A stretch of DNA of 64,000 bases. Origin: Harmothoe impar. Lineage: Eukaryota; Annelida; Polychaeta; Phyllodocida; Polynoidae. The notes under the pieces are model-generated. The model was given only the letters and a program-made list of their open reading frames with translations. It made no database searches and was not told where the DNA came from. The stretch spans positions 42,687,472-42,751,471 of the forward strand of contig OX381715.1 of the NCBI GenBank assembly GCA_947462335.1, given 5' to 3'. Each line of letters starts with the position of its first letter. Within the stretch, counting starts at the first letter, position 1. This document shows, piece by piece, positions 1 to 64,000 of this stretch. The position numbers and the translations under genes are program-made.

Positions 1-1231
1 TTTAATTGGTAGTTTACGGTAAATTACTGGAGATAGAGATAAATCAAGTTAAAATAATGTATTTTGAATGGAAATGATACAATCTACAGCCAGCCAGCTT
101 CAGAGCATCTGCTGGGGGTCATATGAGGACCTCAGACCCCAATCTCAAGTATTAACATCATAAATAACACTAAGGGCACCTTCTGTCATAGGGTTGGATA
201 GAGACATCTTAGTTCACCCATCAGCCACTATAGCATGGCAGGGCTATAAGTAAGCCATGGGCATGGCATGTCTTCTCTATACAGATCTTCAGATCTGTCA
301 GAGAGGTTTGGGGGTGAGGTATATGTAATCAGCTACAGTTAGTTACCTAGTTATTCTATCAATATAACAGTGCTAATTTGTTAAATGCGAATATTGAGGC
401 ATTCTAGACCTACATAATACATGTGTGTCTAGTTCATTTTCAAAAATTCTCCGGCCACCCTTCCCCTCATGACAACAACAAACTCGCCAATTCAACAATT
501 CAACTTTTTCTTGATTGAGTTATTAAGTTAAACCGGCAGGTTGTGTTGTTAAATTGGCACTTTTGCCGAGCTGATCACGTGATAGCAAGCAATGCGCTGA
601 TTGGTAAATACAAAAAATCAAAATAATACCATTCTCTCGGCCGGAGCCATGGTATTTCTTTCAATACCATCCCGAGGAGCTGGTACGCCCCTAACAATGT
701 ATCTCTACCAAATTGAATAACAACACTCGTAGTTGCAAGTTGAAACTATAATGATCGTGCTTATTATGAGATAAAGGCATCTTGGAGTAATGAGTAAGAG
801 CATATTGACATTTTGGATAGGACAAAATGCCTGCCCATATTTCTGGAGCCATCTCTCGAAAACGAGAATTAATGTCAGTTAGAAGGCTCATATCAAAAGT
901 AGATATTTATTTTGGAGGATCCCTTTTTCTTGGCTGTATTCACATTGGAGGTGTGTTTTGATATTCTGTAGAGTATATTTGCTGTGCACTGATATTCTTA
1001 ACAACAAAGGTTAGTTAATATTGTCAGATTGGTCGACCAACTCCTATTAGTCTTTCCATTTTAGCCTAAGTCATTCTTGAATAGCATTGACCAATGTCCC
1101 TATATCTGCCTATGACCAGCCTGCAATAACCACTACAGGCCAAGGGCCGGGGCTTTTAGATTATCTGTTTGGGTTTATCAGCTACTAGAACCAGGGAAAT
1201 AGAAAACAATTCTAATGTTTGAAAACCTTAC
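1..1231. other. intron and 3' flank of the secreted-protein gene, no further exon supported
   Basis: This AT-rich stretch lies downstream, in the minus sense, of the signal-peptide exon at 1232-1385, so part of it is presumably that gene's first intron. A 66-codon minus-strand reading frame at 691-891 could join in phase through an AG near 853. Its upstream pyrimidine tract is weak and I recognise no domain, so I do not call it an exon. No repeat family stands out. Confidence 0.4.
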
Positions 1232-1385
1232 CTTTGTAAACTCCAGCGTAGTAGTCCTTGCCGGCATGATCGGTCCTCTTGTAGAAGACAGGCTCCCCGT
1301 AGTGGAGGTCCTCCAGGGCGGGAAGCGCCCAGGTCAGGGTGACTACTCCCAGCAGCAGCAACACCAATACCACCAGCTTATCCAT
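1232..1385 (-). CDS. first coding exon of a small secreted protein
   Basis: Reading the minus strand, an ATG at 1385 opens a 51-codon frame that ends at a strong splice donor (AAAG|GTAAGG, intron starting at 1231), leaving one base over (phase 1). Residues 1-20 form a textbook signal peptide: a short charged start (MDK), a long Val/Leu-rich core and a small-residue end (TWA-LP). The mature part is acidic and aromatic (ALEDLHYGEPVFYKR, then GKDYYAGVYK) and contains a KR pair that could be a processing site. A TATA box lies about 90 bp upstream of the ATG. The signal peptide, donor and TATA box together make this a credible gene start. I do not recognise the family. A peptide precursor or small secreted protein is inference, and later exons were not found. 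Confidence 0.72.
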
Positions 1386-1471
1386 AGTTCTAGTAGAGCA
1401 GGTTTACCCAGGGGAGACTGCAGTGGTTCTATGTGTGCAGGGGGTCTGTGGATGGTGTGGGGAGTGGGACT

Positions 1472-1481
1472 CTTTTATATA
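1472..1481 (-). promoter_or_regulatory. TATA box of the secreted-protein gene
   Basis: The minus strand reads TATATAAAAG within CCTATATAAAAGAG. It sits about 87 bp upstream of the ATG at 1385. Initiation 25-35 bp downstream would fall near 1440-1450 and give a 5' UTR of about 60 nt. Confidence 0.7.
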
Positions 1482-1499
1482 GGTGTGAATTTGGCATGG

Positions 1500-2635
1500 C
1501 TCATCGCAGAACAAAAAGAGAAAGAGGAACAAGGCAGACAGGCAGACGTGTACATTGCTGCCCCATGTTGTGGGTAGAACCGGTCGGTCAGGGCATAGAA
1601 GGCCACATGTAGTAATAAGATTTTTTTCAGTAGCGTCAAATATGTGTGTTGTGCCGCCACCTGGAGCTGCAAACTGTATTAATATGTACCAAGAGGAACT
1701 CAAAACTAAGAATCACTGCCCCTTGGGTCATGTGTAACTTGAAACTTGTAAATTTATTTGTACATACTTCACTGACCAATCTGGAAGAACGTGTTCAACC
1801 TTTACATGAATTTTTGGTCAATAAACCTATTCAAAAAAAAAACACCTCAAAACTGCATGTGGCCGGAGGAAAGTCCTTAAGAAAAAGGCTATCTGTGGTG
1901 AGTACGGCCAGTGCTCAGTATTAAAGATATGGTTTTTAAGAAACACTCAACAGTCTGGATGCACATCCAAATGGATGAATGGAGAAAGGGCCAAATCGGA
2001 GCATCCTTAGAAATGTATTCAACAAAAGTTCAATTTCTTATGAAGTGCTGATTCATCTGTTATACCAAATTTGATGTCATCTATTTTCATAATATAGATA
2101 TCATGCTATTGGCAAATATGTAGATTCTGCTGTTGTATTTTGTATCTTATAATACATCATGATACATATTATCTCTTTGAGAAGAAGACTCATAGTCAAT
2201 CTAAAAGCCGAATGTGGAGAGAAACACCTGGTCTAATCTTGGTGACCTAAACATGGCAAGGCCCATGTACTACACAGGCATACCTCCACCCTAGACGCAC
2301 CTAGAGGTCAAAAGGTCAGCCGGGGACGTGCAGCCATGTGACCCTGCCACTACAACTACTACTATATGGGGTAGGACACTATCTAAAGGCTCCATGGCCA
2401 TATCATGGCTTGGTTTGGAGAGAAAGATAAACTGCCCATCTACCAACACATACAACAAATCACAAACCAATCACTGGTCAGTAAGGGATATGCTTCAGCA
2501 GCTGCATAATTAGGTGTTATAAGCCTTGGAAAATGGTAATCATTCTTGGCTGGTGCCTTGGACAATTACCCTACAATTGCTTAAAACACTTATACAGACA
2601 CTAACTTCTACCATATCTACTAAGCACACCTGTGA
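1500..2635. other. intergenic sequence
   Basis: No supported gene. An AATAAA-like signal followed by a run of nine A residues near 1820-1843 looks like the 3' end of an old retroposed sequence, but the body upstream matches nothing I can name. The overlapping short frames on both strands look like chance. Confidence 0.35.
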
Positions 2636-3281
2636 GGTGTTTCACAAGGGGGAAATAAATACAATTCATTTTACATGTTTTCTAAGACCAACTTAATGTC
2701 ACCCAATGTTAATCTTATCTTGGTGTTTCACAAGTATCAATTGTATCTATAGTCATAAACTTAGGTACAATTGAAGATAATAATGCGGCTTGTGAAACAC
2801 CAACTTAAGACTAACATTAAAATTTTGTTGAAAGTAAGTCAACCTTAATAACCATGTAGCGTTAATCTTAAATACGCTCCCTTTGTATGATCATCACATA
2901 GGATCAACATAAGTGTTGTTTAAATGTGTATAACCAGTTTATTTTCATCCTGAATAAAGATATATTTGCAGGGATTCTTGTGTGTAGTATGACACATATA
3001 TTGCATGAAAAAAATGTGAAAAAACATGAAAGGAAAATATTAGCAGGCATGGTATGAGCTCCACGCTAATATGCATTGTGAAACATCTATAAATTAGTTG
3101 TATCTAGATTGTAGGCCAAAGACCCTGAATTAACATCTTGGTTGTAGACCTTTGTGAAACACTTTTTACAAGCAGTATACAATTGATACAACAATGTCAG
3201 TCTTCATGGTCATATACAATTAACACCTCCTATAGAAACACTTATCCTACAATTAATTGCATGTCCCCCTTGTGAAACACC
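2636..3281. repeat. nested inverted-repeat (MITE-like) region built on GTGTTTCACAAG
   Basis: A perfect 17-bp inverted pair lies at 2636-2652 (GGTGTTTCACAAGGGGG) and 3265-3281. Inside it, a second perfect 15-bp pair lies at 2719-2733 and 2791-2805. Further degenerate GTGAAACA copies occur near 3076 and 3152. The arrangement fits small inverted-repeat elements inserted into one another. No coding capacity is present and I could not identify target-site duplications. Confidence 0.5.
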
Positions 3282-3427
3282 CTACTGTCAACTGTATTCC
3301 TGATATACCTATCAGCTTGAAATAAAAGTTTGTATAAGGGCAGCGTTGTGGGAGGTAGTAGGGTGACTGGTGCACTTTTATGGTAATTGCGGCCGACAGG
3401 GCTGAGACATTCCAAAAGGGACCTTCC

Positions 3428-3466
3428 CAATGCAGCCCCAGCAAGTAACTCGCTGGTGCTGCATTG
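3428..3466. repeat. small hairpin, related to the one at 32623-32675
   Basis: Inverted arms CAATGCAGC and GCTGCATTG flank a spacer containing AGTAACT and a second inner CCAGC/GCTGG pair. The same stem sequence and spacer (AGTAACTTGC) recur at 32623-32675, where the arms are longer, so this is a dispersed foldback repeat. Confidence 0.45.
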
Positions 3467-3635
3467 CTGCAGAGACATGCCTTTCTTGTGTTAAAAGTAA
3501 TCCATTGTTGACAAAACAACATTTATCCCTGGACCAATGGATATGTTTTACTTGGATAAGCTGGGTTTGCCCATCTCTTGGTTTTAGTCAGCATTGTCCA
3601 GGGTTACCAGTGGGAACCCAGAAAGGCTAAGCCTA

Positions 3636-3772
3636 CCCAGCTAACAGGAAAACGTTATTCTACGTCAAAATAATGTTTTAAAACTTTATATTACATTATG
3701 CCATAATAAGGAACCTTAAAGAAACGTTATATAACGTTTTAAAATGTTGTTTAACGTTTTTTGTTTACTGGG
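3636..3772. mobile_element. short palindromic element of AACGTT repeats, CCCAG...CTGGG ends
   Basis: This 137-bp element begins CCCAGCTAACA and ends TTTGTTTACTGGG, so the termini are inverted. The interior consists of repeated AACGTTTT/AAAACGTT blocks. TA flanks both ends and is a possible 2-bp target duplication. Related copies lie near 39238, 46612 and 48641. It has no coding capacity and is a non-autonomous element of unassigned superfamily. Confidence 0.55.
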
Positions 3773-6700
3773 TACCAACTGATTTTCTAAAAATACTTTG
3801 AAACATATGCATCTTTTTGTTTTGCTTAGAGATGACAATTTCAAGTACTATTTTCGTGGTTTTGTGGCAAAGTGGGTTTTGCTTGGGATGGATCTAGTTA
3901 AGGTGGGCTAAACTGTTTTGTTATGTCCAAGGGAGTAGACCTGGATGCTGTTACTCCATAAGCCCAAGGTATTTAGGCACCTGCGAGCATGATTTAGACA
4001 AGATCATGCTCTGTCACTCAAGCTATGGTCGTACCTGCAACTACCAGATATGCTGCATACTCGCACATATTGTGCTAGATGCAAGCACAAGAAAACTGCG
4101 ACCATGAGGTGGGTTATGCACACAATAAAAGAAAATAATTAATGCTCTAATAAGCTCTAAAGTCACCTTGCATTGTGCAACACATCCTAACTTCCTTTGC
4201 GAGCACAAAAATCAACAAAAATGTACCTAAAATAACCATTTTCGACCATGGAAACACTACATATTTTTACTATAAATGACAGTTACGACCACAAAATTGC
4301 ATGTGAATGCTGCGAGTACAGCCAGATATGATTGATTAACAGTCTGAGGACCTAAATATCATATTCGAGCATGAGGCACCTGGGGTTCTACTGGGCTGCT
4401 AGCTGGGCCCCAGCTGGGCTGATCCCACGGACTGTACTTCTGATATGAACATCTGACTACATTGGACATACTTTATTTTGTGTGATCAGCCAGTGACTCT
4501 TTGAAATTAACATTTTAAGTAAAGATACTATGACCGGGGTCATGTGGACGAGCAGTGTTCTTACTAGATGTACTCGTTGAAAGGGATACCAAATAAATTT
4601 TCAATAGAGCTTTTTGTTCACGGATTGTGGATTCCCAATAATGTCAGATTGGCTGGGAATATGGCATAATATGAAATATCATTTTACAACAGGTTAACTT
4701 GCCTAATGCACATTCTACACGCAATCCCATAATAGAGTGTCCTCTACATATAAATGTGCAATGATGTGCAGATAGTTTGTATAATATCATATCAATAACT
4801 CAAAAGAATTTAATGCTTGAATGTGATAGATTTGCTAAAGTGCTGTACGATTCTCATCACATTTTATAATGCTGCAACCTAGTGTGACAGTTGGAAACTA
4901 CGTAGGAACACTTATCAAAATTGTATCATTCGGCACAAGAAACACTACGTTCTTCTACGTAGAACTACGTAGATTTGCTATGTTTATTCACGTTTCAATG
5001 ACGTTGAAAAACCGAATTCAAGATAAAACGTCTGTATAACATAACTAAACCATAACGTTTTGACGTTCATAAACCTTGTAACAAATCATAGATCAAACCT
5101 TTGGTTGGACTTAAACCTACACAAACCTCTGGGCAACCTTGGAAATTCGTAGTGTGTTTACAGGATAGGGCCCTGAAAACTGGGGAATGCACACATATTC
5201 GAGGGAAGAGGGTCCTCCAAGGTAAAAACTCAATAATAAAATTGATGTCATCAGCTTTATGGAGATGTCTTTTATTAGCAGGTACCACCTCTAGTTTTCG
5301 AGTACTGGCTCTCTGAATATGTGTGGTCACTGAGCAATCTCAAATACCAATAAGCTCTATCTTACTTTGTTTTAGAGATATTCCTATTTAATTAGCATAA
5401 TTATGCTACGTACCAAATATCTAAACTTTTTCAAAAAGTTGGTCACAGCTTTTGATCTAAAAATGGTATTTAGATTCTGTTTTCAGCATAGAAATAGTTG
5501 TGGGGCCTTCTATCAATAACTATTTTTAATTCTTCAATTTAGAATTCCATGGCAACCAACATGTGCAAAAACACCAATTAAGGCCTAAAAACGTTCTTTT
5601 CCATTCTAAAAATGGAATGTTTTCACCAAAGATGGAATCTTCCAATGTGGCCTATCATATTCTACATAAAAAAGCAGTATAGATAGGTTATTTCTATATT
5701 TTGGTCCTTTTTTCGCTGTATGGAGCCCCCTGGTAGCCAAAGGTGGTACTAAAATTCCCACATGGAGGGCCCTTTTCCCTTGCTGATCCACATATATGTT
5801 CAGATACTCATACTAGTAATAGAGTAACGGCACACAAAGGCGGACAGACCCTAATTCCGGACACCCTGCAATAATATGGTGATTGTGGCACTAAAGACAT
5901 ACATAATTAGCTATATAACCATACCTTGTGAATGCCCTACATGCTACCTTACCATAACCCAAGAAACTAGAAAATAGCACACAAGAGAAAATAATGAAAT
6001 CCCATATGTGACAAAACGTGGGAAAACGTGACATTAGGGGAAAACACCTTAATTTAAGTTCATGTCTTCAGCTACAATTTGATGCATCAAGCCTCAAAAT
6101 ATTTGAAATAGTTGCTGAGATATGACATCTCAAAGATGGGATGGTAGGGAGATGTAGGAATTCAGAATAGACTGCGACGAGATCACATATCAATCTATTT
6201 TCAAATAATCCATATAAATCATAATTATTAGAAATTAAACCAATAAATGCATATTATTGTACATAGATTTGGATCTGGTAGGAATATTGGTATTCTGTTT
6301 TCAGTTCTGAAATCCTCATGGATGGGGCAATTGGTTAGGGATAATTTTTATTCCAAAAGAATGAATTGATGGTTGCCATGGCAACCAAAATCAACAAATG
6401 GGCTAAGAATGGCTAAAAACGTTCTTTTTACATACCCAATAAGACCAATTTAGAATAAAAATAGAATTTCGATAATAGCTTCAAAGGATTCCTTGGGAAA
6501 AGTTAGTCTAAGGTCATTTTCTCTTAAGTATTCACATTTTTAGCTATATCTCCTGAAATATCATGTTTAGAGCATTTATGGCTATTCCCCCTAATGTTAC
6601 GAATTCCCAGGTTTCGTCACATATTACTTTTGGTATATGCCAACCCAGGGGTATAGAAACCACTTCCCTAAGCAGTGATGCTAAGCTCAGAGACAAAGTT

Positions 6701-6929
6701 AGGTGGGTTATATTGTCGGGAAAAGATATGATCCATGTATAATTCTACCAGATATGGACACATACAGTATTGGCCTTCTATTGTGGCCACTGGTTTTCAA
6801 AGAAAAGGTCTCCTTGTACAGAATTAAGGTGTTTTGTAAGTTGTCCGGAATAAGGGCCCTCTGTCCGGAATAAGGTGCCAAATTGACATTTAATCAATCA
6901 TATCTGACTCATATTGCTGAGGAGGCAAT
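3773..6929. other. gene-poor AT-rich stretch
   Basis: No exon, RNA gene or long frame is supported. Stretches near 5540-5640 and 6340-6480 (GGTTGCCATGGCAACC, a mutated AAAACGTTCTTTT, and 'note to self' forms of wording in the interior of the MITE at 51386-51983) resemble that MITE and may be diverged relatives. ACGT-rich short repeats occur near 4905-5060. Confidence 0.3.
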
Positions 6930-7171
6930 TGTAGGGGTCGCGGAAAACTTAGTCATTGGATCGGCCGGGAATCGAACCATAGACCTCTCGCACCGGTGAC
7001 AAGCGTGCTAACCGTTACACTACCAACCCTTGTCTGACTGTTCTCCGCTCCCTACCTTACTGGATTGCATTGACAAGTCCCTCGGACATATAGGGCACGA
7101 TGCACGATGACAGCCGGTTATGGCACCCCCTGCGGGGTTCGGGACACACCCGGTGAGATCGTGCCCCTACA
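6930..7171 (-). repeat. TRIM 3' LTR
   Basis: This is the downstream LTR in the minus orientation. It opens TGTAGGGG and closes CCCCTACA on the plus strand and carries a 72-nt tRNA-like stretch at 6958-7029. Confidence 0.85.
6958..7029 (-). repeat. tRNA-like sequence inside the TRIM LTR
   Basis: The 72 nt read GGGTTGG...CCGATCC, giving a full 7-bp acceptor pairing (two G-U pairs). They also contain TA at positions 8-9, a D-arm with GGTTAG and a B-box GGTTCGATTCC. The T-stem is imperfect. The anticodon is ambiguous: GTC by sequence similarity to Asp tRNAs, or CCG if arm lengths are counted. A degenerate tRNA or pol III promoter is more likely than a working tRNA gene. Confidence 0.6.
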
Positions 7172-7181
7172 CTCCTCCCAA
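7172..7181 (-). other. TRIM polypurine tract
   Basis: The minus strand reads TTGGGAGGAG directly before the TG of the 3' LTR. This is the expected place for priming of second-strand synthesis. Confidence 0.6.
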
Positions 7182-7371
7182 CCAGCTTCAACATACCATC
7201 CCTGCGAACACCACCAGCAGTGCCCGACATTTTGCAGGGCAGCCAGGCTACGCCACCCCGCGAACACCTCCCCGTCTCGGTAGAGCGGTGCCCGACATTT
7301 TGCGGAGCTTCAGGGGTACCCAGCTAGTTGAAGCGTATCACTCTGTCATGCAATCCAGCGAACACCGTTAC

Positions 7372-7392
7372 CGAATCCCGGCCGATCCACCA
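7372..7392 (-). other. TRIM primer-binding site matching the tRNA-like sequence in its own LTR
   Basis: One base inside the 5' LTR the minus strand reads TGGTGGATCGGCCGGGA. This is the complement of a tRNA 3' end ending TCCCGGCCGATCC-A-CCA. That is the same 3' end as the tRNA-like unit in the LTRs, with a discriminator A and CCA added. Confidence 0.7.
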
Positions 7393-7393
7393 G

Positions 7394-7635
7394 TGTAGGG
7401 GTCGCGGAAAACTTAGTCATTGGATCGGCCGGGAATCGAACCACAGACCTCTCGCACCGGTGACAAGCGTGCTAACCGTTACACTACCAACCCTTGTCTG
7501 ACTGTTCTCCGCTCCCTACCTTACTGGATTGCATTGACAAGTCCCTCGGACATATAGGGCACGATGCACGATAACAGCCGGTTATGGCACCCCCTGCGGG
7601 GTTCGGGACACACCCGGTGACATCGTGCCCCTACA
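7394..7635 (-). repeat. TRIM 5' LTR
   Basis: This is the upstream LTR in the minus orientation, 242 bp and nearly identical to 6930-7171. Its tRNA-like unit is at 7422-7493. Confidence 0.85.
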
Positions 7636-7639
7636 CAAT

Positions 7640-8232
7640 CATTAATAACCCAATGTACCTTTATAACTACATATTTGCCTCTCATATGCCACTATTTGGG
7701 CCCTAACAGATAATTCCTAACCAGAGAAATTTGAAGATATCCACTAAGTGTCCGGAACTAGGGTACTTTACTCTATGCTGAACATATTTTCTTGATAAAT
7801 GCATAGAGGTACAATATGTCTATTATTGGTAAGAATTTACATAATGCAATCTATGTCAGGATACATGTTCTCTTTACTTTTCCTGGTACCTTGCACTTAA
7901 ATCTTGAAACAAGGACAAAAAAAGGTCACTTAAAGCAGTATGATTTACACAAAAGAAAATCCCTGAGAGCAATAACAGAGGCCTGGATATCAACCGATCA
8001 CATTTTCTGGCTGCCATGTGCGTGGTGGCGCCACCTTGTGTATTCTCCCCCTTCTAGTAGTATCTATCTACTATTGTAGTTATTGCTAATACTTTTTTGA
8101 TGATTGTTGTATATGAATATAGTCCTGCCACTGACTGGGTTCTCACATACAGATTGCTTGTATGTGAGAGAAGCCAGCAATTGCAAATGATGTATTTCTC
8201 TACTTGGTACTTGGAGACTGTGGTACTCAGGC
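7640..8232. other. intergenic sequence
   Basis: No gene or repeat is supported. An 87-codon plus-strand frame at 7816-8079 has no recognisable features. Confidence 0.3.
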
Positions 8233-8333
8233 ACTAATAGGTTGACATTTAAGCACGTGTGCGTTATAGTGGGGGCTAACAAGTTTTAGCTCCCCACTAT
8301 ACCGCACAAGTGCTTAAATATCAACCTCTTAAT
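8233..8333. repeat. long near-perfect hairpin
   Basis: Arms 8241-8279 and 8286-8325 are inverted copies with one indel and about four mismatches, separated by a 6-nt loop. Weaker pairing extends the stem by several more bases on each side, to about 45 bp. It could be a foldback element or a hairpin RNA locus. Nothing coding overlaps it. Confidence 0.6.
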
Positions 8334-8453
8334 GCGTTTATCCCACTATTCCATCATGCCAACTCTATAGCGTTGATACAATCCCAAATGATCGGCATGA
8401 TACCCTGGCGAACCAACGTGCTACCAGCTCTCAACACGGGGTGGGTGAGCGGC

Positions 8454-8499
8454 AGACTGAGCCCCGGTCACTACAAGTATAGTGACCGGGGCTCAGTCT
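8454..8499. repeat. perfect 20-bp hairpin
   Basis: AGACTGAGCCCCGGTCACTA at 8454-8473 is followed by a 6-nt loop and its exact reverse complement at 8480-8499. It lies about 120 bp from the longer hairpin. Confidence 0.65.
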
Positions 8500-8582
8500 A
8501 GGTGGGCGGCATGCAGTAGGCCATGTGTCAATAAATGGTGACGTAAGCAATTATACACTGTAAAGCCATTCCCTGTACCCAG

Positions 8583-8650
8583 GCCGTCAAGGCGCTGGGG
8601 TAACGCGTCAGCCTCTGGCACGGGGGGCCCGGGTTCGAATCTCGGACAAA
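8583..8650 (+). repeat. tRNA-like (SINE head) sequence
   Basis: This contains an A-box-like GGGTAACGCGTCAGCCT and a perfect B-box-like GGTTCGAATCTC about 30 nt apart, typical of a tRNA or tRNA-derived SINE 5' end. Arm pairing is poor and no clean anticodon loop is visible, so a tRNA gene is unlikely. Confidence 0.45.
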
Positions 8651-8741
8651 TCACAGTGTTTACGTATGCCAAAATGGCTATGGAGTTCTTTCATTACCTT
8701 GATATAATATTAGGGACAGGAGAAGAAAATAAGAATGCATT

Positions 8742-9198
8742 TGTGGTGGTTCGTAGATATTCTAAATTAAGGAACAACGAGAACGGCAGTTTCCAGGTGC
8801 GAGAATATCAGACTTTATTACAAAAGCAACATCGGTTCCTTAACAAGGGGAACGATCGGTGTGAAATCAGTACACACAGGTAATCAGGTTTCTCTATGGA
8901 TATAGGAAATGGTCAGTATAGTCTCAGTATACAACTCTGTCCGCACGGTTGGACATAGTGAAGTCTATCGTCAGTTGGGCCTGCACTGACTGCCTTCCAG
9001 GTAAACACACGGGTCTTATATAATCACCGGCTCTTAGGTCACGTGGCCAGGTGGGTGGGTGGGCAGCCCACCTGAGAGCGGCACACGGTAACCTGGAGAG
9101 GACCCGTGCGCTAGCTCCAGGTAGAGAAGCCGAGTAAACAGTAGACGTTACCCGGAAATACCGTGTACGAGATTAATATGTAATATCATGCCCCTACA
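8742..9198 (-). repeat. Gypsy copy 1, 3' LTR
   Basis: This is a 457-bp LTR. In the minus sense it carries a TATA motif (TTATATAAG near 9015-9024) and an AATAAA signal near 8813-8818, which define U3, R and U5. It has an insertion near 8756-8776 that the 5' LTR lacks, and it lacks about 20 bp present in the 5' LTR near 26610. Confidence 0.85.
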
Positions 9199-9212
9199 CT
9201 ACCCCCCCCCCC
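9199..9212 (-). other. Gypsy copy 1 polypurine tract
   Basis: A run of eleven G residues followed by TAG on the minus strand touches the 3' LTR. The second copy has the corresponding G-rich tract next to its LTR. Confidence 0.7.
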
Positions 9213-9855
9213 AGACAAAAACTAGGTGGTAAAAAATATGTACGGTTTTCCTAACATATAGAAAACACTTTAGACAAACGTTTACAGTTATTGTCTATAC
9301 AGTAACTAGGGGCATAACATATTATCACGACATACTACACAAGCGAGATCATTGAACTCAATATAAATATGGCATTACACTGTAATAGCAACCATAATAC
9401 ATGTTTTGATATGTTTTATAACATATGAGTACACTTTCATACATACAATCGAACGGCTTGACACATTTCGATTATAACTTCCTTATGAAGTCTTACTAGG
9501 TTATTTAAAAAAATGCACATGGGGTGTGTTTATATCTAAAATGTAACGGAAAAGTTAATGAAAACCAGTCCTAATAAGGACTCACAACCGCCAGCGTCTT
9601 ACATTAGTATGTGTTTTAATGACTACATTCACACAATGGATAAAAGTAACCACAGCCTTTGTTTGAGCTGGGTAATCTGATTATATAACCGGAAACCTTA
9701 ATACCTCTCGCAACATTTAACAAAGTCGACACACACGACAGTTACACAATGGTATACGTAATATTTACACACAGTATTAACGACTTCACGCAACAGTACG
9801 GGTAGCCACGTTTCCTAGCTTATCAGATCATACAATCTTCATATATAGCATAATA
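9213..9855 (-). other. Gypsy copy 1, last part of 3' non-coding region
   Basis: This is homologous along most of its length to 51313-51385 plus 51992-52460 in copy 2. It has no long frame. Homology stops near 9855, which I take as the edge of the inserted DIRS-order element, and resumes at about 18990. Confidence 0.65.
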
Positions 9856-10130
9856 TAAATAGTTGCTGTGGGCAACATTAATATTATTACAGAAACAGTT
9901 ACCATGGTAACTACCGGTAACTAATATAATATGAATTATCTGATGCAAACGGTAGTAGGCTATAATCTACGGGTATGAAAATCTTGTTTTAACCCAAGCG
10001 GAGGTAAATGAGATTGTTACAATATATTATTAGAACTATATAAATTACTGATAAATTACTATATATTAATATTTTAATTATGACAATTATTATTAATATT
10101 AATATATTAAATATGTCAATTACTATTATA

Positions 10131-10223
10131 TAACCCCACGCTACCGTCTTACTACTAATAATAATATGAAGGATAACAACATAGGAGATGTATGTTTGTG
10201 ACAATTGGTGCTAATAAACACCC
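10131..10223 (-). repeat. Ngaro split repeat B2
   Basis: This is nearly identical to B1 at 10452-10543. Both run from TAACCCCACGCTACCG to CTAATAAACACCC. It forms the outer 3' end of the element. Confidence 0.8.
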
Positions 10224-10244
10224 TTATTTATTCTAAATAGCCAA

Positions 10245-10452
10245 AGAAAAAAATGGCTGTACCTGGTCCCAGTGTTTGAAAAGGTAGCTGGGTCACAGGG
10301 GTGGATTGTGGGAGGTGCCACCCCGGTGACCCCTAGGTGGGAAACCAGGAACCAACTGCAGCGTCTGAGTAGCAGACCACTGCAGGAGTAAAGTAGTAGA
10401 CATACACTGATAGTTATACAGTTATAATAACAACCTAATTATAACCCCCATA
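10245..10452 (-). repeat. Ngaro split repeat A2
   Basis: About 208 bp, nearly identical to A1 at 15511-15718. It lies directly against B1, as expected for the template junction of a Ngaro circle. Confidence 0.85.
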
Positions 10453-10543
10453 ACCCCACGCTACCGTCTTACTAATAATAATAATATGAAGGATAACAAC
10501 ATAGGAGATGTATGTTTGTGACAATTGGTGCTAATAAACACCC
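10452..10543 (-). repeat. Ngaro split repeat B1
   Basis: This is the inner copy of B, adjacent to A2 and about 60 bp beyond the stop codon of the recombinase gene. Confidence 0.8.
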
Positions 10544-10603
10544 AACCCTCCAAACCAATTGGTTATAGTAAGTACATAAATGGTTATAGTAACTACACAG
10601 AAA

Positions 10604-11722
10604 TTACATAACACGGAAAAAGGAAGAGACAACCTTGTCCTTAGACACCTTCCTGTCCAACCCATCGACCAAATACAACAAAACCGCGAGGCTCTTCCAG
10701 TCACCCCGACTCTTAATGTCAATCAAGTCGAACCCGATGGACGACAAGTAGGATGCTCCACCTCTGCGGAGCGAGTGGCTGGAGATCTTTCCTTCCAGGC
10801 CTGTGGCTTTCGTGAGGCGTCGAAGCTCACCGGAGAAGGCTGAATAAGTCATTGGCCTAACCCGGCCTTTGAGGCGGTACTGGAATAACAACTCTTCCGG
10901 GAAGGCACGGGTGTGTTCGATCAAACAGCGAACAAAATAAACTACACAAAGGGGGGATCCAGGCACTACGGTGAAAGGTATCTCCAAGGTGCGTTCTCCA
11001 TACTGGATAGTCTTGGTTCGAGGCAGGGTCAGTAGCAAGCCCCAGTCATAGAATTTCACATCCCGTACAGAAATTGACTGAGACGACTCCGTCACGTGGG
11101 CCTTACGTAAGAGGCCACGGAAGGCGGTGATGGCCGCCACCCACCAACACAAATGAAAGGAGTTCGACATATTGAGGTGTGCGTAGAACTTGAGCAGGTG
11201 TGCAGGTTCCAGGGGCATGGCTTGAACCGGAGAGTAACCGAGCCTGCGCTTCGCACCTAGCATAGTGCGCTTCACCAAAAAGTTACTGGCATTAACTGGC
11301 GCATAACCATGTAGCTGTTGCAGATAGGACAAAGCACTAAGATAACACTCAATGCTGGAATACTTAAGCCTCCGGGCCATATACGCGACATACAGACACA
11401 CTCCTTCCTGCGTACAGGGGAGCGGCACAACATCGTATGCGGCACAAAACTCGTGGTAGTGTTTCCATTGGGACCTGCGGGTCTTGATTGAGTTATCAGC
11501 CAGGGCACGCTCCTGTAGCAACCTGGTTTCCTCCCGTAGCAACGACAGTCCTGCAACACAGTGGAAAAGGCGGTAAGACAGCAGCCACTTGAGGGTAAGC
11601 GAGGCGGGACACATAGTCAGCTTCACAATTGTCACCTGACCTAATGTACAAACACCGAATGCAAATGTTGTATGTGAAACACAGCCAGAACAGTTCACGG
11701 AGGAGGTCCATGCTGACCACAT
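10604..11722 (-). CDS. Ngaro tyrosine recombinase
   Basis: This predicted YR would integrate the circular cDNA. The 372-residue frame has the core phage-integrase-like signatures: the first catalytic Arg in FRGLLRKAHV, the HSLRRGG box (His316, Arg319), a following GDWKS and the nucleophile Tyr350 in VLLYLVD. An N-terminal SAM-like helical region is present (KTRRSQWKHYHEFC). The first ~70 residues overlap the end of pol in another frame (11496-11722), so the true start may lie further in or be reached from pol. All catalytic residues are present and there are no internal stops. Confidence 0.85.
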   Translation of the reverse strand: MWSAWTSSVNCSGCVSHTTFAFGVCTLGQVTIVKLTMCPASLTLKWLLSYRLFHCVAGLSLLREETRLLQERALADNSIKTRRSQWKHYHEFCAAYDVVPLPCTQEGVCLYVAYMARRLKYSSIECYLSALSYLQQLHGYAPVNASNFLVKRTMLGAKRRLGYSPVQAMPLEPAHLLKFYAHLNMSNSFHLCWWVAAITAFRGLLRKAHVTESSQSISVRDVKFYDWGLLLTLPRTKTIQYGERTLEIPFTVVPGSPLCVVYFVRCLIEHTRAFPEELLFQYRLKGRVRPMTYSAFSGELRRLTKATGLEGKISSHSLRRGGASYLSSIGFDLIDIKSRGDWKSLAVLLYLVDGLDRKVSKDKVVSSFFRVM

Positions 11723-14357
11723 TACGGCTCCTACCTGTCTGGAGCATGCGACACACCTGCGTGTTGTCGCTCAGAATGAGCACTGTAGAGTCTCTATACC
11801 TAGGACCCCACCTGACTATGGCCATGAGGACCGGCCACAGCTCTTGAATGTTGATGTTATGAGTCAGGTCGTCATAGGTAGGCACCGGGAAATAGTGATC
11901 CGGGTAGTAGGGGAGGCCCGGGACGAATTTGTGAAACCAAACCCCGTACAGCCAGTCCCCCTGGTGGTAGGCTCCGAAACCCCTGGAGGACGAGTCACAA
12001 GAGATTATAGCCGATGGCTCCTTGGGGCACAGAATCCTGGCCTTGCCGTTGAAGACGGAGGCAAAGGCCACCCACCACCTCAAGTCCGCCCTAAACTCCT
12101 CATTCAGAAGCACCTTATGATGTGACTCGCGGATACTGTTTGCTAGGTTGATGACCCTACGCGAGAAGGTACGGCCTCCCCTGACCACTGTGGAGCAGTG
12201 GCCCAGGATACCCGCGAGCTGCTGGAGTTCAAGCTTGGTGGCTACACGCTTGGCGGAGAACTCCGCAAGGACCTCATACAGTGAAGATAACTTGTCATCA
12301 GGTAAACTAATCTCCATAGCCGAACTGTCTATCATGATCCCCAAGCACACCGCTCTCCTCGAGGGGTTCGTAACCTTGGGCCACTTCACATGAAACCCCA
12401 TGCCGCGGACAATAGATATGAGGAGCCCTTGGGCATAGGCACAGTCATCGTATGTAGGCCCCATCACTGTCAGGTCATCAATGTAGTTGGAGACTTGGTA
12501 GATACCCCTCCTATGCATACATCTCACCACATAGTCACCCACCTGGGTGAACAAGTAGGGGGCACACTTAAGTCCAAACGATAGAACTCTGTCCTCATAG
12601 ATACTCTCGCCCTGGCCTAGATCCCAGCAGAAGCATTGGTAGGTGGCATTGTCTGGTAGTATATTGACACTGCGATACGCCTGCGACAGATCAATAGAAC
12701 AGACATAGTCCATTGGGTTCAGCATTTCTGTTAGATAGTCCACACCTTTGTAAGAGAATGTATCACAAGTGTCACTCATGAAGTTATTTATAGACTTTTG
12801 GAGTGGCCGTTTGCAATCGGTGATAGGCCTAAGAGTACCATCCTTCTTAGCAATGGCACCCAGACTATGGACACACATGGGGGGATCCACTGCCACTGTG
12901 ACCTTACCCTCTTGTAACTCCCTCACAATTGTCTCATTCATCTCAATATTGAATTGACCGTCTAGAATACTGCGGTAATTCTGACAGTCATATGAGTCAA
13001 TATGAACATTATCTACTATGGTGAAACCATTGAATATACCTGCTAGCACAAAGTCATCCTCAGCACACATGGCCGGACTGAACCTATAGTACTCAGCTGC
13101 CACCCTACATGGGAGCAGCTGGGACCTGACTGGGCCTACTCTATGCTGACAAGTACATATGCCTAGGAGACAATCATTGTAAACAAGTATGGGCTCTGGA
13201 ACCTTCGGTACATACACATAGCATACAAGTAGCCTACCACACACAGGAACAGTGTCAGAAACCTCAACCACCATAGCTTGACTAGTACAGACATGTATAT
13301 CAACCCCAGCGGGGGGAGCCCCATCATCACCAGCGGGTGACATAATGTCACCAGCGGGTGACACAGGAGTAAGGTAATCAAAGTAACCTGAGTCCACATC
13401 AGAGTCTGACCTATCACCAGAGGGTGAAAACCCATCACCAGCGGATGACAGGCCACAGTCTACATCTCTAACATCAACCTCAGTGGCAGACAGAGTACCA
13501 ATACACATGCTAGAGTGAACATACTCACTCGCGGGTGAGGCGATCTCACCCCCGGGCGAGGCGACGATAGTCGTGGGACACAATTCTTCAGCAGTTGGGG
13601 TGAAAGCATTGTCAACAAAGGATATTTTGGTATCAACCGAAGCCATTTTCTCCGGTTCTACTGCGACTAGAGCATTGTCGCACCCCTCGGCGGAAAGGTC
13701 GCACAATAATCTACCCGTAGGTACAGAAGATAGAGCTGTAGGAGCTGTATTTACCTTGTAATCAATGGATTTAGACATTTCGCCTACCCTCGCACGGTCG
13801 TCTCCCTCCCGATGCCGCCATGTTGGAACAACATCTCGGCCACGCGAGAGAGGCGAGGTTACCGACTTTTTTGCGTTTTCGGACATTATAACTGGACAAT
13901 TCGATTCAAATTGTCCGCAAACAGGTACAGAATGTCCGATTGAACAACGATTTGCAATAATATCTACTTTTTCGGCGGAAAAACATGAATTTATGCTAAT
14001 GAGTTCGGCCGTCGAAGAGGTACTGAAGGGGGCGCTCGGCGAGAAATGTTCAATAATATCCTCACCCGTAGCGACCGACGAAGGGGCCCCGGCGGGGGCG
14101 CTCGGCGTTCTACTTATTGACCCGCCCGCAGCGACCGACGAAGAGGTACTGATGGGGGCGCTCGGCGTTCTGGTAAGTGAACCCGCGGTCGTCGGTGCAG
14201 GCGCCGACGAAGAGGTACTGATGGGGGCGCTCGGCGTTCTAGTTGACGACCCCGCTATCGTCGGTGTAGGCGCCGACGAAGAGGCCCTGAAGGGGGGGTT
14301 GCGGGTCGTCGTCTCTCCACCCAGCCCCCACTGGGGCAGAGAGGTGCTGATGGGGCG
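11496..14357 (-). CDS. Ngaro pol: reverse transcriptase and RNase H, in frame with gag
   Basis: The frame is open from the codon after the gag stop (14357) to a stop at 11496, 953 codons. The first ATG is at 13886. The N-terminal part is disordered and Ser/Thr/Pro-rich, with a ~22-residue tandem repeat (RTPSAPISTSS), followed by SPAGD-type repeats. RT motifs follow: LRPITDC, SIDLSQAYRSVN, FGLKCAPYLF and the catalytic YIDD (residue ~468 from the ATG). RNase H follows with its acidic set in SCDSS, QELWP, LSDNTQ and EADYVSR. There is no methyltransferase domain after RNase H. Because gag and pol share one frame with a single TGA between them, stop-codon readthrough is a likely means of expression. 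Internal initiation at 13886 is the alternative. Confidence 0.82.
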   Translation of the reverse strand, partial: RPISTSLPQWGLGGETTTRNPPFRASSSAPTPTIAGSSTRTPSAPISTSSSAPAPTTAGSLTRTPSAPISTSSSVAAGGSISRTPSAPAGAPSSVATGEDIIEHFSPSAPFSTSSTAELISINSCFSAEKVDIIANRCSIGHSVPVCGQFESNCPVIMSENAKKSVTSPLSRGRDVVPTWRHREGDDRARVGEMSKSIDYKVNTAPTALSSVPTGRLLCDLSAEGCDNALVAVEPEKMASVDTKISFVDNAFTPTAEELCPTTIVASPGGEIASPASEYVHSSMCIGTLSATEVDVRDVDCGLSSAGDGFSPSGDRSDSDVDSGYFDYLTPVSPAGDIMSPAGDDGAPPAGVDIHVCTSQAMVVEVSDTVPVCGRLLVCYVYVPKVPEPILVYNDCLLGICTCQHRVGPVRSQLLPCRVAAEYYRFSPAMCAEDDFVLAGIFNGFTIVDNVHIDSYDCQNYRSILDGQFNIEMNETIVRELQEGKVTVAVDPPMCVHSLGAIAKKDGTLRPITDCKRPLQKSINNFMSDTCDTFSYKGVDYLTEMLNPMDYVCSIDLSQAYRSVNILPDNATYQCFCWDLGQGESIYEDRVLSFGLKCAPYLFTQVGDYVVRCMHRRGIYQVSNYIDDLTVMGPTYDDCAYAQGLLISIVRGMGFHVKWPKVTNPSRRAVCLGIMIDSSAMEISLPDDKLSSLYEVLAEFSAKRVATKLELQQLAGILGHCSTVVRGGRTFSRRVINLANSIRESHHKVLLNEEFRADLRWWVAFASVFNGKARILCPKEPSAIISCDSSSRGFGAYHQGDWLYGVWFHKFVPGLPYYPDHYFPVPTYDDLTHNINIQELWPVLMAIVRWGPRYRDSTVLILSDNTQVCRMLQTGRSRNVVSMDLLRELFWLCFTYNICIRCLYIRSGDNCEADYVSRLAYPQVAAVLPPFPLCCRTVVATGGNQVATGACPG
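14030..14300 (-). repeat. CpG-rich coding minisatellite in Ngaro pol
   Basis: About four copies of a 60-69-bp unit, marked by CTCGGCG at 14035, 14101, 14161 and 14230. They are translated on the minus strand as a Ser/Thr/Ala/Pro-rich repeat in the pol frame. CpG density is well above the surroundings. Confidence 0.6.
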
Positions 14358-14360
14358 TCA
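14358..14360 (-). promoter_or_regulatory. candidate readthrough stop between gag and pol
   Basis: A single TGA followed by C (AAG TGA CGC) divides two long frames that are otherwise continuous. TGA-C is a leaky context. The DIRS-order neighbour has the equivalent in-frame stop (AAG TAG GAT) at the same place. Confidence 0.55.
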
Positions 14361-15479
14361 CTTTGAGAGCTGCTTCTGCCTCTTGGGGCAGTCACAACCC
14401 TTGTGATCCGGGGAAGCACAAGTGTAACAGACATGCTTATAGTCACAGGAAGCACCACTGCTACATCTGAAGAAGCTCCATCTGGCACAAGGCTCCTCTG
14501 AATCACCTTGAGACTTATGGGACTTCTGCCTGCTTTTCTTCTTTCTACCAGAGCCCCCACCTGAGGCCCCTCCAGTGGCAGAGGGGTCTGAGGCTCCTCC
14601 CCCTGCAGGCTTGTGATCAGGCAGGAACTCTGAGATGAGGGCTCCATCACCATAAACAAAGGCCCTAGCCCCATACTGGTTGGCCCTACCCCTCATTGCT
14701 GCATCATATGCCAGCAGCTGGTCCAGGCTGTTTATGTCCATGGCAGACCTGTCACACAGGTACCTCACATGGTCCTGTATGTTGCCACAGTGGGGAGTGG
14801 GAGAAGTCACCTTGAGGTGCACTGACTGCAGCCTGGACAGGCAACCCATCAGCTGGTCAAACCTGGTGATCCTAGTGACCCCCACTGGGAGATGTCTCTT
14901 CAGAGAAAAGAGGGACTTGTTCTTCTTCCTGAGCCGCTTCATCTTCTTGGTGCCAGGACTATCTGAGTCAAATTCACAGTCATCAGATGACAGGGGGAGG
15001 GGCCCATCAGGAGGCTTGTCACCACCCAGCAGTGGGTAGGTGGGTGGTAGGCCAGGTGGGAGGGGGGGCTGAGGTGCAGGAGCAGGGGCCCCAGGAGGGG
15101 TTCTCACCAACCTGTCCAGAGTCCCTTTGATGTCCTGGACTGTCTCCTGAAGGGTGGTGATGCCCCCCTGAACATCAGTGACATCCCTCCGGACCTCACT
15201 TAACTGGTCCTGTTGTGAGGCCACCCAGTCAGTGAGCCTCTCCACATCATCAGGCTCTTCTTCCTCCTCCTCCCCTTGTGAGGCCTCCCCCAGCCCACTC
15301 CCTCCAGGTATAGGCTTAGGCTCAGGCTCAGGTGGGTTAACAGTCCTATTAGGCTCCAGTTTGGATTTGGCATGTAGTGACATGTTCAGCAAATCCAGTT
15401 CACAGTTCTGTCCAGTGGGGGGAGGATGCCTGTACAGGCACTTGCTGCAGTTCCTGGCCGCTCCTGGTATAGGAGGCAT
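14358..15479 (-). CDS. Ngaro gag-like nucleocapsid protein
   Basis: This 373-residue protein has an N-terminal CSKC...C cluster, then an acidic Pro/Glu-rich segment, a short coiled coil (VASQQDQLSEVRRDVTD), a central helical part and a basic Gly/Ser-rich linker. Its C-terminus carries two metal-binding motifs: a CCCH-like CSSGASCDYKH followed by a knuckle CYTCASPDHKGCDC. The same pair occurs in the neighbouring DIRS-order element. It ends ...QLSK-TGA, and the frame continues open into pol. ATG at 15479 is the first in frame after A1. Confidence 0.75.
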   Translation of the reverse strand: MPPIPGAARNCSKCLYRHPPPTGQNCELDLLNMSLHAKSKLEPNRTVNPPEPEPKPIPGGSGLGEASQGEEEEEEPDDVERLTDWVASQQDQLSEVRRDVTDVQGGITTLQETVQDIKGTLDRLVRTPPGAPAPAPQPPLPPGLPPTYPLLGGDKPPDGPLPLSSDDCEFDSDSPGTKKMKRLRKKNKSLFSLKRHLPVGVTRITRFDQLMGCLSRLQSVHLKVTSPTPHCGNIQDHVRYLCDRSAMDINSLDQLLAYDAAMRGRANQYGARAFVYGDGALISEFLPDHKPAGGGASDPSATGGASGGGSGRKKKSRQKSHKSQGDSEEPCARWSFFRCSSGASCDYKHVCYTCASPDHKGCDCPKRQKQLSK

Positions 15480-15510
15480 GGTTAATCCAAAATAAGGTTA
15501 CTCCAGCAGC

Positions 15511-15718
15511 AGAAAAAAATGGCTGTACCTGGTCCCAGTGTTTGAAAAGGTAACTGGGTCACAGGGGTGGATTGTGGGAGGTGCCACCCCGGTGACCCCT
15601 AGGTGGGAAACCAGGAACCAACTGCAGCGTCTGAGTAGCAGACCACTGCAGGAGTATAGTAGTAGACATACACTGACAGTTATACAGTTATAATAACAAC
15701 CTAATTATAACCCCCATA
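15511..15718 (-). repeat. Ngaro split repeat A1
   Basis: This is the 5' terminal repeat in the minus sense, starting about 30 bp upstream of the gag ATG. It shares about 208 bp with A2. Confidence 0.85.
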
Positions 15719-15932
15719 TTAATAAATAATTATGACTATATTTCTATGTCAACAAGCATACTCTATAATTATAAGAGAACAAAGAGGAAGTCAGTGGTTA
15801 GGTGTCAAGCATCAGATATTACATGGCCAACAACACACCAACCACAATGTAATAATGCAATAATTACATTAAAGAAGCAAAATACTTCACCGGTACATAA
15901 TCAATCAACAATAACTCTGAATCAGAATTAAG
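15719..15932 (-). other. 3' flank of the DIRS-order element's recombinase
   Basis: AT-rich, no frame. It lies between Ngaro A1 and the stop of the broken recombinase and presumably belongs to the DIRS-order element's 3' end. Confidence 0.35.
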
Positions 15933-16749
15933 TCAGTACCGGTAAATAGCACTAGATTTCCAATTACAAAGTACCCTAATAGAATCAAGTGGTACATTCA
16001 AGGACCTCAAAAGAGAAGCCCCACCATGTCTCAAAGAATGGGTACTTATCCTGTTGACAGGAAAGCCCACTCTTTTGGACAAATCTTTCAATCTTGAGTT
16101 AAAGGCATTGTAGTGCAAATGCATTAAGTCAGAGCTTCTATGAGAATTTTGAATAGAGTCAATTAACAAACCTCTCACACAAAGGGGAGAACCCGGAATG
16201 TTGTGGAGAAAAATTTTAAAAGGTGATTTACCTAATTGGTCTGTCTTAGAAGACTTAATTTTGAGGGTGACATGGGACAAAGACACATCTATGTCCCCAC
16301 ATGTCAAGGAATGTCTCGTATTGGTGACGTGACATTTCCGCAGAAGGCCCCTGAAGCACAGCAACACTGCAAGCCAAAACGACCTGTGTTCAGAATTTTT
16401 CATGTTTAAAAATTTAAACATGGCCAATGACTGATAAAGGATACCTAGATGGACTATTAAAGCAAGCATAAGTCCTATCAATCCCGATTAAAAGTTGTTT
16501 CACCAGAAAACACATAGAAAAATCAGGAAAACCTAATATTTTACACTGATACCAAACAGCAGAGAGATAATTACGCACTGACACGGGCTTTACCCTGGAG
16601 GACAAATAAGTAGCATACATCCGAGCCTGAATTGAAGAGCAAGAAAACTCCTTGAAATGAAATAATTTACAAAAATTATTATACCTCCTTAATTGAGCTG
16701 CTCGTGTCAGTTTAGTTGAGTCCGCAAGACTAGCATTAAAAAGACACAC
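15933..16749 (-). pseudogene. tyrosine recombinase of the DIRS-order element, frameshifted
   Basis: Two overlapping minus-strand frames (16414-16749, then 15933-16481) together cover a YR. The N-terminal core-binding part contains TRAAQLRRYNNFC and RNYLSAVWYQ. The catalytic part has FRGLLRKCHV, HSLRHGG and a terminal CNWKSSAIYRY. One frameshift near 16440-16480 separates them. The frame stops directly after the probable catalytic tyrosine. It is clearly the same family as the Ngaro recombinase at 10604-11722 but much diverged. Confidence 0.75.
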
Positions 16750-18748
16750 AGCACATGTTATTCATGGACAAGGAATTATTACACAAGTTAATATAACCTT
16801 TATACGGTAGTCTAGATAATTGATCAGCTAATATTTTATCTTCAGATTTAATATAAGTAGCAAACAAGTCTATATTATATATGAAACATAGCCAGAATAA
16901 TTCTCTGAGCCATTCCATACTAAGGTGATTTCTGCTCCTACCGGTATTTATATTGGCTAAGACTTGCATATTATCAGTTATAATATGAATGCGTGAGTCT
17001 CTGTACTTTTCACCCCATCTCTTCAAACCAACCAGCACTGGCCAAAGTTCATATACATTTATGTTATCCTTATGAACATCCAAACGATCCAGTAGGGGTG
17101 GAAGAACTCCATGATTACATTTAGACGCTGGAAAAAATTCCTTGTTCCAAATACCATATAAGAAGTCTGTACCAGACCAAGCACCAAAACCTTTAGTAGA
17201 GGTGTCAGACACTATAGGGTCATATGTTAGATCCTTAGGAATTAATGATTTACAATTAAAATGTCGCCAGAACTGCTTCCACCACAGCAAGTCTTTCCTG
17301 GTCTCTTCACATAGGAATATGGAACCTCTATCCTTAGCTCTAGCACACAAGTCAAAGAGGCGCCTACTAAAAGTTCTTCCACCCCTAACCACGGATGAGC
17401 AGAAACTCATGAGCCCACCAATGCTCTGCAATTGTTTTTTGGTAGCATGAGACCGACCAATACACTCTTCTAAGGCTCTGTTAAGTTTAAACAACTTCTC
17501 CTCAGGCAGGGCTAGCTCCATATTAACCAAATCTATTGTAATCCCCAAGAAGGTGGTAGTAGTACATGGAGAAGTGACTTTATTAAAGGCAACACTAAAA
17601 CCCAAAAATTCCATTACCTCTATCATAAGGTCTCGTTGGCGAAGACATTCTAGCTCGGAGTCACAAATCATTAAAAAATCGTCAAGGTAATTAACCACCT
17701 TACCAACTCCATAAGCTCTACCCACCAACACAATGAATTCAGATATCTTGTTGAAAATATAAGGCGCACACCTTAGACCAAAGCCTGTTGTTTTCATAAT
17801 TTTCATAACCCAAGCCAAAATTCCACCTGAATCCTTGAAAGGTACAGTGAGGAGCATATACATTCACCGTCCTATAGGCTGACTTCAAATCGATGACAGC
17901 CATGTGATCACCTCTATCCAAAAGTGAGACTGCTGTGCTAACAGAATTATAAGTAAATGGTTTATAAGTCTGTTGCATAAAATTATTTATAGCCTTATGT
18001 CCCGGCATGCTACAATCTGTGATAGGCCTAAGTTTTCCATTTGACTTTGAAACCCCTCCTAGAGCATGAACACATCCAGGTCTCATTATTGTCTGAGTCA
18101 CTAACCCTGCCTGGGTCTCTTATTGCACTAGGTCACACATTTCAGAGTAAAAATTATCCTCGAGAATTGAGTTATAAGTTTTACAAAAATACTCGGTCTC
18201 ACAATTATCATCAATAATTTTGAAACCGTTTACTACCCCCTGCCAAATAAATTTGGCCATTTCAGGGTCATGGGGCAGAACATTGCCCTGGCCATACAAA
18301 AATGGGCAAACCTACATGGCATAAGGTTTGTACTCCTGCCCCCAATTAAATGTATGCATTTACATGTACCAGCCAAAGAATTTTCATACACACTAATTAC
18401 AGGTGTATCAACACCACCTTCAATTTGAAATAACAAATTATTAGGTTCATTAGGTAGATTGTCTAATTTCCCAGGTAAATTACTGCCTGGTGGGAAGTTT
18501 ACATTTTTTGACAAATTAGAAAGATCCTGAAAATTCTCAAAATGTTTTGAACTATCTCGAGTAGAAAAATTAATTTCAACGTTCCGGAGGTTTTTTGAAC
18601 ATTCTGGGTCGCCAAAAATAATTTTGGGACTCCCAAAAATATCTGACTCATTTTCAACAGTCTGAGTTTGGGCTTTGGAGATAACTACGTCAGAGTCTAA
18701 GGCAATCTGAATTTTTGACTCCTTAAGTAGCACATCCCTAACATCCTA
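16736..18748 (-). pseudogene. RT/RNase H of the DIRS-order element, with stops and frameshifts
   Basis: Pieces at 18233-18748, 17739-18101 and 16736-17863 are collinear with the Ngaro pol: a Cys-rich patch, VHALGG...LRPITDC, IDLKSAYRTVN, FGLRCAPYIF, YLDD, VSDTSTKGFGAW, YELWPVL, IITDNMQ and a final LADQLSRL. An in-frame TAA lies near 18120 and frameshifts near 18230 and 17790. The frame upstream continues from gag through a TAG at about 18749-18751, the same gag-stop-pol layout as the Ngaro. A near-identical partial copy lies at 20474-22072. Confidence 0.75.
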
Positions 18749-18907
18749 CTTAGAGACAGACTTAGCATCATTCTTACAATCAAATGCCCCATGTGAGCTG
18801 GACTTGCAGAACATGCATTGGTGCCTATATCTACACCCCTGCGAGCTGCATCCAGATACCTTGTTGAAAGTAAAACAAGATCTAGGTCCCTCCGATTTAG
18901 ACACTGC
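18749..18907 (-). pseudogene. C-terminal gag fragment of the DIRS-order element
   Basis: The frame encodes a CCCH-like CSSQGCRYRH followed by the knuckle CMFCKSSSHGAFDC and ends ...SVSK-TAG, matching the gag C-terminus of the Ngaro. An in-frame TAA upstream (near 18908) and loss of homology suggest that the gag N-terminus is missing. Confidence 0.6.
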
Positions 18908-19000
18908 TTATTTATACTCAGATTCAACGAGTTGATCCGTCCTATTAAACCCTTTTCATATGTTAAGTATGAGAACATCATGTTGGAACACCTGAGGTGA

Positions 19001-19676
19001 TATGTATCACAATAACTATAACTTATTTTATATATTATATGAGTAACCTGGCAGTGTACCCGGAAACCCTTACAATTAAATATAGCTTACTGGTGATCTA
19101 GTTGTGGGCAAGGTGCTCTCCGCTTCTAATAGACAAATGAGTAAGGTGCTGTCCTCTTCTTAATACTGTTTCTTGGATAAATATCACTCGTAGGTAAGTT
19201 CATATATATATACACAGCTCGGCAAGTATCCCGTCCTCGTTCCAGGAATGTTCATTATATAGGTAAGTATAATCCAACTGGAAACCACGAGCATAGTTTG
19301 TTTAGTGCGTAATCCTTGGACGGGAACAGTTTATAACACAGCACAATAATATCAGGAACAACATCATGGTAAAGTATCCCAAAAATTAGTTCAGGGGCGT
19401 TGGTTTGGTAGCTTCCTGGTGGAGTCCTGATTCCCCATCAGGTCAGCTTAAGTTGAGAGTTGAGTAGTTAGGTAAGTCCAGAGTTCCCACGGAAGTTCCC
19501 CTGCATTGTTAATGCATCTAAAAAGATGCTCCCTATTCCCAAGAGAATAAGGGAAACCCGTCATAAAAATAAATTATGACATCCGATTAAATGAAAGAAC
19601 AATTAATCAACAGGGAAACTTTTAATTCCCATACCCTATTTCTATAGAATAGAAAGAGACTCAGAGCCTTTAGTGT
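19001..19676 (-). other. Gypsy copy 1, first part of 3' non-coding region
   Basis: Closely related to 52530-53216 in copy 2 (shared GAGTAACCTGGCAGTGTACC, CACAGCTCGGCAAGTATCCC and others). No long frame. It lies between the accessory ORF and the point where the DIRS-order element broke in. Confidence 0.7.
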
Positions 19677-20473
19677 TTACCCTAATGGCTCGTCTTTTGC
19701 CCTCATTAGGGCAAGTGCGTGCTCAGCCGTGCCATCCCACATATCGAATGCCACGCCAAACACCCCGTAGAACTTTACGTTGATGTCCTGTAGCCTGCTG
19801 GCTAACTTCTCGTTCTCCTGACGAAAGAATTCTGAGGCTGCTTCGGCTTTCCTTTTGCCAGAATCCGCCCCCCTTGACTTCTTTGCCAAGTACTCAGCAT
19901 TGCCAGCAGTGATCAATGCTTTTTCTTCCCTATGGGCTATCTTTAGGCCATGTGTAAATAGGCCTAACATCCGGGTGGAGTACTCCACCGCCAACTGTCG
20001 TTAGGTCAAAGGCAGAGAAGTCTTTGATCTCGTTAGCGGGCTCTCTTTGGGCCAGGCACCACCGTGGTCAGGTTGACTACTGGTGCTGTCTGAACTACTC
20101 AGATGTCTCGTACGGTAGCTATCCGTACTAGAGGAGGCCGTTGCATGCCCGCCGGAGTCACGTTTCCGCTCCTTCCGGTCAACATACAATGGATCTGGAT
20201 ACTCGCGATAGTTATCACGACCTTCCGGGGCTTGATAATTCCCATAGTAGGAATTATCGATCTCCTCCAGAGTGGAGCCCGCGTTCCTCCTCTTCCGGCC
20301 CGGAGAGGAAGATCAGGAGCGGTCCCGGCCGGACCGGCTCCTCCCTCGAGCACCCCCTTGAGCTTCTGGTTGCCGGAAGCTGCCGGCACCCCTTCGGGAG
20401 GTACGGCTGTTACAGAGAACTCCGTACTCCTCGTCGTTCATGGCGAACTTGTTTCGTCCGTCCACTCTTGCGG
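19677..20473 (-). pseudogene. Gypsy accessory helical ORF, copy 1 (N-part degraded)
   Basis: The 3' part (19677-19994) encodes about 105 residues with long Ala/Glu/Lys/Arg-rich helices (FTHGLKIAHREEKALI, KRKAEAASEFFRQENEKL) and ends in FYGVFGVAFDMWDGTAEHAL...DEPLG. The same protein is present in copy 2 at 56784-57546. Upstream, 20000-20473 is Ser/Arg/Asp-rich in several frames (RKERKRDSGGHATASSS), so a frameshift near 20000 splits the ORF. The position after pol and before the 3' LTR is where some Gypsy elements carry env or accessory genes. No signal peptide or transmembrane segment is visible. Function unknown; a coiled-coil protein is what the sequence shows. Confidence 0.55.
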
Positions 20474-22072
20474 TAGCAAACAAGTCTAAATTATATATGA
20501 AACATAGCCAGAATAATTCTCTGAGCCATTCCATACTAAGGTGATTTCTGCTCCTACCGGTATTTATATTGGCTAAGACTTGCATATTATCAGTTATAAT
20601 ATGAATGCGTGAGTCTCTGTACTTTTCACCCCATCTCTTCAAACCAACCAGCACTGGCCAAAGTTCATATACATTTATGTTATCCTTATGAACATCCAAA
20701 CGATCCAGTAGGGGTGGAAGAACTCCATGATTACATTTAGACGCTGGAAAAAATTCCTTGTTCCAAATACCATATAAGAAGTCTGTACCAGACCAAGCAC
20801 CAAAACCTTTAGTAGAGGTGTCAGACACTATAGGGTCATATGTTAGATCCTTAGGAATTAACGATTTACAATTAAAATGTCGACAGAACTGCTTCCACCA
20901 CAGCAAGTCTTTCCTGGTCTCTTCACATAGGAATATGGAACCTCTATCCTTAGCTCTAGCACACAAGTCAAAGAGGCGCCTACTAAAAGTTCTTCCACCC
21001 CTAACCACGGATGAGCAGAAACTCATGAGCCCACCAATGCTCTGCAATTGTTTTTTGGTAGCATGAGACCGACCAATACACTCTTCTAAGGCTCTGTTAA
21101 GTTTAAACAACTTCTCCTCAGGCAGGGCTAGCTCCATATTAACCGAATCTATTGTAATCCCCAAGAAGGTGGTAGTAGTACATGGAGAAGTGACTTTATT
21201 AAAGGCAACACTAAAACCCAAAAATTCCATTACCTCTATCATAAGGTCTCGTTGGCGAAGACATTCTAGCTCGGAGTCACAAATCATTAAAAAATCGTCA
21301 AGGTAATTAACCACCTTACCAACTCCATGAGCTCTACCCACCAATACAATGAATTCAGATATCTTGTCGAAAATATAAGGCGCACACCTTAGACCAAAGC
21401 CTGTTGTTTTCATAATTTTCATAACCCAAGCCAAAATTCCACCTGAATCCTTGAAAGGTACAGTGAGGAGCATATACATTCACCGTCCTATAGGCTGACT
21501 TCAATTCGATGACAGATGACAGCCTCTATCCAAAAGTGAGACTGCTGTGCTAACAGAATTATAAGTAAATGGTTTATAAGTCTGTTGCATAAAATTATTT
21601 ATAGCCTTATGTCCCGGCATGCTACAATCTGTGATAGGCCTAAGTTTTCCATTTGACTTTGAAACCCCTCCTAGAGCATGAACACATCCAGGTCTCATTA
21701 TTGTCTGAGTCACTAACCCTGCCTGGGTCTCTTATTGCACTAGGTCACACATTTCAGAGTAAAAATTATCCTCGAGAATTGAGTTATAAGTTTTACAAAA
21801 ATACTCGGTCTCACAATTATCATCAATAATTTTGAAACCGTTTACTACCCCCTGCCAAATAAATTTGGCCATTTCAGGGTCATGGGGCAGAACATTGCCC
21901 TGGCCATACAAAAATGGGCAAACCTACATGGCATAAGGTTTGTACTCCTGCCCCCAATTAAATGTATGCATTTACATGTACCAGCCAAAGAATTTTCATA
22001 CACACTAATTACAGGTGTATCAACACCACCTTCAATTTGAAATAACAAATTATTAGGTTCATTAGGTAGATT
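20474..22072 (-). pseudogene. second, truncated copy of the DIRS-order pol
   Basis: This segment matches 16858-18460 almost base for base, including the same frameshift and stop defects, so it derives from an already defective copy. It starts within RNase H and ends upstream of RT, with no recombinase or gag. On one side it joins the Gypsy accessory-ORF region (20473), forming a chimeric frame. On the other it joins the Gypsy RNase H (22073). It sits exactly where the Gypsy integrase would be. Confidence 0.75.
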
Positions 22073-22796
22073 ATCTCAAAGAGGAATGATCTGTTCTTAA
22101 CGTGAAATCTGACCCCCAAAGGAAATGCTTGAACTTTTTAGTATATACTATCACGGCCAACAATTTCCTTTTTGTGGTACAATAATTTCGCTGAGTCTTA
22201 CTCATAGTATTACTAGCAAAGGCAATGGGAACCTTCACTCCGCCTTGGACTTGGCTGAGGGCTGCCCCAATGCTCTCATTACTAGGATCCGTATCCAATA
22301 TGAAATGACCATCTGGTGTGGGATACTTCAACACCGGTGTCTCTACAAACAACTTTTTTATTGCTAAGAAAGCTGCGTCCTGTTCCTTCCCCCAAGGGAA
22401 CTCTTCCTTCCTATTTCCGGGAGTCCAGTGCGACAAACACTGAATCGGATAGGCTACCCGGGAATACCCCGGCAGGAAATCCCTATAATATGAGCAAAAT
22501 CCTAGAAAGGATCGCACATCTTTAGGACCCCTTGGTACTTCCCATTCAGTCACACTCCGGATCTCTTCCTGATCTGCCTTAACCCCCTTGGTGGAAATAA
22601 TCTGTCCCAGGTAGTTAATGTCCTTCTTAAACAGATTACATTTCTTTGGTTTCAATTTGAGACCGTTAGACATGATTCGGTTTAAGACTTCCTCCAGATT
22701 GCTAAGACAGCCCGCAAAGGTTTTTCCAAACACTATTACGTCATCTAAGTAAACCAGACATTTCCGCCATAATAAATCACTTAGCAGCGTCTCCAT
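22073..22796 (-). pseudogene. Gypsy copy 1: end of RT and RNase H
   Basis: This is the palm/thumb and RNase H part of a Ty3/Gypsy pol: the catalytic YLDD in CLVYLDDVIVFG, then LGQIISTKGV, VRSFLGFCSYYRDF, ILDTDPSNESIG, IAFASNTMSKTQRNYCTTKRK and DFTLRTDHSSLR. The frame stops at the junction with the DIRS segment, so RNase H is truncated and integrase is absent. The join to the upstream RT piece near 22796 has lost the FEYKVMPFGL-type motif expected there. Confidence 0.75.
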
Positions 22797-23725
22797 ATAT
22801 ATTCAAATAAACTGATATGACTAGAAAACGCAGTTTTCTCCATATCCTCAGGCTTCATGCCTACTTGCCAATAACCGGACTGTAGGTCCAGTGTACAAAA
22901 CCACTCATTTCCCCCTAGGGAATCAATCGTTTCATCTATCCTGGGGAGAGGATACGAGTTCTTCTTAGTCAACCCATTTAATTTCCGGTAATCAATACAG
23001 AACAGTATGCTACCATCCTTCTTTGTTACCATGCACACAGGTGAGGACCAAGGGCTCATGCTGGGAACAGTAACATTTTCCTTCAGCATTTTCGCAATTT
23101 CTTCCTCAGCCACAATCTTCTTCTTGAGGGGCAACCTTCTATAAAGGATCTTAAAAGCGGGGTTATCTCCGGTTTTAATTTCATGCAACACCTTATTAGT
23201 CCTCCCCAGGGGTTCCCCGGGGGCCGCAAAGGCTTGCCGACATCTCTTCAGCATAGCCCTCAGGGCTTCCTGATCATTCTCATCCATTATGGATGACCCT
23301 GTTAACAACTTAGTTAACTCCTCATGCAGTTCCTCCTCCCCTCCTTCTTCTAACCTCAGATCTTGCTGGCTACCGGTGACTGCCTCCGCAAGTATCACTT
23401 TCCCAACTTCAATGGGTGTCACTGTCCATCTGGAATTCCCTACTAGGGTATCCGCAGATTCCAATCCCTTCTGGGATAATAGAGCCATATCTGGTTCAAT
23501 TACCGCCAATCCCCTCTGGATTAGCCTCCCTGAACTGACTAACACGTCACAGGTCGTTCCCGGGGGAATCTTCACAGTCTGTGCCACACTAGCAACACTA
23601 CTTATAACTCTCAACTTACAGAGTATGGTCATATCGTATGGGTGTTCAATCTTCCCACTTTTCGGATTCAAAGTCGCACCCAAAAAGCGCCGCAAAATCC
23701 AACCCAAGGATACCATTATCTTCAA
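22781..23725 (-). pseudogene. Gypsy copy 1: N-terminal RT
   Basis: This frame holds the region between protease and RT (KIPPGTTCDVLVSSGRL) and then RT motifs PWSSPVCMVTKKDGS, FCIDYRKLNG, SYPLPRIDETIDSL and FCTLDLQSGYWQV. It ends at about 22790, where the element has lost a short piece before the YLDD block. Upstream, several frameshifts separate it from protease. Confidence 0.75.
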
Positions 23726-23836
23726 TCTCTGCTATGGTCGGGGCCCAAACAAATTCCTTCCCGGCCTAGGAGATTATCAGAAAAGTCCGCCCAAATGTCC
23801 TCATTCTGGTACCATCGGCAGTGCATGCGTTTACCC

Positions 23837-24324
23837 TCATTGTAAGGTTCTCACACATAAGCTGATGAATCTCCTAGAGATCATGGAGTGGCTAGCCCCA
23901 GTATCCATAAGAAACTCCCCAGTCTTTCCTTGTACAGAACAGGAAACGTACCACCTCTTCCCATCAGTTACTGAGGGATTCCTAGTAAACCGGTGAAGGT
24001 CACTATCAGTGCCCAGGTCAAATCCACATCCTTTCAGGTGTTCCAGACAAGGATGACCCGGGAGAAGCCTGGTTCCTCCAACCTTAACCAACTCTTTGGT
24101 TGTTGACTCCTCTAAACTGGCACTAGGTTTCCCATACGCGCACCCCTGGGCGCCTGTTGTACCAGCCTCCCCAGCCTCATGGTTTCCGGGATGTACAGTC
24201 CCATCTCCCTTCTTGCTGGACACATTCACTGCTAATGAATCTTCACCGCCAACGTCAGTGATAATCTGGCTTATTTCCTCAGGGGTTACCGTCCTGCCAT
24301 ACTCGGTAACCCCCTCTAATTTCC
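23837..24324 (-). pseudogene. Gypsy copy 1: aspartic protease
   Basis: In the frame reached by -1 shift from gag, a retroviral-type protease active site is seen (FLMDTGASHSMIS). It is preceded by a Gly/Glu/Ser-rich linker. The frame ends at 23837. Protease-like sequence continues in other frames to about 23700, so the gene carries at least two frameshifts. Confidence 0.65.
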
Positions 24325-24325
24325 C
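24316..24325 (-). promoter_or_regulatory. predicted -1 ribosomal frameshift site
   Basis: The last sense codons of gag read TTG GGA AAT TAG. They contain the heptamer G-GGA-AAT in the correct zero-frame register, and a -1 slip gives GGG AAA TTA GAG, which continues into the protease frame. This heptamer type (XXXYYYZ) directly at the gag stop is the classic gag-pol arrangement. I have not folded the downstream sequence for a stimulatory structure. Confidence 0.6.
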
Positions 24326-26223
24326 AAAACCTCACTTCTCAGAACAGGTTTCTCTGCTTTGCACTCGGATGCAAAGTGCCCCTTCACTTGACACCGGTAA
24401 CACTGAACAGTGTTACGATCGACCCTCGGGCGGCGTCGGGTTTCATTCTCAAACACTTCGTTCATGCGTTTTATCATGGACTCCATTAATGTATTTAACG
24501 GGCTTTCCGACGCATTTGTTTTATCCGGAGTGGTCTTCTCCGGGGTCTGGGTTTTCTGACTGGGATCAGTCTTAGACTCCCGAGTATCTGGTTTCCGGGG
24601 GGTTTCTGAATAGCCTTTGTTACTCGGAAGCTTCTCGGAAGCTGAGGATGAGCTAGCCTTCTGACGTCCTTTGAACTTCACGGCATCTACTCTCTCCTCC
24701 CCTTCAGATTCTTCCCCGGAAGAAACGTCTTCATCTAAGGAATGTTCAATTCCAGAGACGCGCTGACCCCTATTAGCAGGTATCATACCAGCCAATAATA
24801 TTTTCTTTTTGTCATGTTGATCAAACGCCATGAACACATCCGCTAGAGAAGACCCAGCTTCCCAAGCTCGACCACAGACTTTCGCGTGATCAGGATAACT
24901 CAACCCGCCAAAGAATCTTACAAATAGGGATTCTATATAATATTCAGCATCCCTCCTCCATTCCGGTCTAGCCTGCTGCAACAATCGCTGCAGTTCCAGT
25001 CCATATATCTTGGCAGATTCTTTAGGCTTCTGCGTTCTCCTCTGAAACAGAGTCCAGTGATCCACTGTCACCATTTTCCCGAAAGTATAACAAGCTAATA
25101 CTTCCAACTGGTCATATGTAGCTTCCGGCCCATAAGTGTCTCTCCATTCTTCTACCACTATTTTACCGGGGCCATCACTTAACCAGATCACAAATGCTCA
25201 CAAGGATTCATCCTTGCTCCAGCAATTGTATTTACAATCATCCAGAAGTGATTGATATTCTTCCTTCCAGGGACCTAGGCCCCTGTAAGGTTTAGTAACC
25301 CACGCGGTTCTCTTAGCTGCATAACTGGAATGCACTAATTGACCCGACATGCGTCTACTCCAGGCCAATAGGTCTGTACCGTCTTGACCTCGGCTCGAGT
25401 AATCCAACCCCAGATTGCCTATAGCAGGGTCCCGATTATGGAACCGGTGCTCAGCAGGGGTCGTTGTAACCCGTCGGTTCAAACCAACTCTTTTTATCGG
25501 TGCATCGTCAGAAGATTTATCTGAATCTGATTCATCAAAGCGTGGGCCTTGATAGCCGGTTAATCCTGCTGCACTTTTCGGCACAGTATGTGACCTTCCC
25601 TTGGTTCCCTGTTGGGACCCCCTATTCAAATCATCACCCCGTCTGTCCCTCGAGTCCTTATTGACTCCTGTATGAGGCGCAGCGGGCGGTGGTGGATATG
25701 AATAAGGTGTATCCGGGCAATACCTATAATTGCCCTTACTGTCATAATCTCCCGGTTTACCATAATGGGCCAGGTCATCCCCAGAAAAGGGGTTCAATGA
25801 GCCATAACTATGGTTCACAACCTCATCTCAAAATTTATTTTTATAATGTTGAGATACTTCTTCCTCCGCGGACATTTCCCTGTTAACCTGACCATTTCTG
25901 TCCTGGTTAACTGGTTCCCGTCCAAGAGAGCGCCCGGCAACATTCACTCTCCTCGACTCCTTCTCTCTGTTTCTATACACAGAGTCCTCCACATTCCTCA
26001 ACCCATTATTATTAACGAATGGATCAAACTGAGGTAATGCCTCCCCCTTGCTACCAGCAAGTGTGTTGCCAACAACAGTTTCCGGTAGGTCTACAGGAAT
26101 CTGTTCCTTCACAACCTCTACATCCTGCTGCTCCACCACCTTTGCCAATTCACTCTGCAGGAGAGTTTTCCTGGCTTCCAGGGAACAGACTGCTTCAACT
26201 TGAGCTTTCCGTCTCCTTTTCAA
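24316..26223 (-). pseudogene. Gypsy copy 1 gag, interrupted by two TGA codons
   Basis: Three open pieces (25828-26223, 25198-25818, 24316-25191) are in one frame, separated only by TGA codons at 25828-25830 and 25198-25200. The protein begins Lys/Arg/Glu-rich, then has a Pro/Tyr/Asp-rich stretch, a capsid-like helical part (TLFQRRTQKPKESAKIYGLE) and a C-terminal knuckle CYRCQVKGHFASEC. No ATG is visible between the upstream stop and 26223, so the start codon is lost or non-AUG. Both stops would be CGA before a C-to-T change. Confidence 0.7.
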
Positions 26224-26265
26224 CTCTTCCCGAACAATTAACTTGTTCTGCTACCTTTGCTGCTA

Positions 26266-26280
26266 CTGGTCACGGCACCA
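26266..26280 (-). other. Gypsy copy 1 primer-binding site
   Basis: One base inside the 5' LTR the minus strand reads TGGTGCCGTGACCAG. It starts TGG, as needed to pair with a tRNA CCA end. I do not assign the tRNA. Confidence 0.65.
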
Positions 26281-26281
26281 G

Positions 26282-26725
26282 TGTGGTGGTTCGTACGAGA
26301 ACGGCAGTTTCCAGGTGCGAGAATATCAGACTTTATTACAAAAGCAACTTTGGTTCCTCAACAAGGGAACGACCGGTGTGAAATCAATACACACAGGTAA
26401 TCAGGTTTCTCTATGGATATAGGAAACGGTCAGTTTAGTCTTAGTATACAACTATAGGACATAGTGAAGTCTATCATCAGTCGGGCCTGCACTGACTGCC
26501 TTCCAGGTAAACACACGGGTCTTATATAATCACCGGCTCTTAGGTCACGTGGCCAGGTGGGTGGGTCGGCAGCCCACCTGAGAGCGGCACACGGTAACCT
26601 GGAGAGGACCTGCGTCCTCTCCCGGGAACTGTGTGCGCTAGCTCCAGGTAGAGAAGCCGAGTAAACAGTAGACGTTACCCCGAAATACCGTGTACGAGAT
26701 TAATATGAAATATCATGCCCCTACA
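26282..26725 (-). repeat. Gypsy copy 1, 5' LTR
   Basis: This is a 444-bp LTR. In the minus sense it has TATATAAG near 26520-26529 and AATAAA at 26332-26337, so transcription would start in the LTR and read into gag. It ends at the CATT duplication. Confidence 0.85.
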
Positions 26726-26729
26726 CATT

Positions 26730-27879
26730 TAACAATTATGACTGCTCTCATGTCTGTTTCTGCTCGTTATACATATTCCACATCACTTTTATTTTTGTTT
26801 CTAGCACGGGTAGAATCTGAGAAAATGGAATTTGAAATGTTGGACATGGTCAGTTTCCTCCACTATACAATGTAGTGTGCCTGCTCTCTGAAAGTGTGAT
26901 TTGACACCTGGTCCCTGCATAGAGTCACTGTATGATGTGTCATGACAGTAAGGGATTTGATTTGAAATGTATTACATGTACATATGTAAGAACAGGAGGA
27001 CAAGTGCCTCATTGAAGGAAGGATTACATATAATATGGGCAAGATGCAAGGCACTGGAGGACTGTTGAGGACCTTGGAGGAGGGACAGGAGCACATGTTG
27101 GTGAGCATGAGAAATTATGGGAAACATTTGGAAGGGATAGGAGGTACAATGAAAGAGTGATTACTTGTCAGTGCTGCTTTGTTGGATGCCCTGGAGGGCA
27201 TACATATTGGGTAGGACACCCTGGAGGAGGGCTTGTGGAACACAGTGATTAGGCATAATAGGGCTTGTGCTTGACACCCTGGAGGATCTAGTCAATGTTG
27301 CATTCTAGCTAGTTATGCTAAACACCAGTACCTAGAGACTACAGTGAGGTCCTGATATGTCGGTATTTGATAAGTTGGTTGTCACACTTATCGGCCTCTT
27401 CTCAGGATGGTTTTGGTTATATACTAATTGTCATTGATATATCGTTTTTTATGCTTCCGGTATATATACTGATACTTACAATAGCAACCTCCTTAAATAC
27501 ACCTTGATAAGTAGTTGAGATTGTGTTAATGTATCAGAGTGAGTGAGGTGGGGGTTGGGGAATAATACCTGTCCCCTGCTTGTCTGCGTCCACAGGGTTT
27601 GCCCCCGGTTTTGTTCAGCACACACTGAGGGCTCCCTCCACCTTGAAGTTCAACGGCTTCAATCTCTATCATTCTCACGCTCACTCTCAACTGCGCCCAA
27701 TATGACCCTGCCACTGATTAACACAAACAAACGGAATTGATGTTTCTTGGTGGTGGTCCTGGTGGTCGTGGGGGGTGGGGGGGGGGGGCAGGCCGCACAA
27801 AGGAGGTGTGGAATTATTGATTAAGAAATCTAGAAATGTAGGCTATGTGAATTAGAATGGACGGAAAGTCTCTTCCCAT
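26730..27879. other. intergenic sequence
   Basis: No gene is supported. ACACCCTGGAGGA-like motifs recur loosely at 27190-27295. A G-run lies at 27768-27789. Short frames on both strands lack recognisable domains. Confidence 0.3.
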
Positions 27880-28111
27880 CTTATCAGCAGTTATCAGTGC
27901 TTCTCGCAGTAACCAGCACTTGCTGTTAGTTTTCGCTTCATCAAAAGCTCCCCTGGCGACGGAATGACATTGTCTATGGGGGTTGCTCTGATGTTTAAGA
28001 GAACCTTTTGGATGTTTTGTCCTGACTTCATTGCTTTCTTTAGTATTGGCTTAATCCATTTAATCTGTCACTCTATAAATCCATTGGATTGTGGGAATTC
28101 AGGCGAGGATG

Positions 28112-29830
28112 TTACATGCTGGATCTCTCTCTGCAGGTTTTCTGGGGTCCATTGTCAGATCTGATGGTGTTAGGCTTCCCAAGCACACTGCATATACCTT
28201 CTACGTAGCTTGCTACGGAGGCGGAGGTTGCTGAGGAAAGTTCCTTCACAAATGGAAATTTCGAATAATAGTCAGACACAATGATAAACATCTTGCCTTT
28301 TATCTCGAACAGATCAGTACCTATTACCTTCCAGGGTCCATCAGGAACCTCTGTGGGTAACATTGGTTCTTTCGTGTTTGCTTCCTGGAACTCCTGGCAA
28401 AGTGGGCAGGTCTTGATCATTTTGCTGATATCATCGTTTATCCAAGGCCAGTAGATGGTTTCTCTTGCTAACAATCGTGTTTTCTCGATACCCTGGTGTC
28501 CTACGTGTAGTTGCTTCAGTAGCTCAGGCTGCATCGATGGTGGTATTACAACCTGCTTTCCCTTGAAGATCACACCATCCTCTATTCCTAGCGTGTCACG
28601 GAAGCTCCAGTAAGGCCGCAGGTCAGTAGGAAGCTCTTTGATGCTTTCCGGCCATCCAGTATAGATGACTTCTGCGAGTGCGTTCAACACTGGACACTCC
28701 CTGGTCTTGGTTCTCAGGTGGTGTTGTTTCTCGGGACTGAAGTGTATCAGATCAAGGGTGATATCATCGACTCTGACATCAAGCGTGACATTTCCTGTAT
28801 CTTTTGGGTTAGGCAACCGGGAAAGTGTATCAGAAATGACCATTTGACTCCCTGGACGGTACAAAACACTGTAGTCGTAACCTTGTATCTTCAGTAACAT
28901 ACGCTGCAGTCGTGGCGGGGCGGATGAGAGTGCTTTACGCGCAATCATCTCTAACGGCTTGTGATCGCTCACTACTGTAAATGATCTGCCGTAAAGGTAT
29001 GATGTGAATCGTTCAACCCCATAGACAACAGCAAGCATTTCTCTCTCTATGTTGCTGTAGTTGCTCTGTGTTGTGGTAAGTGTCTTGGATGCGAAGGCAA
29101 TTGGTTTTCCTTCCTGTACTAGACATGCACCCAATCCCTTCATCGACGCATCAACTTCTATGCTGATGGGCTTGGTAACATCGTAGAAAGCGATGATACG
29201 GGATGTCATGACTTCTTTCAGCTTCTTGACTGCGATCGTATGAGTTTCTTCCCAAATGAAGACAGAGTCCTTCTTCAACAGACCTCTCAGCGGAGCGGCA
29301 AGTGAGCTGAGGTTGGGAATGAATGTCCCAAGGTATGTCAGTAGCCCTAAGAATCGTTGTAGGTCTTCCGGATTCTTTGGTTCTGGCATTTCATTGATAG
29401 CTTGTACCTTGGCTGGATCTGGTGATATCCCTTCTGCACTGTACGTATTGCCAAAGAAGGATATTGAGCTGGCCTTAATGGTACACTTTTGGGAGTTGAA
29501 GACCAGTCCATACTCTTTTGCAGCATCCATCAATGCAATCAGATGCTTGTCGTGTTCCTCTTCGGTACGACCGAACACGCAAATGTCGTCAGCTATGCCC
29601 ACACACCCATCGAGATTCTCTAGAAACTCGTCCATCCGCTGTTGGAAGATATCTTGGCTTATGTTCAGGCCAAAAGGCAATCTCCTGAAACAGTATTCTG
29701 CCGCAGTTCCCACAGGGCTTTCGTTTCCCTTTTCCATCATGATTCTGAACGTAGTCGATTTTCGGAACTTCCTTACGGGAACGTCGTTTAAGGGATTCCA
29801 GTCGGAGAGAGCCTTTGGTTGCAGCTTCAT
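28112..29830 (-). pseudogene. Gypsy-2 pol: partial RT, RNase H, integrase
   Basis: The 572-codon frame begins within RT (FRRLPFGLNISQDIFQ) and has IADD where YVDD is usual. It continues through FLGLLTYLGTFIPNL, RNase H (ISIEVDASMKGLGA, EREMLAVVYG, VVSDHKPLEM, DTLSRL) and the integrase zinc finger (HxxxH in HVGHQGIEKTR, CxxC in CPLCQ). Two of the three catalytic residues follow in GTDLFEIKG and RSDNGPQ. After a frameshift at about 28135 the rest of the integrase, with its Glu in GFIE, can be followed to about 27890 across a stop. RT is too short to work. Confidence 0.75.
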
Positions 29831-30328
29831 GCTGTCGACCCTCCTTCAAGACTTCTTCGAGCGTCAAATCCTTACCCTTGTCAAGCAGGCTTCGACGGAA
29901 AAGCTCTATTGGCGTAGAAGCTATCACTAACTCGATGACGCATTCTTGAAGCTCGGCATCGGTAAACTCGCATTGTAACGCCTGGGTACGCGCTCGCGAT
30001 ACGAACTCGTCTAGGGACTCGTTTTCGTCTTGTTCATACTCAAACATCAAATCAAGGCGGTGTACTCGGAAATGTACAGAGATATTGAGTTGGTCTTCAA
30101 AAAAACTCCAGATCTTGTCCGGATCTTTTAAGTGTTCTGCGCTCAGCCCTGAGGCATTTAGCCGGCGCAAACCCTCATCCCCCAAACCTATCTTGATTTA
30201 CGAGCTATTTTGACCTTTTCGGTAACCTTGTTGTCCTCAATTACTAAGGACATACGTTGCTTGAATAGCTTGAACACCTCAGGTCTATTGGGGATGTCCC
30301 AGTTCATGGTAGGGTATTTGGCAGCCAT
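29589..30328 (-). pseudogene. Gypsy-2 gag, frameshifted and fused to RT remnant
   Basis: Gag starts at ATG 30328 (MAAKYPTMNWDIPNRPEVF). It shifts frame near 30190 and continues through a capsid-like DPDKIWSFFEDQL...DEFVSRARTQALQCEF to a partial knuckle CGNCG. After that a deletion joins it to RT. The last residues of the frame at 29589 read RT sequence out of frame. Confidence 0.65.
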
Positions 30329-30351
30329 ATTGTTGGAATTGGAATTTCGTG

Positions 30352-30540
30352 ACAACAATTGTCTTTTTTTTCACAGTGTAGGTAATGGAAGTGAAATTTG
30401 TGACAACAGTTTTTTTCACAGTGTAGGTAGTGACAACAGTTTTTTTTCACAGTGTAGGTAGTGGAAATGAATTTTTGTGACAACTGTTTTTTTCACAGTG
30501 TAGGTAGTGACAACAGTTCTTTTTTTACAGTGTAGGTATT
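30352..30540. repeat. minisatellite
   Basis: Five copies of TTTTTTTCACAGTGTAGGTA alternate with GTGACAACAG and GTGGAAATGAA spacers, giving a compound ~29/58-bp array. It lies directly upstream, in the minus sense, of the Gypsy-2 gag start. Confidence 0.7.
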
Positions 30541-30544
30541 ACTA

Positions 30545-32090
30545 TACTATGGCTGTATAGTTATAGGCAGTCACTGTAGTCAATATACAGGTAGTAGTAT
30601 ATAGACTATAGACAGTCACAAAAGTCAAATACACAGGTAGTAGTGCATGGACTATAATCACTTTCCTCCAACTTGTAGATCTATCTAACACATGGTATCG
30701 GTATAGGCACTGTCAACTGTAAATGGTTCTTCCTCCTGGTGTGGTACCATTGGCATTGTAGAAGAAGATTTCCTACTCACAGTTTTTGGTGTAACCTGAT
30801 GTTGGTGTTGCTCAAAACATACATCAATTCATCATTTACTTTACCACTGCCACCATGTAATGATAATGTAACCATTTAAGTAGTTGGTAAGGCAGATGTT
30901 GATAGATTTATTCCTGAGATGACTGGCATGTTTACATCTTCAAATATGGCTCCATAATGGCTGATCCCCAAGTTCCCCAGTCCACCACCAGGTGGAGTCA
31001 AAGGCTATATTATTAGTTCCTGTTTATACCATTTGGTGGGGTGGCTATCACTGGATATCACTACACCTCCCACCTCAGTCCCACATCTTTCCCAAGTTAG
31101 CACATTGGAACCAATTAGGGTTTGAATTTGATAATGTTTGTTTGTCTATAAAAGCCCCGCCTTCCCTATAAAGGCCCAGAGTAACAGTCCTCCCTTTAGA
31201 AGGGCCCACGCCTAACCTCACTACCCCGCCTGCCATGGCTACCCCCCCCCCCTTCACACACACAAACCTCAAAACCAGCCCCCCACCTAACTGCTCTGAC
31301 AAATCAGTCGATCCGCTAGATCGGCCGATTTTGTTAAGAACGGACCCGACCAATTCACCGAGACTCCACTGTATGTACAAGGGTAGTCAGACACCACAAA
31401 ATTACTATGCCACACCGCCCTAACACGCCTCACTCTACAATCCTAGAATTCAGGTATGTAACACAAAACATATATATGATAACCCCAGTTATAAAGCCTT
31501 CCTAAGCCATTACATAATTAATTACTTATTTGCTATGTTTGAGATACACATTCATTAAAAATGTAATATAGGAAAGAAAGCTAATCTTGGTCGGGCCAAC
31601 TATCCCTTCTTCTTGGCCGGCATTTTCCTGGCTTTCAAATGAGTCATATATAATCATTGAAATCCCGAAATCAGGCTTACAGGGGGTCCCACTTTGAGGA
31701 GGTCTCCCACCCCTCTGGGAACCGCCAGCTGTACAAAATCCCGCACCCTTGCAAACTATGCCGCCACCTAGTAGCTCACAATGTCCCTATTAATAATATG
31801 TACACACGTCTTGGTGTAGACAATTATTTCTGAGCGTGCGTTAGCCTGAAATATACGCACGCCAAATATCTACTTTCCGCATGCAAAATGCCAGAATCGT
31901 GGGATAAACTGTGATATAATCTAAATCAAGTATTCAATGGTATATCATGGTATTCACCATAGGCTTTTTTCAGCTGGGCTCTGGATGGGTTTTAGCTTTG
32001 ATGTGCTATCGGTATGTGTACAGGTACATGGTAAATACTACGGTGATACATAACTGTGGTATAGAGTGTCTGTCACTCATGGATCCTGGT
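30545..32090. other. intergenic sequence
   Basis: No supported gene. CA/C-rich low-complexity sequence lies near 31190-31270. Short frames are unremarkable. Confidence 0.3.
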
Positions 32091-32119
32091 CATGCTATAG
32101 CCAACCGACTCCTCCTGAG

Positions 32120-32490
32120 TGGTTCTAGGACAAGTAACCCCCGGACATCTACCCCCTGCTATTTACCCCCACTGGACATCTACCCACTAGGATTTTTATC
32201 CCCCAAGGAGTTTTACCCCCTAGGACATCCACCCCTATGGACACCTACCTCCTTGGACTTTTACCTTCTAGGACGTTTACTTTTGGGGACATCTACCTTC
32301 TCCACATGGTATGACTCAACCATATGGGCATCTGGAAGCCCAGGGGCGAGTTCTATGTACAAGTGGGGTAGATGTCCTAGGGGATAGATGTCCTAGCACT
32401 AGCAGATAGAGGTCCTGGGGGGGGAAGATGTCCACGGGGGTAAATGGTAACGGGTAGATGTCCGGGAGGTAGATGTCTGGGGGTACTTGT
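32120..32490. repeat. inverted pair of degenerate minisatellites
   Basis: From about 32120 to 32310 the sequence repeats GGACATCTACCCCC-like units. From about 32364 to 32490 the same unit repeats in the opposite orientation (GGGTAGATGTCC). The two arrays could pair into a long imperfect stem around a ~50-nt centre. Confidence 0.55.
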
Positions 32491-32622
32491 CCTGACACCC
32501 TCGTGGTAACTGGAGCATCCCCCGGGAACATCCACAACAAATCGCACTGCAACACTTAAAGTTCATCCAACCTGTTAACTCTTTAACTACGGCACTCTGT
32601 GAAAGATGGCATTTGTTGTCCT

Positions 32623-32675
32623 GATGCACCAATGCAGCCCTAGGGAGTAACTTGCCCGTGCTGCATTGGTGCATC
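32623..32675. repeat. perfect 16-bp hairpin, same family as 3428-3466
   Basis: GATGCACCAATGCAGC at 32623-32638 and its exact reverse complement at 32660-32675 flank a 21-nt loop containing GAGTAACTTGC. Confidence 0.6.
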
Positions 32676-32832
32676 ATGGAAACCCTCTAGAACTGTCTCC
32701 TACGGTGGCCGTCAAGGGTGGCTAAAAGAAAATGTCACTATTTTATATTTTACATCCTCGGCCAATGTTGACAGTTGACAGAAAGAATTTTCGTGGTTGA
32801 CAGCAACGGCCCAATAAATACTGCGTTACTGA

Positions 32833-33590
32833 TGAGTTCCGCAAGGAGCAGTCTTATCCCCCACCATATTCAACTCAGTCATGACTGAGTTACACGACTT
32901 ACAAATTCCACACACAAAAGTCCTCTCATTTGCGGACGATGTGGCATTGGTAATCACGGCAGCTGACAACATTGTAGCAAAAGCACAAAACGCCCTAAAC
33001 ATGGTTTATGCCTGTTGCAATCATTTAGGATTGAAGATATCAATGGCAAAAACTAAAGCCATGATATATGATCAGAATCACATAAATGCTCCACTATCGA
33101 TTGCTGGACAAGAGATAGAATGGACTCGCTCCTTCAAATATTTAGGAGTCATTTTTGACAGCCATCTCACCTTTGAACCGGAATTGGAATATCTAAACAA
33201 GAGAATGAGAGAGAGATTAAACGTGATGCGTTCCATCTCAGCTCCCACTTGGGGTATTTCAAGATCCAACTATTACTGTTTTACACACAAGCCATCCACT
33301 CTATCATGGATTACGCTGCACCCGCTTTGTTTACACGTTCACTCCAGAGAAGTGGATATACAAAAACGGAGGAAATCCATGAGTAAGCTAGATAGTGTTA
33401 CAAGTGTCAGCAGTAAGAACTGCATTGGGGGCATCACGCTACACTAAGATCACCTGTATGCAGAGAGAAGAAGACCTTCCCTCCCTCGTAGACCGGATAG
33501 ACTATCTAGGTCAATCCTTTTTGTCATCCGTGGCTTCCGGCTTGCAATCAGACTTCAGGATAGCGTTAAGAGACCACATGTACAAATGAA
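32833..33590 (+). pseudogene. 3' fragment of a LINE reverse transcriptase
   Basis: The fragment begins at a mutated GVPQG box (VPQGAVLSPTIFN, with a TGA for the first Gly) and continues through FADDVALVITAA, LGLKISMAKTKAM and SFKYLGVIFDSHLTF. After frameshifts it carries AIHSIMDYAAPALFTRSLQ and a C-terminal thumb-like part (ALGASRYTKITCMQREE, LPSLVDRIDYLGQ). At least three frameshifts or stops are present. It is a different lineage from the LINEs at 42912, 54104 and 62378. Confidence 0.7.
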
Positions 33591-34207
33591 CAAATGAGTT
33601 ACACGTCACTACCAAAGAAAATGGGGAATGTTCTCTCATAAAAGAGAAACCAAAATATAGGCAGAGTAGCCAAAAACCTCACCCTTAAGCACAAAGGGAC
33701 TTCCTCTCCCTTGAGGACCACCACTGTTTATTATCAACACGGCTGGCCCGTGTCGATCCACAACCTTCATTACCAGAATGTCGCTACATTTTGGTATAGT
33801 TCCATTGGGACATACACTTTTGGAGGTACCCAACACCCAAAAGACATACATATTCTCCTAGCATAATATGCAAGAAAACGGCTCACGACACCCCTAATTA
33901 TCCTTGTGGCGAAGCCACGAGGACTACACCCTCATTAAGAGGTCAAACAAGGATGACAGTGAAGCGTTCAACGGATACTGCACTCTTTTCCTTTTCCTTT
34001 CCGAATCCCTTACAGCTCTCAGACTATTTGATTACTTTTGACAGGCAAAGCAACGATACGGCATCATCATTTCACCAGATCAATCTCTCTCATTGAACTC
34101 ACCCATCAGAACCTCGCACTCCGATCATCCTGGCGTGGCTATTACCAGGTCTGCAATGCCTGTCACCACCGGTGGCTTTAAAAGTTATCGTATCGTATCG
34201 TATCGAT
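33591..34207 (+). other. probable 3' UTR and tail of the LINE fragment
   Basis: No frame. The stretch ends in a short TATCG repeat at about 34186-34205 (GTTATCGTATCGTATCGTATCG), which looks like the simple-repeat tail of a LINE on the plus strand. Confidence 0.4.
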
Positions 34208-34960
34208 GACAAGGTAATGGATCACTGGGCCACCTGGACTCTGGGCCACCTGACTCTGGGCCACCTGTCTGGGGGCCTCCTGACCGGAGGCCCCCTAGAC
34301 CAGAGGGCCCCCCATGGCTGTTTGGGTCCCCTCATTTTTATTGCTTTTCTTGATGTTTTGGGGGATTACCCCGCTTTAACTTTTTTTCAAATGTTTCGAA
34401 AAAAAAAAGTGGCCGATGACGATGTGATGAAGCCTTTGACGATGTGATGACGGCCGATGACGTACTGATGACGTTTTGTTCACAACTTTGAGACCTATGA
34501 CAGCCCGATGATGGCCTGATGACGGCTGGCCGACTGTTCGACAGATTGGCGGTTCGACAGATCGGCAGTTCAACAGAATTTCCGGATTTTCGAGACTGTT
34601 CGACAGGACAGTTCGCCAGATTTTGCTTTCCAACAGACAGTATATAATATAATAATCAAAGAGAGTGGGGGGGGGGGTACATATAGGAACCAGCTTGAAA
34701 ACAGAAGTTATTCTAATAAATTTTGAATTGTACTTGTAACCAAATATTATGAACCAACTCGGTATCTAGACTAAGGTGCATTGTTAAATGCATTTTCTTT
34801 TATGTAGAGATATTGCGGAAACCCACTCTCCCTCCATATACATTTCTAATTGATACAGGTATACAGATTGAACTTGACAGTTGTTTTTATTTAATATAAT
34901 AAACATTTATATATCGGCATACAACTTGAAAAACGTAATCTGTCGAACTGTCCCGCTCAA
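34208..34960. other. repeat-like flank of the satellite
   Basis: A short GGGCCACCTG array lies at 34225-34300, and diverged GATGACG-like and TTCGACAG units at 34420-34625. The rest is unremarkable AT-rich sequence with a G-run at 34668. Confidence 0.4.
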
Positions 34961-36640
34961 AAAATAATTCTGTTCAATGGTCCCAGAATTCTGGCGAACA
35001 GTCTCTGTTGGAAAAGTCCTGTTGAATTGTCCAGTCGAACCAGGACAGCCTGATGATGGCCTGATGATGGCCTGATGACGGCCTGATGACGGCTTGATGA
35101 TGGCCTGATGACGGCCTGATGACGGCTTGATGACGGACTGATGACTGCCTGATGACGGCCTGATGACGGCCTGATGACGACCTGATGACAGCCTGATGAC
35201 GGCCTGATGACGGCCTGATGATGGCGGCCTGATGACGGCCAATGAGGGCCTGATGACGGCCTGATGACGGCCTGATCCTGGCCAATGACGGCCAATGACG
35301 GCCAATGACTGCCTGATGACGGCCTGATGACGGCCTGAAGTCCTGTTGAATTGTCCAGTCGAACCAGGACAGCCTGATGATGGCCTGATGGCGGCCTGAT
35401 GACGGCCTGATGACGGCCTGATGACGGCCTGATGACGGCCTGATGACGGCCTGATGACAGTCTGATGACAGCCTGATGATGGCCCATGGCGACCTGATGC
35501 TGGCCAATGATGGCTTGATGACAGTCTCATGATGGCTTGATGATGGCTTGATGATGGCCTCATGAAGGCGGCCTGATGACGGCCAATGACGGCCTGATGA
35601 CGACCTGATGACGGCCTGATGACGGCCTGATGACGGCCAATGACGGCCTGTTGACGGCCTGATGACAGCCCGATTATGGCGGCCTGATGATGGCAGCCTG
35701 ATGATGGCAGCCTGATGATGGCGGCCTGATGATGGCGGCCTGATGATGGCCAATGACTGCCTGATGACTGTCTGATGACTGCCTGATGACTGCCTGATGA
35801 CTGCCTGATGACTGCCTGATGACGGCCTGATGACGGCCTGATGACGGCCTGATGACGGCCTGATGACAGCCTGATGACGGCCTGATGACGGCCTGATCAC
35901 TGCCTGATGACGACCTGATGACTGCCTGATCACGGCCTGATCACGGCCTGATCACGGCCTGACCACGGCCTGATCCCGGCCAATGATGGCCAATGACGGC
36001 CAATGATAGCCTGATGATGGCTTGATGATGGCCAATGACAGCCTGATGACGGCCTGATGACGGCCTGACTACGGCCTGACTACGGCCTGATCATGGCCTG
36101 ATCACGGCCTGATCACGGCCTGATCACGGCCTGATCAAGGCCAATGATGGCCAATGATGCCCATAGAAAAATAATTCTGTTCAATGGTCCCAGAATTCTG
36201 GCGAACAGTCTCTGTTGGAAAAGTCCTGTTGAATTGTCCAGTCGAACCAGGACAGCCTGATGATGGCCTGATGACGGCCTGATGACGGCCTGATGACGGC
36301 TTGATGATGGCCTGATGACGGCCTGATGACGGCTTGATGACGGACTGATGACTGCCTGATGACGACCTGATGACAGCCTGATCACGGCCTGATCACGGCC
36401 TGATCACGGCCTGACCACGGCCTGATCCCGGCCAATGATGGCCAATGACGGCCAATGATAGCCTGATGATGGCCTGATGATGGCCAATGACAGCCTGATG
36501 ACGGCCTGATGACGGCCTGACTACGGCCTGACTACGGCCTGATCATGGCCTGATCACGGCCTGATCACGGCCTGATCACGGCCTGATCAAGGCCAATGAT
36601 GGCCAATGATGCCCATAGAGTAAATATGGGTTATATTGCT
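34961..36640. repeat. 11-bp satellite (GGCCTGATGAC) with higher-order repeats
   Basis: The basic unit is GGCCTGATGAC, with variants (GGCCAATGAC, CTGATCACGGC and others). A non-satellite block (AAAATAATTCTGTTCAATGG to CCAGTCGAACCAGGACAGCC) occurs at 34961-35055 and again at 36168-36255, with a shorter piece at 35338-35375. A second composite block at about 35930-36166 recurs at 36390-36622. So the array has been duplicated in units of several hundred bases. The minus strand is open for long distances in all three frames because 11 bp is not a multiple of three. This is not a gene. Confidence 0.85.
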
Positions 36641-37990
36641 GCATCATTGAATCGTCATTGAAGGCAAATGACCGCCTGATGACAGCTAATGACGGCAAAT
36701 AACATGTGATGATGGCCAATGACGATGTGCTGACGGCCTCACACACAACTGTGCAAAATATCCTACCACTAATTCTTAAAAATAACAAAATAAAAAGTAA
36801 ATATTATCCAATTGTTTCCAAATTTTCACCAATTCACAACATCATGATGAAACACCCACACATCAAAAACCAAAGCGTTCGAACAGCAAGTTTAGTAATT
36901 ATTAGACATTGTTTTTCAAAACTTCCAGCATTTTTAACACAATAACCGCCAGTCTGAAAAATATGAAAAAATCACTTAAGTATATTTACCAGTAGGCCTT
37001 TTCATAAAATTATATCTTTAAGAGATGAACTCATTTTTTCGGGTTTGCTTAGCCGCGCCAGCGGCCCGGGAGCAACGCGACAAACCCTATTAATGTTTTC
37101 GTTTTGCATGTGCCCCGCATGGGGCACTGTGACGTCACAAGACAGATTGTGGTAATGAAAATAATGTAAACAATAATCTCTTTAGGGTCAGAGGGATAAC
37201 CCCTGAACGAATTTCGCTTCCTAGATTTTATAGGTCCACAAATATATACATTTAGCCTCATGATAGGCCTATTATGAGTGAGTATACGATAGGCCTACTG
37301 GTAATTTTTCTGTCACATTTGTCGTTTTGCCGTCGGAGGCCCACTTGTGCAAACGAAAATGAACGTTGGAATTCGGATCGTGAACCTCAATCCAATTGTA
37401 ATTGTAGTACGGAACTATAGCCCATGCTAAATCAAGGTCAAAAGAATAGACGTACACTTACATTAGGCTAATTGAGAAAATCGAGAACAAAGGGTTGCAC
37501 CACATGAGAAAGTGGGGGTCGTATTGCTGCGTAGGTAGTAACTAAGGCCGCAGTGGCCTGATAGGATCCCATGGTAACGTCACTAAGCAGTGCGCCATGA
37601 ATATGGGAAAGCCAGACGCCGCACTGCTTCCCGCGTACAAAGCAGCGTCAGTAGTTTCCCACGCTGGGGCTCTGTCAATGTTGTTTTCTGCAGCCAAGAT
37701 CCGCCCACCCTTAGAATTGTGCGTGTATATTTAGAATATTGAGAAAGTGGTGAGGGGGCATGATATAGGCCTAGGCAATGTACTGGGGGTATTGAATTTA
37801 AGTATCCCCCCCCCCCTCCGTAGATCTGCCCCTGGGCTACAGATCTAGGCCCCGGGATCTAGGTCTATAAGTACAATATTGGGTTGATTGGATAGGGTCG
37901 GGGATGGGATGACTATCAATTAGGCTAGGCCTACTGTTGGGACTATTTATCAGGCTTACAATAACTAGGACGGGTGTGAGCAGTTATTAT
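36641..37990. other. intergenic sequence
   Basis: Satellite-like fragments continue to about 36735. A minus-strand frame at 37272-37457 (AIVPYYNYNWIEVHDP) reads like protein and has an upstream TTTAG, but no donor or domain supports it as an exon. No other gene is supported. Confidence 0.3.
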
Positions 37991-38164
37991 CATGGGCGTG
38001 GCAAGCAGTTTCAAAGTGGGGGGGGGACTGAGGGGTATTTTGACCCTTTTTGAGCCCATTTTACTGACCTTTTAGGTTTGACCTTTTTTTGGGTTGGTCA
38101 AAAGTGGGGGGGGGGGGGGGGGCATGTCCCCATCCCCCCATCCCCCCTGGTTGCCACGCCCCTG
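37991..38164. mobile_element. short foldback element with GGGCGTGGCAA ends
   Basis: The left end reads CATGGGCGTGGCAAGCAG, and the right end is its imperfect inverse (CTGGTTGCCACGCCCCTG). The interior is G-rich with a run of about eighteen Gs. The flanks (TTATTAT and TAATTAT) are similar but not exact. It is non-coding. Confidence 0.4.
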
Positions 38165-38378
38165 TAATTATAATCTTGAGGGTTTTCTGGATTCTTTATG
38201 GAATATATAATCAAGTTATTTTATGATTTAAATATCAATGTAATTTGATAAGGCGAGGGGGGCTGCGAAACGTTCCACGTTCCCTGTAAATAATAAATGA
38301 ACACTCTCTAAGTTAGGCCCAGGTAGTCACACCTAGAAGTGCGTAGGCCTATAGTACTACTATTATTATTTATATCCA

Positions 38379-38690
38379 GGCCAAATGAAAAAAAAAGTGT
38401 GTTTCAGGTTACCCGACCCTACCTAGCAAAAAAGGGCCAACCCTGGAAAGTTTTATGCAATTATGATTTTTTTTTTATATATTAGGTCATTTTGGGTCTA
38501 TTTAAGGGTCGATCTGATAGCTCATGAGTCGAGGCGGTCGTCGGCGAATCAGCATTGAAATTTCTGAGTTGATTTCTGGGTACTTTTCAGGCCAAAGTAA
38601 AGAAAACAAATCTTTAGAAAAAAAGAAAATCCGACCCACCTACCCTAGATTTTTGGACCATGTAACCTGAAACACACCCTTTTTTTGGCC
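38379..38690. mobile_element. MITE-like element with ~34-bp inverted ends
   Basis: The left arm, 38379-38412, is GGCCAAATG, an A-run, then GTGTGTTTCAGGTTAC. The right arm at 38662-38690 is its inverse (GTAACCTGAAACACAC, T-run, GGCC), and weaker pairing extends inward (CCCTACCTA/TACCCTAGA). The element is 312 bp and non-coding. Confidence 0.55.
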
Positions 38691-39095
38691 CTATAAAGGT
38701 AAAATGAGGTAGCAGTAGCAATTATTCATTGAAATCAAGGGTGTCAAAATCTTATACGCCCACCCCCACTATGGCAAGGTAAAAATCTTTCATGCTCCCC
38801 CATACAAAATGTCCACTCCCTAACACCATGGAGTTCTGTTGACATTTAGTAACTCAAGAAAATTGTAGGTAGGCCTAGTCCTTGAAAGAAGCATTGCCTA
38901 TAGGCCCCTAGGCCCCTGTATAGCGAGAACATATTGGTAGGCCTACATAGGTCTTATAAGCCTAATTTTATTTTTGTATTAGGGCCTATGCCTATATCAA
39001 ATACAGCATTTATACATAATTACATATCAATCAATCATTCATTATGACCTAAAATACAAACCACGTCAGGACATTGTGTTGTGACGTGGCGGATG

Positions 39096-39169
39096 CAAGA
39101 AAAATGTGGCTTTGACCACGGTCGGGTGCGCCAGCAAACCCGACCGTGGTCAAAGCCACATTTTTCTTG
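39096..39169. repeat. perfect 32-bp-arm hairpin
   Basis: Arms 39096-39127 and 39138-39169 are exact reverse complements over 32 bp around a 10-nt loop (GCGCCAGCAA). A smaller inverted pair (CCACGTCA/TGACGTGG, 39061-39089) lies just upstream. No mismatch in 32 bp implies recent origin or selection. Confidence 0.75.
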
Positions 39170-39237
39170 TTTATGGTCATATGGCTTGGCGCCACGATCG
39201 TGGGAATGATGGCCAATGACGCGGCAATGACAGCCGA

Positions 39238-39362
39238 CCCAGCTAACAAAAAACGTTTTCAGAACGTTTTAAAACGTTTTTATATGGTTTGTAAGAAAAC
39301 GTTTGTTTCCAAACATTTTGAAACGTTTTTAAAACGTTTGGAAACAAACGTTTTTGTACAAA
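39238..39362. mobile_element. AACGTT-repeat element, one end missing
   Basis: This begins CCCAGCTAACAAAAAACG and continues as alternating AACGTTTT/AAAACGTTT blocks including a GTTTCCAAAC/GTTTGGAAAC inversion. The expected CTGGG end is not found. Confidence 0.5.
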
Positions 39363-39524
39363 GCTTGTCTAGCACTTTTGTAGGCTTATTTTTTCCCTTA
39401 ACCTCTAAGCCTAAAGACGGTACATTGGTAATTATTCACAACATCAAGACATAGTTGTACATTTGATTTAGACCACTCTTTTGAAAAATAAAATAAAGCA
39501 CTTCACATTAACCAAAGTAGCTGC

Positions 39525-39597
39525 CGGATTTGAACCTGCACAAGTTGTAAGCTGAGCTCTGAAGGCAGCAACCTAACCCATGTGGCCACGGAGTCTG
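39525..39597 (-). repeat. tRNA-like sequence
   Basis: On the minus strand an A-box-like TGGCCACATGGGTTAGG is followed about 35 nt later by GGTTCAAATCC. This is consistent with a tRNA-derived SINE head or tRNA relic. Acceptor pairing is poor. Confidence 0.4.
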
Positions 39598-39734
39598 CAT
39601 GTTGGTACAGGCTGTATGGTGGCTATGTACACAGAAATTCCGGGAAGTGTGTAGTATATAGTGTTAAAATATCCATTAACCTTTCCCCCCCATTTCTGTA
39701 TACATAGCCCCCATTTCAGCCATTTAAAAAATTG

Positions 39735-39796
39735 CTGGTCAAAGACTACACCGGTCAAAGACTACACAGGTCAAAGACGACACCCGGTCAAAGACG
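39735..39796. repeat. tandem GGTCAAAGAC units, arm of a foldback family
   Basis: Four ~16-bp units (GGTCAAAGACNACACC) are followed by a tail (ACAAACTCATGAGACAC) resembling the tail of the element at 48792-49078. Only one arm is seen here. Confidence 0.45.
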
Positions 39797-39829
39797 TTTC
39801 AATTGTTACAAACTCATGAGACACGGCCT

Positions 39830-40667
39830 ACAGGGTAATGGAAGGGAGTCCTTCTACGAGACTATTGGAGTACATGGAATAAATCTTAACCCATTGAGGG
39901 CGGATGTGGTCACCCATAACTCTATGGGATTTAGGAATGTCCCGGCCCCAGGGAGAAATTTTGGAAAGTTTCCTGGCCCCATGACTAAAAATAAAAATAT
40001 CTGGTCGGCCTCAATGGTTTAAGCACTAGAATATAGGCAGACACAATACACAAGTACCTGCAGATAGATTGTCCTCATTAATACATGCACCCTGTAGTGG
40101 GAAATGCTTTATTTACTAAATCCTGACAGAAGATTAAAGTATAAAGTGTTGGCTATAGGCGGGTATTCTTTTATAGATGATGTCAGGATTTTGACACTAT
40201 TAATTTTAGCCTGATGGTTGCGAGATGATAACAAAACTATAGTATTTGGAGACTATTTAGCCTTACATACTATTTAGCCTTAGTGATGGAACGATGACGC
40301 TAATGGGCTAACAAGCGTGACGCAGCTGGCTCCAGCCTATTGGATTATTTAATTGAGTTAATTCACTTCTACACTGCAAAGTTCGCGACAAATATCTGGG
40401 GGAGTATACAATTGATATTTGCTGAAGATTTGGTGAAGAAATATCAAATATTTAAAAAGTTAGAGCAACTTTAACTTTCTAATGCCGTGGATTTAAAAAG
40501 TGACGGTTATTGGACGATATTAGGTGAAGTTACCCATACCTACAACGTTGGAGCTACTCGGAGCTGCTCGGTTCAAAAAAGTGGACTATTTCAATACTAT
40601 ATTCCTGCTATATTTCTACTTTAATGAACATTATACAAGCTTATATTGAATTATAACTAAATTCAAT
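39830..40667 (+). other. probable 5' UTR/promoter region of the NADAR-LINE
   Basis: No other gene is present. The sequence upstream of ORF1 contains TGACGC motifs near 40276 and 40318. It likely holds the LINE 5' end, but the boundary cannot be placed without another copy. Confidence 0.35.
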
Positions 40668-42002
40668 ATGCCTTCTAGAGTAGAGCAAAGGATTGAGGAG
40701 CTGTTTGGTGAGGTTAAGCGGGTGAGAGAGTCAGTCGAGCTGCTCGCCGGCCTCACTAGTCGAGTTGACGCTGTAGAGAAACTTTTACTGCCGTTGAAAG
40801 AAACGGTTGGTGATATCGAAGTGGCCACACAAAGTCATAGTGATCTTCTTGAATCCCATGTGTTAAAGATTGATAGCAACACTAAGGTGGGTGAGGAAAC
40901 AGTGGTTAGAGTAGATGTTCTAGAGAAAGATATCAAAGACTTCTCTGATGGACTGGAGTTTAAGGAGGCCATTAAAGTAGCTGTCCAAGTAGCGGTCGAG
41001 GAGGCTATGAAGAAGAAGGAAGAGAAGGATAAGAGTAATGTGAAGGTTGAGGCTATCCAAGATAAAAGAAAGTTTAACCTCTTGTTGCTGAATGTACCAG
41101 AGTACAAAAGGGAGAATCTCATGAGAGACGTCTGTGGAATACTGATCCCATTGAAGAGGAATTTTAGGAATGATATAGTTCATGTCAAAAGGCTGGGGGT
41201 TTTCTCTGGAGTAAATGCACCTAGGCCTATCCTCATTGAGTTCCAATCAACTAGAGTGAGGGACTATGTTCTTCATAAAAGATTCGCCATTAGAGACACT
41301 GACGATAAGAGATGCAGGAAATTTACCATAGTGGAAGACGTAGACGAGGAAACTAAGAAAGTACGAGAAACAGTGAGGGGAATCGTCAATCTGGGGGAGC
41401 AGCTCAAGTTGGAAGTCAGGCAGGCTGGTGATTTTGTGCTATTAAAAGGGAAACCTTACAATGGTAAAAATGAACTTCATCTTCTCCCAGAGGAACTATC
41501 AGTTGAAAAGGCATTCACTCGCAAGTTGGAGAAAGGGGTTATGTTCCAGGGGGAGCATAGCTTCTTGTCTAATTTCTACCCGGAGAAGATATCATTTCAA
41601 GGCACTGATTATACATGTAACGAGCAAGCTCTGTTCCATGTGAAGGCACAGATTTGTGGAGATGCTGCCAGAGGGAGGGAGATTATGAAGGAGACGGATC
41701 CCAAGAAAATAAAAAGATTGGGAAAAGAAATCAAGAACAATGACCCATGGCTGGCTCAGCAAAAGAACATATTAAAGGAGATTAACCTAGTCAAGTTCAC
41801 CATTCCGGAGATGAAGGCTAAGCTGTTGGACACTGGAATTAAGCCAATATGGGAATGCTCTGGATGTCCCTATTGGGGTGTAGGAGTCCATTTGCTATCA
41901 AAAGACATTGAAGTTGGTAAGTGGCATGGACAGAACATCTTCGGTCAGATGTTGGTGGAAATCCGAAGAGAAAAGAGAACTGAGACCCAGCATAGAGTCT
42001 AG
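40668..42002 (+). CDS. LINE ORF1: coiled coil, RRM-like domain and C-terminal NADAR domain
   Basis: This 444-residue protein has three parts. Residues ~1-120 are a heptad-rich coiled coil (RIEELFGEVKRVRESVELL). Residues ~130-245 look like the RRM of L1/CR1-type ORF1 proteins (KFNLLLLNVPEYKRENL, VHVKRLG, RPILIEF). Residues ~291-436 match the NADAR/YbiA fold. The NADAR signatures are FLSNFYP, CNEQALFHVKA (Glu319), KRLGKEIKNNDPW, LLDTGIKPIWECS (Glu396), YWGVGV (Trp403) and GQNIFGQMLVEIR. NADAR proteins act on NAD- or ADP-ribose-linked substrates, including N-glycosidic bonds. The first two parts should bind the element RNA and trimerise. What a NADAR domain does for a retrotransposon is not known to me. 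Confidence 0.85.
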   Translation: MPSRVEQRIEELFGEVKRVRESVELLAGLTSRVDAVEKLLLPLKETVGDIEVATQSHSDLLESHVLKIDSNTKVGEETVVRVDVLEKDIKDFSDGLEFKEAIKVAVQVAVEEAMKKKEEKDKSNVKVEAIQDKRKFNLLLLNVPEYKRENLMRDVCGILIPLKRNFRNDIVHVKRLGVFSGVNAPRPILIEFQSTRVRDYVLHKRFAIRDTDDKRCRKFTIVEDVDEETKKVRETVRGIVNLGEQLKLEVRQAGDFVLLKGKPYNGKNELHLLPEELSVEKAFTRKLEKGVMFQGEHSFLSNFYPEKISFQGTDYTCNEQALFHVKAQICGDAARGREIMKETDPKKIKRLGKEIKNNDPWLAQQKNILKEINLVKFTIPEMKAKLLDTGIKPIWECSGCPYWGVGVHLLSKDIEVGKWHGQNIFGQMLVEIRREKRTETQHRV

Positions 42003-42911
42003 AAACTTTTGTTGTTGACCGAAGCAGTTTTCTTTATGAAATAATTTTTTTCAGTTGTCATAATTCTAGCACACAGTAGATAAACATGTTTACATTAATC
42101 ATACTTAATCTGGCTATTTAATTTGGCGTACTTGCTTAGGAATTAATTAATTTGTAAAGGCCGGTAGCGGTGCGAGTATTAGTCTCAAGTTTAGACTGAG
42201 GCGGCAAAGGTAAATAGATGACGTCACGAAGCGTTCAGTAGCCGGGTAACAAGGCGCGCTCCTTAGCGTCTCTTAGTAACGGTAGTCATGGCAACACTGC
42301 AAACAATATGGCGGATCAGTGAGTCGACTTCATCGTGTCGTCGCTTCTCTCTGTGTATGTACTTGGCTTTTTATAATAGTTATATAGTGATTATAATGGA
42401 TTATTATAGCCTAAGCATTGTATTATATCCACTAGATTATAGTGGCAAAGTTATAAGGCGCTGTAATGTCCGCTGTTTATTTAAAATAGAAAACATATGC
42501 GTAAGACTGCTTCGGTCATGTGTGTTTATACAAGTTTCCTCGTATGCATTTATCAATGATGTATATTGGGTATCTTTCAAGGTTCTAATAAGGTGTTTAG
42601 AGCTTTGTCATTATTGACTCAGGGAAGCGAGTCTAGGGAGGGTTGTATAAATCAATACGCTAGAATATATGAGGTTTATTTGTGAAAAAATTAGCTTTGT
42701 CGCAGTTAATTTAATCACATGTATTTGAATTGTCGATACTATCTATTCTTTCTAGTGCTATTTCTATAATATCAATGATTATATTTGAGAACTCAATTTA
42801 TATATTTCTAATTGCTGGAAGTCAGCAAGTTATCTTTCCACTATTGTGCAAATTGTTAACAACGCAATCCCCCCCCCTCCCCCCCCCCCTCATCAAATCT
42901 CATCATACAAC
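42003..42911 (+). other. inter-ORF spacer with promoter-like motifs
   Basis: The 909-bp gap between ORF1 and ORF2 is unusually long. It contains a consensus cAMP-response element TGACGTCA (42219-42226), a YY1-like ATATGGCGG (42306-42314) in GC-richer DNA, and a C-tract of about 20 at 42869-42889 just before the ORF2 ATG. It may be an internal promoter driving ORF2, or the start of a separate element. Confidence 0.4.
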
Positions 42912-45782
42912 ATGCCTAAAGGTTTACAAATGGTGTTTTGGAACACGCAGAGTGTAAAATCAAAGGACAGTAATGTTGTTGAATACTTGTCAAGTCTCAA
43001 TGCTGATGTTATTAGTATTTCTGAAACATGGTTAAAAGAACATATGGGTGACAATTTCTTCACAGTACCTGGCTTTGTGGTACATAGATTGGATAGAGAA
43101 ATCACAAATGAAAATGGATTGTTGAGAAGAGGTGGTGGACTTGCCATGATTATTAAAAATGGTCTGACACATGAGATATTAAAAGGTAAAGATGTGAATG
43201 TTGTTAATGAACATTGTGAGCTAATGGTGGCCAAATTATCGCTACCTTATACCAGGAAAATCTATGTCATAAATGTATATAGGCCCCCCTCAGGGGATGT
43301 CAAGGAGTTTATTAAGATAGTTACCAAGGCTCTGAAAATTATAACTGTTGGTAAAAGGGATAAAGATATTTTTTTAGGAGGGGATGTAAATATCGATTAT
43401 GCAGTGAATTCCCCAGAGAAAAATAAGTTAATTTTATTAGAGATTGCCAATGGCTTTAAACAGTATATTAAACATCCGACAAGGCCGCTCTATAGTGAGA
43501 AGGTGTTAGATTTAATTTTTTCTAACTCGAATGATGTATTCCAGACTGGCCAGCTTTACATTAATGTTAGTGACCATGTACCAGTCTATGTGGTTAGGAA
43601 AAAATTTAAGGTAAAGAGTAAACCAATTGAATTTTTTGGTAGATCTTACAGAAATTATAGTAAGGAAGACATGTTACAAAGTCTTAGTGAGTTGGAATGG
43701 GAAGACTTTTTTGCTTGCAATGATCCTGAGGAAGCCTGGGAAATCTTATTTGGGAGACTTTTGGAATATTTGAATAGAAAGTGTCCTATCAAAAATAGAA
43801 AATTTAAAAAGCAGAAAGCTAAATGGGTGACTGCTGAGTTACTGAGGCTGATGAATGATAGAGATGCTGCGCTGAGGAAAGCAGTACTTTCTGGGAAGAT
43901 TGAGGATATCATAGTGGCTAAAGCGCTTAAAAATAGGTCAAATCTCAAGTCGAAGCAGGCAAAAAGGGATTATATCAGGAATTTATTAAAAGAAAATTCT
44001 GGTGACCCAAAGGCGTTCTGGGCTGCCATAAAGGAAATGTTACCCTCTGAGGAGAAAGGGGGAATCTTTAATCTAAAAGATAGTTTAGGGGAGGAAATTG
44101 AGCAGCATGATGCAGCTAATCATATTAATGAGTTTTTTGCAAATGTAGGAAAAAATCTGGCAGCAAAAATTGCCCCTGTCAGAGACTATCAAGCTCCTGA
44201 CATTACTTTACCTGAAGATGAATTAATTTTTAATGATATCTCTTTAGAAGAACTAGTAAAAGAATTGATGTCAATTAATGAAAAGAAGTCTTCTGGAATA
44301 GAGCATGTTTCTGCAAAAGTGTTAAAAGAATTCTTGATTGGTCGTAAGAATAATTTTCTTCATATCATAAATTTGTCAATTTCAAGTGGTACTTTTCCTA
44401 GTAAATGGAAGGAGGCAAAGATTTCTCCGATCCCAAAAATAAAAAATCCTGGTGATGTATCTGACTTAAGGCCAATTTCTTTACTTCCCACAACAGGGAA
44501 GATTTTGGAAAAATTCATTCACAGACAAACCAGCCATTTTCTAGAAAGTAATATGTTGTTGAATCCAAAACAGAGTGGCTTCAGAAAGAATAGGAGTACT
44601 CAAGATGCTGTTCTGGATCTGAATGACATTATTTTTGAGTCCTTGAATGATGGAAAGTACACAGGTGCAGTTTATATTGATTATAAAAAGGCATTTGATA
44701 CTATTAGTCATACTAAACTGATTGCTAAATTACCGAAATATGGTTTTGGTGAGAATGTTATTAGATGGTTTAGCAGTTACCTGGTTGATAGAAAACAAAA
44801 AACTTTTGCAAATGGAGTGCATTCTGATTGGGAAAATGTGTCTTTTGGAGTGCCTCAAGGTTCAATTTTGGGTCCTTTGCTATTTATTTTGTATGTAAAT
44901 GATCTTTCATTATTAGATATGTCATGTAATTGTCTCCAATATGCTGACGATACGGTATTATTTTATTCTGGTCATGATTTAAATGTCATTTCAAACACTC
45001 TACAAGCTGACCTAAGTAGGTTGGTTGACTGGTGTGATATGAATCAACTCACAATTAATGCAAAGAAAACAAAAAACATGTTATATACTTATGAGGAGAA
45101 TGCAATATTACCCCCTATTAGGGTGAAGGGTATTGAGCTAGAGAATGTGAATAAGTACAAATATCTTGGTATTATAATGGAAAGTAATATGAGTTTTAAA
45201 TCACAATTTTCTAAGACAATTAGTTCTGTGAATCAAAAAACATGGTTATTACGTTACTTCAGAGAACATATGAATGAGGAAACATCTGTGTTGCTATTTA
45301 AAACCATGTTATTACCTTATATTGATAATAGCAGTGTGTTCTTGTCAGGTATAACTTTGCTTGACCAGAAAAAATTGCAAATTCTGCAAAATGTTGGTAT
45401 TAGAGTATGTCTCCATATTAAGGACCCTATGTCTGTATCGGTAAAGGTAATTCACAAGAAAGTTAAAGTTTTGCCAACAGATTTGAGAAGAAAATATTTA
45501 CAAGGCATACTTTGTTACAGATTAATTAAACTAAATGCCTTGAGAATGGTTGCAAATAGATGTACCCGTGCTGCTGATGGTCCATTAATAATGACATACT
45601 TATCTCATACTGTAAGGGTACAGAAATCACCCCCGGTAGATGCATATAATACTTGGAATAGAATTAAGCCTGAAATAAGAAATGCTGATACTGGTTCATC
45701 TTTTAAAGGTAAATTGAAGAAGAGTATCATTAAGTTCTTTGAGACTGAGTGGAGTTATGATCTTCAATACACTAATCTCTAG
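42912..45782 (+). CDS. LINE ORF2: AP endonuclease and reverse transcriptase
   Basis: This is a 956-residue protein starting MPKGLQMVFWNTQSV. Residues 1-~230 are an AP-type endonuclease with WNTQS, ISETWL, YRPPSGD, LGGDVN (about residue 157) and SDH (about 220-222). The RT covers about 470-760 with LRPISLLPTTGKILEK, GFRKNRSTQDA, YIDYKKAFDTI, GVPQGSILGPLLF and the catalytic YADD at 677-680. A C-terminal helical region follows (LDQKKLQILQNVGIRVCL). There are no internal stops. It would nick the target and prime cDNA synthesis from the element RNA. The in-frame sequence upstream of the ATG at 42912 is a C-tract, so this ATG is the likely start. Confidence 0.9.
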   Translation: MPKGLQMVFWNTQSVKSKDSNVVEYLSSLNADVISISETWLKEHMGDNFFTVPGFVVHRLDREITNENGLLRRGGGLAMIIKNGLTHEILKGKDVNVVNEHCELMVAKLSLPYTRKIYVINVYRPPSGDVKEFIKIVTKALKIITVGKRDKDIFLGGDVNIDYAVNSPEKNKLILLEIANGFKQYIKHPTRPLYSEKVLDLIFSNSNDVFQTGQLYINVSDHVPVYVVRKKFKVKSKPIEFFGRSYRNYSKEDMLQSLSELEWEDFFACNDPEEAWEILFGRLLEYLNRKCPIKNRKFKKQKAKWVTAELLRLMNDRDAALRKAVLSGKIEDIIVAKALKNRSNLKSKQAKRDYIRNLLKENSGDPKAFWAAIKEMLPSEEKGGIFNLKDSLGEEIEQHDAANHINEFFANVGKNLAAKIAPVRDYQAPDITLPEDELIFNDISLEELVKELMSINEKKSSGIEHVSAKVLKEFLIGRKNNFLHIINLSISSGTFPSKWKEAKISPIPKIKNPGDVSDLRPISLLPTTGKILEKFIHRQTSHFLESNMLLNPKQSGFRKNRSTQDAVLDLNDIIFESLNDGKYTGAVYIDYKKAFDTISHTKLIAKLPKYGFGENVIRWFSSYLVDRKQKTFANGVHSDWENVSFGVPQGSILGPLLFILYVNDLSLLDMSCNCLQYADDTVLFYSGHDLNVISNTLQADLSRLVDWCDMNQLTINAKKTKNMLYTYEENAILPPIRVKGIELENVNKYKYLGIIMESNMSFKSQFSKTISSVNQKTWLLRYFREHMNEETSVLLFKTMLLPYIDNSSVFLSGITLLDQKKLQILQNVGIRVCLHIKDPMSVSVKVIHKKVKVLPTDLRRKYLQGILCYRLIKLNALRMVANRCTRAADGPLIMTYLSHTVRVQKSPPVDAYNTWNRIKPEIRNADTGSSFKGKLKKSIIKFFETEWSYDLQYTNL

Positions 45783-46385
45783 GTGTATTGAGTTACATTG
45801 AATTGGTCTTGTTCAATTCTATCTATGTTTCTCTTATCACCATGAAAGCCCTGTATGAACGTGCAGCAGATGAACTTTTCGTTGAATTTATTCAACTTGG
45901 TGGGCAATTAAATAATAATATATCAAGTCTCTGTATTGTATTAGTATTGCAGGATTTTATGTCATGTTATATCATATTTTCTTTTTATCTCTCATACCAT
46001 GTATAATAGTAAACTATTCAAATCTTGGCCTATGAAACGACCGTGATCACCTTGTGTATAGACTGTGAACTGTTAAGTACAGTAGTTGAAATAGGTACTT
46101 AGAAATATGTAACCATTGTATTCATTAGGTATCATATCACTTCTCATCACCCCCCCCTCCCCCCCCTTCCCCAAGTAAAATCATCATGTCTGATTTTTTC
46201 ATAAATCAACATATACCTTATGATTGAAATGGAGGTGATGTAAACAGAATGCAAACTTAGTACTGTGATTTCATTATAAGACCAACCTCTTCTGTGATTC
46301 AATTGAAACAAATATAATTGTATGCACTTTTATATTTTTTGTGATTACAGAATAAACTCTTGTCAAATTGAAATTGAAATTGAAT
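45783..46385 (+). other. 3' UTR and tail of the NADAR-LINE
   Basis: No frame. A second C-rich tract at 46150-46172 echoes the one before ORF2. AATAAA occurs near 46350, followed by the AAATTGAAATTGAAATTG tail. Confidence 0.55.
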
Positions 46386-46511
46386 TGACAACAGTTCCTA
46401 TAATTTGAAGCCCTTATTAGTAGGTCCTAAGAGATGAATAGTGCTTTAATAGGCTATGCTATCATTGTCATAATAGGAATCGGTTTAGGCTTATAATTAT
46501 ATTCCACATAA

Positions 46512-46588
46512 CACCAGCCTCGCTAGCTCATCAAGGAGAGCCTGGGACTACCAATCTATAGGTCATGGGTTCGATTCTCAGCCTGGCT
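46512..46588 (+). repeat. tRNA-like sequence
   Basis: An A-box-like TAGCTCATCAAGGAGAGC and a B-box GGGTTCGATTCTC lie about 30 nt apart, with GGCTTTT after the unit. Stem pairing is partial. A tRNA relic or SINE head is more likely than a gene. Confidence 0.45.
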
Positions 46589-46611
46589 TTTAGATTCTCA
46601 TCCAAAGTCGT

Positions 46612-46825
46612 CTGTAAAAGTTTGGAAACAAACCTTTTGCAAACCTTTTGCAAAAAAAAAATTTCAAACCTTTTGCAAACGTTTATAAAACGTTTTCTTG
46701 CAAATGTTTTTTTGTGTCAACGTTTTAACGTTTTATAAACGTTTTATAAACGTTTTTCTAAAACGTTTGTAAACCTCCTGCAAACGTTTTCCGACCGTTA
46801 GGAAAACGATTTTTTGTTAGCTGGG
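46612..46825. mobile_element. AACGTT-repeat element
   Basis: Alternating AAACGTTT/CAAACCTTTTG blocks end at TTTTTTGTTAGCTGGG, the inverse of the CCCAGCTAACA end seen elsewhere. The left terminus is degraded. Confidence 0.5.
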
Positions 46826-47621
46826 GATGACACGCAATGATGATTTTTTTGGAAAATTGAAGGAAATGCTGTAAAACACATGGAAAAGTGAAAAAAAAGT
46901 GGGGGCCCCCCAGTCAGGTGGCCCCGAGTTAAATCCAGGGGGCCTCCAGTCCTAGAATCCACATATCATTGTAAGCAATAAAGAGAAAATTTGTACGGCG
47001 TTTCAAACCAATCTGATGGCGCCGGCAGTTCTGCCTGCCTAAGTCCACCACTGTCCGTCAGGTGGCAGGCCTGTGCCGGTTAATCAACCATACACCCCTA
47101 GGAGGTAGTTATAGCATTGTCTCGGTTTTCTCTGTATGGGCAGCCATGTTAGTTCTGAGCTCGCAGGTTATTGTGAGACTTAGGCAGTGACCAGACACTC
47201 ACACACCATAGCTTCAGGCCAACAAGCTACAGTACGAGAGCAGAACCAAGGTCTCACGAGATTGCTGGTGTCAATGTAAACATTGTGTCTGCGGGAACAA
47301 GTCCACACCAATTAGAGAGCTATATTTAAGGGCTCCTTTTTTCTTTGAGAGCCAGAGTATCTAGCAGCATCCGTACCCACAACCTCAGAACTATTGAACC
47401 CACCAGCTCACCAACTGCTCCATCGGGACTCATGCAATGATACTCATCACCCAATAGTATATGTACTGCTTCTGCCTTTTGAGACCAATGAGTAATGCTA
47501 TTTAAAAATATTGAGGAGTTTGAACCACATTTGTCCCAATCCCGACAAAAAGTACCCTGTGCCCTAGCAGCAAGACCACACAGCCACATGTGTTTGAGCT
47601 TGTTAACTAAGGCCTATGGTG
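46826..47621. other. intergenic sequence
   Basis: No gene is supported. An 87-codon minus-strand frame (47326-47589) overlaps a weak tRNA/SINE-like region (GATGGAGCAGTTGG and GTGGGTACGGAT) and lacks domains. Confidence 0.3.
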
Positions 47622-47897
47622 GTGAGGCATTGTACCATTAGACAAAGTTAAGAGTGTTGTTTAGTTGGTGGTGCTGTTGTATAAATCAGGGGCTCTGCCC
47701 CCGCACCCCCGTTTTCTTTCTTCTTTTTTTTTTTTTTTCTTTTTTCTCTTGGAATATCAGGACAGTGAGGCATTGTCCCATTAGACAAAGTTTAAGAGAA
47801 CTGTTTAGTTAGTGCTGCTGTTATATAATTTGGGGGCTCTGCCCCCGCACCCCCTTTTCTTTTTTTTTCTTTTCTTTCTTTTTCTTGAAATATCAGA
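47622..47897. repeat. two-copy tandem repeat of ~143 bp with pyrimidine tracts
   Basis: 47622-47764 and 47765-47897 both run from GTGAGGCATTGT through GGGGCTCTGCCCCCGCACCCC to a long C/T tract and GAAATATCAG. The GGGGC...GCCCC part can form a small hairpin. Confidence 0.65.
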
Positions 47898-48251
47898 ATA
47901 GCCAAAGAAATAAAAAATGTATATCAGGCATATCAAAAGTTCTGCTCAACATGGGCTTTAAACCTAGTCTCTGGAAGTCCAAACCAGAAATACCATGTAC
48001 TCAAGGATGTTGACCTCTATGTCTGGCTGTGAGTCTTGGTTCATGGTAAGTATATGACTAGGTTGTATCAGAATGAGGCTACACTCTTCAAGCATATGCT
48101 ATGGTCATTGTATTTCTATGAGAACACACAGAGTATGTGTTTGATTATTATATAACCTCCTAGGAGGGTTATACAGGATATCCGCCTAGGCCACATGTGT
48201 GGAAAAAGAGCTGTAATTACATAATCAATCTATGCAAGCGGGCTGTATGTC

Positions 48252-48355
48252 GGATATACTCCTGGTGTCTCGAGTCAATATCATTGATAAAAGCCTCGGC
48301 CTTCGGCCTTGGCTTATATCAATGGTATTGCCTCTCAACCCCCAGGAGTATATCC
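48252..48355. repeat. 104-nt imperfect foldback
   Basis: GGATATACTCCTGG at the left pairs with CCAGGAGTATATCC at the right. Inside, CAATATCATTGATAAAAGCC pairs with GGCTTATATCAATGGTATTG around a CGGCCTTCGG tip. It is a MITE-like or hairpin-RNA-like structure. Confidence 0.5.
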
Positions 48356-48640
48356 AGTACCTACTCCCATCTGGTGTGGAGGGAGGGAACTGTCACTTAG
48401 ATTTATAGCAGCATAAGCTGTGGCTAGAGTAACTTGTCAGAGCTGCACTAATGCATCATGCCAAACATGTGGGGCTGATGCACTCTTGACTGGTCGGCAT
48501 GATGCACTTATTAATAGCATTGAAAGCTATGACAATGATACAGAAGAGAAGAAAGACACAATTACTACAATTGTACTCATTTAGTTACATGCTTAAAGGT
48601 TGTGCACAGGGGGAATATAATGTCAGACAATTGATATATA

Positions 48641-48769
48641 CAGAGCTAACAAAAAGACCTTTCCAAAGGTTTTAAAAACGTTGTGTAACCTTAACCAGTT
48701 AACAAACACGTTTTCCAAACCATATAAAAACGTTTTTCAACGTTTGGATAGGTTTTTATGTTACCTGGG
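48641..48769. mobile_element. AACGTT-repeat element
   Basis: This 129-bp element has AGAGCTAACAAAAAG at the left and TTTTTATGTTACCTGGG at the right, with AACGTTTT-type repeats inside. Confidence 0.5.
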
Positions 48770-48791
48770 TATTCTACGTCTTATATATATG

Positions 48792-49078
48792 ACGAAGTTG
48801 GGCCAATGTATTGTCTTTGACCAGGTGCCATCTCTGACTGGGTGCCATCTCTGACCGGTTTGGCATGATAAGGTCAAAATAGGTAGAAGGACACTAACAT
48901 GTAGTATAGAAGTAAACAGGTCATGTAAAGTATGGAAAAGGGAAATCCTTATGTATATGAATATAGTTTAAAAAACAACCTTTTTTCTGACACCTAGTCA
49001 GAGACGGCACCTGGTCAGAGATGGCACCCGGTCAGAGACGGCACCCAGTCAGAGACGTTGACATTGGCCCAAGTTCGT
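48792..49078. mobile_element. foldback element with tandem-repeat arms
   Basis: The 18-bp ends ACGAAGTTGGGCCAATGT and ACATTGGCCCAAGTTCGT are inverse with one mismatch. Each arm then holds tandem ~17-bp units (TCTGACNGGGTGCCA on one side, the inverse on the other) around a unique ~130-bp centre. Single arms of related sequence occur at 39735-39796 and 49484-49545. Confidence 0.6.
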
Positions 49079-50029
49079 GAGACACATCCATATACTACTA
49101 CCAGTACTAGGGGGCTTGATACTGGAAATATCCGCAAGAAAACCGCATTTCCTTTCCAAGAGTATTGCAATGCTGGAGGAAAACAGCATTACTAGCCATA
49201 TGGATAGACCTTCTATGTATCCTGTCTATATTCACCTCGATTCATTCCTGATTTGTGTCCTCAATAAGACGCATGTGTTATTATTGTGTACATCCATATA
49301 AGGAGATACTTGGAGGTTGGCTACACATGGGCAGTAGGAGTAATTGGTAACCATGGTAACATGTAGATGATGTACATATGTGGGCTGGCAGCTGGTAGTG
49401 AGGTACTACAGACTCCACCAATAGTGGGGCGAGCCCTGAGTATGGCTTGCTCTCTCCACCATATGGCTAAGTCTCACCAGATCGAGCCAAGTTGATAGCT
49501 TATGACAGGGTGCAATCTATGACCGGGTGCAATCTATGACCCACATGACAGACACGTATTTACGGCAAAATAAATAGTAATATTTATAAAGTGTTAAAAC
49601 ATCCAGCCATTTCTGTATACATATATATATAGCCCATAATAGGAAACAAAATCACATCGATAACATGTAGGGTAAAGGCACCCTGAGTCGGACAGAACCT
49701 TGAGTTGGACACCATTGGTTTTAGATTCCATACCTAATAAAAAATATGCCACCTCTTGTCTCAACTGAAAATGAATACTGGGGTGTTTTTCTTCTGACAA
49801 ATACAATGTACCAAATATTAACCACCTTATTTATGACACAATGGCTGCCTGAACTTGGGATGTTTTTGCCATATGTTCACGATAAAAGTCAATAGTAAAT
49901 TGGGAAATTGGTTTCCTTATTCAATCATTTTTTGTGTTAGTTCAGGGTAACAAATGTTTTAGGAATTACCCATAATACTTTATGATAGGGAATCCATTCT
50001 AAGCCTCAAATTGCACTAATCATACCCAG
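49079..50029. other. intergenic sequence with one foldback arm
   Basis: 49484-49545 contains three GACCGGGTGCAATCTAT units related to the foldback family. TAAAGTGTTAAAACATCC near 49589 also matches 39660-39675, next to the other single arm, so both may be the same element type. No gene. Confidence 0.35.
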
Positions 50030-50146
50030 AGTCCGACACCAGTTATGATATGAATAAGGAGGTTTATATAATGCCTTCACCTGTCATACTTATTACACTG
50101 TTAACAAGTGTTAGCCTGATTATCTAATACTGAAAATGTTGCAAAG

Positions 50147-50613
50147 TGTGAGGGTTCACGGTTATTCTAGTTTAAGGAACAACGAGAACGGCAGTTTCCA
50201 GGTGCGAGAATAACAGACTTTTATTACAAAAGCGAATCACGTTCCTGAGCAGGGGAACACTCTGTGTGAAATCAGCACACAAATATAATCAGGTTTCTAT
50301 ACGAATATAGGAAACGGTCAGTATACAACGTTGTCCGCACAGTTGGACACAGTGAAGTCTATCGTCAGTCGGGCCTGCACTGACTGCCTTCCAGGTAAAC
50401 ACACTGGTCTTATATAACCACCGGTCCTTTGATTACGTGGCCTGGTGGGAGGGTCGGCAGCCCACCCGAGAGCGGCACACGGCAACCTGGAGAGGACCCT
50501 AGTCCTCTCCTGGGAACTGTGTGCGCTAGCTCCAGGTAGAGAAGCCGAGTAAACAGTAGACGTTACCCGGAAATACAGTGTATGAGATTAATATGTAACA
50601 TTATGCCCCTACA
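50147..50613 (-). repeat. Gypsy copy 2, 3' LTR (duplicated copy)
   Basis: 467 bp, TGTGAGGG...CCCCTACA on the plus strand, same family as 8742-9198. A G-rich polypurine tract lies directly after it on the plus side. It contains the same TATA and AATAAA motifs in the minus sense. Confidence 0.85.
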
Positions 50614-50843
50614 CCACCCCCCCTAGACAAAACTAGGTGGAAAAACATGGACGGTTTTCACAGCATACAGAAAACACTTAGACAAATGTGACCCATCTAG
50701 GGAAAAGACCCCTTCAGGCGGGATTCAGTCCGACACCAGTTATGATATGAATAAGGAGGTTTATATAATGCCTTCACCTGTCATACTTATTACACTGTTA
50801 ACAAGTGTTAGCCTGATTATCTAATACTGAAAATGTTGCAAAG

Positions 50844-51309
50844 TGTGAGGGTTCACGGTTATTCTAGTTTAAGGAACAACGAGAACGGCAGTTTCCAGGT
50901 GCGAGAATAACAGACTTTTATTACAAAAGCGAATCACGTTCCTGAGCAGGGGAACACTCTGTGTGAAATCAGCACACAAATATAATCAGGTTTCTATACG
51001 AATATAGGAAACGGTCAGTATACAACGTTGTCCGCACAGTTGGACACAGTGAAGTCTATCGTCAGTCGGGCCTGACTGACTGCCTTCCAGGTAAACACAC
51101 GGGTCTTATATAACCACCGGTCCTTTGATTACGTGGCCTGGTGGGAGGGTCGGCAGCCCACCCGAGAGCGGCACACGGCAACCTGGAGAGGACCCTAGTC
51201 CTCTCCTGGGAACTGTGTGCGCTAGCTCCAGGTAGAGAAGCCGAGTAAACAGTAGACGTTACCCGGAAATACAGTTTATGAGATTAATATGTTACATTAT
51301 GCCCCTACA
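50844..51309 (-). repeat. Gypsy copy 2, 3' LTR
   Basis: This is the second unit's LTR, nearly identical to 50147-50613. It borders the internal sequence that continues to the accessory ORF. Confidence 0.85.
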
Positions 51310-51385
51310 CTACCCCCCCTAGACAAAACTAGGTGGAAAAACATGGACGGTTTTCACAGCATACAGAAAACACTTAGACAAATGT

Positions 51386-51983
51386 GACCCATCTAGGGAA
51401 AAGACCCCTTCAGGCGGGATTTTTAGTTATAATTTTGGCCACCAGGGAGCATTTTATTAGCAAAATAGTGTTAGATACATGAAAAAAAATTCTAGAACCA
51501 TTTTTTATGTAGAATACGATAATCTTCATGAAATTATTCCATCTTCGATGCTAACATTCTATTTTTGGAATGCAAAAACAACGTTTTTATGAAGAATTAG
51601 CACATATGACAGTTTCTGGTTGCCATGGAAACCACCCCAGAAGCCGAAATTGGAGGTAATAATCCTAAATTCTTAAAAAATCCCAAAACTGAAAACAGAA
51701 CGCAAAAATTCCTTCTAGAACCAAATTAAGACTAATAAATTCTATTTTATTTGGTTATTTCTAGATAAAACCGATTTTTCATAATTATCATCATTTACTA
51801 TGGGATACAATGCATTTAGAGCTTATTTACCATTTTCAGTAAGTGATAGGATCTCATGTTTGAAAAGGGATTCCAAAACAAGTACCAGGAACCTTTTAGC
51901 TCATGATATCTCATTTTAAAGATTATGACACCGACTTCAATTACTAATTTCCCCCCTGGAGGGGTCTTTTCCCTCACCTGGTC
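51386..51983. mobile_element. 598-bp MITE with 8-bp target duplication
   Basis: The ends are inverted over about 35 bp (GACCC...AGGGAAAAGACCCCTTC at the left, and the inverse ending AGGGGTCTTTTCCCT...GGTC at the right). The element is flanked by ACAAATGT on both sides (51378-51385 and 51984-51991). The empty site is preserved in Gypsy copy 1 near 9273-9280 (ACAAACGT followed by TTACAG). An 8-bp duplication fits hAT-like (also P or Merlin) elements. It has no coding capacity. Confidence 0.8.
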
Positions 51984-53216
51984 ACAAATGTTTACAGTTA
52001 TTGTCTATACAGTAACTAGGGGCGTAAACATATTATACTGACATACTACACAAGCGAGATCATTGAACTCAATATAAATATGGCATTACACTGTAATAGC
52101 AACATGTAAGTAATACATGTTATGTTGTTTTGTGACATGTGAGTATTACTAGTACATATTATCGAACGGCTTAACACATTTCGATATGACTTCCTTATGA
52201 AGTTTTACTAGGTTATTAAAAAATGTGCATGAGGTGTGTTTTATTTGATATGTAACAAAAATAAATAAAAAAATTGATGTGTATTTCAATTAATACAAAC
52301 ATTAAGACTAGACACTACTACCTCTCGCAACATACAGCAGGGTCAACACACACGACAGTAAACAATCGTACACATAATATTTACACAGAGTATTAACAAC
52401 TCATACATACAATATTAGGAAACCACGTTCCCTAGTTTGTCAGACCATACAACTTTCATAAATAGAATAGTTTAAAAACCCGTCATACAAAATATCTGTA
52501 GGAACACATTTATGAAACACGTTCGTGATATGTATCACAATAAGTATGACTATCTTATATATTAATGTGTCCTTATGAGTAACCTGGCAGTGTACCCGGA
52601 AACCCTTACAAGCAACTATAGCTTACTGGTGATCTAGTTGTGGCCAGGGTGCTCTCCGCTTCTATTAGACGAATGAGTAAGGTGTTCTCAACTTCTTAAT
52701 ACTGTTTGTTGGATAAATATCACCCGTAGGTAAGTTCATAAATATATACACAGCTCGGCAAGTATCCCGTCCTCGATCCAGGAATGTTCATTATATAGGT
52801 AAGTTTAACTGGAAATCCTGACCATAGTTTGTTCAATTATTAATCTGTGGACGGGAACAGTCTTTTAACACAGCACAGTAATATCAGGAATGACTTTCTT
52901 ATAACGTATCCTAAAGATCATATTCAGGGTATCCTGGTGGTGTCCTGATTCCCCATCAGGACAGCTTTAGTTGAGAGTTGAGTAGTTAGGTAAGTCCAGA
53001 GTTTTACACGGAAGGACCTGCTTCTTATGTATCTAAAAAGATACTCCCCCCAAAAATAATTTTGAAAATCCCCATAAAAAAATATTATGAGATCTGATTA
53101 ACAAATAAGTTAATCAACCAGGGAACCTTTTAAAGTTCCCACTCTTATTTCTGCCAGAAGTAACAGAAATAATCCTGGAGACTTCCTTGACTTTTAAGTC
53201 AAGGGCTCCTCCTTTG

Positions 53217-53220
53217 CCTT
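53217..53220 (-). other. LINE insertion junction within the Gypsy accessory ORF
   Basis: CCTT (minus AAGG) at 53217-53220 continues the accessory ORF. The LINE tail starts at 53221. In copy 1 the same site reads ATG AGG GCA without interruption. Confidence 0.6.
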
Positions 53221-53599
53221 GTAAGATTTGTAAGATTTGTAAGATTTTTTATTCAAACAGAGTCACGGTTTTCACTGCGATTTTCAAAAGTTGAAAAGAA
53301 ACAAGTATGTACATTACAGTGATTTCATGCCATTGAAATACAAAAATATTGTTGTGTTTGAAAGTATCACACATGTCAATGATAGCGGTATGCCTTTTAA
53401 CATCAAACAAAGTAGAAATAGGAGCAGTTAAGGGGAGAAAAATGAGAGTTGGTTTTCTCAAAATGCTGATGTTTTTATGATATTTCTGTGGGAATTATAC
53501 AAAGCGAGATAGGAGAAATAAAAAAAAGAAAAAAAAAGAAAAAGAAAACAAAATAAAAATGAAATGAGTTTAAATATATATATATATATAAATTATGAG

Positions 53600-54040
53600 G
53601 TAGGAGGGGGCATTGCTTGTGCAATGTACCGCCTATGAAATAGAATATAGAGATGCAGGTTGCTAGGCGTGGCAGTGCTTATGCTCTGTACCTAACACCA
53701 TAGTAGCTTAATGTATGGTCATTTTATAGTGTCTTCCTTCAGTTGAGCCGATATTTATGACAGCGTCAGTTGATATGAGAGGGGCAGTGCTTATGCACTG
53801 TACTGTCCTCATTGATGAATATCTATATGTTGTGTTAGAAGGGAGCAGTGCTGGTGCACTGTAATTGCCTGTATGCGTGTAATAGAGACATATAAAACAA
53901 AGAGAGGTGTTCCTTCAGGTGAGATGATAGTTATAATGGCATCAGCTGATGTGAGAGGGGCAATGCTTGTGCACTGTACTGTCCTCATTAATGAAATATA
54001 TAGGGAGCAGTGCTGGTGCACTGTACTTGCCTGTATGCAT
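53600..54040 (-). repeat. six stem-loop repeats in the LINE 3' UTR
   Basis: Palindromic units like GGGCAGTGCTTATGCACTGTAC occur at about 53610, 53665, 53782, 53845, 53958 and 54005 (AGTGC-NNN-GCACT). They are spaced 45-120 bp apart with loosely repeated linkers. Confidence 0.6.
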
Positions 54041-54103
54041 GTAAATCGAATGTTAGAAATAATGTAACAATACATAGTTTGGAACAGTAATGTTAGTCAG
54101 GAT

Positions 54104-56783
54104 TTATCGCCCAATAGCCGCGTGGCGTTGCTTTATCATTGTGAAATCAATTTTCTCTATTAAACCTCTAAATTGTGCTCGAGTCTCAGCTTCCTGGGTA
54201 GCCTTGTCTAATGAGTTCCAGAGTACTACACCTCTAAAGAGTGGTGATTTTTTTACCACATGTAGTTTGCCTCTACCAATTTTGAATTTAACTTTATTGT
54301 CACCTCTTGTTCTTGGATTTTCAGTAATTATCACATTGTCTGGGACTTTTGACATTTTATACAAGAAAAGGAGAAGTTGGATGTCTCTTCTTTTGACTAG
54401 AGTGGGAAGGCTGCATTGAGTGTGCAAATCCTCTTGGGTAATATCCCTTGGATTTCTTATTCTAAGACAACTTCTTAGGCCCCTATTTTGTATTGTCTGG
54501 ACGCTTTTCTGGTCCAGGTAGGTGGCACTGTCAATCATAAAACTACAGTACTCAAGTGTGGGTAGGGTGCAATGTTTGTAAATTGTTAGGCATGTGTCAT
54601 TATCTATAGAATCACGAATCCTGTGTGTTTGTTTTATCTTAAAATTACCACGTTTTCTGACGCCAGCCATGTGTGTCTTCATGGTGAGATTTTCATCTAA
54701 AGTTACACCCAGATAACAAAATGAGTTTACTCTTTCAACATTGTTAATGCCTATTTTCAAAACAGGGTCAGTGACCCCACTCGTTTTTGCTGGGGTGCCA
54801 TATATGACTAACATAGTTTTTTCACTATTGATAGTCAGCCTGTTGGTAGCACACCAGTCTAACAGGAGTTGGAGGTCTGGTTGACCAATGCGAGTCAGAT
54901 CCTCTGCTTTACTACCTTCAGTGATCATGACAGCATCATCGGCATATAAGATGACTTGAGAATTTTCAACAACCTCTGGCATGTCATTAATGTATACAGA
55001 GAAAAGTAGGGGCCCCAAGATTGATCCTTGGGGGACCCCGAAGGTAACTTTTGTGGGTTCTGAAAGTTTATTATTGGCCAGTGTACTGTGCACTCTGTTT
55101 CCTAAATAACTTGCAAACCACCTGAGTACAGATCTGTTGGCGCCAATGGCGCCAAGTTTGTCTAGTAAACGAGCGTGGTGAACTGTGTCAAAAGCTTTCC
55201 TCATTTCAATATATAGACATGAGGAAATCTTGCCTCTGTCCATAGCATTGTATATATTATGCGTTAATACATATACTGCGTCTGCAGTCGAACGACCTGG
55301 GGTGAAACCGAATTGTACTTTAGACAGGAGATCATTCTCCAGCAGGTAGTCCATAAGCTGTCCATGTACAACCCTTTCTATTATTTTACTCATGATGGGC
55401 AGTAGGGTAATTGGTCTCCAGTTACTGAGATTTTGTAAATCACCTTTCCTGGGTATCGGGATAATAGTACCTTTAGCCCATTTATCGGGGAAGACTCCTT
55501 TGTCTAGGCAATTATCTATCAGTACCTTCAGTTGTGGGATTATCAATAGAAGAAAGTCCTTCATAACATTGGAGTTGGTGTAGTCAACACCTGAGGCTTT
55601 CTGCCTATCAACTTTCTTAATGTAAGAGGTGAGATCCTTGATGAGGACTTGCCGAAAAAGGAACTCACCCTCAGTGTATGTCGGGTTGGTTAAGACTGTG
55701 TGTGATTGTGTGTCACCAGCTAAATGGCTGAATTTATCGGCAAGTTTTACCCCAACATTGCCATAGAAGCCATTAATGTAATCACTAGTGTTGTCTGCTG
55801 TGACATCATTGCCATCATTATCTTTTAAGAAAATGGCGGTATTTCTTGATTTGTTATTTCCTAGTAAACGATTAATAATTGCCCAGAATTTGGCAGGATT
55901 ATTTTTATGTGTTTCGACTGTAGCTTTGACCTGATTAGAGAATTCAGTGTGAATACGTCTATTGGAGATAGTCCTTAATCTATGTGCAAGATTTAGACTC
56001 TCGAAGTCCATTCCTCTACTTGTATGAGCGCGCCTGTATGCTTCATTTTTCCTACGTAGCAACTCTAATAGGTCAGGTGGGAACCATCTTCCTTACTTAT
56101 CCTTCCTTACCATAAAAGTTTTAACGGGGCATACTTGGTCAAGGTAGACTATTAATACCTGCTCTATATGGTCCCATTGATCAGTAGGGTTTTCTATTGT
56201 GGCCAATGTGGCCCAATAATGTTCATGTATATGTGTGGTTAGCTTTGCTACATCATGTTGTTTATAAACACGACTAGTAACTTTCTCAACAACCTTGGTC
56301 TTTCTTGTATGTTTAAGAACGACAAATGTTGGTATATGATCAGAGAGTAATAGATTAAGTGTACCAAATTTTGAAACTGTGGTGCTATTTGTGTAGATGT
56401 GATCTATAAAAGTAGCACCAAGGGGATGGAGTCTTGAGATGCCTGTTTGTAGGAGTCTGAGGTGATGGTCTTTCAAAACTCCAAACACTTTACCACATTT
56501 CCTGCTTTCCCTGTGTACCATGTCTATATTACAATCACCTACTACATGAATTTCATGCTTACGTAAAGATCTGTCAGACAGGACTGTGCCTAAACTAGTG
56601 AGGAAGTTTAACAAATCTTTGTTGGGCGGCCTGTAGAAATTAATGACTGTTCTTATCCTATTGTCAGGTTTTTTAATGGTGGTGACTAATATCTCAGTGT
56701 CCTCATTCATTACACATAAATCCCTTCTAATTGATGTATAGGGAGATAGATCATCCCTTATGTAAGTGATCAGACCCCCAGCA
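54104..56783 (-). pseudogene. LINE ORF2 (partial endonuclease and full RT) with one stop
   Basis: The frame starts within the endonuclease (INFYRPPNKDLL, HVVGDCNID, FIDHIYTN, LLSDHIPTFVV). A single in-frame TAA at 56093-56095 follows, then the rest: WRPITLLPIMSKIIERV, GFTPGRSTADAVY, LYIEMRKAFDTVHH, GVPQGSILGPLLFS and the catalytic YADD (about 54949). The C-terminal helical region ends at 54104. Note Glu-Met instead of the usual Asp in IEMRKAFDT. It differs from the NADAR-LINE ORF2 and from the element at 61271. Confidence 0.8.
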
Positions 56784-57546
56784 TTCATTAAGGCAACTGC
56801 ATGTTCGGCGGTACAATCCCACTGCTACCCTGAACACCCCGTAGAACTTAACGTTTAAGGCTTAAAGTCTTGTTCTCCTGGCAAACGAACTCAGCGCTGG
56901 CCTCCGCTTTCCTCTTCTGGTCTTCCACTGCTCTGGTTTTCTTAGCCAAAACCTCAACATTGTCTTTAGAGACTAATGCCTTCTCCTCCTGGTGAGCCCT
57001 CTTGAGACCATGTGTAAACAGGTCCAGGATCTTGGTATTGTACTCCACGGCTAGCTGGCGCTGGGCATCCTGAAACTCAGAAACGATTTTCTGCCAGATG
57101 TCACAGCTAGCTCTCTCCTCTCTCGAGAAGTAATTCCCTATGGGAGTGTATTTAAGCTTTACACCCCCAGTAGTCTCTGTTTGGGAAGTTCCCGGGACAG
57201 GCTGGATGACAACCGGCTCCTGTGCGGTAACCACCGGTTTGACATCCACAACAGGGGCCACCGACGCTGCTGCTGCTGGCTTCTTTGAGGTAACACCTCG
57301 GGGAGCCACCACTGAGATTAATGATTTTGTCTTAGTTTTCACTAAAAGGTTCTTAATTTCCCTAGTAGGGGTAGTGGGGGACTTTACCTCCTGGGCTGTA
57401 GGTTTAGCCTCCAGGCCCATATGGTATGTCAAAGGTAAGGAAGCCTTTGATCTAGGATCTAGTGACCGGGCTAGATTTAGGCCGGGCACCTCCAATTTTG
57501 AATTTATAGCCTTCAAATGGTCCATTCTTATGAATTTTGCACACAT
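56784..57546 (-). CDS. Gypsy accessory helical ORF, copy 2 (3' end cut by LINE)
   Basis: This encodes about 230 residues from ATG 57546 to a stop at 56848. After a frameshift it continues to the LINE boundary (TAEHAVALM, 56784). The N-terminal half is Pro/Thr/Val-rich and low complexity (VVDVKPVVTAQEPVVIQP). The C-terminal half is a long helix (DIWQKIVSEFQDAQRQLAVEY, HQEEKALVSKDNVEVLAKK, KRKAEASAEF) and then FYGVF. The helical half matches copy 1 at 19677-19994 closely (RQLAVEY, FTHGLK, NVKFYGVF). Conservation between copies implies a real element protein. It has no membrane segment. Function unknown. Confidence 0.6.
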
Positions 57547-57950
57547 TTTATGAAAGGTCTGATCTACATCTAGCCTCTATCATTTGGTTTGGGATTTTTT
57601 TGGAGGGAGCGATCCTCTGGGAAAATACTTTTGTCACCTGAAGGCATGTCCCCCCACCTATAACATATTTTTGAACACATTGAGAAGGAGGGAGTGACAT
57701 TGAGGGAAAGAAGAGGTGTGGTTGGACAGCTTAACTGAACTTGTGGACCTTTTATAAAAACTTAAGGTCACATATAAAGTTGTAAGCAGGGTACAGCAAG
57801 CTTGGTACCCACAGGATATTTTCGAGATCTAGAGGCAAAAGGGTTTTTCTCTGGTGGGTTCTGAGAGCTGTATAGATTCATTTGCAGCCGGCAGTCAGGG
57901 GTTGTTCTAGTTGTTTTTTTTCTTTCAAAAAAGAAGACTTTGAATCCACA
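57547..57950. other. unassigned, possibly Gypsy copy 2 remainder
   Basis: No frame or recognised motif. It lies between the accessory ORF start and a truncated LINE. Confidence 0.3.
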
Positions 57951-58565
57951 CTTTGAGTTTATAACGTATTTATTCACTTGGTGATTTTACAAAATACGAT
58001 ACATTCAAATGAGGTATGAATACCTCTCATTTAATCATTGCATGTATAAGTTATCGTAACAATCCAAGTATCCATGTCACACAATCTACTTTCTATAGAT
58101 ATAGAAGGGCAGTGTCGCGGGTAGTCAGAAGCTTCCAAATGACTATACAATTGAGGTTACCATATTATGTTATTAACAAATGTTGTAAGTTATACATAAC
58201 ATATATTATCAAAGACCATCGGTTCTGAGATGATTTTCCATATATAAAGGGTGTCAGAATAAAGGATAGAATAGAGAGCAGTGACATTAGCCATGCTGTC
58301 AATTTACATTCATGGTTTATGACTTATCACATTCTTGCCTGAGGTGGCGGCATCACTGACGTAAGAGCCGCAATTTGGCTTGGTGTAGGGCTCTAATGTG
58401 AGTAAGGGCTTTGGTCCTAAAAAGGGGCTTATCGGGGGCTTGTCTACAGGAGACATTAAGGTTATTCCAGAGGTCAATGCCTCTGTATAGGGGGCTCTTT
58501 CTATAGGCAATAGTATTACTGGGAGGGTATTCTAGCAGGCCAGTATAGTTACCAGTTGAGCATCC
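57951..58565 (-). mobile_element. severely 5'-truncated LINE copy, same family as 61271-64000
   Basis: The 3' end (TTGAGTTTATAACGTATT on the plus strand, then TTCACTTGGTGATTTT) matches the end at 61282. On the minus strand, 58400-58560 encodes TGLLEYP and YRKSPLYRGIDLWNNLN, matching the C-terminus of the ORF2 at 61576 (YRKSPLYRGIDLWNTLN). Confidence 0.7.
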
Positions 58566-59145
58566 TATTTCCTGACTGTCCTAATGCTTCCCTTTCCCTC
58601 CAACTGCTTCCCTCTTGCTAGGCTTGAGTACACAGAGGTCGTAGAGGTCGTAGAGGCCACAGGGGTAGGCCAGGGCATGGGAGGGGATCTGGAGGGAAGG
58701 AGAGTGGACATGAAATGGAAGGTGAGATTGAGGAATATTGGAGGTGTATGGTAGGGGAGGGACCAGGTCCCCCCTCCATCTTCAAGAAATCCCTCAGCCC
58801 GCAGCATGCCCCCTCCCAAACCTGAGAAGAGGAATGGGGGGAGGGGGGGCGGCAGAAGGCGTGACAATGCCCCTGCTCTCGGGAGAATTTGGAAATAACC
58901 TGGTACAGGATCTGTATAAAATATAGCAAATATTTCTGCACGTTTAGTCAAAATCACTTCTCAAACATGAATTAAAATGTATAACTGAAAACAGTAAATA
59001 AGCTTTAAATGCATTATTTCCTACAATAAATATAAATTATTTGCACCAAAGATTATTTAGAGGAGAATATTCTACATTAATAGTACCCTAGTACATTTTG
59101 TGGCCTTTTTTCACTCTTCTGCTATCACTGTTCCCCCAGGAGGGT
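58566..59145. other. intergenic sequence upstream of the Myb/SANT gene
   Basis: Overlapping frames occur at 58565-58957 on the minus strand (Pro/Gly-rich), with no domain or splice support. GTCGTAGAGGTCGTAGAGG is a short direct repeat at 58638. Confidence 0.3.
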
Positions 59146-59352
59146 GTTTTTCCCCATTGGTCCAATACGGAACGAATACGGACACAAAATGCGGACCGTA
59201 TGCGGGACCCGCATTGGGAAGGCGAAAAACTAAATTTTTCCCCCCCCCGTATGACGACCGTATGTGTACACGGAATTGAAATTTTTTTCGCTTCTTACGG
59301 GTTACCAATGCGGCATACCGTATTGGTCTGCCCGTATTCGTACCCATACGGG
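59146..59352. repeat. CpG-rich foldback with ATACGG/CCGTAT units
   Basis: About ten ATACGG or CCGTAT motifs occur in 200 bp. CCCGCATTGGGAAGGCGAAAAA in the left half has an imperfect inverse in the right half (TTTTTTTCGCTTC...CCAATGCGG). It resembles a diverged MITE lying close to the gene promoter. Confidence 0.45.
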
Positions 59353-59435
59353 ACTATGCGACATTGAAAGCGGGAAGCGACTGAGGAAAACGGGGATACC
59401 CCTAGGGAATTCCCTGTCTGACGTCACTTCCGGAA

Positions 59436-59448
59436 TCCGCCATTTGCA
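59436..59448 (+). promoter_or_regulatory. YY1-like motif before the Myb/SANT gene
   Basis: CCGCCATTTGC about 60 bp upstream of the ATG resembles a YY1 site (GCCATNTT), common near TATA-less transcription starts. No TATA box is apparent. Confidence 0.3.
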
Positions 59449-59500
59449 ATCTGCCGACTGCTACCAAACTTTACCAAACCACAACAAGTATAGGAAAACG

Positions 59501-61154
59501 ATGCCAAAAGCCACTAAAAAGGTAAGGACAGCATGTCATATGATGCATTATGGTACAATGTTACACATACTATTCTATGTCGATCCGTTCTGTCATGTAT
59601 GATGCTATTTTCATTCAATTTTCTCTTCTTTTCACCGGTCCCTGCTCCCGCGGTGACCGATGTGTCAGTGTTCACGTACTGTTTCGCTTTATTTCAATGC
59701 AAATGCTATCATGAATTTTTGTTCAGAAGGTGTACACGCTATTATTTCAATATAGTTGTATGGGCAAAAGAAGTACCTTAGCTATACGGGGGGGGGGTGT
59801 CATGGCAGCATGTCCAGCTCCCTGACGTTGCCTTTTTTCCTTGTTTCATCATGGGATCACATTCAATTTTTCAGAAACCCCGACCAGATGCATCCGAAGA
59901 ATTGGAGGATGAGGTGGAAGAAGGGCACGAGGGGTTGGAGCAGTTGTTCCCAAGCAGTTTTTCAGGCATGGGGGGGTCCCAGATGATTGGGTTCATGGAA
60001 AAAATGTTGGCCGAAATGAGGAGATCAGAAGTGTGCCAAAAGGGAAAAGACCCGTCCAGTGAGCACCATACCAACACCGGTGCCCCCCCCCCCCCCCACA
60101 TAAAAAGCAGAAGCAGATACCCAAGGATGACAGGAAGCGCGATCCTACGTATACACCTGATGCATCCAGTTCCACCGCAAAAAGTGCTAAGAAGCCATCA
60201 GCCAGGGCCAAATCAAAACTAACGAAAAAACAATATGTGGGACAGATCTTACCGGGTTATGCCAGTGAACTCAGCCTTAGTATGTCTAGGGACTCCACCC
60301 GAAATCCCTGTACAGTAAAGGGCGCCCATTGGCAGGCTGACGAGCTCGAGGCACTAATTCTTGGTGCCAACCATCTGAAGCCGGTGCTGCGGGGCAAGTT
60401 TAAAGACGCCACCAGTGGGGCAACAATGAAAGAACTAGCCTGGAAAGAGCTGACAGGTAAGAATTATTTTTTATTATATTTATATGCTATAAATGTTTCT
60501 GCCAAACACAGTGTATTCTGTTGCAAATTAAGATGTACAGATGAAACAAAACATGCCACTCTGCCATACATAACACAGTATGCAACACTGTATTACTCCC
60601 TGTTGTTACGTCATGAAAAAACTCTCTCCTGCTGTATGTCATGAAGTATAGCATATACATTTTTTTGCCAGATTATGTCTCCTCGGTGGGACTGAGGGCG
60701 AGGACGGTACTGCAGGTGGAGGACAAACTGGGCTACTACTGCCAGCAGGCAAAACGGAAAGTAAGTATATTCCTCTGCTTGTTTGAGAAATTTATTTTGT
60801 TTTTATTATGCTGTAACACCAATGGAACATCGTGATTCATATATTGTATAGACCATATATCAAAAAATGAAGGAATATAAATTGTACCCAATAACTTACC
60901 AAGAAGATGGAAAAATTATATTCTGCTTCGTGTTTCCTGAACAAAGAAAGTATTTGGTACACACTGTAATATAGTACAGAACAGGATTTTACTTTGTGAT
61001 CCATATTTTAAATTCATGTGCCTTCCCTTTTTGTAACAGAGGCAGAAAATTGATGCGAAGTACCCCACCGGTTCGGGTCGCAGGGATGCGAAAGATTTTC
61101 TTGATGACCTGGAGCAGGCGGCGTGTGACTACTCCGGAGTCGACGTAGTGCTCG
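59501..61154 (+). CDS. Myb/SANT-like DNA-binding protein, exons 1-4 (continues beyond)
   Basis: Four exons join in phase: 59501-59521 (MPKATKK, donor GTAAGG), 59875-60456, 60672-60760 and 61040-61154 (donor GTAAGT), each with a pyrimidine-rich acceptor ending CAG. Exon 2 gives an acidic N-terminus, a Lys-rich linker (KPSARAKSKLTKKQ) and the start of a trihelix/Myb-SANT-like domain (HWQADELEALILGANHL, LAWKELT). Exons 3-4 complete it (LQVEDKLGYYCQQAKRKRQK). Such domains bind DNA and occur in NAIF1-like proteins and in Harbinger transposons, so either a host regulator or a transposon-derived gene is possible. Exon 2 contains a run of 15 C (60083-60097) across which the frame is off by one: 582 nt, where one more base is needed. 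Sequencing error, polymorphism or a real break are all possible. The fourth intron contains a LINE, and later exons lie outside the window. Confidence 0.7.
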
Positions 61155-61270
61155 GTAAGTAAAATTATCCCTGTCCTTCCTCTGACATATTGATAAAGGA
61201 ATATAAAAAAAGTAATGATTTGTGAACGTAATATGAGCCAGACTGAAACAGGAGATAATAAATAGTATAC

Positions 61271-64000
61271 TTTTTTTTTTTGAGTTTATAACGTATTTTA
61301 TTCACTTAGTGATTTTCAAAAAATACGATACATTCAATGTACTATGAGTACTAGGCGATGATGTTGTTTCCATGATGGTACTACATAGTGCAATATGGAT
61401 ATACAATGTAAATAAGTATGCAGGCATATTACAATTGCTTAGGACACCAAGCCATTTGATTAGTGTCGGCAGATGCAATTATACAGTAATCACACACAGT
61501 TACATCATAAATAATGGGGGTACTAACGACACTATTCTGTAAGGGTGTTCCTTTACAATAGTGTATAGGTAGCTCCTATGGTTTCAATCGTTTTGCGAGA
61601 AAGAGACGCATGACGGTTTGTTTGGCTTTTGCCTTGAATGCATCGCGATCTGTTAGTATCCGACATGAGGCGTTCAGAGTGTTCCACAGATCTATTCCCC
61701 TGTAAAGGGGGCTCTTACGATAGCCTAGGGTATTGGAGTGTGGGTATACCAGAAGTCCAGTATTAGTGGATCGTGTAGTACGCCCACAGGCCAAGGGTTG
61801 CTTAAAAGTAAGGCCAAGTGCATCGGGGTCATGGTGTACATTATACAGGTATTTATGAAGTAGTAGTAGCAATTGCATATCAAAGCGTACAGTTAGATAG
61901 TCAACTCGAGCGTCTTGATGCAGGTCGCGAATATGATATCTTTTTTGCACATTTAGGCTTATACGTAGGCATTTATTTTGTATATGCTGCAGCCTTTTAT
62001 GTTGGGTATACACTACTCCATTGAAGAGGTAACCACAGTATTCTAGTACTGGCATTATGGTTTGTTTGTATACGAGAAAGGCAGTGTTGAGTGACATTCG
62101 GCGCCGCATGTTACCAAGCATGTAGCACCTGTTAGAGGCACTACTTACATTCTTGCTGATTGTACTCTTAAGGGTTATGTTGTCATCCAGGATAATGCCA
62201 AGGTATTCATAGCTGGTGTAGCACTGTAGGAGAGTGTCGCCCATTTTTATCTTAGGGGGGGGGGGGGGGGATATCAGGGGTTAGGGGGTTAAAGACCTCA
62301 ATTTTGGTCTTCCCTGTATGGATCACAAGCCCACTATTGCAGAACCAGCTGTGAACGCTCGTGGTGTCATGTTGCAGTTAACTCTCGGCGATATGAAAAT
62401 TGGACGAGGTGGTGTAAAAAACCACATCGTCCGCATACATGATTATTTTACAATGTTTTACAACATTAGGGAGGCTATTTACATAGCAAATAAACAAAAG
62501 GGGGCCTAGTATCGAGCCTTGGGGGACTCCATAAGTAATGGGGAGGGTGCTGGAGGTAGTGCCATTGCAGGTAACCCGCTGGCTTCTATCCCCAAGATAG
62601 GCAAAAAGCCAGTCAGTGTATATTGGCGGGAGCCCTAGATTCCTCATCCTGTTGATAAGTTCTAGGTGGTGAATGCTATCAAAAGCCTTCCGGACGTCCA
62701 GGAAACAGGCCAGCAGGTATTCAGATCTATCTCTAGCTGTGTATATGTCATTTATTAGTCTGAACACCGCGTCATTTGTTCCCCTGGACGCCCGGAATCC
62801 GTATTGAAATTCGCTTAGGAGATTATTATTTTCCAAGTACCGGTAGATACGTTCATATATGATCCTTTCCATGATTTTGCTCGGGGTAGGCAGCAAGGAG
62901 ATCGGCCTCCAGTTGCCTATATCAAGCAGATTACCGCTTTTGGGAAGGGGTATAACGTTGGCACAGGCCCATTGTTTGGGGAAAGATATTGTATGCAGAC
63001 CACAGTTTATCAGAGAGGTTAGTTGGGGTGCAAGTATTAGTAGGGCATCTTTTAGTACAGAGGTATTAATATTGTCAAGGCCACTTGATTTATTAACTTC
63101 AATGGCCTTAACATGTTCTACAACTCTGGAGTAAGGGACATTAGTGTCAGGAGAGGGGTCATAGATGTTGCTTATGGGGGTAAGCAGAGATGCAACATTT
63201 GGCAGATTGCCTAGAGAGTTAAACAGCTTGGATCCTATACCCGTAAAGAACTCATTAATATGAGTGGGGACAGAACCTGCTCTGAGTTCCTCACCTGTGT
63301 CAGCATGCTGTAACACAATATCTGGCTTATTAGGTTCAGTTTTACCTAACAGTATGGCAAGTTCCCGCCAGAACTTGGTTGGATTATTAGACAAGTTATT
63401 CAGTTTATTATGGAAATAGTCATCCTCGGCTGAGCGAGTTTTGGCATTTATATCTCTCCTAACCTGCTTAGCCTTCTCAAGCAGGTCAGGATCACTGTAC
63501 TTGCCAGGAGAATATTCTCTCATGTACTCATTTCTTTCATGAATACACTCGAGGATGTCCTGCGTAATCCATGGTTTGTTGCGGTCCTTAAAGGACATAT
63601 CTTTTATAGGACAGTACATATCCAAATATTTAGTGATACAGGATAAAATGATAGACCATTTGTTATCTACATTGGTGGTGTTATAGAAAGTGGACCAGTC
63701 CAATGAGGTCAAGTGATCGAAGAAATCAGATTGATCATAGTTTTTGTAGGAACGGCCTCGGACTGTCCTGACTATATACACTTCCTTGGCCTTTTTCTTA
63801 ATGGCGAAAATGGGGAGGTGGTCACTAATCAGACAGGGGAGTGTCCCTTTGCTCATAACCTTATCACAATCAGTACTGATTAGATCTATACATGTCCCAC
63901 CCTGCTGATTTGGGTGGGGGCGGGTTATATCAAAGATAATGTTAGTAAGGTTAGTATCAGAAATAGCACGGTTGTAGTACTTGGTTTTACAGTCATCTGG
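61271..64000 (-). mobile_element. LINE inserted in intron 4, runs off the window
   Basis: The 3' end is marked by an A-run (T11 on the plus strand at 61271-61281) after ...GTTATAAACTC in the minus sense. The element continues through ORF2 to the window edge. It lies antisense to the Myb/SANT gene. Confidence 0.8.
61576..64000 (-). pseudogene. LINE ORF2 (endonuclease end, RT), one frameshift
   Basis: From the window edge the minus strand is open to 62378. It covers the end of an AP endonuclease (ISDHLPIFAIKK) and RT motifs NWRPISLLPTPSKIMERI, GFRASRGTNDAVF, LDVRKAFDSIHH, GVPQGSILGPLLF and YADD (about 62410-62421). A frameshift near 62378 and a G-run at 62255-62270 separate it from the C-terminal frame at 61576-62244 (SYEYLGIILDDNITL, LQHIQNKCLRISLNV, ending RLFLAKRLKP). 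It may be otherwise complete; the 5' half is not in view. Confidence 0.8.

Follow-up and report, generated by a model that had tools for sequence, protein, structure and literature searches.

A NADAR domain with conserved catalytic residues in the ORF1 protein of LINE retrotransposons of the polychaete Harmothoe impar

Whether eukaryotes turn nucleic-acid ADP-ribosylation on mobile elements is a question for which a LINE carrying NADAR catalytic residues under purifying selection offers a testable handle, and the roles of eukaryotic NADARs, those of animals included, are called unclear in the available text of PMC11125620. The locus described here raises this question in concrete form: does a NADAR domain belong to the ORF1 protein of a LINE, is it maintained there, and what might it do? 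The window, meaning the whole stretch of 64,000 nucleotides that was analysed (Harmothoe impar, contig OX381715.1, positions 42,687,472 to 42,751,471 of the forward strand), contains one such element with the following features.

40284..46383, plus strand: whole LINE, ends approximate (blastn 5' starts of relatives, 3' alignment of relative L104, ATTGAA-type 3' repeat)
40284..40667, plus strand: 5' UTR, common to relatives L052, L053, L058, L074 and L078
40668..42002, plus strand: ORF1, 444 aa, with coiled coil, RRM, CTD and NADAR
40668..41537, plus strand: L1-ORF1p-like part of ORF1, residues 1-290 (profile A3 against PDB 2yko, 1.1e-5)
41538..41975, plus strand: NADAR domain, residues 291-436 (PF08719, 8bau)
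41622..41624, plus strand: codon of E319, aligned to E43 of the P. nicotianae NADAR
41643..41645, plus strand: codon of K326, aligned to K50 of the P. nicotianae NADAR
41853..41855, plus strand: codon of E396, aligned to E125, the YbiA-family Glu
42003..42911, plus strand: intergenic region, with short conserved blocks in nine sequences (the window and eight relatives)
42016..42031, plus strand: 5' arm of an inverted repeat, partner 42503-42518
42503..42518, plus strand: 3' arm of the inverted repeat, partner 42016-42031
42912..45782, plus strand: ORF2, EEP endonuclease and reverse transcriptase, 956 aa (Pfam)
45783..46383, plus strand: 3' UTR and ATTGAA-type tail (repeat read in the sequence; L104 alignment)

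The ORF1 frame runs from ATG to TAG with zero internal stops, and the remaining five frames across 40650-42002 hold 13-50 stops apiece. Residues 296-435 match the Pfam NADAR family PF08719 at E 1.2e-23 (84.6 bits against a cut-off of 35.1), and the match spans model positions 9-161 of 163, i.e. most of the domain. The solved NADAR structure 8bau, that of Phytophthora nicotianae (PMC11543638), matches the domain at E 6.6e-9. A first-pass annotation of this DNA had proposed a fusion of ORF1 and NADAR in a single open frame and had suggested a profile check of residues 291-436; the intact frame and both matches bear the fusion out, and membership of the domain in the NADAR/YbiA superfamily is confirmed at the level of sequence.

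The front part of ORF1 is less readily classified from a single sequence, for which Pfam returned weak sub-cut-off matches, zero LINE models and no match to PF02994. A four-sequence profile of this part (A3) matches the LINE-1 ORF1P chains 2yko and 2ykp at E 1.1e-5, followed by 2ldy (0.0098) and 2w7a (0.072), while its remaining 12 matches (E up to 1) are unrelated, mainly coiled-coil proteins, at 0.021 or worse. Positions 84-243 of A3 align to residues 4-171 of 2yko, a span taken here to cover the coiled coil, the RRM and part of the CTD. By this profile similarity the front part is of type II (L1-like), with a coiled coil, a single RRM and a CTD, in agreement with the earlier reading of the first two-thirds of the protein as LINE ORF1-like with a coiled coil and an RRM-like part.

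The reverse transcriptase of ORF2 is well above the cut-off (RVT_1, E 2.5e-36), and its endonuclease matches Exo_endo_phos_2 (4.7e-6) and Exo_endo_phos (2.8e-5), both slightly under the curated cut-offs. With an EEP endonuclease and a reverse transcriptase in an ORF2 lying 3' of ORF1, the element is by its predicted domain content a LINE, and motifs such as GVPQGS and YADDT give ORF2 what is presumably a Jockey-group-like look. From the window alone, the linkage of ORF1 to ORF2 is doubtful because the gap between them is long (909 nt), third-position GC is unlike (0.46-0.52 in ORF1 against 0.30 in ORF2), and no target-site duplication of at least 9 nt was found in the compared stretches, in which the single shared 8-mer falls inside the element. 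Short or absent target-site duplications are a property of some LINE clades. The gap, its richness in CpG and the difference in third-position GC all favour an arrangement in which ORF1-NADAR and ORF2 are neighbouring parts of two different elements, an explanation that the other copies in the genome make hardly tenable.

Within the host genome that was compared (1.51 Gb, 736 contigs), the window ORF1 protein has at least 97 matches (95 of 3403 first-look candidates scored), and 50 loci were fetched, comprising 30 closer ones, the window copy (L051) among them, and 20 more diverged ones. In 28/30 closer and 19/20 diverged loci, ORF1-NADAR is followed on its own strand by an ORF2 of this kind, so that the order is kept in 47/50 with the window copy included; L074, L076 and L095 are the ORF1-NADAR loci without a related ORF2 downstream. 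The parts of the element also diverge together. Across 28 loci, the Spearman correlation of pairwise identities is 0.91 between RRM-CTD and NADAR, 0.92 between RRM-CTD and the ORF2 endonuclease, and 0.86 between NADAR and the ORF2 endonuclease, against a best value of 0.52 in 999 permutations. In a blastn comparison restricted to the plus strand, in which minus-strand loci do not appear, the matches of five relatives to the window start at 40284-40289, and the alignments of L052 and L053 are unbroken from 40284 or 40289, through ORF1, to 42428 or 42462, i.e. from the 5' UTR into the gap. At the opposite end of the element, the alignment with the 3' end of relative L104 extends to 46383 (85.6%), and a second relative, L105, gave no match in this part. 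As expected of a LINE, the copies are scattered through the genome, share their ends and differ in flanking sequence.

Further evidence against two separate elements comes from L084 and L085. The two loci match at 99.8% identity across 7.1 kb (from about position 1065 to 8178 in both) and differ on either side, and the matching stretch contains ORF1-NADAR, a third ORF and ORF2. Near-identity within unlike flanks implies that at least one three-ORF unit was mobilised recently as a whole. Two further pairs, L071/L072 (99.8%) and L057/L058 (99.5%), have a common left end and no end-to-end alignment beyond it. With conserved order, continuous alignment, parallel divergence and the L084/L085 pair, the two-element explanation was dropped.

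The linkage is less strict when approached from ORF2. Scores were obtained for 48 ORF2 copies (of 21610 first-look candidates), and for 26 of them the 39 places compared include an ORF1-NADAR no more than 5 kb upstream; for N-terminally complete copies the figures are 23/34 with and 11/34 without it among the places compared. N-complete copies lacking it include G000:C2:6415569, C2:6570291, C14:23543295, C13:18512241, C10:41366562 and C1:6868703. When the ORF1 of the most frequent close family served as query (99 of 3528 candidates scored), none of the missing ORF1s was added, as judged by eye. Such copies may be 5'-truncated, or may be ORF2-only elements starting in the gap. The question of whether ORF1-NADAR is always linked to this ORF2 is thus answered in one direction only: ORF1-NADAR is followed by ORF2 in nearly every fetched locus, but about a third of N-terminally complete ORF2s have none among the places compared. 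None of the three observations that the first-pass annotation had named as speaking against the fusion (other copies without the upstream frame, no NADAR profile match, catalytic residues not conserved between copies) was encountered.

The intergenic region has features of its own. Conserved blocks in the nine sequences include TGACGT, ATGGCG and a variable CATAGCAAC-like stretch, which presumably resemble CRE, YY1 and X-box sites, and the observed/expected CpG ratio is 0.93-1.41 over 42001-42800 compared with <0.5 over 43001-45800. A 14-pair inverted repeat brackets these blocks, with 91.9% of cells paired in the nine sequences and two of the 14 pairs changed on both sides (four cells). Values as high were reached in 500 shuffles 12 times for the covariation score, 30 times for the percentage paired and 127 times for both-sides changes. 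The 16-nt arms were considered as the ends of an inserted DNA transposon, an interpretation ruled out by their occurrence at the same place in 9/9 sequences, some mismatched. The repeat may form a stem, for which the shuffles give modest support, and the conserved gap could possibly act as an internal promoter for ORF2.

The surroundings of the LINE contain other repetitive sequence. Inverted repeats of about 100 nt (74%, with a perfect 16-nt outer part) at 39238-39338 and 46727-46825 flank the LINE; an older DNA element with ends rich in AAACGTTT may enclose it. Just 3' of the LINE, a tRNA-like stretch with a GGTTCGATTC box at 46515-46590, recognised by eye, is perhaps a SINE; it is absent from the Rfam (gathering threshold) and ARAGORN output. 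Elsewhere in the window there are two broken LINE ORF2s on the minus strand (54104-56824 and 61600-63925) with 25-33% identity to the window ORF2, several reverse transcriptase and recombinase-like frames at 10604-19086 and 20313-21479 (minus strand), which by eye are probably DIRS-type elements, and two Rfam tRNA matches on the minus strand (6957-7029 and 7421-7493), neither of which is in the ARAGORN output.

ORF1-NADAR is spread over many families of the host genome. A NADAR profile search scored 150 of 3484 first-look candidates; every one of the 150 passes the cut-off, and the open frames that hold them are 128 to 1331 aa long. Four matches, located on C19 and in a single cluster on C21, are far better than the others (6e-41 to 1e-49; next 4e-29) and are probably stand-alone host NADAR genes, two of which (L101 and L102) were read. 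The corresponding frames lie at G000:C19:3415138 and C21:30057793-30084570, three of them within 27 kb on C21. A separate locus, L103 (G000:C20:21457300-21462000), has a much longer ORF1 with an open frame of 1268 aa, in which coiled-coil, RRM-like and NADAR parts were recognised by eye; NADAR precedes a Q-rich tail, and a different endonuclease ORF2, likewise identified by eye, follows. Outside this genome, no relatives of ORF2 were found in viral contigs, and a search with the window ORF1 protein in a genome contigs database gave no match. Profile searches elsewhere matched the NADAR part alone, in 37 viral and 13 prokaryotic loci, and the protein database contributed three further ORF1-NADAR proteins, P0002, P0003 and P0006.

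The diverged relatives carry an additional gene. A third ORF of about 210-330 aa occurs between ORF1 and ORF2 in 19/20 diverged loci (L081-L100), with the exception in position of L095, where it lies beyond an antisense LINE; it is broken by a frameshift in L090, missing from L099, and present as two tandem copies in L093 (oriented positions 3582-4283 and 4433-5179) and L094. It lies inside the mobile unit, as L084 and L085 demonstrate. Lipase_GDSL_2 matches were obtained for 4/8 third-ORF proteins at 1.9e-4 to 0.015, under the curated cut-off; three of the other four had no match in Pfam and one had only unrelated weak matches, and a comparison with solved structures gave no sound match. In the ORF1-ORF2 gaps of the window and thirteen other loci, including L099 and L103, the search for a third ORF gave no match better than E 3.7. 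The SGNH blocks were located by eye; the Gly of block III is found in 18/18 aligned proteins and the Asn in 14/18, while the Ser and His are lost in 17/18 and both kept only in L091 (oriented 2921-3631). The protein is best described as SGNH-esterase-like, a below-cut-off assignment. GDSL-like ORFs, some without catalytic residues, are reported for bdelloid retroelements in the accessible part of PMC5408684. A third ORF with its catalytic residues lost, beside a NADAR that keeps them, provides a contrast of two enzyme-derived domains within one element.

The catalytic residues of the NADAR part were placed by alignment with the P. nicotianae protein, in which, according to the portions of PMC11543638 available, E43 and E125 touch the distal ribose of ADP-ribose and K50 touches a phosphate. 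E319, K326 and E396 are invariant in 45/45 aligned ORF1-NADARs (42 of the 50 loci and three from elsewhere) at identities down to about 25%, while several neighbouring positions vary, and their counterparts are invariant in 58/58 NADARs from the protein database, viral contigs and prokaryote genomes. The truncated or broken copies L064, L073, L074 and L076-L080 were excluded from this count and from dN/dS. E396 provides the Glu of the YbiA subfamily, not Asp or His. The D-x-x-W motif near the end of the domain is incomplete in the window copy, where W403 is kept and Asp is replaced by Cys; the Asp is present in 26/45 ORF1-NADARs compared with 54/58 of the mostly prokaryotic and viral set. This motif is taken to be the counterpart of D343/W346 of the nematode SNA-3, which were mutated as homologues of YbiA N-glycosidase residues (PMC9303266, as far as available). 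NADAR membership stands despite the absent Asp because the motif is non-defining in the consulted parts of the family papers, and its retention in only 26/45 copies suggests that the chemistry may differ. In the E. coli C7 NADAR, replacement of E88, the counterpart of E319, is tolerated in vitro to some degree with Ala and is inactivating with Gln (PMC11543638, available text).

The NADAR part of these LINE ORF1s evolves under purifying selection, as estimated from codon comparisons. Its dN/dS has a median of 0.107 and a range of 0.03-0.16 (37 pairs, with NADAR dS between 0.05 and 1.2, which share copies and are hence non-independent), and values for the same kind of pairs are a median of 0.074 and up to 0.44 for RRM-CTD (37 pairs) and a median of 0.154 and a range of 0.06-0.44 for the coiled-coil part (36 pairs). 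For the window copy itself, dS to its relatives is saturated or nearly so (NADAR dN 0.073 and dS 2.3 against L052). Both the selection on the NADAR part and the conservation of catalytic residues between copies, which the first-pass annotation had put forward as checks, come out in favour of a maintained domain. Ancestry is less clear. In a first NADAR tree, four ORF1 rows formed a group separate from the remaining 54, which are mainly prokaryotic and viral (98/86, at a point where long branches meet). A second tree, built from 22 ORF1 rows, two host rows of the stand-alone kind and 29 others, 25 of the 54 having been thinned out by hand, has no resolved backbone; it places the host rows and P0004 among the ORF1 rows, and P0002 beside prokaryotes. 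A single origin of ORF1-NADARs was therefore set aside, the grouping not being upheld in the larger tree.

ORF1 and NADAR are fused, the fusion is linked to ORF2 and spread through the genome, its catalytic residues are invariant in aligned copies, and it is under purifying selection. Together these findings frame a proposal of function that has about an even chance of being right: the NADAR of ORF1 would be an ADP-ribosyl-guanine hydrolase tethered to the RNP, where it would protect the RNA or cDNA of the LINE. The ORF1 protein would be a nucleic-acid chaperone of the L1 type (coiled coil, RRM and CTD) that ends in a NADAR hydrolase; by analogy with L1 ORF1p, it probably multimerises on LINE RNA or coats it and would thereby bring many NADAR active sites to each RNP. 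These sites would most likely strip ADP-ribose from guanines, either in the LINE's own RNA or cDNA or in nucleic acid where the element inserts, reversing a host ADP-ribosylation that would otherwise stop reverse transcription or mark the RNP. The substrate and the benefit are deduced from activities known in the NADAR family, and catalysis by the ORF1 domain is likewise conjectural. Guanine-ADP-ribose is hydrolysed by bacterial NADARs and by those of a phage and an oomycete (PMC11543638 and PMC11125620, available text). Counting against this reading, active NADARs from some contexts fail to rescue from DarT1 in vivo (PMC11125620, available text). The 11/34 complete ORF2s without a listed ORF1-NADAR within 5 kb suggest that NADAR is possibly dispensable in cis.

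Other substrates and roles have to be weighed against this proposal. That the domain acts on soluble or protein-linked ADP-ribose derivatives of a host stress or immune response, and not on the nucleic acid of the element, is unlikely, though the conserved residues are equally compatible with it, and in the accessible text of PMC9503650 phage NADARs are suggested to have low-molecular-weight targets, and those of eukaryotic RNA viruses to act on macromolecular ADP-ribosylation. Fusion to an RNA-binding ORF1 in the aligned families would rather suggest an RNP-bound substrate, as a diffusible target needs no such tether. It is quite unlikely that NADAR is a binding module for guanine, the cap, NAD-capped RNA or a host RNP factor, for which catalysis would be unnecessary. 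The NADAR protein SNA-3 acts with the SL1 snRNP and the cap-binding complex in nematodes (PMC9303266, in part), the D-x-x-W Asp is variable, and the third ORF offers a precedent within these elements, as it keeps an SGNH-like frame with catalytic residues lost. A domain used for binding alone should have lost some of its catalytic residues, as the SGNH-like ORF has, but the E/K/E set is intact in every aligned copy among neighbours that vary. Finally, an older demonstrated activity of the family is that of a riboflavin-intermediate N-glycosidase (PMC11543638 and PMC9303266, in the parts available), and the domain could be a YbiA-type enzyme of this pathway acquired from the host. The window copy and 19/45 ORF1-NADARs lack the D-x-x-W Asp, the host stand-alone frames L101 and L102 do have the motif as read by eye, and such an activity gives no reason for fusion to ORF1, all of which makes this origin highly improbable.

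Returning to the RNP-tethered hydrolase, a broader scenario can be put forward only tentatively and seems somewhat doubtful: in an old arms race, the host would ADP-ribosylate retrotransposon RNA or cDNA, and LINEs, which probably include more than one type of ORF2, would counter with an RNP-borne de-ADP-ribosylase. Such a history would account for NADAR being common and selected in the ORF1s of this genome and for a widespread layout of NADAR-ORF1, degenerate SGNH-hydrolase-like ORF and endonuclease-reverse transcriptase.

A fusion of this type has been reported before. The first-pass annotation had not known NADAR as a standard part of LINE ORF1; the combination is not entirely new, as NADAR-like ORF1 domains of Tx1 LINEs of the oyster Crassostrea gigas are described in one sentence on Repbase hits in PMC12477816 (2025, available portions). 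This is the sole report of the fusion among those listed in a search of open-licence literature on NADAR/YbiA/DUF1768 and retrotransposons, by the text available for each. That literature contained nothing on selection, catalytic conservation, linkage to this type of ORF2 or the three-ORF layout, and no LINE with a three-ORF layout of this kind appeared among the matches listed. What appears to be new here is the SGNH-like third ORF of the diverged relatives.

Several known systems share parts of this arrangement. Like the C. gigas Tx1 LINEs, the present elements have a YbiA-family NADAR within ORF1; the oyster report, in its accessible text, is without analysis of selection, linkage or catalytic residues and without a third ORF. 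The oyster elements belong to the Tx1 clade, whereas the reverse transcriptase motifs of the window ORF2 look Jockey-group-like. A Gypsy lineage of Ectocarpus with NADAR in Pol (PMC12477816, available portions) is likewise a case of retroelement-borne NADAR. Hydrolase domains are also found in the esterase (type IV) ORF1 of CR1 and L2 LINEs (PMC3905857 and PMC4120745, in part), which is an unrelated enzyme with a proposed lipid role, whereas the SGNH-like domain described here is a separate third ORF of diverged relatives. Animal RNA viruses, which are RNA-based replicators as well, carry NADARs proposed to counter host ADP-ribosylation, located in polyproteins with RNA polymerase and not in an RNP coat protein (PMC9503650, available text). 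The catalytic Glu and Lys are shared with the DarT1-NADAR toxin-antitoxin system, whose NADAR hydrolyses guanine-ADP-ribose; in contrast to the LINE domain, that protein, as described in the accessible parts of PMC11543638 and PMC11125620, is bacterial and stand-alone, has an Asp in the last strand instead of Glu, and is paired with its own transferase.
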